This document shows, in pieces, positions 1 through 37,683 of a stretch of DNA of 37,683 bases. Each line of letters starts with the position of its first letter. Position 1 is the stretch's first letter. The DNA lies in NCBI GenBank assembly GCA_017549565.1, contig JAFYUI010000010.1, positions 1-37,683 of the forward strand, given 5' to 3'. The position numbers were made by a program, and so were the translations under genes. Under the pieces are notes generated by a model. That model was not told the origin of the DNA. It saw only the letters and a program-made list of their open reading frames with translations, and searched no databases. The DNA is from Clostridia bacterium. GTDB taxonomy: Bacteria; Bacillota; Clostridia; Oscillospirales; Acutalibacteraceae.

Positions 1-79
1 GAGAATTGTCGGGTCCTTATTATTGTCGTTGTTTAATTTTCAAGGTCCGTTTTGCGCCCCCTCATTAGAGCGCTCGACT

Positions 80-109
80 ATAATACCACACCAAATACCC
101 CTTTGTCAA
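80..109 (-). promoter_or_regulatory. Strong rRNA-type promoter reading left out of the window
   Basis: On the minus strand there is a perfect -35 TTGACA (104-109), an 18-nt spacer and a -10 TATTAT (80-85). The DNA just upstream of the -35 (about 110-150) is a run of A and T tracts resembling an UP element. The transcript would contain an ACCTTGAAAATTAAAC-type segment (minus strand of about 31-47), which resembles processing-stem leaders next to Firmicute rRNA genes. No rRNA gene is inside the window, so the downstream gene is inferred. Confidence 0.6.
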
Positions 110-189
110 CACTTTTTTTAAACTTTTTTTAAAAAATTTTTTCTTTTGCGGTTTTTCATAAAAAGAGTGCAGTTTTATAGCATTTTTTA

Positions 190-861
190 TCATATATTTC
201 CTATTATATGTCGCATTTTAGCAAGTATTCGCTTTTCTGCTCGTGAAACCTGCACCTGACTCATATTTAAAATCTTTGCGACTTTGCTTTGAGTCAGCAA
301 ATCATAATAACGATATTTTAAAATCAGCTTTTCGTTTTCAGTTAGTTCCTTAACCGCACTTTCAATTAAAACCTTGTTGTTTATTTCTTCTTGATGGTCA
401 ACAACGGGCAAATCGGTTTCAATGATTTTACTGTCATTTTCAACCGTTAACGAAACGGTCGCTTGGCTGGCGCATATCGCTTCGGTCACCGCTTCGGGCG
501 AAACGGTTAAATATTCGCTTATTTCATTAACCGTTGGCTCGCGGTTAAGCTTTTGGCAAAGCACTTCGTTTGCCTTTAAAATTTTAAGGTTTAGTTCTTT
601 AACACTTCGTGACACCTTAACCGCACCGCCGTCACGGAAAAGCCGCCGCACCTCGCCCATAATTACCGGCACGGCATAGGTTGAAAATGCAAAGCCCTTG
701 CTTTCATCAAATGCATCCACCGCTTTTACAAGTCCCATACAACCTGCTTGATACAAATCGTCATATTCTATGCCCCGCCCTGTAAAGCGGCGACAAATTG
801 AATGTACAAGCCCAAGGTTATCTTTTATAAATTCTTCACGCGAAACTGCCGCCTCAACCAT
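190..861 (-). CDS. sigF: RNA polymerase sporulation sigma factor SigF
   Basis: Forespore-specific sigma factor that directs RNA polymerase to early prespore genes. At 223 residues it is slightly shorter than typical SigF proteins. Region 2 is visible at about residues 12-80, with the core-binding part (DDLYQAGCMGLVKA) and the -10-recognition part (FSTYAVPVIMGEVRR). Region 4 is the C-terminal helix-turn-helix (LTQSKVAKILNMSQVQVSRA). The start ATG overlaps the last codons of spoIIAB by 8 bp and has no strong Shine-Dalgarno, which suggests translational coupling. Gene order spoIIAA-spoIIAB-sigF is the conserved sporulation operon, which supports SigF rather than SigG or SigB. The family knowledge is that SpoIIAB holds SigF inactive until SpoIIAA is dephosphorylated. 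No clear hairpin terminator follows; the next feature downstream is the rRNA-type promoter. Confidence 0.95.
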   Translation of the reverse strand: MVEAAVSREEFIKDNLGLVHSICRRFTGRGIEYDDLYQAGCMGLVKAVDAFDESKGFAFSTYAVPVIMGEVRRLFRDGGAVKVSRSVKELNLKILKANEVLCQKLNREPTVNEISEYLTVSPEAVTEAICASQATVSLTVENDSKIIETDLPVVDHQEEINNKVLIESAVKELTENEKLILKYRYYDLLTQSKVAKILNMSQVQVSRAEKRILAKMRHIIGNI

Positions 862-1294
862 TCACGCTGAAACGCTTTGTGATTTTTTTGGTTAAATAAA
901 CCGTTGTGCCTTTATTTACAGTTGATTTAACCTTGATGCCATCCATAAAGCTTTGCATAACTGCAAAGCCGAGTCCCGCACGCTCACCGCCAACGGTTGT
1001 GAAAAGGGGTTCCATTGCTTTACTTACATTTTCAATTCCGCAACCTTTATCACGAATTTTAATTTTAAGGGTGTTATCCTCAAAAATTTCACCTGTTATG
1101 TAGATATTTCCGTCCTGCTCCTTATAAGCGTGAACGATGCAGTTTGTTACCGCTTCGCTGACTGCGGTTTTAATATCGCTTATTTCCTCTAAGGTGGGGT
1201 CAAGCTGTAATGCAAATGCCGAAACGGTTGCTCTCACAAAGCTTTCGTTTGCTGAACGGGATAAAACCACCATTGTAAATTTGTTTTTTAACAT
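854..1294 (-). CDS. spoIIAB: Anti-sigma F factor / serine kinase SpoIIAB
   Basis: GHKL-fold ATPase that binds and inhibits SigF and phosphorylates SpoIIAA on serine. The N-box is seen as SEAVTNCIVHAY, the G1 box as DKGCGIEN and the G2 box as GGERAGLGFAVMQSF. I place the start at the ATG at 1294 rather than the upstream in-frame codon at 1312, because a GGAAGG ribosome-binding site lies 7 nt upstream. This start gives 146 residues, the length usual for the family. The start falls immediately after the spoIIAA stop (1296-1298), and the 3' end overlaps sigF, so the three genes are coupled. Confidence 0.95.
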   Translation of the reverse strand: MLKNKFTMVVLSRSANESFVRATVSAFALQLDPTLEEISDIKTAVSEAVTNCIVHAYKEQDGNIYITGEIFEDNTLKIKIRDKGCGIENVSKAMEPLFTTVGGERAGLGFAVMQSFMDGIKVKSTVNKGTTVYLTKKITKRFSVNG

Positions 1295-1295
1295 A

Positions 1296-1610
1296 TTATA
1301 CCCTTCCTTCAAGTTTTGCTAATTTTTCAATTCCCGAAAGGCGAAACACCTTATATATATTAGGGGGTGTGCCTGTGATGTGTAAATCCGCACCCGTTTT
1401 TTGCAAAATTCGGTAACGCCCCATAACCAACCCTATGCCCGAGCTGTCCATAAAGGTTATTCCCTTAAAGTCAAGCACCACAAGGGTTGGCATATTAAGC
1501 TCGATTGCAGCATCAATGCTTTCACGCATATCCTTTGCGGTGTGGTGGTCAAGCTCACCCGATAAATAGGCGGTTACAACCTCGCCCGTTACATTGATTT
1601 CGACCGACAT
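1296..1610 (-). CDS. spoIIAA: Anti-sigma F factor antagonist SpoIIAA
   Basis: STAS-domain anti-anti-sigma factor of 104 residues. It releases SigF by binding SpoIIAB when unphosphorylated. The phosphoacceptor loop is visible as FMDSSGIGLVMGRY, with the serine pair in the position SpoIIAB phosphorylates and SpoIIE dephosphorylates in the known system. The ATG at 1610 is preceded by an AGGAGTG ribosome-binding site. It is the first gene of the three-gene operon. I see no convincing sigma-H or sigma-A promoter in the short gap after the folC terminator, so the promoter may overlap that hairpin. Confidence 0.94.
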   Translation of the reverse strand: MSVEINVTGEVVTAYLSGELDHHTAKDMRESIDAAIELNMPTLVVLDFKGITFMDSSGIGLVMGRYRILQKTGADLHITGTPPNIYKVFRLSGIEKLAKLEGRV

Positions 1611-1634
1611 AATTTCACTCCTAAATAAAAAAAT

Positions 1635-1669
1635 AGGACAAGTCCTTTTATATTTTAAGGGCTTGTCCT
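1635..1669 (-). terminator. Intrinsic terminator after folC
   Basis: Inverted repeat AGGACAAG (1635-1642) and CTTGTCCT (1662-1669), with a further CCTT/AAGG inner pairing. On the minus strand the hairpin is followed by ATTTTTTTATTT. It lies just past the folC stop and before spoIIAA, separating the two units. Confidence 0.8.
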
Positions 1670-1690
1670 TGAAAAAAATGTCGTATTAAG

Positions 1691-2905
1691 TTATGGTTTT
1701 AAATTTTTTAATTTGTCACGAATTTGGGATGCTAAATAAAGCGAGCCAAAAACAAAAATGGCCTCTTCAGTTTTTAATATATCAAGTGCTTTATCATAGC
1801 TTTCTGCGACCTGGCAGTTTGTATATTTGCTGATTTTATCACAAAGCTCGGTTGCGGTAATGCTGCGAGGCATATTTTCCACCCTTACCGCCACCGCCTT
1901 ATATATATAAGGTAGAGTGGTTTTTAAAACGGTGTCAACATCCTTGTCCTTCATCATACCAATAATTGCCGACACCTTGCCATTATATTGCTTTAAAAAC
2001 TCAGCCAACGCCTCTGCCCCGTCGGGATTATGGGCACCATCCAACACAACAAGCGGTTTTTGGCTTATTACTTCAAGTCGGGCAGGAAAATAGGTTTCGC
2101 TGAGTGCTTTTTGCACGATTTCATCGGCTATGTCAATGCCGCAATTTTTAACCGTTTCAATTACAATTAGCGAATTCTCAATTTGATGCTCGCCTATAAG
2201 CGAGGTTTGGTATTTTACACCTTTATATATATAGGTGTTGCCCGTAATATCACTTTTTAAAATTTCAAGTTGTGATTTTTGTGGAATAATAAGGTTATAT
2301 TCACCCAAAACCGACATTGCATTATCAGTTTGGCTAAAACTTGTTATAACAGGTGCGTTTTTAATAATACCGCATTTTTCGGTGGTGATTTGCTCAATCG
2401 TATCGCCCAAAACAGCGGTGTGGTCAAGACCAATTTTTGTAATAACGCTTGAAATAACATTTGTTAAACTGTTGGTTGCATCAAGCCGACCACCAAGACC
2501 TGTTTCAATTACCGCAATTTCACATTTGTTTTCGCTAAAATATAAAAAGGCAGTAGCGGTTATAAATTCAAATTCGGTAAGCTTAATACCTGTATCAATA
2601 ACCCTTTGTGCATAAAAAACAAGCTCTTCTTCGGTTATAAACTGACCGTTAATTTGAATTCTTTCGCGAAAATCAACCACAAAGGGCGAAATAAAAAGCG
2701 CAGTTTTATACCCCGCATTTTCAAAAACCTTTGAGGTCATTGCCGATACCGTGCCCTTGCCGTTTGTACCCGCAATATGCACAGCTTTGAAACGGTCTTG
2801 TGGGTTGCCAAGCATTTTTAAAACGGTTTTTATGCGGTCAAGGGTTGGAGGCAAAGAAAAATTGCCCAAAGCGTGAATATAATTTAAAATTTCAAAATAT
2901 TTCAT
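1691..2905 (-). CDS. folC: Bifunctional folylpolyglutamate / dihydrofolate synthase
   Basis: Adds glutamate to dihydropteroate and/or tetrahydrofolate in an ATP-dependent ligase reaction of the Mur ligase superfamily. The 404-residue length is normal. The P-loop is visible near residues 45-52 (AGTNGKGT), followed by the GGRLDATN segment in the central ATPase domain. The C-terminal domain contains DGAHNPDGAEAL. It is encoded downstream of valS on the same strand, an arrangement common in Firmicutes. Here about 370 bp containing a strong hairpin separates the two, so co-transcription is doubtful. The start ATG at 2905 begins MKYFEILNYIHAL, which fits the family; only a weak AAGG is upstream. 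Confidence 0.93.
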   Translation of the reverse strand: MKYFEILNYIHALGNFSLPPTLDRIKTVLKMLGNPQDRFKAVHIAGTNGKGTVSAMTSKVFENAGYKTALFISPFVVDFRERIQINGQFITEEELVFYAQRVIDTGIKLTEFEFITATAFLYFSENKCEIAVIETGLGGRLDATNSLTNVISSVITKIGLDHTAVLGDTIEQITTEKCGIIKNAPVITSFSQTDNAMSVLGEYNLIIPQKSQLEILKSDITGNTYIYKGVKYQTSLIGEHQIENSLIVIETVKNCGIDIADEIVQKALSETYFPARLEVISQKPLVVLDGAHNPDGAEALAEFLKQYNGKVSAIIGMMKDKDVDTVLKTTLPYIYKAVAVRVENMPRSITATELCDKISKYTNCQVAESYDKALDILKTEEAIFVFGSLYLASQIRDKLKNLKP

Positions 2906-3277
2906 ATAACACCAAAACCTTACAAGTATTATATTTTAAAAGCGGTGCATTATATTATTGTAGCCAATAAAAAGCTGTACCGTAAAACAAAAAACGCAAA
3001 GAAACAGAGCATAAAATATACCCAGAGTGCACTGATGATGATTTTTGTTTTGAAGGACACATATTGTGACTTTAAGTAACAGTAGAGTCTAAAAAGCTGT
3101 GACAACAAGCCCTTTTTAAGCGTTTTAAGACTTGTCATAAACAGGGTAACTGTGATGAGTAAAAATCTTGTTGTACTTAATGCTTTGCTGACTTAAATTT
3201 GCTACAACCGTAACGATTCGTTACACCGAAAGTGACCGCTTCATAGGAAGCGGTCACACTTTGGAAGATACATAAAT
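2906..3277. other. Gene-poor gap between folC and valS with two inverted repeats
   Basis: This 372-bp stretch has no gene I can defend. It holds a 15-nt near-perfect palindrome GTAACGATTCGTTAC (3210-3224) and the valS hairpin (3232-3257). A 62-codon minus-strand frame (2950-3138) encodes one hydrophobic segment but has no ribosome-binding site. Confidence 0.5.
3232..3257 (-). terminator. Probable terminator hairpin after valS
   Basis: Perfect 11-bp stem GTGACCGCTTC / GAAGCGGTCAC with a 4-nt loop, about 20 nt past the valS stop. Only a short T run (CTTTCGG) follows on the minus strand, so it may be a weak or factor-assisted terminator or a 3'-end stabiliser. Confidence 0.55.
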
Positions 3278-5983
3278 TTACATTTGCGACTCAATATCCT
3301 TAATAGAGCCGTTAATCATTTCTATTTTGTCAAGCGCCTTTTGAAGACCCGCTTTTTGTTGTTCAACCAAAGCCGCAGGTGCTTTTGCCATAAAGCCGGG
3401 GTTGTTAAGCTTCTTTTCAAAGAATTCCTTATCCTCTTCGGCCTTTTTAAGGTCTTTTTTAAGGCGTTCGATTTCAGCCGTAAAGTCAACCAATTCCTTC
3501 ATAGGCATATAAACGGTAGCGGAATCGGTAATAACACGAACAGCACCATCAGAATCGAAGCCGTCGCCTACTTCAACCTCGCTTGCATAAGCCAAGCGGC
3601 AAATGTAAGCAGTACCGCTTAAAAATACGTCCTTATCAGCAGAAGCAATGCATACCTTTGCTTTTTTGCTGGGGGGTACGTTCATTTCGGCGCGGCGGTT
3701 ACGAACTGCCTTAATAACAGCCATAATTTTTTCAAAGTCAGCTTCTTCTGCCTTAAAGGCAAGGTCAGCGCTAAACTTAGGCCATTCGCAAATCATAAGT
3801 GCTTCACCGCTGTGAGGCATTGATTGCCAAATTTCTTCAGTGATGAAAGGTATAAAGGGATGCAAAAGCTTTAAGGTATTGGTAAATACATAAACCAATA
3901 CGCTGCGAGCAGTGTTCTTTGCGGCTTCATCATCACCGTTAAGACGTGCTTTGCAAATTTCAATATACCAGTCACAGAAAACGTCCCAAACAAAGTCGTA
4001 AAGCTTTTGAATAGCAAGGCCAAGCTCGAACTTATCAAGGTTTTCGGTTACTTCTGCAACAATAGTGTTGTACTGCGATAAAATCCACTTATCTTCAAGC
4101 GCTAATGCATTTAAATCAAGGGGGATTTCGCTATCATTTTCAAGATTCATCAAAATAAATCTTGCGGCGTTCCAAATCTTGTTTGCAAAGTTGCGGCTTG
4201 CCTCAACGCGTTCAGGGATATAACGCATATCATTTCCGGGGCTGTTACCGGTTGCAAGAGAAAATCTTAAAGCATCAGCGCCGTAAGTATCGATAACTTC
4301 AAGCGGGTCTACACCATTGCCAAGAGATTTTGACATTTTTCTACCCTGCGAGTCACGAACAAGGCCGTGAATGAGCACGGTGTCAAATGGTACTTCGCCT
4401 GTATATTCAAGTGCAGAGAAAATCATACGTGATACCCAGAAGCCAATGATATCATATCCCGTAACAAGTGTATTGGTGGGATAATAATGCTTAAGGTCAG
4501 CAGTTTCTTCGGGCCAACCAAGAGTTGAGAACGGCCAAAGTGCTGATGAGAACCAAGTATCAAGCGTATCCTCATCCTGATGAAGATGTGTACTGCCGCA
4601 CTTGGGGCAAACGGTTGCCTCAGTCTTTGAAACGATAGTTTCGCCGCAGTCAGCGCAGTACCAAGCAGGAATTCTGTGTCCCCACCAAAGCTGACGCGAA
4701 ATACACCAGTCGCGAGTACCATTCATCCAGTTAAGATAGTTCTTTGTAAATCTTTCGGGAACGAATTTAATTTCGCCCTTTTCAACCGCTTCAATAGCGG
4801 GCTTTGCAAGGGGCATCATACGAACGAACCACTGTTTTGAAACCATGGGTTCAATAGTGTTGTGGCAACGGTAGCAAGTGCCAACCTCGTGCTTGCGGGG
4901 TTCAACTTCCTTAAGATAGCCGCCTGCTTCAAGGTCTGCAAGAATGGCTTTTCTTGCTTCAGTTGTTGTCATACCTGCATACTTACCGCAGTCAAGAACC
5001 TCGGGTTCATTTTCGGTTGCTCGGCCGCTTGCAATAAGCTCATCGGCAATTCTCTTATCCTCTGCGCCTGTAAGGTGTCCGTCATAAGTAAAGGTGCGCA
5101 CTATAGGAAGATTGTGTCGAAGACCTACCTCAAAGTCGTTTGGGTCGTGGGCGGGTGTAATTTTAACAACGCCTGTACCCTTTGTCATATCTGCGTGTTC
5201 GTCGCATACAATGGGGATTTCTTTATTAAGTAAAGGCAAAATTACGTGACAGCCGTGAAGATGCTTGTATCTTTCGTCATCCGCATTGATAGCAACAGCA
5301 GTATCACCGAGCATTGTTTCGGGACGGGTTGTTGCAAGTTCAAGCTTTTCACCTGTTTCCTTAACGGTATAAAGAAGATGCCAGAAATGGCCGTCCTTCT
5401 CTTCATATTCAACTTCAGCATCAGAAATTGATGTGTTACAGTACGGACACCAGTTAACCATACGGTTACCGCGGTAGATTAAGCCCTTTTCATAAAGGCG
5501 CACAAAAACTTCGTTAACGGCTTTGTTACAGCCCTCGTCAAGAGTAAAGCGTTCGCGGTCCCAGTCACAAGAAGAGCCAAGCTTTTTAAGCTGCTCGATA
5601 ATTCTTCCGCCGTATTGCTTTTTCCATTCCCAAGCACGCTCTAAAAATCCGTCACGGCCGATGTCTTCCTTTGTGACACCCTCCTCACGCATTTTTTCAA
5701 CAATTTTTGCTTCGGTAGCAATTGATGCGTGGTCAGTACCGGGAAGCCATAAGGTGTCGTAACCTTGCATACGCTTAAAGCGGATAAGAATATCCTGAAG
5801 TGTGTTGTCAAGAGCATGGCCCATGTGAAGCTGACCTGTAATGTTTGGTGGCGGAATAACTATTGTAAAGGTATCCTTTTCTTTTTCGCATTTAGCGTGG
5901 AAATATTTACCCTTAAGCCACTGGGCATAAATTCTGTCCTCAACTTCCTTGGGGTCATATTGCTTTGCCAATTCTTTTGCCAT
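3278..5983 (-). CDS. valS: Valine--tRNA ligase
   Basis: Class I aminoacyl-tRNA synthetase charging tRNA-Val. The HIGH-type motif appears as [13 protein letters not shown] near the N terminus and the KMSKS motif as [14 protein letters not shown]. The long insert between them is the CP1 editing domain. The C terminus (about the last 65 residues) is the coiled-coil arm typical of ValS ([15 protein letters not shown] onward). I place the start at the ATG at 5983 ([17 protein letters not shown], 901 residues), because the longer frame begins with TTG inside the ribosome-binding site (TTGGAG, 9 nt upstream). No T-box leader (AGGGTGGNACCGCG-type sequence) is visible upstream, and the promoter is unclear apart from a TATAAT at 6028-6033. 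Confidence 0.97.
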
Positions 5984-6085
5984 AATTAAAAACTCCAATT
6001 TTGTATAAATTACGATTTTTCGGTTAAATTATAATTGTCGGTAATCTTTTAAAAACACAGCGTTTGCATTTTTACCGACTAAAAG

Positions 6086-6111
6086 CCGTCCGCAATAGTG
6101 GGCGGTTTTTT
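6086..6111. terminator. Hairpin between parC and valS, possibly bidirectional
   Basis: Stem CCGTCCGC / GTGGGCGG (6086-6105, two G-U pairs) with loop AATA. T6 follows on the plus strand and a weaker CTTTTAG on the minus strand. Because parC ends at 6158 on the minus strand it probably ends that transcript, although the better T tract points the other way. Confidence 0.6.
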
Positions 6112-6157
6112 ATTTTAGCACAAAAGCATATTTAATGCAATATAAATTATATTATAA

Positions 6158-8401
6158 TTACAAATCCAGCATTGCCTGTTCGGCGGTGCCGGTGGGCTTT
6201 TTTTGTCCTGCGGCGGGTAGGTTGCGGGTGCGATAGCGGTGCTCGCTATCTAAAGTTCCCTTTTCGTAAAGCTCAACCTCGCTAATGCGCTGACCCTTCT
6301 TTTGTGTCATAACCGCAACACCGCCGTTATCCTTGGTGGTCTTGGCGGGGATAGATGCAGTATTAACAATAAGCATTCGGCCGTTGGTTGATTTAAGCAA
6401 AATATCACGGTCTTCTTTAACAAACAAAATTGTGTGAATGGGATATTTTTCGCAATATGCCTTTATAAGCTTTTTGCGGTTGGTTTTGGTTACATAAGAC
6501 GATAGCGGAACACGGGAGATTTTGCCGTTATCAAAGACAAACACCATATGTCCCGAATAGTCGGTGGTTTCAACCATATAAACCGAATTTTCGCCCTCGT
6601 CATATTCGAGCTTAGCGGCAACATAATCACCCAAAACACTTGCCTTTGAATCGGCAAAGTCGATGGTTTTGCTTTTATAAACCTGTGCCTTGTTGGTGAA
6701 GAACAAAAGCTCGGAAGCATTGGTGGATTCAATAACTTGGGTGATTTCATCCCCCTCTTTAAGCTTTTGCTCACCGCTCATACGTAAAGACTGCGGTGTA
6801 ATCTTTTTAAAGTAGCCGTCCTTTGTGAAGAAAAGGGTTACGGGTGAATTATCAACCTCAATTTCAACCTTGTCAACCGCTTCGGTTTCGGCGCTAATAA
6901 TTTGGGTCTTTCTATCTCTTCCGTACTTATCAATAACCGTTTCAAGCTCTTTAATAATAATACGCTTAAGCTTTGTTTTGGAAGCCAAAATGCTTTCCAT
7001 TTCTTCAATTTCTTTAATTAAATTTTCAATGTCGGCGGTGCGCTTTAAAATATATTCGCGGTTTAAATGGCGAAGCTTAATTTCAGCCACATATTCCGCC
7101 TGAATTTCATCAATACCAAAGCCAATCATAAGGTTTGGCACAACCTCGGCCTCCTGCTCGGTTTCCCTTACAATTTTAATGGCTTTATCAATGTCTAAAA
7201 GTATTTTTTCAAGACCTTTTAAAAGGTGCAACCTATCCTTTGCCTTTGAAAGCTTGAAATAAACGCGGCGGCGAACACATTCCTCACGGTAGGCAACCCA
7301 TTCGCCTATAATTTCCTTAACACCCATAACACGAGGTGAGCCCGCAATAAGTATGTTAAAGTTACAAGCAAAGCTGTCTTCAAAGGGTGTCATTTTGATA
7401 ATCTTTTTCATAAGCTTATCAACATCGACACCGCGCTTTAAGTCGATAGTGATTTTTAAACCCTCAAGGTCGGTTTCATCACGAATGTCGTTAATTTCGG
7501 TAATCTTTTTGGCCTTTACAAGCTCAACCACCTTTTCAATAATCTGCTCACAGGTGGTGGTTGGGGGAATTTCGGTAATATCAATGCAGTTTGCCGATTT
7601 ATCATAGGTGTAAACACCCCTTACCTTAAAGCTGCCGCGACCTGTTTCATAAATTTTTTCCATATCATTGCGGTTGTAAAGCAACTGACCGCCTATTGAA
7701 AAGTCAGGCGCTATAAGTGTGTCGGCAACATTTATTTCATCATCTTTTATATAAGCAATGGTGGTTTCGCAAACCTCTTTTAAATTAAAGGAACAAATCG
7801 AGCTTGCCATACCTGCCGCAATACCCATGTTGGCATTAACAAGTATTGTTGGGAAGGTTACAGGGAATAATACCGGTTCTTTCATTGTGGCATCATAGTT
7901 GTCAACAAAATCAACCGTATCCTTATCAATATCGGCAAAAAGTTCGGCTGCAATGGGAGCAAGTTTTGCTTCGGTATAACGAGATGCGGCATAAGCCATA
8001 TCGCGTGAATATGCCTTACCGAATGAGCCCTTTGACATTACAAAGGGGTGCAAAAGTGCCTCGTTACCCTCAGAAAGACGCACCATTGTTTCATAAATTG
8101 CGGCATCACCGTGGGGGTTTAATTGCATAGTTCTACCCACAATATTTGCCGATTTTATTGTCTTGCCATTTAAAAGTCCCATGTTATACATTGTGTAAAG
8201 CAATTTGCGGTGCGACGGCTTAAAGCCGTCAATTTCAGGAATTGCACGGGACACAATAACGCTCATTGCATAGGGCATAAAATTGGTTTTCAGCGTTTCG
8301 GTAACAGGGCTTTCCACCACCGTGCCCGCCCCTGCAATATAAGCGTTGGCATTATTCTTCTTTTTGGGAGCATCCTGCTCTTTTTTCTTTCTTGGTGCCA
8401 T
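6158..8401 (-). CDS. parC: Type II DNA topoisomerase subunit A (ParC / GyrA-like)
   Basis: Breakage-reunion subunit that relaxes or decatenates DNA together with the ParE-like partner encoded just upstream. The catalytic tyrosine is Y142 in AASRYTEAKL. NPHGDAAIYETMVR (about 95-108) is the helix that faces the cleaved DNA, and GSPRVMGV lies further on. At 747 residues it is shorter than most GyrA proteins. Its C-terminal beta-pinwheel region (about 490-720) contains no QRRGGKG-type GyrA box, which favours topoisomerase IV or a second paralogue over gyrase. The N terminus has a lysine-rich extension. The ATG at 8401 is chosen because TTTGGAG lies 9 nt upstream and the longer frame starts with TTG inside it. 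parC versus gyrA naming is a judgement from the missing box and gene pairing. Confidence 0.85.
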   Translation of the reverse strand: MAPRKKKEQDAPKKKNNANAYIAGAGTVVESPVTETLKTNFMPYAMSVIVSRAIPEIDGFKPSHRKLLYTMYNMGLLNGKTIKSANIVGRTMQLNPHGDAAIYETMVRLSEGNEALLHPFVMSKGSFGKAYSRDMAYAASRYTEAKLAPIAAELFADIDKDTVDFVDNYDATMKEPVLFPVTFPTILVNANMGIAAGMASSICSFNLKEVCETTIAYIKDDEINVADTLIAPDFSIGGQLLYNRNDMEKIYETGRGSFKVRGVYTYDKSANCIDITEIPPTTTCEQIIEKVVELVKAKKITEINDIRDETDLEGLKITIDLKRGVDVDKLMKKIIKMTPFEDSFACNFNILIAGSPRVMGVKEIIGEWVAYREECVRRRVYFKLSKAKDRLHLLKGLEKILLDIDKAIKIVRETEQEAEVVPNLMIGFGIDEIQAEYVAEIKLRHLNREYILKRTADIENLIKEIEEMESILASKTKLKRIIIKELETVIDKYGRDRKTQIISAETEAVDKVEIEVDNSPVTLFFTKDGYFKKITPQSLRMSGEQKLKEGDEITQVIESTNASELLFFTNKAQVYKSKTIDFADSKASVLGDYVAAKLEYDEGENSVYMVETTDYSGHMVFVFDNGKISRVPLSSYVTKTNRKKLIKAYCEKYPIHTILFVKEDRDILLKSTNGRMLIVNTASIPAKTTKDNGGVAVMTQKKGQRISEVELYEKGTLDSEHRYRTRNLPAAGQKKPTGTAEQAMLDL

Positions 8402-8424
8402 ATAAAAATTCTCCAAATTTTTAA

Positions 8425-8550
8425 AGTAATAGGTAAAAAGTAAGAGTGAAGAAGTATGGTGTGTTGCCTCGCAACACGATTTATATCAGTGCCGAAGGCA
8501 CACATTAACTATTCACTTTTCACTCTTCACTGCTGATGCAACGCATCAGC
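8425..8550. repeat. Hairpin-rich palindromic repeat between parE and parC
   Basis: The outer parts are imperfect inverted repeats built of AGTGAAGA/GTGAAAAGT-like words: left about 8426-8455, right about 8508-8531. Three perfect small hairpins lie inside or at the edge: GTGTTGC-CTC-GCAACAC (8461-8477), GTGCC-GAA-GGCAC (8489-8501) and GCTGATGC-AAC-GCATCAGC (8532-8550). The last hairpin contains the parE stop codon. The composition differs from neighbouring intergenic DNA and looks like a dispersed, non-coding miniature repeat. Copy number cannot be judged from one window. Confidence 0.6.
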
Positions 8551-10528
8551 TAATGTCTGCCTCATCAATATAGAGGTAGCCGTTTTCTGAAATGTAATCT
8601 TTTCTGCCCTGTAAATTGTCGCCGAGCAGCAAGTCAAACATTTCGCTTGTTCTTTCGGCATCCTCAGGGAGTACCTTAATAAGTCGGCGGGTGTCAGGAT
8701 TCATAGTTGTTAAGTTCATCATATCGGGTTGGTTTTCACCAAGTCCCTTTGAACGCTGCAAATCATACTTTTCATCGCCGATTTTATCCAAAATGTCCTT
8801 TTTCTCATTTTCATCATAGGCGAAATAGGTCATTTTCTTGGTGTTAATTTCATAAAGCGGGGTTTCAGCGATAAACACCCTGCCCTCGCTTATAAGGGTG
8901 GGCATTAAGCGGTAAATCATTGTTAAAATAAGGGTGCGAATGTGGAAGCCGTCGACATCGGCATCGGTACAAATGATAATCTTATTCCAACGAAGATTAT
9001 TAAGGTCAAAGTTTGAAAGACCCTTGTTTGCTTTTGACTTAACCTCAACACCACAACCAAGCACTTTAAGCAAATCGGTAATAATTTCGCTTTTAAAAAT
9101 TTTATCATATTCGGCTTTTAGGCAGTTTAAGATTTTACCACGCACCGGCATAATCGCCTGAAAAGCGGCGTCGCGTGCCAATTTGCAAGAGCCCAAAGCC
9201 GAATCACCCTCAACTATATAAAGCTCACGCTCACTTACATCACGGCTGCGGCAGTCAACAAATTTTTGAACTCGGTCAACCATTGAATTGCTTGTGGCAA
9301 GTGTCTTTTTAAGGTTTATTCTTTCCTTTTCACTGCGTTCACGACTGCGCTTGTTAACAAGCACCTGGTCGGCAATTTTATCGGCCTCGGCCTTGTTTTC
9401 AATAAAGTAAATTTCTAACTGGTGGCGTAAAAAGTCAACCATTGCATCGTAAATAAACTTGTTTGTAATTGACTTTTTAGTTTGGTTTTCGTAAGAGGTC
9501 ATTGTCGAGAAAGAAGAAATAACCAAAACCAAGCATTCTTCAATGTCAGAAAATGTTACCTTGCTTTCGTTGTTTTTATATTTACCCGACTGCTTGATAT
9601 AATTATCAACCATACTTAAAAATGCACTTCTTGTGGCTTTTTCGGGCACACCGCCGTGTTCAAGCCAGCTTGAATTGTGATAATATTCACGCATTGGGGT
9701 TTTGTTAGAAAAGCTCATCGCAACATTGATTTTTACCTTATATTCAGGCTTGTCCTCGCGGTCGCGACCTTTTCTTTCAGTTTGCCAAAACTGTACGCCC
9801 GCCATTTTGTCTTCGCCAACAATTTCGTTTACATAGTCTTTAATGCCGTTGTTGTAAACAATTTCTTGTTGAATAAAGCGGCTTCCCTGCTGTTCACGAA
9901 AAACAAACACCAAACCATCGTTTACAATGGCTTGTCTTTTAAGGGTGTCTAAAAAATATGAAACGGGTATATCAATTTCGGTGAAAACATCCAAGTCGGG
10001 CTTCCACTTAATTTTTGTACCGGTGTCACGGCCTGTATACTCTTCCTTTTTTAGACCGCCAATGTTAAAGCCCTTTTCAAAATGAAGGTTATATTTATAT
10101 CCATCACGCTTGATTTCAACATCCATATATTCCGAAGAAAATTGAGTTGAGGCAAGACCCAAACCGTTAAGACCGATAGAATATTCATAATCGCCGCCGC
10201 TGTTGGTGTCATACTTACCGCCCGCATAAAGACTTTCAAAAAGCAAAACATAGTTATACTGCTCTTCCTTTTGGTTATAGTCAACAGGCGCACCACGGCC
10301 AAAGTCCTGCACTTCAATAGAACCGTCGGTGTATTTTGTCACGATAATTTTGTTGCCGTGACCCTCGCGCGCTTCGTCGATAGAGTTTGAAATTATTTCA
10401 AATACTGAATGCTGACAGCCATCAAGCCCGTCCGAGCCGAAAATAACCGCAGGGCGAAGTCGCACCTGGTCGGGCCCTTTAAGCTGTTTAATACTTTCAT
10501 TACCGTATTCTTGTTTGGTTTTTGCCAT
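8546..10528 (-). CDS. parE: Type II DNA topoisomerase subunit B (ParE / GyrB-like)
   Basis: ATPase subunit of the type II topoisomerase encoded with the downstream A subunit. The GHKL ATPase domain shows ISNSIDEAREG and DFGRGAPV. The TOPRIM domain shows ELYIVEGDSALGS, the metal-binding DADVDG and RSKGLGE. Several family signatures are divergent: EGDSALGS in place of EGDSAGG, PVRGKILN in place of PLRGKILN, and GENQ in place of GEMN/GEMD after RxKGLGE. Two ATGs compete: 10534 (4 nt from GAGG) and 10528 (10 nt from GAGG). I prefer 10528 because it begins MAKTKQEYG. The 3' end runs into the hairpin repeat, so the last codons may be repeat-derived. Confidence 0.87.
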   Translation of the reverse strand: MAKTKQEYGNESIKQLKGPDQVRLRPAVIFGSDGLDGCQHSVFEIISNSIDEAREGHGNKIIVTKYTDGSIEVQDFGRGAPVDYNQKEEQYNYVLLFESLYAGGKYDTNSGGDYEYSIGLNGLGLASTQFSSEYMDVEIKRDGYKYNLHFEKGFNIGGLKKEEYTGRDTGTKIKWKPDLDVFTEIDIPVSYFLDTLKRQAIVNDGLVFVFREQQGSRFIQQEIVYNNGIKDYVNEIVGEDKMAGVQFWQTERKGRDREDKPEYKVKINVAMSFSNKTPMREYYHNSSWLEHGGVPEKATRSAFLSMVDNYIKQSGKYKNNESKVTFSDIEECLVLVISSFSTMTSYENQTKKSITNKFIYDAMVDFLRHQLEIYFIENKAEADKIADQVLVNKRSRERSEKERINLKKTLATSNSMVDRVQKFVDCRSRDVSERELYIVEGDSALGSCKLARDAAFQAIMPVRGKILNCLKAEYDKIFKSEIITDLLKVLGCGVEVKSKANKGLSNFDLNNLRWNKIIICTDADVDGFHIRTLILTMIYRLMPTLISEGRVFIAETPLYEINTKKMTYFAYDENEKKDILDKIGDEKYDLQRSKGLGENQPDMMNLTTMNPDTRRLIKVLPEDAERTSEMFDLLLGDNLQGRKDYISENGYLYIDEADIS

Positions 10529-10565
10529 AAACATAATACCTCAATTTACCATATTTAACTAAGTT

Positions 10566-10595
10566 ATTATATACTATATTTAGTATTTTTGTCAA
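10566..10595 (-). promoter_or_regulatory. Promoter for parE-parC
   Basis: -35 TTGACA (10590-10595), 18-nt spacer, -10 TATAAT (10566-10571) on the minus strand, about 30 bp upstream of parE. It is divergent from the phosphoglucomutase promoter. Confidence 0.8.
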
Positions 10596-10652
10596 GTAAA
10601 CCACACAGTTTTTGAAATATATAATTAGATATAAAATGTCGACTGATTTTTA

Positions 10653-10681
10653 TTGACAAAACGGTAAAAAAATCTTATTAT
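10653..10681 (+). promoter_or_regulatory. Promoter for the phosphoglucomutase gene
   Basis: -35 TTGACA (10653-10658), 17-nt spacer, -10 TATTAT (10676-10681), 26 nt before the ATG. Its -35 lies about 57 bp from the -35 of the divergent parE promoter. Confidence 0.8.
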
Positions 10682-10707
10682 AAGATAATAAAGTGAGGTC
10701 CTGATTT

Positions 10708-12417
10708 ATGATTAAAGAAAAATATCTTCTTTGGTGCGAAAAAGCCACCAAAGACATCGATTTAATAAATGAGCTTAAAGCAATGGCAAACGATGAAGAA
10801 CTTATAAATGATGCATTTTATACTGAACTTGAATTTGGTACCGCAGGTCTTCGCGGGGTTATAGGGGCCGGCACAAACCGAATGAACATTTACACAGTCG
10901 GTCAGGCATCGCAAGGGCTTGCCGCTTATATAAATTCAATTTCAAAAAACGGCAGTGTTGCCATCGGTTATGACAGTCGTATCAAGTCGGATGTTTTTGC
11001 AAAAATTTCGGCTGAAATCTTTGCGGCAAACGGCTTAAAGGTTTATATGTATGACGAGCTTATGCCAACCCCTATGCTTTCCTTTGCGGTAAGGCGCCTT
11101 AAATGTGATGCTGGTGTTATGGTGACAGCAAGTCACAACCCCGCTAAATATAACGGTTATAAAGCATACGGTGCTGACGGCACACAGTTAGGGCCCGAAG
11201 CTGCTGATTATGTGCTTTCAATTATGCAAAGTGTTGACGCTTTTGAGGGTGTAAAAACTACCGATTTTGACAAAGCGCTCGCTGACGGAAAAATTGAATA
11301 TATTTCACAAGATATTATTAACGAATACCTTGAAAATGTTAAGGCACAGCAGGTTGAAAAGGAGCTTGACCTTACAAACCTTAATGTGATTTATTCACCC
11401 CTTAACGGCACAGGTAACAAGCCCGTTCGTGAAATTTTAAAACGTGTTGGCCTTAAAAATGTTACGGTTGTGCCTCAGCAGGAATTACCCGACGGTAACT
11501 TTCCCACCTGCCCATATCCAAACCCCGAAATTCGCCAGTCGTTTGAATGTGCACTTTCTATGGCAAAAACCATCCCCGCCGACTTGCTTCTTGCCACCGA
11601 CCCCGACTGTGACCGTGTTGGCATTGCAGTAAACCAAAACGGCGAATTCAAGCTTATGACAGGCAACGATGTTGGCGCAGTTTTGCTTTATTACATTCTT
11701 TCCCGCCGCACCGCAAACGGCACATTGCCAAAAAACCCCGTTGCGGTTAAAACCATTGTTACATCCGAGCTTTGTCAAAAAATTGCCGATGATTTTGGCT
11801 GTCAGCTTATAAATGTGCTTACCGGCTTTAAGTTTATTGGCGAACAAATTTCAATTTTAGAAGCCCAAAACGAGCAAGACCGTTTTGTTCTCGGCTATGA
11901 AGAAAGTTATGGCTATTTATCGGGCGCATATTGCCGTGATAAAGACGCTGTTGTGGCTTCGATGCTTATTTGCGAAATGGCGGCTTACTATAAGTCACAG
12001 GGCAAAACCGTGCTTGATGTTTTAAACGAAATTTACGAAAAATACGGCTATTTTTATTGCAGCCAAACCAGCTTTACCTGTGAAGGTCAAAGCGGTATGG
12101 AAAAAATAAAATCTATTATGTCAGGCCTTCGTGAAAATCCGCCAAAGGTTATTGCGGGAAGCGATGTCATTAAAATTAACGACTATAAAGCTTCTGTTTC
12201 AATCAACACCGAAACAGATGAAAAAACCGAAATCACACTTCCCTCTTCAAATGTTTTGTCATACTTTTTAAAGGACGGCAGCAGCGTTATCGTGCGCCCC
12301 TCCGGCACCGAGCCCAAGATTAAACTCTACATCGGCGCAATGGATGAAACTCACGAAAAAGCCGAAAGCCGCCGTGAAGATTTAAAAAATGCAGGCACTA
12401 AACTTTTAGGATTTTAA
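10708..12417 (+). CDS. pgcA: Alpha-phosphoglucomutase / phosphomannomutase family enzyme
   Basis: Interconverts glucose-1-phosphate and glucose-6-phosphate (or the mannose equivalents), feeding cell-wall and capsule precursors. It is a 569-residue alpha-D-phosphohexomutase with all four signature loops: the phosphoserine loop TASHNPAKYNGYK, the Mg-binding loop DPDCDRVGIAV, the sugar-binding loop GYEESYGYL, and the C-terminal phosphate-binding loop RPSGTEPKIKLY. The length and the GYEESYGY form match Bacillus PgcA-like enzymes rather than GlmM (about 450 residues). The ATG at 10708 follows GTGAGG at about 9 nt. It is a single-gene unit with its own promoter and terminator. The symbol is by family resemblance. 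Confidence 0.92.
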   Translation: MIKEKYLLWCEKATKDIDLINELKAMANDEELINDAFYTELEFGTAGLRGVIGAGTNRMNIYTVGQASQGLAAYINSISKNGSVAIGYDSRIKSDVFAKISAEIFAANGLKVYMYDELMPTPMLSFAVRRLKCDAGVMVTASHNPAKYNGYKAYGADGTQLGPEAADYVLSIMQSVDAFEGVKTTDFDKALADGKIEYISQDIINEYLENVKAQQVEKELDLTNLNVIYSPLNGTGNKPVREILKRVGLKNVTVVPQQELPDGNFPTCPYPNPEIRQSFECALSMAKTIPADLLLATDPDCDRVGIAVNQNGEFKLMTGNDVGAVLLYYILSRRTANGTLPKNPVAVKTIVTSELCQKIADDFGCQLINVLTGFKFIGEQISILEAQNEQDRFVLGYEESYGYLSGAYCRDKDAVVASMLICEMAAYYKSQGKTVLDVLNEIYEKYGYFYCSQTSFTCEGQSGMEKIKSIMSGLRENPPKVIAGSDVIKINDYKASVSINTETDEKTEITLPSSNVLSYFLKDGSSVIVRPSGTEPKIKLYIGAMDETHEKAESRREDLKNAGTKLLGF

Positions 12418-12425
12418 ACTTTTTT

Positions 12426-12450
12426 AAAACCGCCCAATTGGGCGGTTTTT
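12426..12450 (+). terminator. Intrinsic terminator after phosphoglucomutase
   Basis: Perfect hairpin ACCGCCC-AATT-GGGCGGT followed by TTTTTC, 9 nt after the stop codon. Confidence 0.9.
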
Positions 12451-12454
12451 CTTG

Positions 12455-12483
12455 TTGCAATTTACACCATACTGTTATATAAT
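12455..12483 (+). promoter_or_regulatory. Promoter of the amidase-yhaM-trmK-rqcH operon
   Basis: -35 TTGCAA (12455-12460), 17-nt spacer, -10 TATAAT (12478-12483), 31 nt before the chosen amidase ATG. It is the only good promoter I see before 18.8 kb, so it probably serves the whole six-gene run. Confidence 0.7.
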
Positions 12484-12514
12484 TATATAATAAAGTTTAA
12501 AATTAGGGATGTTA

Positions 12515-14515
12515 ATGAAAAAGACAATAGTTATAATTTCTTCAATTCTTGGCGGTGTTATTTTGGCACTTGCCGCAGCATTTTTAATAATAAAATTCGG
12601 TGGTTTTTTAAAGACCGGCACACCTTTAAGTGTGGACAGCGAACCACCCGTTGTTTCGCAGCCGGTTGATGCACCCCCTGTTGAAATTACACCAACCGAT
12701 GTGCTAACCTTTACCGCACCCAAATACGAAAGCTTCACAACTGAAGATGAAACTTTAACCTTTAATGGCTTGGTTGAAGGCAATAAAACATTATTACTAA
12801 ACGGTGAAGAAATAGTTTATGATGAAAAAGGCGCTTTTTCCCATAGCGTAAACCTTAAATACGGCAAAAACACCTTTAAATTTCAAATTGGCAGTATTAG
12901 TCGCACCTTTACCGTTCACCGCCGTTATGTAATTATAACTGCTTACACCCCAAAAACTGCACAAACACTTTCGGCGGGTGCAAAGCTTAACCTGTCTGTA
13001 ACCGCCAGAAGCGGGGCTATCGTTACCGCAAAATTTAATGGCAGTACTATAACACTCACCGAACAAACCCCAAACCCAAACGGTTTTTCAAGCTTTACCA
13101 ATTCGGTTGATTTGCCAAAGGGTCACTATGTTGATAAAAATCTCGGCACTATCACCTTTAAAGCGGTACACAACGGATTTTCCGAAAGCTTTACCACAGG
13201 TAAAATCGTTTGCAAGCGTGAGGATATTGTGGTCGATTTTGACCCCAACGCCACCCCAAGCGGCGGCAATTATATAAATGTTGGCTCGGGCATTATATGT
13301 GAGGTTGTGGCAAACGATGCCGAAACCTTTACAGGCACAACAAACAATGACAAATCAAAACCCTTTAACAACTATTTGCCAAAGGGCACGGTTGATTACA
13401 GCAGTGCAAACCTTGTAACCGTTAAAACCGACGGTTATAATCACCAACTTGTTACCTTGCGTTGTGGAAGAAAGGTTTATGTTGCAAAACGCCGCAGCCC
13501 CTATACCGACTTTACTGCAGTCACAAAACAATATGTTGGCACCCTGCCCGACCATAACGAATTATCAGTTGCTGATTTTTCATCTAACGGCACCCACACA
13601 AAGCTTACCCTTAACACAAATTGGAAAGCCCCCTTTGAATTTGAACTTAAAGACCAAGCATATAACAGCAACTTTACAGTTAACAATGTGACATTTAACT
13701 ATGTTGATATCACATTTTGCTACGCAACTGTTTTTGATGGCGAAATAGTTCTTGGTGATAATCACCCAATTTTCAAAGAGGTTAAAATCATTAAAAACAA
13801 GTCTGACTATACCCTTCGCTTCATTCTTAAAAAGCAGGGTGGCTTCTATGGTTGGACCTCCTACTATAACGCCGAAAATCAGCTTTGCTTTGAATTTTTA
13901 AACCCTGTGCAAATAAGTGAGGCAGATAACGAATACGGTGCCGATTTAACAGGAGCCAGAATTTTAATTGACATTGGTCACGGCGGCACAAAGGACACGG
14001 GCGCCGGCGGTCTTGGCGGTAAAGCCACTATGGAAAAGCACCGTAATCTTGTTTTGGGTAATAAGCTTAAAGCCGAGCTTGAAGCACTTGGTGCTACCGT
14101 TTATATGACACGCACCACCGATGTTGAACAGCTTTCGGACTATAAGATGAACCTTTTAAAGCAACTTAAACCCGACTATTGCATTGCTATCCACCACGAC
14201 GGCAACAGCAAATCTTATATGAATGGTTTTGGCTCATACTACTTCCAACCATATTCAAAAGCGGCAGCACAGTTTATGCAAAACCACAATTCAAACCTTA
14301 CAGTCGGTGGCGAAAAGCTTTATAAAAGCACCACCCTTAAATTCCATTATTATTTTATGGGGCGTGTAAGCGTTTGCCCCGTTGTGCTGACCGAAAACGG
14401 CTTTATGAGCAACAGATATGACTTTGACAACATAATAAACGACGATATAAACACCCAAAAGGCAAAGGCCATAACAAAGGGTATTGTCGAATATTTTATG
14501 AGCATAAAGGAGTAA
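12515..14515 (+). CDS. Membrane-anchored N-acetylmuramoyl-L-alanine amidase (Amidase_3)
   Basis: Zinc amidase that would cleave the bond between N-acetylmuramic acid and the peptide stem of peptidoglycan, acting outside the membrane. Residues about 4-28 form an N-terminal hydrophobic anchor or uncleaved signal. A Pro/Ser/Val-rich spacer follows. About 70-460 is beta-rich Ig-like or glucodextranase-B-like sequence (for example FNGLVEGNKTLLLNGEE). The catalytic domain is about 480-666 with IDIGHGG (H489), E507, AIHHDG (H560/H561) and LTENGFMSN (E627), so the zinc ligands and catalytic glutamate are present. I chose the ATG at 12515 because AGGG sits 6 nt upstream; the ATG at 12509 abuts it. The ribosome-binding site of yhaM lies at the gene's 3' end. 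The substrate is inferred from the family. Confidence 0.88.
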   Translation: MKKTIVIISSILGGVILALAAAFLIIKFGGFLKTGTPLSVDSEPPVVSQPVDAPPVEITPTDVLTFTAPKYESFTTEDETLTFNGLVEGNKTLLLNGEEIVYDEKGAFSHSVNLKYGKNTFKFQIGSISRTFTVHRRYVIITAYTPKTAQTLSAGAKLNLSVTARSGAIVTAKFNGSTITLTEQTPNPNGFSSFTNSVDLPKGHYVDKNLGTITFKAVHNGFSESFTTGKIVCKREDIVVDFDPNATPSGGNYINVGSGIICEVVANDAETFTGTTNNDKSKPFNNYLPKGTVDYSSANLVTVKTDGYNHQLVTLRCGRKVYVAKRRSPYTDFTAVTKQYVGTLPDHNELSVADFSSNGTHTKLTLNTNWKAPFEFELKDQAYNSNFTVNNVTFNYVDITFCYATVFDGEIVLGDNHPIFKEVKIIKNKSDYTLRFILKKQGGFYGWTSYYNAENQLCFEFLNPVQISEADNEYGADLTGARILIDIGHGGTKDTGAGGLGGKATMEKHRNLVLGNKLKAELEALGATVYMTRTTDVEQLSDYKMNLLKQLKPDYCIAIHHDGNSKSYMNGFGSYYFQPYSKAAAQFMQNHNSNLTVGGEKLYKSTTLKFHYYFMGRVSVCPVVLTENGFMSNRYDFDNIINDDINTQKAKAITKGIVEYFMSIKE

Positions 14516-14518
14516 TTT

Positions 14519-15490
14519 ATGAACTTTACACCAATTGATAACAAGGGTCTTGTTGAGGGCTTTTGCATTATCAAATCTATCGACCGCAAAACCTCATCCA
14601 AGGGTGATAGCTATTTAGACATAACCCTTGGTGACAGCAGCGGCGAAATTAACGCAAAGCTTTGGCGATATGTTCCCGAAATACACGGCGAATATGCTGC
14701 TAACGAAATTGTCAAGGTGCGCGGTCTCATTTCAGAATATAACGGAAGCGACCAATTAAGAATTGAGCGCATACGCCATACTGAGCAAAGCGATAATGTA
14801 AAACCCGAAGAATTTGTAAAATCGGCCGACTATTCAGGCGAAGAAATGTTTAAAGAAATTGTAAATATTGTTGATAGTTTTAATGATAACGATCTTAAAA
14901 CAATAGTTTTGGCAATTTTAAATGACAACCGCCAACCAATTCTTTATTGGCCTGCCGCATTTAAGCTTCACCACGCAGTTCGCGGGGGACTTTTATTGCA
15001 CACACTTTCCATTGTGCGTTTGGCACAGGCAGTTTGCAAGATTTACCCCTTTGTCGACAGCGAGCTTTTAATTTCGGGCGCAATTTTGCACGATGTTGCA
15101 AAGCTTAAAGAATATACCGTTGCTGATAGCGGTATTGCAACAGGTTATTCGGTTGAAGGCAACCTTTTAGGCCATTTGACAATGGGTGCAATGGTGGTAA
15201 ATGAATATGCCAAAAAGCTTGGCACAAACCAAAAAACCGCCATGCTTTTAGAGCATATGCTGCTTTCCCACCACGGCGAGCCCGACTTTGGTGCGGCGGT
15301 TCGCCCCGCATTTATCGAGGCCGAGCTTTTGTCAGAGCTTGACCTTATGGACTCTCGCGTGTATGAAATGCACGAAGCGGTAGCCGCTACCGAAGCTGAT
15401 GATTTTTCGGGCAAGCTTTGGGCAATGGATAACCGCAAGCTTTACAATCACGGTCGCTGTGACCTGAATAAAAAAACCAAAATTTTCTAA
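14519..15490 (+). CDS. yhaM: 3'-5' exoribonuclease YhaM family (OB-fold plus HD domain)
   Basis: The N-terminal OB-fold (about residues 10-85, with DITLGDSSGEINAKLWRY) is joined to an HD phosphohydrolase domain (about 150-290). The metal-binding motif ILHDVAKLKEY and upstream HHAVRGGLLLHT are visible. At 323 residues it matches Bacillus YhaM, a 3'-5' exoribonuclease that trims RNA ends. The start ATG at 14519 has AAGGAG 6 nt upstream and lies 3 nt after the amidase stop, so the two are tightly coupled. The nuclease role is inferred from the family. Confidence 0.9.
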   Translation: MNFTPIDNKGLVEGFCIIKSIDRKTSSKGDSYLDITLGDSSGEINAKLWRYVPEIHGEYAANEIVKVRGLISEYNGSDQLRIERIRHTEQSDNVKPEEFVKSADYSGEEMFKEIVNIVDSFNDNDLKTIVLAILNDNRQPILYWPAAFKLHHAVRGGLLLHTLSIVRLAQAVCKIYPFVDSELLISGAILHDVAKLKEYTVADSGIATGYSVEGNLLGHLTMGAMVVNEYAKKLGTNQKTAMLLEHMLLSHHGEPDFGAAVRPAFIEAELLSELDLMDSRVYEMHEAVAATEADDFSGKLWAMDNRKLYNHGRCDLNKKTKIF

Positions 15491-15518
15491 CAATAAAAAT
15501 TAAGAAAGGTGATTTATT

Positions 15519-15719
15519 ATGACAATTACAAAGGATATGATTATTGGCGAGGTTTTAGATATTGACACCGGTTGTGCTAATTACTTTTTCGAAATCGGTA
15601 TGCACTGCCTTGGCTGCCCTGCTTCACGCGGCGAAACAATAGAACAGGCATGTGCTGTTCACGGTGCCGACTGTGATGCACTTCTTAAAAAGCTTAACGA
15701 ATATTTTAAAGATAAATAA
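15519..15719 (+). CDS. Small DUF1858 / hybrid-cluster-protein-associated redox disulfide protein
   Basis: A 66-residue protein with the CxxC motif GMHCLGCP and further cysteines at CANYF, QACAV and DCD. It resembles the DUF1858 or 'hybrid cluster protein-associated redox disulfide' family (MIIGEVLD at the N terminus), usually considered a thiol or redox module of unknown partner. An AAAGGTG ribosome-binding site precedes the ATG. Its TAA stop overlaps the ATG of trmK by one base. No hybrid cluster protein gene is in this window, so its role here is open. Confidence 0.85.
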   Translation: MTITKDMIIGEVLDIDTGCANYFFEIGMHCLGCPASRGETIEQACAVHGADCDALLKKLNEYFKDK

Positions 15720-16396
15720 TGAAAGAATTAAGCGTTCGCCTTAAAACTATCGCATCCCTTGTGCCAAATGACACAAGGGTTTGTGATATTGGCACAGACC
15801 ACGGCTATTTGCCGATATATTTACGGCTTAATAATCTTGCAAAAAGCGTTATTGCCGCTGATTTAAACCAAAAACCGCTTATCACCGCCCAAAAAAACAT
15901 TGAAAAACTTAATGCCGATGGCATAACATTGCGCCTTTGTGACGGTCTTTCGGGCATTGACCGACAGGAAGTTGACACCATTATTATTGCAGGTATGGGC
16001 GGCAATGTTATTTCGGGCATTATTGAAAGATGCCATTGGGCAAAGGATAATGCCTTAACCTTTATTTTACAGCCCACCACCTCGGGCGAGGTTTTGCGTG
16101 AATTTTTGTGTAACAACGGCTTTGAAATAATTTCAGAAACCGTTATTTTTGAAAACAATAAGCTTTATTCGGTAATGGTCGTGAAATTTACAAACCAAGC
16201 ACAATCCTTTCAAAATGGGTTTTACTACATAGGAAAAATAACCCCAAATACCGAAAACGGTTTAAGCTATATTAAAAAGCAACAAAAACGGCTTTTGGCC
16301 GAAGCCAAAGCCCTTGAAAGCATACCCGAAAGAAAGGCCGAATTTTTAAAGCTTTCATCGGCTTGTGATTATATTTTTAAAATTTTAACGGAGTAA
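15719..16396 (+). CDS. trmK: tRNA (adenine(22)-N1)-methyltransferase TrmK
   Basis: SAM-dependent Rossmann-fold methyltransferase that makes m1A22 in the D-loop of some tRNAs. The SAM-binding motif is CDIGTDHGYLPIYL near residues 22-35, and the family-typical AGMGGNVIS follows at about 90-98. The 225-residue length is normal. It is translated by overlap with the upstream DUF1858 gene. In many Firmicutes trmK is followed by a Nif3-family gene; here it is followed instead by rqcH after a 4-nt gap. Confidence 0.92.
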   Translation: MKELSVRLKTIASLVPNDTRVCDIGTDHGYLPIYLRLNNLAKSVIAADLNQKPLITAQKNIEKLNADGITLRLCDGLSGIDRQEVDTIIIAGMGGNVISGIIERCHWAKDNALTFILQPTTSGEVLREFLCNNGFEIISETVIFENNKLYSVMVVKFTNQAQSFQNGFYYIGKITPNTENGLSYIKKQQKRLLAEAKALESIPERKAEFLKLSSACDYIFKILTE

Positions 16397-16400
16397 TTTT

Positions 16401-18041
16401 ATGCCATTTGACGGTGCCTTTTTAAATTGCGTTATTAAAGAGCTAAACGAAGCTATTAACTGTCATGTTGATAAAATCTACCAGCCCTCGAAAGAGGAAC
16501 TGGTCTTTTTGTTGCGTAAAAAGAGCTTTGTTAAACGGCTTCTTTTTAATATAAAATCGGGTAGTGCAAGGGTGCAGTTTACCGAAAATAAGTTTGAAAA
16601 CCCCGAAAAGCCGCCAATGTTTTGTATGCTTATGCGAAAGCACCTTTTAAACGGTCGACTTTTATCTATCACCCAACCCGACCTTGAAAGAGCTGTTATT
16701 TTCACCTTTTCAAGTATGAACGAAATGGGTGATATTTGCGAGCTTCATTTAATTTGCGAGCTTTTATCCCAAAGTGCAAATGTAATTTTAACCGATGAAA
16801 ACCACAAAATTATCGACTGTCTTCGCCACAGCGATATTGAAAATTCATCACGTTTATTATTACCAGGTGCTACCTATTTCCTACCCCCAAAGCAAGATAA
16901 ATTAAACCCTTTAACCTGTGATTTTAAGCTAATTGAAGAACAACTTAAAACCGCTTGCCTTTTGCAAACCATTGATGGTTTTTCACCCCTTATTTGCCGC
17001 GAAATTGAAGAAAATAATAATCTTTCATCGGTTATAACCACCCTTCAAAACGGTGGTGTGCCCACTTTAATTTTAAAGCCAAACGACACACCGTTAGATT
17101 ACAGCTTTACCGAAATTAAACAATATGGCGATGGATATAAAAACAAAACCTTTGAAAGCTATGGTATGCTTTTAGACGAATTTTACACCATGCGTGATAT
17201 TCAAAACCGCATTAACCAAAACGCTCGGGATATTATAAAGCTTGTTACAAACCTTAAAGCCCGTACACAGCGCAAGCTTGCATTACGCCTTGAAGATTTG
17301 AAAAAATGTGAAAACCGTGAAAATTTAAGAATTTATGGCGAGCTTATAAAGGCAAATTTATACGCAATTAAGCCCGGCAGTAGCTTTGCCGAGGTGCCTA
17401 ACTATTACGACAGCGAAATGCGTAATATTAGAATACCGCTTAACCCTGCGCTGTCGCCACAAAATAACGCAAATAAATATTTTAAAGACTATAAAAAAAC
17501 CTACACCGCCGAAGAAACCCTTAAAAAACTTACTGAAAAGGATTATGACGAGATAATTTATTTTGATTCGGTTTTAGATAGCATTTCAAGGTGTCGTGAT
17601 TTGTCCGACATTGCCGAAATTCGTGAAGAGCTTGCCGATTCAGGATATATTAAGCAAACCGCAGTACGACGGAAAAACACCAAAAAGCCGGAATTTAAGG
17701 AATATATTTCGGATGAGGGTTATAAAATTTTAGTTGGCAAAAACAACAAGCAAAACGATTATTTAACAACCGTTTTAGCAAATAAAAACGATTTGTGGTT
17801 TCACACCAAAAACATACCCGGCAGTCATGTAGTTATTTTTTGTGACGGCAACGATGTGAGTGACGAAACAATTTTGCAGGCGGCAACACTTGCAGCTCTT
17901 AATTCAAAAGCGTGTGATTCGGCACAGGTGCCGGTTGACTATACCCCCGTTAAATTTGTTAAAAAACCCAACGGTGCAAAGGCAGGTATGGTTATTTACA
18001 CCACAAACAAAACCGTTTATGTCACCCCGAAGGGAGAATGA
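16401..18041 (+). CDS. rqcH: Ribosome quality control factor RqcH (NFACT / FbpA family)
   Basis: Binds stalled 50S subunits with peptidyl-tRNA and directs C-terminal alanine tailing in the known Bacillus system. It has an NFACT-N domain (about 1-260, starting MPFDGAFLNCVIKEL), a central helical/coiled-coil region (about 270-420) and an NFACT-R domain at the C terminus (KNDLWFHTKNIPGSHVVI). At 546 residues it is near the usual 560-590. The position equivalent to the conserved catalytic DR pair appears to read ER (E96, R97 in TQPDLERAVIF). The ATG at 16401 has GGAG 6 nt upstream. The older name 'fibronectin-binding protein' applies to the same family. Confidence 0.92.
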   Translation: MPFDGAFLNCVIKELNEAINCHVDKIYQPSKEELVFLLRKKSFVKRLLFNIKSGSARVQFTENKFENPEKPPMFCMLMRKHLLNGRLLSITQPDLERAVIFTFSSMNEMGDICELHLICELLSQSANVILTDENHKIIDCLRHSDIENSSRLLLPGATYFLPPKQDKLNPLTCDFKLIEEQLKTACLLQTIDGFSPLICREIEENNNLSSVITTLQNGGVPTLILKPNDTPLDYSFTEIKQYGDGYKNKTFESYGMLLDEFYTMRDIQNRINQNARDIIKLVTNLKARTQRKLALRLEDLKKCENRENLRIYGELIKANLYAIKPGSSFAEVPNYYDSEMRNIRIPLNPALSPQNNANKYFKDYKKTYTAEETLKKLTEKDYDEIIYFDSVLDSISRCRDLSDIAEIREELADSGYIKQTAVRRKNTKKPEFKEYISDEGYKILVGKNNKQNDYLTTVLANKNDLWFHTKNIPGSHVVIFCDGNDVSDETILQAATLAALNSKACDSAQVPVDYTPVKFVKKPNGAKAGMVIYTTNKTVYVTPKGE

Positions 18042-18046
18042 TTTTT

Positions 18047-18820
18047 ATGAATATCGGCGTTTCTACCGCTTCACTTTATCCGCTTGAAACCGAACTTGCG
18101 CTTTTAGAAATTGCCAAAGCAGGCGTAAAGACAACCGAAATTTTTATAAACTGCGAAAGCGAAATGAAGCCCGCCTTTGTTGATATTTTATCCGATATTA
18201 AGGATGATTACGGCATAAATATCACATCTATCCACCCAACCTATTCATTGGCAGAATCTTTTTTGCTTTTTTCCGAATATGAACGCCGCTTTTACGAGGG
18301 TGTCGAAAAATTTAAACGCTATTCTGAAATGGCGGCACAGCTTGGCGCAAAATACATTATCTTGCACGGCGGCAAGGATAACGGCATTACAACCGACGAG
18401 GAATACTGCCAGCGTTATATGCTGCTTAATGAAGAAACCCGCAAAAACGGTGTTATTGTTTTGCAAGAAAATGTAGCGAATTTTCGTTCGCGCGATAAAG
18501 AATTTTTGAAATCTATGTGCAATATTTTGGGCGACGATGCACAATTTTGCTTTGATATAAAACAGTCCATCCGGTCGGGTTATAACCCATTTAAATTGAT
18601 TGAAGAATTTTACCCCCACATTAAGCATTGCCACATAAGTGACCACTCGCTCAGCAGTGACTGTCTGTTACCCTTTAATGGTGGCTTTAATTTTAAAGAT
18701 TTCTTTTCGGTAATGGCGTCAAAGGGCTATAATGGTGCCTATGTAATAGAGGTTTATAAAAACGCATATAAAACCTATGATGAAATTTTTAACTCACATA
18801 AACAATTATTGAAAATTTAA
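18047..18820 (+). CDS. Sugar phosphate isomerase/epimerase family TIM-barrel protein
   Basis: A 257-residue AP-endonuclease-2-like TIM barrel. Candidate metal ligands are seen in IILHGGKD, VLQENVANF, FCFDIKQS, CHISDHS and YVIEVYK (His, Glu, Asp, His, Glu order typical of the superfamily). The sugar or other substrate cannot be read from sequence. I prefer the ATG at 18047 (MNIGVSTASLYP). The ATG at 18038 is only one base from the GGGAG ribosome-binding site, although it forms an ATGA overlap with the rqcH stop. It is the last gene of the operon; no terminator is visible before the next promoter. Confidence 0.85.
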   Translation: MNIGVSTASLYPLETELALLEIAKAGVKTTEIFINCESEMKPAFVDILSDIKDDYGINITSIHPTYSLAESFLLFSEYERRFYEGVEKFKRYSEMAAQLGAKYIILHGGKDNGITTDEEYCQRYMLLNEETRKNGVIVLQENVANFRSRDKEFLKSMCNILGDDAQFCFDIKQSIRSGYNPFKLIEEFYPHIKHCHISDHSLSSDCLLPFNGGFNFKDFFSVMASKGYNGAYVIEVYKNAYKTYDEIFNSHKQLLKI

Positions 18821-18830
18821 CATTTCCATA

Positions 18831-18859
18831 TTGCTTTTTTGAATGCATTGTTGTATAAT
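18831..18859 (+). promoter_or_regulatory. Promoter for the CapA/CapB pair
   Basis: -35 TTGCTT (18831-18836), 17-nt spacer, -10 TATAAT (18854-18859). It begins 10 nt after the preceding stop codon with no terminator between, so read-through from the upstream operon is possible. Confidence 0.65.
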
Positions 18860-18909
18860 ATTCTTTATCAAAATGGTGTATTATGACATTAAAATAAAGG
18901 GTGTATAAA

Positions 18910-19626
18910 TTGAACAACATTTCCATAAAAGATTTACTCGACATATTACTTAAAAATTTAATCATAATTATACTTGCCGCAGTTATTTGTGCTACAGGCG
19001 CTTATGTTTATTGTGAAAAATTCACTGATGAAAAATTCGCTTCACACGGTTCTATTTTAGTAACCAACGGCGGCATTATAACAGATGACCAGGGCAAGCC
19101 GGTTGAAAACTCGCAAATTGCGGCTTCTATCAACCTTTTACCAACCATTCAAAAGCTTCTTGCCAGCCCCGATATTTATAAAACCGTTGCTGAACAATTT
19201 AATAATAAATACACCACAGGTCAGCTTATGGGCGCCATGCGTCTTTCAGCCCCCGAAGAGCATTCACTTGTATTAGACATTACTTTTGTGTTATCTTCAA
19301 GAGAAGATGTACCGGCAGTTACAAATGCTTTTTTAGAAGCCGCTTCAAAATATATAGCTTCTTTGATTGAAGGCACTCGTATTGACATTATAGCACAGGC
19401 CAGCGGCACATATAAAACTGCACCACAAACCGCAAAAACTACAGTAACAGCATTTGTTTTCGGCGCTTTAATCTGCTATGCAATTTTATTCCTTATTTTT
19501 ATTTTAAACATTACAATTAAATCTGATGAAGATTTTGCATCACATTATGATGTTCCTGTTCTTGGCAACATACCCGATTTTGATGCTAAAAGCAATAAAA
19601 AATCTTATTATAAGAATAAGGATTAA
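18910..19626 (+). CDS. Wzz/CapA-like chain-length determinant and kinase activator
   Basis: Membrane protein of 238 residues with a transmembrane helix near residues 14-36 (NLIIIILAAVICATGAYVYC) and another near 172-195 (VFGALICYAILFLIFILNI). The extracytoplasmic domain lies between them. The C-terminal VPVLGNIPDF is the usual junction leading to the BY-kinase partner. In known systems such proteins set polysaccharide chain length and activate the CapB tyrosine kinase. I place the start at the TTG at 18910, 9 nt after AAAGG; the GTG at 18901 touches the ribosome-binding site. It is 14 nt upstream of the kinase gene. Confidence 0.85.
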   Translation: MNNISIKDLLDILLKNLIIIILAAVICATGAYVYCEKFTDEKFASHGSILVTNGGIITDDQGKPVENSQIAASINLLPTIQKLLASPDIYKTVAEQFNNKYTTGQLMGAMRLSAPEEHSLVLDITFVLSSREDVPAVTNAFLEAASKYIASLIEGTRIDIIAQASGTYKTAPQTAKTTVTAFVFGALICYAILFLIFILNITIKSDEDFASHYDVPVLGNIPDFDAKSNKKSYYKNKD

Positions 19627-19640
19627 GGAGGATATTAAAA

Positions 19641-20351
19641 ATGGCTAATAAACCCACAAACGAAAAATTAGTTATGGCTAATATCCGCCAAAGGATAACC
19701 TTTGCCATAGTTGAATCCTATAAAAACACACGCACCAATATTATTAACCTTATGGCTAAGAAAAATGCCAAAATCTTGGCAATTTCAAGTCCTAACGCAT
19801 CAGAAGGTAAATCAACAACCTCTCTTAATGTTGCAATTACCATTTCCCAGCTTGAAAAACGCGTTTTGGTTATTGACTGCGATGTTCACAAGCCAACAAT
19901 TCACAAAAAGCTTAAAATTGAAAACAATGTTGGCATTTTGGATGTTATTCTTGAGAAAGCGACCCTTGAAGAAGCTATTCACAAGCATAACGATTATTTA
20001 GATGTTCTTACTTGTAACACCATTCCCGTTAAATCGACCGAGCTTTTGAACACAACCAAGTTCGATGAGGTTTTAAAACAACTCAGCGAGGAATATGATT
20101 ATATTATAATCGACACTCCCCCAATTAACCCCGTTTCAGATGCTTTGGTTATTGCACAAAAGGTTGATGCATTTGTTTTGGTTATTCGTGCGGCCAGCAC
20201 AACACACGATGCATATAAAAAGGCAGTTAAAGCGCTTGGGGTTTTGGGTATTAGCGTTGACGGTGTTATTATAAACGGTGCTGACCCCAGACCAAAGGGA
20301 TATTACAAAAGCAAGTACAGTTATTATAAAAGCGGAAAGACCTATTATTAA
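19641..20351 (+). CDS. CapB-type bacterial tyrosine kinase (BY-kinase)
   Basis: Cytoplasmic P-loop tyrosine autokinase of 236 residues. Walker A is SPNASEGKST (K57), Walker A' is VLVIDCDVHKP (D79, D81) and Walker B is IIIDTPP (D158). The C terminus (about 222-236) is a tyrosine cluster, YYKSKYSYYKSGKTYY, the autophosphorylation tail. A strong AAGGAGGAT ribosome-binding site precedes the ATG. It works with the preceding CapA-like activator and is expected to be dephosphorylated by the PHP phosphatase encoded 62 bp downstream, past a terminator. Confidence 0.93.
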   Translation: MANKPTNEKLVMANIRQRITFAIVESYKNTRTNIINLMAKKNAKILAISSPNASEGKSTTSLNVAITISQLEKRVLVIDCDVHKPTIHKKLKIENNVGILDVILEKATLEEAIHKHNDYLDVLTCNTIPVKSTELLNTTKFDEVLKQLSEEYDYIIIDTPPINPVSDALVIAQKVDAFVLVIRAASTTHDAYKKAVKALGVLGISVDGVIINGADPRPKGYYKSKYSYYKSGKTYY

Positions 20352-20357
20352 AATTAA

Positions 20358-20384
20358 AACGGGAGGATATTTCTCCCGTTTTTT
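20358..20384 (+). terminator. Terminator after the BY-kinase gene
   Basis: Stem AACGGGAG / CTCCCGTT with a 7-nt loop, followed by a T6 tract. It lies between kinase and phosphatase genes, so it may attenuate phosphatase expression relative to the kinase. Confidence 0.85.
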
Positions 20385-20413
20385 AATACTTTATTTTGGA
20401 GGTGACAATTTAA

Positions 20414-21157
20414 ATGCTGCTTGATTTACACACACACATTTTGCCCGATTGTGATGACGGCGCAAAAAGCGTTAAAATTTCTTTAGAGCTTTTAAAAATG
20501 ATGAAATCTCAAGGCATTACAAATGTTGTCGCCACGCCGCATTTTTACCCTGATAGTGACACTATTGATGGATTTAAAGCAAGGGTATCTTCGGCCTTGG
20601 GTAAGCTTGAAAAAGTCAAACCAAAGGATTTTCCCGAAATTTTAATCGGTTGTGAGCTATTTTATTTTAGAAACATTTCCAAAAGCGAATATATTAAAGA
20701 TTTTACAATAAATAATAGCCATTACATTTTGCTTGAACCAAATCCTTATTTTATTGATAAAATTTTTATGGATGAAATATTATATTTAAAAAACGATTTA
20801 GGACTTATACCCATCATCCCCCATATTGAACGCTATAATAAAGCAAAGGGCTTTAAAACCTTTTTAAATTTTATTAAAGAAAATAAAATTTTAACACAGG
20901 TAAACTGTGCATCTTTCTTTGATAGAGCTTATAACCGAACAATTAAAACACTTTTCGAAAAAAGATTAGTTACCTTTATCGCAACCGATTCACATTCAAT
21001 GAATCGCCCACCTATGATGGGGCTTGCACTTTGCGAAATTGAAAACAGATTTTCGCCACAAGCAAAGCAAATAATTCTTCATAACCTTAATTCCCTTTTA
21101 AATGATATAACCAATAAGGAACAAACCGATGAAATCGAACAGTTTAAATATTTGTAA
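20414..21157 (+). CDS. PHP-family tyrosine-protein phosphatase (CapC/CpsB-like)
   Basis: Metal-dependent phosphatase of 247 residues in the polymerase-and-histidinol-phosphatase fold. Metal ligands are seen in DLHTHILPDCDDG (H6, H8), TPHFYP, PHIERY and ATDSHS. Such enzymes reverse BY-kinase autophosphorylation. GGAGGTG lies 9-10 nt before the ATG. The 3' end overlaps the start of pgeF by 29 bp. Confidence 0.92.
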   Translation: MLLDLHTHILPDCDDGAKSVKISLELLKMMKSQGITNVVATPHFYPDSDTIDGFKARVSSALGKLEKVKPKDFPEILIGCELFYFRNISKSEYIKDFTINNSHYILLEPNPYFIDKIFMDEILYLKNDLGLIPIIPHIERYNKAKGFKTFLNFIKENKILTQVNCASFFDRAYNRTIKTLFEKRLVTFIATDSHSMNRPPMMGLALCEIENRFSPQAKQIILHNLNSLLNDITNKEQTDEIEQFKYL

Positions 21158-21950
21158 AAATGGCAATGTCGTTTATTTAACCTTTCCAAAGCTTTTAAAA
21201 ACAGGTCTTGTACGCCATATTTTTTCAACTAAAATCGGCGGTGTAAGTCCTGCGCCTTATGGCGAAATGAATATGGGCTTTTATACAGGTGACGCAAGAG
21301 AAAATGTTGTAAAAAATTATGAGCTTTTGTGTGACAGTGTCGGTATTGACACCGCACATTTAGTTTTATCAAGGCAAACCCACACTAATAATGTAAAAAT
21401 CGTAGATAAAAGCCATTGCGGTACAGGATATACCAAAGAATCCTTTCAGGATATTGACGGGCTTATCACAAACCAGTCGGGTGTTGCGCTTGTAACCCAA
21501 TATGCCGACTGCACACCCCTTATTTTTTGCGACCCTGTTAAAAAGGTTATTGCAACCTCGCATTCAGGTTGGCGCGGCACGGTTAAAGAAATTGGCAAGG
21601 TAACAGTTGAAAAAATGATGCGGGAATTTGGCTCTGAGCCCGCTGATATTATCGCCTGCATCGGCCCTTGTATTCATAAGTGCTGTTATGAGGTAGACAC
21701 ACCTGTTTTTAACGAATTTAAAAAGCTTTCACACCTTAAGCTCGACAAAATTTTCACCGATAAAGGCGGTGGAAAGTATTGGCTTGATATGGTCGAAGCC
21801 AACAAGCAAATACTGATAAACGCCGGTATAAAAGAAGAAAATATGGATATTGCCGATTTGTGCACACAGTGTAACAGCGATATACTTCACTCACATCGTG
21901 CAACAAAAGGACAACGCGGTACAATCGGTGTAATTATTGAACTTAAATAA
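21129..21950 (+). CDS. pgeF: Peptidoglycan editing factor / purine nucleoside phosphorylase PgeF (YfiH family)
   Basis: Laccase-domain (Cu-oxidase_4) protein of 273 residues. The family includes purine-nucleoside-active enzymes and an E. coli protein that removes mis-incorporated serine from peptidoglycan precursors. Metal-site segments are visible: SRQTHTN, YADCTPL, SHSGWRGT, CIGPCIHKCCYEV and SHRATKGQRG. The ATG at 21129 lies inside the preceding gene, 8 nt after AAGGA, and no later ATG fits before the conserved HIFSTKIGGVS segment. A bidirectional terminator follows. Confidence 0.9.
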   Translation: MKSNSLNICKNGNVVYLTFPKLLKTGLVRHIFSTKIGGVSPAPYGEMNMGFYTGDARENVVKNYELLCDSVGIDTAHLVLSRQTHTNNVKIVDKSHCGTGYTKESFQDIDGLITNQSGVALVTQYADCTPLIFCDPVKKVIATSHSGWRGTVKEIGKVTVEKMMREFGSEPADIIACIGPCIHKCCYEVDTPVFNEFKKLSHLKLDKIFTDKGGGKYWLDMVEANKQILINAGIKEENMDIADLCTQCNSDILHSHRATKGQRGTIGVIIELK

Positions 21951-21982
21951 AAAAATCCGTCAGTTAAAACTGACGGATTTTT
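21951..21982. terminator. Bidirectional terminator between pgeF and yerC
   Basis: Perfect stem AAATCCGTCAGTT / AACTGACGGATTT with loop AA, A-rich on the left and T-rich on the right. It serves both convergent units. Confidence 0.9.
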
Positions 21983-21984
21983 AT

Positions 21985-22260
21985 TTATTTTATAAACTGT
22001 TTATATCCATTTCCATATTTAACAGCATTTGAAACACGGCTTAAGGTAGCGGAGGAAATATCGGTTTCCTCAATCACCTGATTATATGTCTTACCCTGAA
22101 GTAAAAGCTTTGCAGCCATTAAACGCTGTGTCATTTGTTCAATTTCATTTTTAGTGCAAAGGTCAGCAAATAAAAGTTCCATATCCTTTGCATTTTCGAT
22201 TGATGCCAAAAGTTCAAAAAGCCCGTTAACCATATTGGCGGTTATTTTTTCAGGAGCCAT
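21985..22260 (-). CDS. yerC: YerC/YecD-family TrpR-like DNA-binding protein
   Basis: A 91-residue TrpR/YerC helix-turn-helix protein. The DNA-binding part is YNQVIEETDISSATLSRVSN, preceded by LCTKNEIEQMTQRLMAAKLL. The ATG at 22260 is 6 nt after GAGGTG; the upstream GTG at 22269 is part of that site. It begins 10 nt after the stop of the ABC ATPase gene and so is almost certainly co-transcribed with the transporter. The effector and operator are unknown; Trp binding is not established for this branch. Confidence 0.88.
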   Translation of the reverse strand: MAPEKITANMVNGLFELLASIENAKDMELLFADLCTKNEIEQMTQRLMAAKLLLQGKTYNQVIEETDISSATLSRVSNAVKYGNGYKQFIK

Positions 22261-22270
22261 TATAATCACC

Positions 22271-23026
22271 TCATATTTCGTTTGATTTATTTAAGAAATT
22301 GCGTGTTTTTTCGGATTTGGGGTTATCAAACACCTCTTCAGGTGTGCCCATTTCTTCGATAACACCATCTGCCATAAAGATTACCTTATCCGAAACATTT
22401 TTTGCAAAATCCATTTCGTGTGTTACGATAATCATTGTGCTGTCTTTACCCTTAAGACCTTTTATAACCTTTAAAACTTCACCTGTAAGTTCGGGGTCCA
22501 AAGCCGATGTCGGCTCATCAAAGCAAAGAATTTGCGGGTTTAAAGCAAGTGCCCTTGCAATAGCTACACGCTGTTGCTGACCGCCCGAAAGCTGACAAGG
22601 ATAAAAATCCATCTTTTCGGTAAGACCAACCTTTTCAATAAGCTTTTTTGCTCTGTTTTCAATTTCTTCGGCTGTGCCACGCTTTAAAAGTGTGGGTGCC
22701 AAGGTTACATTTTCTAAAACAGTATATTGCGGAAATAAATTAAAGGACTGAAAAACCATACCAAAATGCAAGCGGTTTTCTCTAATTTCATCATCGGTAT
22801 ACTTACGAAGACTGCCGCCGTCATAAATCACATTACCGTCTACCGAAATTGTGCCCTCTTCTGAAAATTCCAAAAAGTTTATGCAACGAAGAAGTGTTGT
22901 TTTACCACTGCCCGAAGAGCCGATAATCGATAAAACCTCGCCCTTTTCAAGTGAAAAACTGATATCCTTTAAAACTTCGTACTTGCCAAAGCTTTTTTTA
23001 ATGTTTTTAATTTCTAAAAAAGCCAT
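22271..23026 (-). CDS. Polar amino-acid ABC transporter, ATP-binding protein
   Basis: Cytoplasmic ATPase of a PAAT-family importer, 251 residues. Walker A is GSSGSGKT at about 36-43, the signature is LSGGQQQR near 145, Walker B is ILCFDEPTSALDPE near 170, and the switch histidine is in IVTHEMDFAK. An AAGGGGGAA ribosome-binding site precedes the ATG, which lies 12 nt after the permease stop. It belongs to the GlnQ/HisP-like class; the sequence does not show which amino acid is carried. Confidence 0.94.
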   Translation of the reverse strand: MAFLEIKNIKKSFGKYEVLKDISFSLEKGEVLSIIGSSGSGKTTLLRCINFLEFSEEGTISVDGNVIYDGGSLRKYTDDEIRENRLHFGMVFQSFNLFPQYTVLENVTLAPTLLKRGTAEEIENRAKKLIEKVGLTEKMDFYPCQLSGGQQQRVAIARALALNPQILCFDEPTSALDPELTGEVLKVIKGLKGKDSTMIIVTHEMDFAKNVSDKVIFMADGVIEEMGTPEEVFDNPKSEKTRNFLNKSNEI

Positions 23027-23038
23027 ATCAGTTCCCCC

Positions 23039-23734
23039 TTAACTCTTGAAATAGTCGAGTTTTTTCTCAACCTTGCCAAGAACAATAGTTAAAATGCCGA
23101 CAAAAATAAGATAAAATACACCTGTGTAGAAAAGTGGCCAAACAAGTGCATTACGGCTTGCAAGTTGACCTGCCTTCATAATAATTTCAGGAAGCATAAT
23201 ACAGTTAGCAAGTGCGGTATCCTTAATAAGTGTGATAATTTCATTTGACATTGGGGGCACAATGCGTTTAATTACCTGCTTTAAAACAATTTTTCTAAAC
23301 ACCTGTGATTTAGTAAGGCCTAAAACATAGCCGGCTTCATACTGCCCTTGTGATATGCTTTCTATACCGCCACGGTATATTTCCGAAAAATAGCAGGCAT
23401 AGTTAATTGCAAAAGCTACCAATACAGGTATAATCATACCCATATTTTCGATACCGTAATTTTGCACGAAAAACAGATTAATATTACGCGAAATCGGTAT
23501 ATTGAAAATCAAACCGGGCGCATAATAAAATATAAAAATTTGAAGCATAAGCGGTATACCGCGAACTATCCAAACAAATACCTTTGTTATGTATTTAAGC
23601 GGTTTAAATTTGCTCATTGAACAAAAGGCTATAGGCAAACCAAGCGGTGCGCCACAAAGCAGCGTCACCGCAAAGATTAGCAAAGATAATTTAAAGCCTT
23701 CTAAAAGAAATAGGGTTACTTGTAAAAAGGTCAT
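23039..23734 (-). CDS. Polar amino-acid ABC transporter, permease
   Basis: His/Glu/Gln/Arg-type inner-membrane permease of 231 residues with about five hydrophobic helices. The start of the transport domain appears as VWIVRGIPLMLQIF. The EAA loop that contacts the ATPase is seen as SQGQYEAGYVLGLTKSQVF. GGAG lies 6 nt before the ATG. It sits between the binding-protein and ATPase genes of the same importer. A single permease gene implies a homodimer. Confidence 0.93.
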   Translation of the reverse strand: MTFLQVTLFLLEGFKLSLLIFAVTLLCGAPLGLPIAFCSMSKFKPLKYITKVFVWIVRGIPLMLQIFIFYYAPGLIFNIPISRNINLFFVQNYGIENMGMIIPVLVAFAINYACYFSEIYRGGIESISQGQYEAGYVLGLTKSQVFRKIVLKQVIKRIVPPMSNEIITLIKDTALANCIMLPEIIMKAGQLASRNALVWPLFYTGVFYLIFVGILTIVLGKVEKKLDYFKS

Positions 23735-23762
23735 TATAATCTCCGAAAGTTATTTAACTTAA

Positions 23763-24554
23763 TTATTTTACTTGATCAGCATAATCAAGGATAGTGGTGT
23801 TAAGAACTTCATACTTTTCAGCAATCTTCTTGATTGTGCCATCTTCTGCAAGCTTAACGAGTTGTTCGTTTACTTTTGCAGTAAGGTCGCTACCCTTCTT
23901 GAAGCCGATAGCATAATATTCAACATCAGATGAAAGGTCATCAACGATTTGAAGGTCAGCATAGTTGCCTTTACCGCAATAGCTCTTAGCAAGCTGAGCG
24001 TCTAAAACAGCAAAGTCAGCAGTTAAAGAGGTAACTTCCATAAGGCAGTCGGTTTGCTTTGTGCAGTTCTTAACAGTTACACCTTCAAATGTTGCAGCAT
24101 ATTCAGCACCGGCAGAGCCATCTTCAACAGCAGCGGTCTTGCCCTTTAAGTCAGCAGCTTTTGTGATGCCACTGTCTTTCTTAACAACGATTACCTGACG
24201 GTTTTCCATATAGTTGTAAGAGAAGTCAACCTTGTCTGCACGAGCAACGCCGTCATCATCCTTGGTATTGCAGGTAAAGCCGTTCCATACGCAGTCGATT
24301 GTGCCTGAATCTAAGTCAGTATATTTATTATCCCATTCAATAAGCTGGAAGTAAACATCATAGCCAAGGTTTTCAAAAACTGCTTTTGCAAGGTCGGTAT
24401 CAAAGCCGATAAGTTCGCCGTTTTCTTCATAGTTCATAGGTGCATATTCTGTATAACCAACAACGATGGTTTCTTTTTCGGTTTTTGCGCCGCAGCCTGC
24501 AAAGCAAGCAACGAGAAGTGCGAGTGTCATAAGTAAAGCAATAAGTTTTTTCAT
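23763..24554 (-). CDS. Amino-acid ABC transporter substrate-binding lipoprotein
   Basis: Extracellular solute receptor (family 3) of 263 residues. A Lys-initiated signal (MKKLIALLMTLALLVAC) ends in a lipobox, either LVAC or FAGC three residues later, so the mature protein should be lipid-anchored. The first lobe follows with VVGYTEYAPMNYEENGELIG and GFDTDLAKAV, typical of SBP_bac_3. The ATG at 24554 is chosen because AAAGGAG lies 9 nt upstream and because the signal peptide starts there; the longer frame would start at a GTG at 24608. The ligand is not identifiable. Confidence 0.93.
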   Translation of the reverse strand: MKKLIALLMTLALLVACFAGCGAKTEKETIVVGYTEYAPMNYEENGELIGFDTDLAKAVFENLGYDVYFQLIEWDNKYTDLDSGTIDCVWNGFTCNTKDDDGVARADKVDFSYNYMENRQVIVVKKDSGITKAADLKGKTAAVEDGSAGAEYAATFEGVTVKNCTKQTDCLMEVTSLTADFAVLDAQLAKSYCGKGNYADLQIVDDLSSDVEYYAIGFKKGSDLTAKVNEQLVKLAEDGTIKKIAEKYEVLNTTILDYADQVK

Positions 24555-24661
24555 TTTTAATTTCTCCTTTAAAATTATGTTTTTTAAAAATTTGTGTTTT
24601 TTGCGCACTTTAGAAATTTAGTTAAGTAAAGTGAGCCGTTAAAAAATAAAAAGTATTCAGT

Positions 24662-24682
24662 TTAGTTTCGGTGGACTTTCAT
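24662..24682 (-). CDS. Possible 6-residue leader peptide (MKVHRN) of the ABC operon
   Basis: A 7-codon frame, ATG to TAA, encodes MKVHRN. It has a near-perfect GGAGG exactly 9 nt upstream (24692-24696) and lies about 30 nt after the predicted transcription start. It precedes the binding-protein gene by 107 nt within the 5' leader. Short reading frames with strong ribosome-binding sites in such leaders often act in attenuation. I see no clear terminator/antiterminator pair beyond the CACTTTA hairpin (24606-24633), so the function is inference. Confidence 0.4.
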   Translation of the reverse strand: MKVHRN

Positions 24683-24717
24683 TTCTTTTTTCCTCCATGC
24701 GCTGTGTCGATGTTGTT

Positions 24718-24746
24718 ATTATACTTCACTTCGATAAAGTTGTAAA
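24718..24746 (-). promoter_or_regulatory. Promoter of the amino-acid ABC transporter operon
   Basis: -35 TTTACA (24741-24746), 17-nt spacer, -10 TATAAT (24718-24723) on the minus strand. It gives a 5' leader of about 155 nt before the binding-protein gene. Confidence 0.75.
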
Positions 24747-24859
24747 GTGTTTTTTTGCGATTTTTTAAAGTTTGTGCACTTTACCTAATTAAAGAGGTAA
24801 AGTGTTGGCACTTTTATCCACATAATTGGCTTGTTTTGCTATTTGAAGCCATAAAATTG

Positions 24860-24888
24860 TTGTTATTTGGGTTATATTATGTTATAAT
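24860..24888 (+). promoter_or_regulatory. Promoter of the LTA-synthase-like gene
   Basis: -35 TTGTTA (24860-24865), 17-nt spacer, -10 TATAAT (24883-24888), 54 nt before the ATG. It is divergent from the ABC promoter. Confidence 0.7.
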
Positions 24889-24942
24889 ATGGCTATCAAT
24901 ATGTCAAAATATATATGCTCTCTTGAAAGGACCGTATATTAA

Positions 24943-27156
24943 ATGAATATAAACAATATTAAAGAAAAGGTAAAAGGTTTTTTCACCGCCACACTTCCCC
25001 GCTTTTTAAAAACCAATTTGCCCGATTATTTTAAAAATAATTTTGAAATAACCACTACCAAGCCCTTAAAGGTTATCGCCTGTGTGCTTTGCCTTGCGGG
25101 TTTATTATTAACTATATTAAGAATTGATGCATTTAATGTCCTTAACATTAAAAACCGCTGGATACTTATGGCGCTTGATTTAGCTCTTCCATTTGTAATT
25201 GCCGCTGTAACGGCCTTTAATGTTAAAATAAAGCATAACCTCACCCATCAAATCGTCAGCTTTGTTTTGCTTCTTTTAATGCCCTTTGCAACAATGAGCA
25301 TTACCGAATGCCTTAACAATAAGTTTATTTTCAATATGACATCACTTGGTGTTTTGGGTAATTATGCCGTTATTTTAGTTTTAAATTTTGCTTTATTTGC
25401 CATTTCGGGCAGCTTTAAAATCACCTATCTTTCAATTAACACGGTGCTGTTTGGTCTTGCCATTGCCCACAGCTATGTTATGGATTTTCGTGGCACACCC
25501 TTTCAACCGATGGACTTTTTGAGCGTTGGCACAGCAGCAGGTGTTGCAAACACCTATAATTTTGCCCCCAGCCATAAGCTTATTACCGCTATACTTTTAT
25601 TTGTAATTCTAACAATAATTGTGCTGAAAATGCGCACACCAAAGTTTTCTCTTGTGACCAAAATTATTTCCCGTTCATTTACCGCAACCTTTTCAGCTGT
25701 GATTATAATTCTATTCTATGGAACAAGCGTGTTTACTGATTTGGGCGCTAAGCCGGACTTTTGGAATCAATCAAGAGGTTATAAAAACTATGGCTTTGTT
25801 TATAACTTTTTTGCAAATACAAGATATTTATTTATGTCCGAGCCAAACGATTACGACCCCGATAAAATTAAAGATTATATAAACCAAACTGTTGATAAAA
25901 ACGAAGACAAGGAAAACGAAAAGGTTAAACCAAACATTATTTGCATCATGAATGAATCCCTTTCGGATTTAAGTGTTCTTGGCAACCTTGAAACCAACCT
26001 TGAATATATGCCGTTTTTAAACAGCTTAACCAAAAATACTATAAAGGGCAACCTTTATGTACCGGTAATCGGTGCAGGCACATCTAACACCGAATTTGAA
26101 TTTTTAACAGGTCACTCAACCCATTTCTTGCCGTCGGGCAGTAATGCATATATGCTTTATGTTAAAAACCCGATGACATCCCTTGTTTCAACCTTAGAGG
26201 CACAAAATTATTCATCGTGGGCTTTTCACCCCTATCTTGCAAACGGATGGAACAGACCGTCGGTTTACAGTAATTTCGGCTTTAATGCCTTTACCGCTTT
26301 TGAGGATATTTTCGACATGTCCATTTGGGACAGTTATCTTGCAAGCGGAAACAACGCAAACTATTTGCAAGAGCTTGTGGACCAGCAATACCCCGGCTCT
26401 AATATGCTGCTTCGCCAATATATCAGCGATGATTATAACTATGATGTTATAATTGAAAACTATAAAAAGCGCGACAAATCTAAACCATATTTTGCATTTA
26501 ATGTTACAATGCAAAACCACGGCGGATATGCAACAAGCTGTGTAAACTTTAACGAAGCAATTCAAGCAACCTCAACAACAAAGCCGTATAATAAAGCCAA
26601 TAAGTATTTATCGCTTGTAAGAGCAAGTGACACCGCATTTAAAAAGCTTGTTGAATATTTTGAAGAGGTTAAACAACCCACCGTTATTTGTATGTTCGGT
26701 GACCACCAGCCAAATGTTGAGCCCGAATTTATTTCCGAGGTTTTGGGTGTTAAAAACCTTTCCGACCTTACAATTGAGCAGGAGCAAAAGCGTTACACCA
26801 CACCGTTTTATATTTGGGCTAATTTCGATATCGAGGAAGAAACCATTGAAAGATTAAGCGTTAACTATCTTTCATCCTTGGTTTTAGAAACCGCAGGGCT
26901 TGAGCTTACCGAATATAACAAATACCTTTTAAAGCTTCGTGAGGTTTTACCTGTTATCAACACCGCAGGTTATATTGATAACGAGGGTAACCATTATAAA
27001 TGGAGCGATGTTTCCCCTTATAGCGACATTATTAAGGAATATGAAAAAATTCAGTATAACTGCATTTTCGACCAAGAAAATATCGATACCGAAATATTCT
27101 TTATAAAGGATTATTTGCACGAGCCGTCTGATTTAACAAGGGGTGAGGATGAATGA
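24943..27156 (+). CDS. LTA synthase family membrane phosphotransferase (sulfatase fold)
   Basis: Integral membrane enzyme of 737 residues. Several hydrophobic segments lie at about 40-262 (for example LKVIACVLCLAGLLLTILRI and ILLFVILTIIVLK), followed by an extracellular sulfatase domain (about 325-650). Candidate catalytic and metal residues are E338 in IMNESLSDL, T380 or T383 in GAGTSNTEFE, and D587-H588 in FGDHQP, matching the Glu/Thr/Asp-His set of LtaS. In known systems it moves glycerol-phosphate onto lipoteichoic acid or a glycolipid; here the acceptor is inferred. A GAAAGGA ribosome-binding site precedes the ATG. Its stop overlaps the NUDIX start by 4 bp (ATGA). Confidence 0.88.
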   Translation: MNINNIKEKVKGFFTATLPRFLKTNLPDYFKNNFEITTTKPLKVIACVLCLAGLLLTILRIDAFNVLNIKNRWILMALDLALPFVIAAVTAFNVKIKHNLTHQIVSFVLLLLMPFATMSITECLNNKFIFNMTSLGVLGNYAVILVLNFALFAISGSFKITYLSINTVLFGLAIAHSYVMDFRGTPFQPMDFLSVGTAAGVANTYNFAPSHKLITAILLFVILTIIVLKMRTPKFSLVTKIISRSFTATFSAVIIILFYGTSVFTDLGAKPDFWNQSRGYKNYGFVYNFFANTRYLFMSEPNDYDPDKIKDYINQTVDKNEDKENEKVKPNIICIMNESLSDLSVLGNLETNLEYMPFLNSLTKNTIKGNLYVPVIGAGTSNTEFEFLTGHSTHFLPSGSNAYMLYVKNPMTSLVSTLEAQNYSSWAFHPYLANGWNRPSVYSNFGFNAFTAFEDIFDMSIWDSYLASGNNANYLQELVDQQYPGSNMLLRQYISDDYNYDVIIENYKKRDKSKPYFAFNVTMQNHGGYATSCVNFNEAIQATSTTKPYNKANKYLSLVRASDTAFKKLVEYFEEVKQPTVICMFGDHQPNVEPEFISEVLGVKNLSDLTIEQEQKRYTTPFYIWANFDIEEETIERLSVNYLSSLVLETAGLELTEYNKYLLKLREVLPVINTAGYIDNEGNHYKWSDVSPYSDIIKEYEKIQYNCIFDQENIDTEIFFIKDYLHEPSDLTRGEDE

Positions 27157-27620
27157 TAAATACCACCCTTTGTTATATTGAAAAAGACAAAAAATATTTA
27201 ATGCTTCACCGTGTTAAAAAGGTTAATGACCTAAACCAAGATAAATGGATAGGCATTGGCGGCAAGTTTGAGGATGGCGAAACCCCCGAGGAATGTGTTT
27301 TAAGGGAAGCGTATGAAGAAACAGGCCTTACCCTTCAAAATCTTGAATACCGCGGTATTTTAACCTTTGTGTCAGACAAATGGCCCACCGAATATATTCA
27401 TTTGTTTTATTCAAACGCCTTTTCGGGTGATTTAATCGAATGTGATGAAGGTGAGCTCGAATGGGTGCCAATCGAAAAGGTTTATTCTCTACCGCTTTGG
27501 CAGGGCGATAAAATCTTTTTAAAGCTAATTGAAGAAAAAGTCCCCTTCTTTTCTTTAAAACTTGAGTACCAAGGCGAAAACCTTGTTAATGCGGTTTTAA
27601 ATAATGAAAAAATAGTATAA
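27153..27620 (+). CDS. NUDIX hydrolase (MutT/8-oxo-dGTP diphosphatase-like)
   Basis: A 155-residue NUDIX enzyme. The NUDIX box appears as GGKFEDGETPEECVLREAYE followed by ETGL, with all core glutamates present. The WIGIGGKFE lead-in resembles 8-oxo-dGTP diphosphatases, but NUDIX substrates cannot be assigned from sequence alone. It is translationally coupled to the LTA-synthase-like gene by an ATGA overlap, so both share a promoter. Confidence 0.87.
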   Translation: MINTTLCYIEKDKKYLMLHRVKKVNDLNQDKWIGIGGKFEDGETPEECVLREAYEETGLTLQNLEYRGILTFVSDKWPTEYIHLFYSNAFSGDLIECDEGELEWVPIEKVYSLPLWQGDKIFLKLIEEKVPFFSLKLEYQGENLVNAVLNNEKIV

Positions 27621-27621
27621 A

Positions 27622-27650
27622 AAAAGCGTTGAGTTTTTACTCAACGCTTT
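27622..27650. terminator. Bidirectional terminator shared with the rluA-family gene 3' end
   Basis: Stem AAAGCGTTGAGT / ACTCAACGCTTT flanked by A and T runs. The right arm encodes the last codons (KSVE and stop) of the convergent pseudouridine synthase gene. Confidence 0.88.
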
Positions 27651-28275
27651 TAAAATATTTATTTATAAATTCATCGCTTTCTGCCACAAATTCCATTTTT
27701 TCTTTTGTTTTGGGGTGGTTAAAGGAAATGCGGTAAGACATTAAGGCAATGTCTTTAAAATCATCACCCGCACCGTATTTTTTGTCAGCCAAAAGGGGCA
27801 TTTTGCGGGAAGAAAACTGCACCCTTATTTGATGTGTGCGCCCTGTAAAAAGTCGCACCCTCACCAAAGACTTTTCGCCGTCGGTTTTAAGCAAGGCATA
27901 AGAAAGCTTTGCTTCTTTTACGCCCTTGCGCTGTCGTTTAACCACATAAGACTTGTTTTTTCGGCTGTCCTTAAAAAGCAAATCGCACATTTCACCGCTA
28001 TCGTCTGGTGTGCCGTGCACTACCGCTAAATACTCTTTCTCAAAATCACGGTTTGCAATATCGGCTGAAAGCTTTGCCGCGGCAGACTTATTTTTGGCAT
28101 AAACCATAACCCCACCCACCTGCTTATCAAGTCGGTGCAAAGGATGGATTTCACAGCCAAAATGCTCGGTCAGCTTGCTTATAACGCTTTCTCCCCCACT
28201 GCTGTCGCTTTGCGATAAAATGCCAATCGGCTTTATAATAACGGCAATGTCATTATCACTATATAAAATTTCCAT
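27637..28275 (-). CDS. RluA-family RNA pseudouridine synthase
   Basis: Isomerises uridine to pseudouridine in rRNA or tRNA. The 212-residue protein has the catalytic motif HPLHRLDKQVGG with Asp50. The usual Thr or Ser after the aspartate loop is Val here, as in some Firmicute members. It also has the KEYLAVVHG segment and the C-terminal RVRLFTGRTHQIRVQF motif. There is no S4 domain, so it is the short RluA/TruC-like form. The target uridine is unknown. A GGCGGTGGAG ribosome-binding region precedes the ATG. It has its own promoter (28298-28326). Confidence 0.9.
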   Translation of the reverse strand: MEILYSDNDIAVIIKPIGILSQSDSSGGESVISKLTEHFGCEIHPLHRLDKQVGGVMVYAKNKSAAAKLSADIANRDFEKEYLAVVHGTPDDSGEMCDLLFKDSRKNKSYVVKRQRKGVKEAKLSYALLKTDGEKSLVRVRLFTGRTHQIRVQFSSRKMPLLADKKYGAGDDFKDIALMSYRISFNHPKTKEKMEFVAESDEFINKYFKSVE

Positions 28276-28297
28276 ACTCCACCGCCTTTTTTAAATG

Positions 28298-28326
28298 ATT
28301 ATAGCATATTGCAGGTGGTGGTGCAA
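28298..28326 (-). promoter_or_regulatory. Promoter of the pseudouridine synthase gene
   Basis: -35 TTGCAC (28321-28326), 17-nt spacer, -10 TATAAT (28298-28303) on the minus strand, about 22 bp before the start codon. Confidence 0.75.
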
Positions 28327-28378
28327 TATTAAATGAAATATAGCTTTCATAATCAAAGCCGTGTAACATTTTGCAACC

Positions 28379-28407
28379 TTGACAATTCTTTTGATTTGGG
28401 ATATAAT
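28379..28407 (+). promoter_or_regulatory. Consensus promoter of tRNA-Leu
   Basis: Perfect -35 TTGACA (28379-28384), 17-nt spacer, perfect -10 TATAAT (28402-28407), 22 bp before the tRNA 5' end. Confidence 0.9.
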
Positions 28408-28429
28408 TTCATTTGTACAAAATTTAAAT

Positions 28430-28514
28430 GCACCTGTGGTGAAACTGGCAAACACGTACGGTTCAGGTCCGTATGTCGCAAGACTTGCAGGTTCAAGTCC
28501 TGTCAGGTGCACCA
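28430..28514 (+). tRNA. tRNA-Leu (anticodon CAG), CCA encoded
   Basis: The acceptor stem GCACCTG (28430-28436) pairs fully with CAGGTGC (28504-28510), followed by A and the encoded CCA. The anticodon stem TACGG/CCGTA encloses loop TTCAGGT with anticodon CAG, reading CUG leucine codons. A long variable arm GTC-GCAA-GAC marks a class II tRNA. The T arm is GCAGG-TTCAAGT-CCTGT with one G-U pair. It is a single-gene unit with its own promoter and terminator. Confidence 0.97.
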
Positions 28515-28557
28515 AAATTCTCAACGAGATATTTGTCTTGTTGGGAATTTCTTTTTT
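28515..28557 (+). terminator. Terminator of tRNA-Leu
   Basis: A 15-bp stem with G-U pairs (28515-28529 with 28536-28550), a 6-nt loop, and a T-rich tail CTTTTTT. It starts immediately after the CCA. Confidence 0.88.
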
Positions 28558-28584
28558 ATATAACAGGACTTGAACCTTAAGAAA

Positions 28585-28617
28585 AATCACCTTATAACTT
28601 TTTGTTATAAGGTGATT
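28585..28617 (-). terminator. Terminator of the SGNH/MBOAT cassette
   Basis: Perfect 14-bp stem AATCACCTTATAAC / GTTATAAGGTGATT with a 5-nt loop, followed on the minus strand by TTTTTC. It lies 9 nt past the last gene of the cassette. Confidence 0.88.
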
Positions 28618-28626
28618 AAAATTTAG

Positions 28627-30054
28627 TTATTCAAGTATTTCAACATATTGCATCATACCTGTCCAGAAATAATCAGTAGCAAATTCGCTGTACCTATCCG
28701 CAGGTACGTAAACAAGACATTCCTTCGGCATTTTCGTAACCGCTTCGGGATTTATAGGCAATGCCGACGGTGCGAGATGTATTTCAATGGCACGAAGCGC
28801 GGGGCAATTGCTCAAAGCATTTGAGGTAAAGCTCTTAACTGCCGCATCTTCTTTTATAATAACACGCTCTAAAACATCAGAGCCCGCAAACGCATTATCA
28901 CCTATCACTAAAACCGATTTTCCGTCATATTCTTTGGGAATAGTAAGGGTTTTCTCTTGTTTGCCTGCTTCAGAAAGGCCGACAATGGATAGTCCTCCGT
29001 CAATCTCCTCGAAAATAAAATGTTTTGCATTGTTATCATTATTAGATTGTGTTGCAAAAAAATCAGCGGGACGGGTTGGCGGTGTGTATTTTTCGGTTTC
29101 AATTTGTTCGGTTTTTCCAAGCTCGCGCAACAAGTCATCAGCTAATAGTGAAGTACGTTGCAAAGCACCACACGAATTTAAATGAAAATTAGTGTCATAA
29201 AAATATGCTGAATCTAAAATATAGTCATCGATATCACTGATTAAAGGAAAGTCAAGTTGATTAGTAAGTGCTTCATAAAACTCTTCTTTTTCCTCATCCG
29301 TCGATACAACCGAATCCGAATTTATAGGTGAAAAACCAAAATATACTGTAGCCCCACGAAGTTTACACTCATCAGCATAGCGGTTTAAATAATCGATAAA
29401 TTCTTTATCCAACAAATCCGTTGTCAGCGAAACAGGCATAGAAATATCATAATTTGTTGGCATAATATTATACGGTCGCTCAACCGCAATATCACCATAT
29501 TCGTTAAAAGATGCCTTTGCATAGATGCCTGATGGGGCGGGCTTGGTATTCTTTTTGATAAAACCGCGCTTTTCAGCGGCGAATTCTGGCATAACTGCAA
29601 TCAACTTGCCCCAATTTGAAAAACCAACATCTTTAAACATAGACAAATCACAGTCTAAGGCCTGCCACATACTGTGTGCATTATAATATAATGAATATGT
29701 CTGTTTATCGGTTTCGGGACAGATAACAACTATGTCGCCCTTTTTTATATGAGAACGGGACATATCAAGCATAGCTTTGGTGCCAATTGTGGCATATAAG
29801 CCATAATTTACAACAGGCATTCCAACATATTCATGAAGCTTTTGGGAGTCCAGTCCAAAAGCAAGATTAGAACCGCCGATTAAAACAATTTTTTCTTCCT
29901 TGATGGATGACAACCTTTCGTGTTTGTCTTTAAGTTCGGCAAGAAAGGTTTGGTCATACTGACAGGGCGCAGTCAAGGTTGTGGTGGTTACCACAGTAAG
30001 CGGTGTAACTAAAATTATTATCGCAAGGACAAATATTATTACAGTTTTTTTCAT
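28627..30054 (-). CDS. Exported SGNH-hydrolase-like protein with C-terminal BspA-type LRR
   Basis: A 475-residue protein with an N-terminal hydrophobic segment (about 4-24) that is a signal or anchor without a lipobox. Residues about 50-310 resemble DltD/AlgX-like SGNH proteins. The nucleophile block is IGGSNLAFG (S62), a VVNYG block follows at about 81, and the C-terminal block is DTNFHLNSCGALQ (H291). The residue two before the histidine is Asn (N289), not the usual Asp, although D287 is close. About 345-475 is a BspA-like leucine-rich repeat (IPKEYDGKSVLVIGDNAFAG and following). It is last in the cassette, 18 nt after the MBOAT gene. O-acyl transfer or surface-polymer modification is inferred from context. 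Confidence 0.72.
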   Translation of the reverse strand: MKKTVIIFVLAIIILVTPLTVVTTTTLTAPCQYDQTFLAELKDKHERLSSIKEEKIVLIGGSNLAFGLDSQKLHEYVGMPVVNYGLYATIGTKAMLDMSRSHIKKGDIVVICPETDKQTYSLYYNAHSMWQALDCDLSMFKDVGFSNWGKLIAVMPEFAAEKRGFIKKNTKPAPSGIYAKASFNEYGDIAVERPYNIMPTNYDISMPVSLTTDLLDKEFIDYLNRYADECKLRGATVYFGFSPINSDSVVSTDEEKEEFYEALTNQLDFPLISDIDDYILDSAYFYDTNFHLNSCGALQRTSLLADDLLRELGKTEQIETEKYTPPTRPADFFATQSNNDNNAKHFIFEEIDGGLSIVGLSEAGKQEKTLTIPKEYDGKSVLVIGDNAFAGSDVLERVIIKEDAAVKSFTSNALSNCPALRAIEIHLAPSALPINPEAVTKMPKECLVYVPADRYSEFATDYFWTGMMQYVEILE

Positions 30055-30072
30055 ATATTCTGCCCCGCTTTC

Positions 30073-31500
30073 TTAAAATTGGAAATAAATAAACGCGCTT
30101 GAGCCATTACTTGCTAAAAGCATAAGCCACGCAAATATAATTGCCCACAATAAATACATCGATGTGCCGCCAACCAGCTTTGCACCGCTGGAACATTCAT
30201 AATTTGCAAGGGTTAACTTGCGGTCTAAAAGAACCATAATTACGATTGAAAGAATCATAATAAGCGCACCGCTAAATGTTACACCAATATCAGCTACAAA
30301 TGTAGAAAGTCCAAATGTTGTAAACAATTTTTTAAGTATTAACAGAAGTTCGGTTACATTGTTTGCGCGAAAAAAAATCCATGCGAAACACACCAAAACA
30401 AAGGTTAAAGCCGTGCGAAGCATACGAACATATCGGTCTTTGGTGTCAATACCCATTTGAGAATATAATTTTTCACGCTTTTTATAGGTCAAATCGCCAA
30501 GGACACGGTAAATACCATGGAGTAAACCCCAAAGAATAAAGGTCCACTCTGCCCCATGCCACAAACCGCTAACCAAAAAGACGATAAATAAATTCACAAG
30601 TCGGCGAGCATTACCCTTTCGGTTTCCCCCCAGCGGGATGTAAAGATAATCTTTAAACCAACTTGATAAGCTTATATGCCAACGGGCCCAAAAATCACGA
30701 ATGTTTTCGGCCGAATATGGACGGTCGAAGTTTTGCATCAGGCGATACCCCATAATTCGAGCACAGCCGATGGCTATATCGGTATATCCCGAAAAGTCAC
30801 AATAAATTTGCACCGCAAAAAGCAGCGTGGCAACAATAATTGCAAGACCGCCTGTTTTACCCGGGTTATTATATACCGCGTTTACATATAAAGCTGCAGT
30901 GTCGGCAACCACAATCTTTTTGAAAAAGCCCGCAAGCATGCGCTTTGCCCCTATATATAAATCATCCGAATTAAATTTATGCTCGGCATGAAGTTGGGGC
31001 AAAAGATTATCAGGGCGTTCAATGGGGCCCGCTACTAATTGCGGAAAAAACGAAACAAACAATGCATAGTAAAAGAAATTGTGTTCTGCCTTAATATTAC
31101 CGCGATACACATCTATACTGTATGACAAGGTTTGGAATGTATAAAACGAAATACCAACAGGCAAAACCAACTGCAAAGTAAGGTCCGCACCAAAGAAATT
31201 ACCGATAGTACCCGCCACAAAGTTGTAATATTTAAAGAAAAACAATACCGAAAGCGAAGCAATAACCGAAATAACCATCCATAAGGTTTTTTGCTTTGGT
31301 TTCTTTTCTATCAAAAGCCCCGATGCATACGAAACTGCCGTTGTAAAAAGTATCAAGAAAAACAGTTTGGCGTTCCAAGTCATATAAAAATAATAACTTG
31401 AAATCAATAATGGAATCCATCTGTATTTGCGTGGAACGACAAAATTTAAAACTGCGACTATGGGATAAAATAATAAAAATTGTATAGAATTAAAATTCAA
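30073..31500 (-). CDS. MBOAT-family membrane O-acyltransferase (AlgI/DltB-like)
   Basis: A 475-residue polytopic membrane protein with ten or so hydrophobic segments. Family signatures include VLPVGISFYTFQTLSYSIDV, IRDFWARWHISLSSWF (H275), DYLYIPLGGNRKG, and FLVSGLWHGAEWTFILWG with the presumed catalytic H315. Known relatives move acyl groups across the membrane onto alginate, teichoic acid or peptidoglycan with SGNH partners. The start is a TTG at 31500, 7 nt after GGAG, and it overlaps the stop of the preceding small membrane gene as TTGA, so the two are coupled. The acyl donor and acceptor are not identifiable. Confidence 0.92.
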   Translation of the reverse strand: MNFNSIQFLLFYPIVAVLNFVVPRKYRWIPLLISSYYFYMTWNAKLFFLILFTTAVSYASGLLIEKKPKQKTLWMVISVIASLSVLFFFKYYNFVAGTIGNFFGADLTLQLVLPVGISFYTFQTLSYSIDVYRGNIKAEHNFFYYALFVSFFPQLVAGPIERPDNLLPQLHAEHKFNSDDLYIGAKRMLAGFFKKIVVADTAALYVNAVYNNPGKTGGLAIIVATLLFAVQIYCDFSGYTDIAIGCARIMGYRLMQNFDRPYSAENIRDFWARWHISLSSWFKDYLYIPLGGNRKGNARRLVNLFIVFLVSGLWHGAEWTFILWGLLHGIYRVLGDLTYKKREKLYSQMGIDTKDRYVRMLRTALTFVLVCFAWIFFRANNVTELLLILKKLFTTFGLSTFVADIGVTFSGALIMILSIVIMVLLDRKLTLANYECSSGAKLVGGTSMYLLWAIIFAWLMLLASNGSSAFIYFQF

Positions 31501-31790
31501 TTATTTTCTCCCTCCCCTTTATCTTCCCTAACGTTAGGTTTTGGAGAAAGAAATAACGAAAGTGCACCGCTTAATAAAACAAGCAATAATGCATCCGAAA
31601 GGGTGCCGCTATTCATAAGAATTACGGTAATTGCGGCAGCGTGCCCCACAACACCGATGCCGCTTAAAACTAAATCAATAGTAGAAGAAAAGTTTTTCTT
31701 TTTCTTTAAAAAATAAACAATAATTTGCCAAGACAACAAAACTATGGGAAATAAAAGAAAAATTGGTTGTTTATAATAAAGCATATCCAT
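31497..31790 (-). CDS. Small integral membrane protein of the SGNH/MBOAT cassette
   Basis: A 97-residue protein I do not recognise. It has about three hydrophobic helices (IFLLFPIVLLSWQIIVYFL; about 41-60, LVLSGIGVVGHAAAITVILM; and LSDALLLVLLSGALSLFL) and a charged C-terminal tail. A GGGGAAAG site precedes the ATG. It sits 12 nt after the LRR-SGNH lipoprotein gene, and its stop overlaps the MBOAT start by 4 bp. The coupling suggests a stoichiometric partner or accessory of the MBOAT, by analogy with small Dlt-operon membrane proteins, but no homology is claimed. Confidence 0.7.
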   Translation of the reverse strand: MDMLYYKQPIFLLFPIVLLSWQIIVYFLKKKKNFSSTIDLVLSGIGVVGHAAAITVILMNSGTLSDALLLVLLSGALSLFLSPKPNVREDKGEGENN

Positions 31791-31802
31791 AGCACTTTCC
31801 CC

Positions 31803-33542
31803 TTATTTTACGCCTATGCCTGCATTTTTAATATCATTTGCCAGTTGTTTTGTGTGCATTTTTCTACCCACCGCATTAAGGTGATAATCGGTATTGGAAA
31901 AATATTCACCGTTGTAAATATAATTGCGAATATCCGAAATCATTTGACAGCTAACAGTATCTGCAGTCCATTTATTGTAAGTATTATACGCATTTTCATT
32001 TAAGCTGTCAGCTTCTATATTGTTTTTGTTATGCGGTGGATAGCTGAATAAAATCTTGGCGTTGGTTTTCTTTATTCCGTCGATTTTACGGTTTAAATTT
32101 TTAATAAATTCTTTTGGAATAACCGTTTCATTAAAACGGAAATAACCATTAGCGCCATAACGGTAATTGGGTGAATTTAAAATACTGGTTAAATTTGCAC
32201 GGTCGCCAAACTTATCTAACTCCTTATCCCTATCTTGCCAAGTGAGTTGAGGCATTCTTGCTGACTGTGCACAATACTGTCCCAGGTTATCAAATACCTC
32301 GGTATATGTGGACATATCAACATTTTCCACAAGGTTATAGCAAGAAGAAAAACCTTGGAAAGTCACACTTGGAATTTCGGTGTTACCGTTGGTGTGGTAT
32401 GCATACGGGCCGTATTGTTCGGGCGAGAAAATTACAATATCGTTTTTGGAAAGAAGAGGTGCTATCGCATCCAAATAAACAAGCAAATTCATATTTGCAT
32501 TGATTCCGAAGTTAACAACCTCATAGTTATCTTCAAAAAGACTCTCCATATATTCGGTTTCAATTCCGTATAAAGCACTTGAACCGGCAACAACAATAAT
32601 ACGTTTTTGCCCTTTGGTTTTTATAAGACGCTCATATTTTATGCCATAACCATAGCTTGTTACATATCTGGGTGTTTTTCCCGCACACAAGCGTACAGTT
32701 TTTATATTGCAACCCTTAAACGAAGCGTCACTAATTGTTCTTATATTATCATAAAGCGTAACTGTTTTAAGGTTTGAACAAGAGGCAAATGCGTTTTCCT
32801 CCACCACATTCACTGATGATGTAATATGTACTTCGGTTAAGGCTTTATTGTTTTTAAAAGCATCCGCAGCAATGCCGGTCACAGTTTTACCGTCAATTTC
32901 ACGTGGAATATACACTACGCTGTCACTACCCTTATAGGAAGTGATATATACCGCCGAGGAGCTTTTTTGAGCGGTTTTAAAATCCGCGGGATTTGTTTCC
33001 TTGGCCCAAACACAGTATAAATTTTGCACTGTACCGGTAGAAGGCAAAATGTATTTATAGCCCGGGCGGATAAGCTCACCCTTACCGTTTGAATTATAGG
33101 AATATCCCAACAAAACATATCCCTCGCGCACAAAAGCACCATCGTCTTCTCTGCCGTATGGCATCTTCCAATACTCAGTATTAAAGTCGGTTTGGGCAGC
33201 ACTGTATTCGCTTATGTTATAAAAGATTGAATAATTTTTTATATCTTCATGGACAGTAAGCGAATCAGTGTCTATTATCGAGTTATTAGGGGTTGAGGAT
33301 GTATTAGGTGTAGATATAAAAATATCATCTAATGAAAAATCGGGTGTTGATGAGGAATCAGAGGTCGAAGGAGAAGTGGTATTTGTCGACGGTGTCGACT
33401 GTGCATCAGATGGTGTTGATGACTCACCAGAGACTGTGCCACCGCCCGCATCCTGAACATATTGGGGTTTTTTGTCGCTCGCGCAGGCAACAAGAGAAAA
33501 TAATAGTATAAGTGTCATTAAAACCGCTAAAAATTTACGCAT
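31803..33542 (-). CDS. Surface lipoprotein: InlB-type repeat, LRR, then SGNH domain
   Basis: A 579-residue lipoprotein. Residues 1-20 are a signal ending in lipobox LVAC (C20). About 33-95 is a Ser/Thr/Pro-rich spacer like those that span cell walls. About 103-182 resembles a Listeria-Bacteroides (Flg_new) repeat with GYVLLGYSYNSNGKG. About 190-290 is a BspA-like LRR (VVYIPREIDGKTVTGIAADA). About 310-579 is an SGNH-like domain with VVAGSSALYG (S321/S322), VVNFGINA and NTDYHLNAVG (D552, H554, the DxH dyad form). I chose the ATG at 33542 because GGAGG sits 7 nt upstream. It is the first gene of the cassette. Enzymatic activity is inferred from motifs only. Confidence 0.78.
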   Translation of the reverse strand: MRKFLAVLMTLILLFSLVACASDKKPQYVQDAGGGTVSGESSTPSDAQSTPSTNTTSPSTSDSSSTPDFSLDDIFISTPNTSSTPNNSIIDTDSLTVHEDIKNYSIFYNISEYSAAQTDFNTEYWKMPYGREDDGAFVREGYVLLGYSYNSNGKGELIRPGYKYILPSTGTVQNLYCVWAKETNPADFKTAQKSSSAVYITSYKGSDSVVYIPREIDGKTVTGIAADAFKNNKALTEVHITSSVNVVEENAFASCSNLKTVTLYDNIRTISDASFKGCNIKTVRLCAGKTPRYVTSYGYGIKYERLIKTKGQKRIIVVAGSSALYGIETEYMESLFEDNYEVVNFGINANMNLLVYLDAIAPLLSKNDIVIFSPEQYGPYAYHTNGNTEIPSVTFQGFSSCYNLVENVDMSTYTEVFDNLGQYCAQSARMPQLTWQDRDKELDKFGDRANLTSILNSPNYRYGANGYFRFNETVIPKEFIKNLNRKIDGIKKTNAKILFSYPPHNKNNIEADSLNENAYNTYNKWTADTVSCQMISDIRNYIYNGEYFSNTDYHLNAVGRKMHTKQLANDIKNAGIGVK

Positions 33543-33576
33543 AAATCTTCCTCCGTTTTTTACAAAACTTTTTTTA

Positions 33577-33605
33577 ATAATATCACAACTTTTATTTAAA
33601 AACAA
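33577..33605 (-). promoter_or_regulatory. Promoter of the SGNH/MBOAT cassette
   Basis: -35 TTGTTT (33600-33605), 17-nt spacer, -10 TATTAT (33577-33582). A short inverted repeat AATAAC-TT-GTTATT (33604-33617) touches the -35 and could be an operator. Confidence 0.6.
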
Positions 33606-33727
33606 TAACTTGTTATTATTTTATATGGTAGATTTCCCACCAATATTTTAAATAACTATTAACTGTTTTTAATAATTAGACGAATTAACTCCGAAAAACA
33701 CTCGAAAAAATTAAATCGCACCCAAAA

Positions 33728-33755
33728 GCAGGTGCCAAATTGCTTTGACACCTGC
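33728..33755 (-). terminator. Terminator after the DUF4173-like gene
   Basis: 12-bp stem with one G-U pair (GCAGGTG... / ...CACCTGC, 33728-33755) and a 4-nt loop. On the minus strand only CTTTT follows, so strength is moderate. Confidence 0.65.
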
Positions 33756-33765
33756 AAAATCATTT

Positions 33766-35382
33766 TTAAAAGTCTGAATAATATGTTTCGTCCGGCTCAC
33801 TAAAATGGCTTTGACAAATTGTGCTAAACCAAGGGTTTTCTTCTATATAATCATAAAGCGCGTCATAAGCCAACGCTTTTGGTATGTTAAAATGCGCAAA
33901 GTCCTTATTTATTTCATTTGCCTTTAAATCGTCCACCGTAAAGTATACGGCATCCTCCATATTATCAAAATAATCATATAAATATGCCTTTGCCAAATAA
34001 CCTTGCGCCTCAAGCGCAATATCAAAATCCTCAGTTGAAGCAAGTTTTACAATATAAGGTATGCCTTCATACCCAAGTTCATAAAGCCCTTGTATATCAA
34101 TTGTGTCAAGTCTTTGGGTTTTATAACTTTCATAGTTATAACGTGCACAAACATGATTCACATTTGCTGTGCCGAGTATTAGTATAATACTGCCGGCCGT
34201 AATTAAAGCAGTTTTTATAATATTTATTTTTTTAATATAAATTCGCAAAATCACGCTTATAAAAACAATACTTAAAAACAGCATAAACGCGCTTGTTGTA
34301 ACGCGAAGCACCGTCATACCGTAGGTGCCGATGTAAAGCACCATTTTTGAGATTGCCGTAGCAATAATGATAAGAGTAAACACCGATATAAATGTTAATA
34401 TTGCTTTTATGGTGTGGCACACTTTGCCGTTTTCTTTTTTAGCAAGAAATAAAGCCAAAAATACTATCAAAAGGTTTATCACAGCTATAACGCACATTTC
34501 AAAAAATCCCTTGCGGGCATACTGGGCATAAGTAATATCCCCATCGGGTAAAAAGCCCTTAAAAGCACTGAAAAAATAAGCGAGCTGTGAAAAAAGATAA
34601 AGAACGTAGCTTACGCTTATAGCAGATAAAAATGAAATTAAATATGTGTTTTCAATACCTTTAAAATTACCTTCTTTAATCTTTGCTACACGGCCCGTTT
34701 TAAGAGAAAAACCGTATGAAATAAAGAACGGACAAATTGACACGCCGAATATAGTTTTCAAAAAGAAAGTAAATGTATTGCTGAAAATACTGCTCATCAT
34801 ACCTTTGAAGGCATCATCAGAAGATATAAGCAGCGGCACCACCACAAAAAGAACAGGAATTGCACAAAGCAAACCGATAAATGCTTTGCCGATTGTTTTT
34901 TTATTATCCGAATTGCTTGAAAAAAGCGACCTTAAAGTAATGCCTATATTGCCAAGGGTTGAAGCCACCGAATAAAAAATTCCAAAAGTTTGGCGGTCAC
35001 CCTTTGCTGTGCCATTTGCAAAGCCATCGAAACAAACAAGTGACAACAAAAAGCCGATAATAACACCGAAAAATCGCACACTGCCATTTGTGGTGCATAT
35101 AAATATTGCACCGTTTGCCAAAGCCAAAAGTCCGCTTATAAGGGATAAAAATCTCACCTTACCGCTTTTGGCAAAATACACACCAAATAAAATAATAGTT
35201 AAGGCAGATGCTATTAAATATCCAAGGGCAAAACCACTGAATATGCCAAACAAAGAAAAGAATATGACCGCAATAAACGCACATACTGCAAAAACCGTAT
35301 CACTTTTAGTAAGATTAAAAAGCGTTGGTAATGAATCGTTTTGTAATTCTTCGTTTTCTAAAACATTATTATTTTCTTCCAT
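33766..35382 (-). CDS. DUF4173/DUF4153-like polytopic membrane protein
   Basis: A 538-residue protein. A charged N-terminal stretch of about 27 residues is followed by some eleven hydrophobic helices. A soluble C-terminal tail of about 100 residues contains an LYELGYEGIPYIVKLAS segment and many acidic and aromatic residues. It resembles DUF4173/DUF4153 membrane proteins of unknown function in Clostridia. The ATG at 35382 has AAGGAG 8 nt upstream, within the end of the XRE gene. It is last in the DUF2975-XRE-DUF4173 operon. I cannot assign a biochemical role. Confidence 0.72.
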   Translation of the reverse strand: MEENNNVLENEELQNDSLPTLFNLTKSDTVFAVCAFIAVIFFSLFGIFSGFALGYLIASALTIILFGVYFAKSGKVRFLSLISGLLALANGAIFICTTNGSVRFFGVIIGFLLSLVCFDGFANGTAKGDRQTFGIFYSVASTLGNIGITLRSLFSSNSDNKKTIGKAFIGLLCAIPVLFVVVPLLISSDDAFKGMMSSIFSNTFTFFLKTIFGVSICPFFISYGFSLKTGRVAKIKEGNFKGIENTYLISFLSAISVSYVLYLFSQLAYFFSAFKGFLPDGDITYAQYARKGFFEMCVIAVINLLIVFLALFLAKKENGKVCHTIKAILTFISVFTLIIIATAISKMVLYIGTYGMTVLRVTTSAFMLFLSIVFISVILRIYIKKINIIKTALITAGSIILILGTANVNHVCARYNYESYKTQRLDTIDIQGLYELGYEGIPYIVKLASTEDFDIALEAQGYLAKAYLYDYFDNMEDAVYFTVDDLKANEINKDFAHFNIPKALAYDALYDYIEENPWFSTICQSHFSEPDETYYSDF

Positions 35383-35387
35383 CAAAA

Positions 35388-35594
35388 CTACTCCTTATCT
35401 GTATATTTAATTATATCACCCGGTTGGCAATCAAGTGTTTTGCAAATGGCTTCAAGCGTTGAAAAGCGTATTGCCTTCGCCTTTCCTGTTTTAAGTATAG
35501 AAAGATTTGCAGGCGTAATTCCAATTTTTTCTGAAAGCTCAAGCGAAGTCATTTTGCGCATTGCCAACAAAACATCTAAATCCACTTCAATCAT
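35388..35594 (-). CDS. XRE-family (YozG-like) transcriptional regulator
   Basis: A 68-residue protein that is almost entirely a helix-turn-helix: LDVLLAMRKMTSLELSEKIG, then ITPANLSILKTGKAKAIRFS, then TLEAICKTLDCQPGDIIKY. This is the short Cro/CI-type regulator commonly found beside DUF2975 membrane proteins. The gene lies 14 nt after the DUF2975-like gene, and its stop codon overlaps the ribosome-binding site of the downstream gene. A tandem operator-like repeat overlaps the operon promoter (36122-36165), so autoregulation is a reasonable inference. Confidence 0.92.
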   Translation of the reverse strand: MIEVDLDVLLAMRKMTSLELSEKIGITPANLSILKTGKAKAIRFSTLEAICKTLDCQPGDIIKYTDKE

Positions 35595-35608
35595 TTTTCA
35601 CCCTCGCT

Positions 35609-36076
35609 TTATATAGTAAGTTCATTTTCAGTTTTAATTTCTACTGCATTTTGCATAACGTTTTTAACAACACGAAGCATAAGACCCACAAAGGCCGCCG
35701 CAATGGCTATAAAACCAAAAGGTACATAAAAAATACCGCCAACAAAGGTTATAGCAGCCACCGCAAAACAACACCAAGAAATACGGCGAAGATATTTGGC
35801 GTTTGCAGTTATAAAAATATCACCCTTTTTGATATTAAAAAGCAGTTTTAAAAGACTGTAAAGTGTTATATAGGCAAATACACTGCTGGGATAATAGCAA
35901 GCACAAAACAATGTGGTGATTGTTTTAAGCGCAACACCGCCCTCTTTCCAGCCACGATAAATACCAAACCACATATTTACTGCCCAAGGGCCTAAAAACA
36001 GCCCTGTTGTCAGTATGACCGTGAAGGCAAAACAAACAATAATTGACAAAGTAACCGACCTTTTTCTATTCCACAT
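35609..36076 (-). CDS. DUF2975-like membrane protein
   Basis: A 155-residue protein with about four transmembrane helices (residues about 8-30, 50-75, 95-117 and 118-138) and a short charged C terminus. The layout and its pairing with a YozG-like XRE gene match the DUF2975 family, of unknown function. I chose the ATG at 36076 (MWNRKRSVTLS) because GGAGG lies 7-8 nt upstream; a longer frame to 36136 runs through the promoter. It is the first gene of the operon. Confidence 0.8.
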   Translation of the reverse strand: MWNRKRSVTLSIIVCFAFTVILTTGLFLGPWAVNMWFGIYRGWKEGGVALKTITTLFCACYYPSSVFAYITLYSLLKLLFNIKKGDIFITANAKYLRRISWCCFAVAAITFVGGIFYVPFGFIAIAAAFVGLMLRVVKNVMQNAVEIKTENELTI

Positions 36077-36107
36077 AAAATTACCTCCAAAACCATCTTT
36101 TGACATT

Positions 36108-36136
36108 ATAATAACACCAAAATTATCGTTTGTCAA
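36108..36136 (-). promoter_or_regulatory. Promoter of the DUF2975-XRE-DUF4173 operon
   Basis: -35 TTGACA (36131-36136), 17-nt spacer, -10 TATTAT (36108-36113) on the minus strand, 32 bp before the chosen start. The -35 lies inside the first operator-like repeat. Confidence 0.8.
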
Positions 36137-36165
36137 TAATTTTATTATCGAAAAACAATAATTTT
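36122..36165. promoter_or_regulatory. Tandem 22-bp operator-like repeat overlapping the -35
   Basis: Two abutting 22-bp copies (36122-36143 and 36144-36165) share ATTATCG at the left and CAATAATTTT at the right and differ only in the central 5 bp. Each copy is itself a near-palindrome, ATTATCG-N5-CAATAAT. Half-site conservation with a free spacer is what a dimeric repressor site looks like; the XRE protein of the operon is the obvious candidate. Confidence 0.6.
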
Positions 36166-36196
36166 AATTATGTTCAGATTTATTAAAATATAAAAA

Positions 36197-36222
36197 CACC
36201 CTATACCTTTCGGCATAGGGTG
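36197..36222 (-). terminator. Terminator hairpin downstream of the interrupted gene
   Basis: Stem CACCCTAT..CC / GG..ATAGGGTG with one mismatch and a 4-nt loop. On the minus strand TTTTTATATTTT follows at once. It lies 10 nt after the stop of the short remnant frame. Confidence 0.75.
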
Positions 36223-36231
36223 CTGAAATTT

Positions 36232-36285
36232 TTATTTAGTTTCGGGCTTCATAGTCGGAACCTCTGGCCCCGAAATTATAAAACC
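36232..36285 (-). pseudogene. Possible 3' remnant of a gene interrupted by the integrase element
   Basis: A 17-codon open segment (GFIISGPEVPTMKPETK then stop) has no start signal, begins right after an in-frame stop, and ends 10 nt before a good terminator. It lies between the integrase gene and host genes, as the displaced end of a target gene would. I do not recognise the parent protein, and a short open stretch can also be chance. Confidence 0.3.
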
Positions 36286-36343
36286 TTACCTAAGTGTACA
36301 AAACTCCAATGGTTTCAAGTCGTCTCAGAGAGTCGTTTTTACA

Positions 36344-36409
36344 GCACAGAATATAACCCTTTGTATCTGTGCGGCATTTTGGCGTAGTAACTGGCGTACC
36401 ATTGGCGTA
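36344..36409. repeat. Integrase-proximal repeats (possible att / arm-binding sites)
   Basis: Three direct copies of GGCGTA at 36381-36386, 36393-36398 and 36404-36409 are spaced 12 and 11 bp. They lie within 35 bp of the integrase stop codon. An inverted repeat GCACAGA (36344-36350) / TCTGTGC (36366-36372) lies beside them. Repeats of this kind next to int are typical arm-type sites for Tn916/Tn1549-like tyrosine integrases. The exact core crossover cannot be placed without the other element end. Confidence 0.5.
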
Positions 36410-36414
36410 GTTGA

Positions 36415-37659
36415 TTAAATCTGCTTGTCCTTAAAGAATTCACCCAAGCTTGTAAACTCTTTCTTTTTTAGTTCATTGGTCACGTCGCAATAAATATCCA
36501 TCGTTGTACTGATATCAGCGTGGCCTAAAACATCCTGAATTACCTTTATATTGATACCCGACTCACATAGCCGTGTAGCAAAGGTGTGTCTCAAACTGTG
36601 GCAACTAAAGGGCGGCAACAGAACGGGATCTTTTTCTCCTTTGAGCAACACTTCATCATTACAATCACGGATGATTCTTCGAATGGCTTTGTTGAGTGTT
36701 CCTTGATGCTGAACATCACCATAGCGATTTATAAAGATAAAATCCGTATAGCAATCAACAATCGCTTTGCACTTAACCCCGGCATCCTCTTGGTTTTGCT
36801 TTTCAAGTAGGAACGCTTCTTTTACATCATCCATCATCGGTACGGTTCGTTCACCGGCTTTGGTCTTAGGTGAGTTTATGCTAAAAGAACAGCCGTTGCC
36901 GTCACCGTGATTGTAGTATACCAAGGTGTGATTGACGTGGATAAGTCCTTCGTCCAAATCAATGTCGCACCACCGTAGTCCTATCAATTCACCAACACGC
37001 AATCCCGTGCCAAGCATAATAGCAAACACAGGATACCAATGCCGATACACCGGGTGATTTTTAAGGAAGTTAATGAACAGCTGTTGTTCAGGGATAGTAA
37101 GTGCCTTACGCTTTTCTACTTGAAAATTGTGGGACTGTTTCAGTTCTTTCAGCATATTGTCGGTGGGATTAAGACGTATGTAACCATCATCCACAGCCAA
37201 GTTAAACACTTGATGCAGAACCGTATGCACGTTGTCAATGGTTGCTATGGTCAAAATTCTTTCGTCTGCAAGGCGGTTATAAAACCTTTTTACATCAGAT
37301 TTTCTGACATTCGCAATCCGAAGCTTGCCGAATGTGGGGCGCACAAACATATTGTACATATACTTGTAGTTCTGAAAGGTGTTGTGTTTCAAACCGCGTT
37401 TCAGATCACACCACAGGTCAAAAACTTCGTTGACCGTTATCAAACGAATTTCTGTTTTAATGCCGTCCCTTTTATCAAGGATAATTTGCTCTTCTCGTTC
37501 ACGAAGCTCCTCAAGGGTGCCTGCGTATATCGAGTGGCGCTTACCATCGGGAGTGCTCCAGCGGTAATCATAAATTCCGTCTGCTCTTTGGGATTCACCC
37601 TTGCGGAGTGTAACCCGATCCTTATCTAATCTTCTACCTTTACCTTTCTTTGCAGTCAT
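36415..37659 (-). CDS. Tyrosine recombinase / integrase of an integrative element
   Basis: A 414-residue integrase. The N-terminal part (about 1-60, DYRWSTPDGKRHSIYAG) resembles the Tn916-type arm-DNA-binding domain. A SAM-like core-binding domain follows at about 70-160. The catalytic domain shows TGLRVGELIGLRW (Arg), HSLRHTFATRL (His-x-x-Arg), LGHADISTT (His) and the nucleophile tyrosine in MDIYCDVT. A GAAAGGAG site precedes the ATG. The gene points leftwards, so the rest of the element should extend right beyond the window. Its left boundary lies in 36286-36414. Confidence 0.95.
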   Translation of the reverse strand: MTAKKGKGRRLDKDRVTLRKGESQRADGIYDYRWSTPDGKRHSIYAGTLEELREREEQIILDKRDGIKTEIRLITVNEVFDLWCDLKRGLKHNTFQNYKYMYNMFVRPTFGKLRIANVRKSDVKRFYNRLADERILTIATIDNVHTVLHQVFNLAVDDGYIRLNPTDNMLKELKQSHNFQVEKRKALTIPEQQLFINFLKNHPVYRHWYPVFAIMLGTGLRVGELIGLRWCDIDLDEGLIHVNHTLVYYNHGDGNGCSFSINSPKTKAGERTVPMMDDVKEAFLLEKQNQEDAGVKCKAIVDCYTDFIFINRYGDVQHQGTLNKAIRRIIRDCNDEVLLKGEKDPVLLPPFSCHSLRHTFATRLCESGINIKVIQDVLGHADISTTMDIYCDVTNELKKKEFTSLGEFFKDKQI

Positions 37660-37683
37660 ATTTATCTAGCTCCTTTCAATACC

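Follow-up and report, generated by a model that had tools for sequence, protein, structure and literature searches.

The window analysed here is the whole stretch of 37,683 nucleotides of contig JAFYUI010000010.1 (assembly GCA_017549565.1, Clostridia), and it carries a compact group of four minus-strand genes, A to D (Table 1). Their ORF coordinates bear out the predicted spacings of 12, -4 and 18 nt; the 4-nt overlap between B and C reads TTGA, and C starts at TTG. The ORF list also holds an alternative for gene A, a longer TTG frame that reaches 33605. The terminator of the original prediction is well supported, with a 14-pair stem of -17.6 kcal/mol that none of 200 shuffles equalled. The letters of the promoter that had been claimed are there too, yet they lie outside the 25 sites found by a consensus scan (shuffles yield 19.2 sites, sd 4.6), and this promoter is not established.

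Table 1. The four-gene cassette and its associated features, in window coordinates.
Feature	Position	Strand	Remarks
Gene A, lipoprotein with leucine-rich repeats (LRR) and SGNH-like domain	31803..33542	minus	579 aa from ATG at 33542
Gene B, small membrane protein	31497..31790	minus	97 aa
Gene C, MBOAT O-acyltransferase	30073..31500	minus	475 aa, TTG start
Gene D, SGNH-like and LRR protein	28627..30054	minus	475 aa
FIYFQF shuttle codons of gene C and stop codon	30073..30093	minus	
Intrinsic terminator of the cassette	28585..28617	minus	hairpin and shuffle test
Claimed promoter, TTGTTT-17-TATTAT	33577..33605	minus	present in sequence; missed by consensus scan

Gene C encodes an MBOAT protein (PF03062, E 3.2e-25), the sole one found in the window's genome, and carries both of the signatures that had been read in it, RWHIS (from residue 273) and LWHGAEW (His315). 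It is related to DltB, scoring 180 bits against a cut-off of 375. Its C-terminus is FIYFQF, with Tyr472, and fits the hexapeptide FXYXXF, described in PMC12148441 as the acyl-Tyr shuttle motif of PatA, where it is C-terminal, and of DltX. A C-terminal FXYXXF is present in 77 of the 81 MBOATs compared; three of the others (L077, L106 and L107) are cut off by the ends of their contigs, and the fourth (L086) contains an ambiguous base ahead of its end. The original prediction does not mention this motif.

The two flanking proteins combine an SGNH-like domain with repeats of a protein-binding type. A begins with a lipobox, LVAC (Cys20), followed, by reading, by a Ser/Thr-rich linker and an InlB-like repeat region, the latter called by Pfam in A of relatives and uncalled in the window's A. 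Then come a BspA-type LRR at residues 220-287 (LRR_5, E 7.4e-15) and a C-terminal SGNH-like domain with Ser321, Glu375, Asn550, Asp552 and His554. D has an N-terminal hydrophobic anchor (by reading), an SGNH-like domain with Ser62, Glu114, Asp287 and His291, and a short C-terminal LRR region at about 350-475. Here LRR_5 falls short of its gathering threshold (18 bits, where 27.7 are required; E 0.0027), and the D profile matches LRR structures in a PDB profile search (4gt6, E 1.1e-28). The SGNH-like domains of A and D are homologous (hhalign probability 100, E 3.7e-48), and by sequence the two proteins are paralogues. They form separate clades (supports 100/98 and 98/91), with A more diverged than D (median distance 0.75 versus 0.58), and there is a correlation between the distances seen in C, in D and in A-SGNH (r 0.87-0.90).

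Assignment of these domains to SGNH rests on block motifs together with weak profile matches. In both proteins Ser precedes His, and the Asn of block III is missing, with Glu in its place. Block V reads DTNFH in D and NTDYH in A. Its acid stands at -4 from His in D and at -4 or -2 in A, a spacing that departs from DxxH in both proteins and from DxH in D. The Pfam search called no SGNH family on the window's A or D. Profile alignments with known SGNH families gave local hhalign probabilities of 7-52; globally, D reached 89 with ALGX, and the other five of six comparisons stayed at or below 11. Scores of the A/D-SGNH family profiles exceed those of shuffled and MBOAT controls, at low probabilities. 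SGNH-only profiles retrieved no SGNH structure below E 0.01 from the PDB: that of A matched DltD at E 0.038 and 0.84, and that of D matched no DltD and reached a lysophospholipase L1-like esterase at E 2.1, after three unrelated matches. Full-length profiles of both led to LRR proteins, and A also to DltD at E 0.085. PF16822 (AlgX/AlgJ) was matched weakly by 4 of the 30 members of the A3 set (best E 0.013). A and D are not DltD, DHHW or AlgX proteins, and no SGNH model of Pfam calls them. Of the predicted architecture, then, the LRRs hold (by Pfam in A, by profile and below the Pfam threshold in D), the SGNH part stands as motifs and weak profiles, and a Pfam call of SGNH, DltD or DHHW was not obtained. 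That these proteins are neither DltD nor DHHW is missing from the original prediction; they add an SGNH-like family that goes uncalled by Pfam.

In A and D alike, Ser, His and an acid are retained in all rows in which the alignments cover them. Leaving out D rows gapped at the site (1 and 2 of 28, respectively), Ser is kept in 27/27 D rows and 33/33 A rows, and His in 26/26 and 33/33; in A the acid at -4 or -2 is likewise present in all 33. It is conceivable that A and D are mainly adhesins, with a structural SGNH-like domain and an MBOAT that acts alone or on lipids. Adhesins often carry BspA-type LRRs and InlB-like repeats, and the SGNH fold of both proteins is a sequence-based assignment. 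However, the retention of Ser and His in every covering row, the constant acid of A, and the preservation in C of a shuttle motif whose counterpart in PatA works for an SGNH partner make this highly improbable.

Gene B encodes a protein with three hydrophobic segments in a simple hydropathy scan. Its Pfam matches are scattered and weak, the most widely shared being common to 4 of 25 members. We built a profile from the window and 27 cassette loci, taking as B the longest ORF between A and C; matches in those 27 loci are thus by construction, and the independent ones are in L063, L064, L065 and further genomes. B is conserved with the cassette MBOAT, and beside MBOATs outside the cassette clade (the other 50 of 80 loci) the best profile match has an E value of 0.38. 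The FXYXXF motif was not seen in the listed B sequences, and B was therefore rejected as a DltX. Neither its conservation nor its non-DltX identity is noted in the original prediction. B looks to be a new, MBOAT-linked membrane component without a family.

All four genes are present, in the same order, at 27 of the 80 MBOAT loci compared; one further cassette locus stops at its contig end, and two retain only B and C. Chance assembly is ruled out because the gene order recurs in relatives, and the original prediction, which had staked itself on recurrence across Clostridia, stands on this point. The four genes are a real unit, kept in a number of gut Clostridia. On the MBOAT tree one change of cassette state suffices, although the branch splitting the cassette clade from L097/L104 has an SH-aLRT of only 78. 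When the 24 flanking ORFs of the window were compared with 30 relative loci, matches were found only for an ABC ATPase (25-37% identity among the matches listed) and one TIM-barrel protein (in L054); no other gene family, polymer-synthesis genes included, was seen travelling with the cassette at these loci. Within the genus, matches to the D-SGNH profile occur in 2 of 70 genomes, namely that of the window and, as a contig-edge fragment, G019. In gut Clostridia the cassette appears as a self-contained unit with a sporadic distribution. Carriage by plasmid or phage was considered and rejected: D has no plasmid match, and in the phage collection a single partial match (28.8%) to an unannotated record. 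The integrase at 36415-37659 is not supported as a carrier; it is located past a copy of the end of a tRNA-synthetase gene, and no second copy of the 23-base tRNA-Leu stretch was found in the window.

Gene content, conservation as a unit, the motifs and the retained catalytic residues together suggest that the cassette is a free-standing system for O-acylation at the cell surface, a reading to which we give about three chances in four. A small acyl group, probably acetyl, would be carried across the membrane to something at the cell surface. Because C ends in FIYFQF, the best reading is a relay from acyl-CoA to Tyr472, an SGNH serine and finally a surface acceptor, the acyl-Tyr step being inferred from homology to PatA. 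From the tail of C the acyl group would move to the catalytic serine in membrane-anchored D (Ser62), in lipid-anchored A (Ser321), or in both, and the SGNH protein would then give it to the acceptor, perhaps a glycan of the wall or a protein of the surface; A and D would both be transferases, dividing the labour. B would be a small membrane subunit, probably holding or stabilising the MBOAT complex, and the LRR and InlB-like modules would bring A and D to the acceptor or to one another.

The original prediction left O-acylation and O-deacylation side by side; the analysis supports O-acylation of the MBOAT-SGNH type, by a unit that is conserved in Clostridia and has LRR modules on both SGNH-like proteins, and deacylation by A is possible. 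SGNH folds act both as transferases and as esterases, according to PMC9487903, and A might be an esterase that removes the group added by D, giving a reversible level of acylation. Its separate clade, its lipid anchor and its greater divergence would suit such a role. However, the distances of A track those of C and D, and Glu replaces the block III Asn in both proteins, so that A resembles a canonical esterase no better than D does. In L073 and L075 the A gene is present in tandem copies, and tandem or doubled A genes stand beside one MBOAT and one D, which would imply several esterases per transferase; we regard an esterase role as unlikely. For O-acylation, the same copies point to a single charging enzyme being able to supply several transferases. 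In a bolder form of this reading, the LRR and InlB-like modules would mark proteins or glycoproteins rather than wall glycan as the acceptors, and the cassette would be a layered protein O-acylation machine that decorates surface proteins of bacteria or host in the gut. Its MBOAT, together with a new small membrane subunit, would do the charging, D would be the core transferase, and the lipoproteins A would be further transferases that can be swapped or multiplied. We consider this form quite unlikely.

According to PMC12148441, MBOAT-SGNH relays act, or have been proposed to act, on peptidoglycan, alginate, cellulose and secondary wall polysaccharides. The cassette resembles PatA/PatB and PatA1/PatB1, which O-acetylate peptidoglycan and secondary cell wall polymer, in pairing an MBOAT with a separate protein, SGNH there and SGNH-like here (PMC12148441, PMC9487903), and PatA, like C, ends in the FXYXXF shuttle (PMC12148441). 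PatB1, in contrast, is a circularly permuted DHHW protein with a TDHHW motif (PMC9487903), whereas in A and D Ser comes before His. The cassette also differs in having two SGNH-like proteins, each equipped with LRRs, as well as an extra small membrane protein. DHHW (PF14286) has no match in the window's genome; a search of 39 genomes of the order gave matches in 26. AlgI/AlgJ/AlgX/AlgF, of alginate O-acetylation, is similar in having one MBOAT, two SGNH proteins (SGNH-like ones in the cassette) and a further partner, AlgF, which is not known to be a small membrane protein of B's kind. AlgJ is membrane-tethered and AlgX bears a binding module (PMC4148444), but both are circularly permuted, unlike A and D; the carbohydrate-binding module of AlgX contrasts with the LRR and InlB-like modules here, and polymer-synthesis genes were not seen among the cassette's companions at the 30 loci. 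PF16822 has no match in the window's genome. Among the open-licence papers searched, we found none joining MBOAT, leucine-rich repeat and SGNH, nor one joining SGNH, leucine-rich repeat and O-acetyltransferase. The cassette would extend the MBOAT-SGNH acyl relay to a unit of gut Clostridia with LRRs where AlgX has its carbohydrate-binding module.

With DltX/DltB/DltD, of teichoic acid D-alanylation, the cassette shares an MBOAT, here a relative of DltB, and a small membrane protein, and its SGNH-like proteins stand where that system has an SGNH protein. DltX, however, holds the shuttle motif (PMC12148441), which in the cassette is fused to C and absent from B, and A and D are not called as PF04914 (DltD). 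That family has no match in the window's genome, rated 96.25% complete, and is matched in 5 of 59 genomes from across the order. The best DltA match there scores 121.8 bits against a cut-off of 559.85, which was passed in 2 of 14 control genomes. D-alanylation by the cassette is unlikely because no DltA passes its cut-off. We likewise consider it very unlikely that the cassette is a system for acylating (or D-alanylating) lipoteichoic acid that is tied to the LtaS-like gene at 24943-27156, as had been proposed; lipoteichoic acid may still be an acceptor. The resemblance of C to DltB and the end of that gene only 1.5 kb from the cassette would fit such a link, but the lack of DltA above cut-off and of DltD, and the fused shuttle, do not. 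Nor is the link borne out by distribution: the LtaS-like gene is kept across the genus, a search of 37 genomes having turned it up in 33, the window's included, against 2 of 70 for the cassette profile.

The four genes of the cassette encode an LRR and SGNH-like lipoprotein (A), a 97-aa membrane protein (B), an MBOAT (C) and an SGNH-like protein with LRRs (D). ORF coordinates confirm that they lie on one strand with gaps of 12, -4 and 18 nt, and the terminator 3' of D is strong. The sequence originally claimed as promoter is present, but it is absent from the sites found by a consensus scan, and such promoter-like sites were not clearly commoner than in shuffled sequence (25 observed; shuffle mean 19.2, sd 4.6).

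Positions of the cassette and neighboring features in the window
Feature	Position	Strand	Basis
Cassette A, B, C, D (5' to 3')	33542-28627	minus	ORFs
tRNA-Leu(CAG), just past the cassette	28430-28576		
Uncharacterised DUF4153 and DUF2975 proteins, upstream of the cassette	33766-36136		
Copy of class II tRNA synthetase 3' end (read as lysS), then tyrosine integrase at contig end	36188-37683		

Checked as originally proposed, the gene order recurs in related genomes. Among the best 80 of 308 loci with relatives of C in GTDB genomes, 27 have A, B, C and D in that order, some with A or D clipped by a contig end and one (L086) with a broken C. Locus L077 shows A-B-C and then the contig ends; L064 and L065 show B-C alone. 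The latter two (near 7600-9473) encode close MBOAT relatives with B present, and the fetched stretches lack A and D. A 4-nt overlap of B with C is present in all but one of the 28 A-B-C loci (27; 25 read directly, L063 and L078 by coordinates from separate searches); in L080 the overlap is 11 nt. In the other 50 loci of the best 80, the best match to the B profile had an E of 0.38. A D-type SGNH protein follows the MBOAT in 10 of these 50 (8 are rows of our D-type alignment), two have weak D-type matches (21-22 bits), two have ALGX matches, and 36 have no match within 6.5 kb to the SGNH profiles made here.

Across the order, the D-SGNH profile matched 18 of 394 genomes at E 1e-10, including that of the window (G000). 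Of 17 further stretches fetched, those of G279 and G357 lie on contigs equal in length to those of L060 and L075 and apparently duplicate these records. All four genes were found in G329, G331, G338, G351, G359 and G416. In G309, G335 and at one of two G403 loci, A, C and D were found and B had no match; the other G403 locus runs B-C-A-D, its B being weak. The G315 cassette is divided over two contigs, G368 and G240 yielded C and D alone, and the G019 stretch carries part of an A gene at the edge of a contig. Loci L073 and L075 each carry three tandem A genes.

The proposed SGNH-like character of both flanking proteins is drawn from block motifs and weak profile similarity; Pfam names no SGNH family for A or D of the window. 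The A protein of G416 matches DUF1574 below the cut-off (17.4 against 29.1 bits), a family counted among the SGNH families in passages of PMC9487903. Among rows covering each site, the catalytic Ser is present in 27/27 D and 33/33 A proteins and the catalytic His in 26/26 and 33/33. Block V of D reads D-[TS]-N-[FY]-H in 26/26, with an acid at -4 from His, and in A an acid occurs at -4 or -2 in 33/33. Asp or Glu occupies -2 in all 14 A rows with Asn at -4, compared with 7 of the 19 with Asp there (Fisher p 1.6e-4, uncorrected for kinship). The place of block III is held by Pro-Glu (Glu in 27/27 D and 33/33 A; Pro in 26/27 and 33/33).

A and D share a homologous SGNH-like domain (hhalign probability 100, E 3.7e-48). 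Against DltD, DHHW and ALGX profiles built in this analysis, A and D gave local scores of 29.5-40.8 with low probabilities (7-52), and these matches span the His half. An unrelated MBOAT profile scored 18.8 with D and 13.9 with A, and column-shuffled controls, nine for each query, scored 8.3-16.3. In global mode the probability was 89 for D with ALGX and at most 11 for the other five pairs. AlgX, AlgJ and DHHW proteins are described in passages of PMC9487903 and PMC4148444 as circularly permuted, with His before Ser, whereas Ser precedes His in A and D. This order would fit half-matches to ALGX and DHHW, although the DltD match is also a half. Profile searches of the PDB found DltD for A (E 0.038 and 0.84) and no DltD for D.

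C is an MBOAT (PF03062, E 3.2e-25), akin to DltB, though at 180 bits it falls short of the 375-bit cut-off for that family. It ends in FIYFQF, and 77 of the 81 MBOATs compared have a C-terminal FXYXXF motif; of the other four, L077, L106 and L107 end at contig ends and L086 has an ambiguous base before its end. PatA also ends in an FXYXXF motif; according to passages of PMC12148441, PatA self-acetylates on its Tyr, the acetyl group passes to PatB from such a peptide, and other MBOATs acting on envelope polymers also carry it. On the model of the homologous PatA/PatB system, cytoplasmic acyl-CoA would be the donor, and the acyl group would pass by way of His315 of C to Tyr472 of FIYFQF outside, then to the Ser of D and/or A, and finally to the acceptor.

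G000 has one MBOAT, no DltA over the cut-off and no match to DltD, DHHW or ALGX. Among the families searched, the cassette is therefore its sole candidate MBOAT-SGNH system, and D-Ala is unlikely to be the group transferred. The core transferase is likely D, because D-type proteins adjoin MBOATs also where A is absent. A could act as another transferase, in the way AlgX accompanies AlgJ, or as an esterase. B, which the 4-nt overlap ties to C and which is kept at loci without A and D, most likely serves as a C subunit. Binding of the acceptor, or linkage of A to D, may be the task of the LRRs. An LTA-like product had been suggested as acceptor; nothing in this analysis favours LTA. The chemistry is already of a known kind. 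Among the open-licence papers searched, none unites MBOAT, SGNH and leucine-rich repeat, nor SGNH, leucine-rich repeat and O-acetyltransferase; within the reach of these searches, no earlier description emerged of the architecture, the SGNH-like family or B.

Pfam finds LRR modules in both groups of flanking proteins. LRR_5 is called in 32/32 A proteins (the incomplete L054 copy, a 33rd, omitted) and in 15 of 34 D-type proteins. These 34 are 8 from other MBOAT loci and 26 from the 28 cassettes, the fragmentary D of L066 and of L086 being omitted. Repeats of InlB/Listeria-Bacteroides type occur among the 32 A proteins (PF09479 in 13, PF18998 in 11); neither is called in the A of the window, a lipoprotein by its lipobox. 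A hydrophobic stretch, identified by reading, lies at the N-terminus of D, and a short LRR region at its C-terminus. A simple hydropathy scan gave three hydrophobic segments for B of the window and, among 27 relatives, three in 19 and two in 8. Other arrangements include a D protein with an N-terminally fused DUF4234 membrane region (L278, 4991-7123), a 731-aa D protein with an extended, LRR_5-bearing C-terminal part (L285, 578-2773), and the 1222-aa A protein of G416, in which both the SGNH-like domain and the LRR stretch occur twice.

The data are best explained if the cassette arose once and its genes descended together. The cassette state (ABCD or BC) is one change on a quick MBOAT tree of 81 rows, though the branch separating the cassette clade from L097/L104, where C and D were found and A and B were not, has an SH-aLRT of just 78; the next branch, which includes L097/L104, has 99. 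In the SGNH tree (56 rows), A (26), D (23) and LRR-less D-type proteins (7) each form one clade (100/98, 98/91 and 96/83). In the 28 cassettes compared, C, D and A-SGNH have correlated distances (r 0.87-0.90, permutation p 0.001; at tandem loci the A nearest C was taken). A has diverged most, with a median of 0.75, against 0.58 for D and 0.44 for C. Of 70 genomes from the window's genus, two match the D profile: G000 and G019. The A fragment of G019 shares 51% identity with A of the window and 85% with that of L055. Both acquisition by transfer in the lineage of the window and loss elsewhere are compatible with this; the patchy distribution favours transfer.

Of the 60 genomes searched for the LtaS-like gene near the cassette, 37 are of the same genus, and 33 of these have it. 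Its relatives there show 46-95% identity per match, against at most 39% in the other genera searched; the contig therefore belongs to the genus. In G016, the nearest of the 60 by this gene (95%), no cassette follows LtaS-NUDIX-pseudouridine synthase. The region instead holds a 4-alpha-glucanotransferase and a binding-protein-dependent transport system with a LacI-family regulator and, further on, an oppositely oriented tRNA-Leu, an ABC-2 pair and a class II (D/K/N) tRNA synthetase (read as lysS).

Among 294 ORFs from 30 loci, no group outside the cassette reaches more than 7 loci; this largest one consists of ABC ATPases, as judged from matches shared with the window's. ORFs antisense to the cassette come next, in 5 loci. 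Only 2 of 24 flanking ORFs of the window have any match, an ABC ATPase and a TIM-barrel protein; its DUF4153 and DUF2975 proteins have none in the 30 relative loci compared. The shared content seen across loci is the four genes, nothing more. The tRNA-Leu of the window has an inverted 14-nt copy of its tail (28490 and 28563), and in G016 the tRNA-Leu lies in the other orientation, next to a second tRNA tail; the spot thus looks rearranged. The copied synthetase 3' end is 98.6% identical to G016 over 73 nt, and with the integrase probably marks an integrative element inserted at the tRNA synthetase gene, separate from the cassette.
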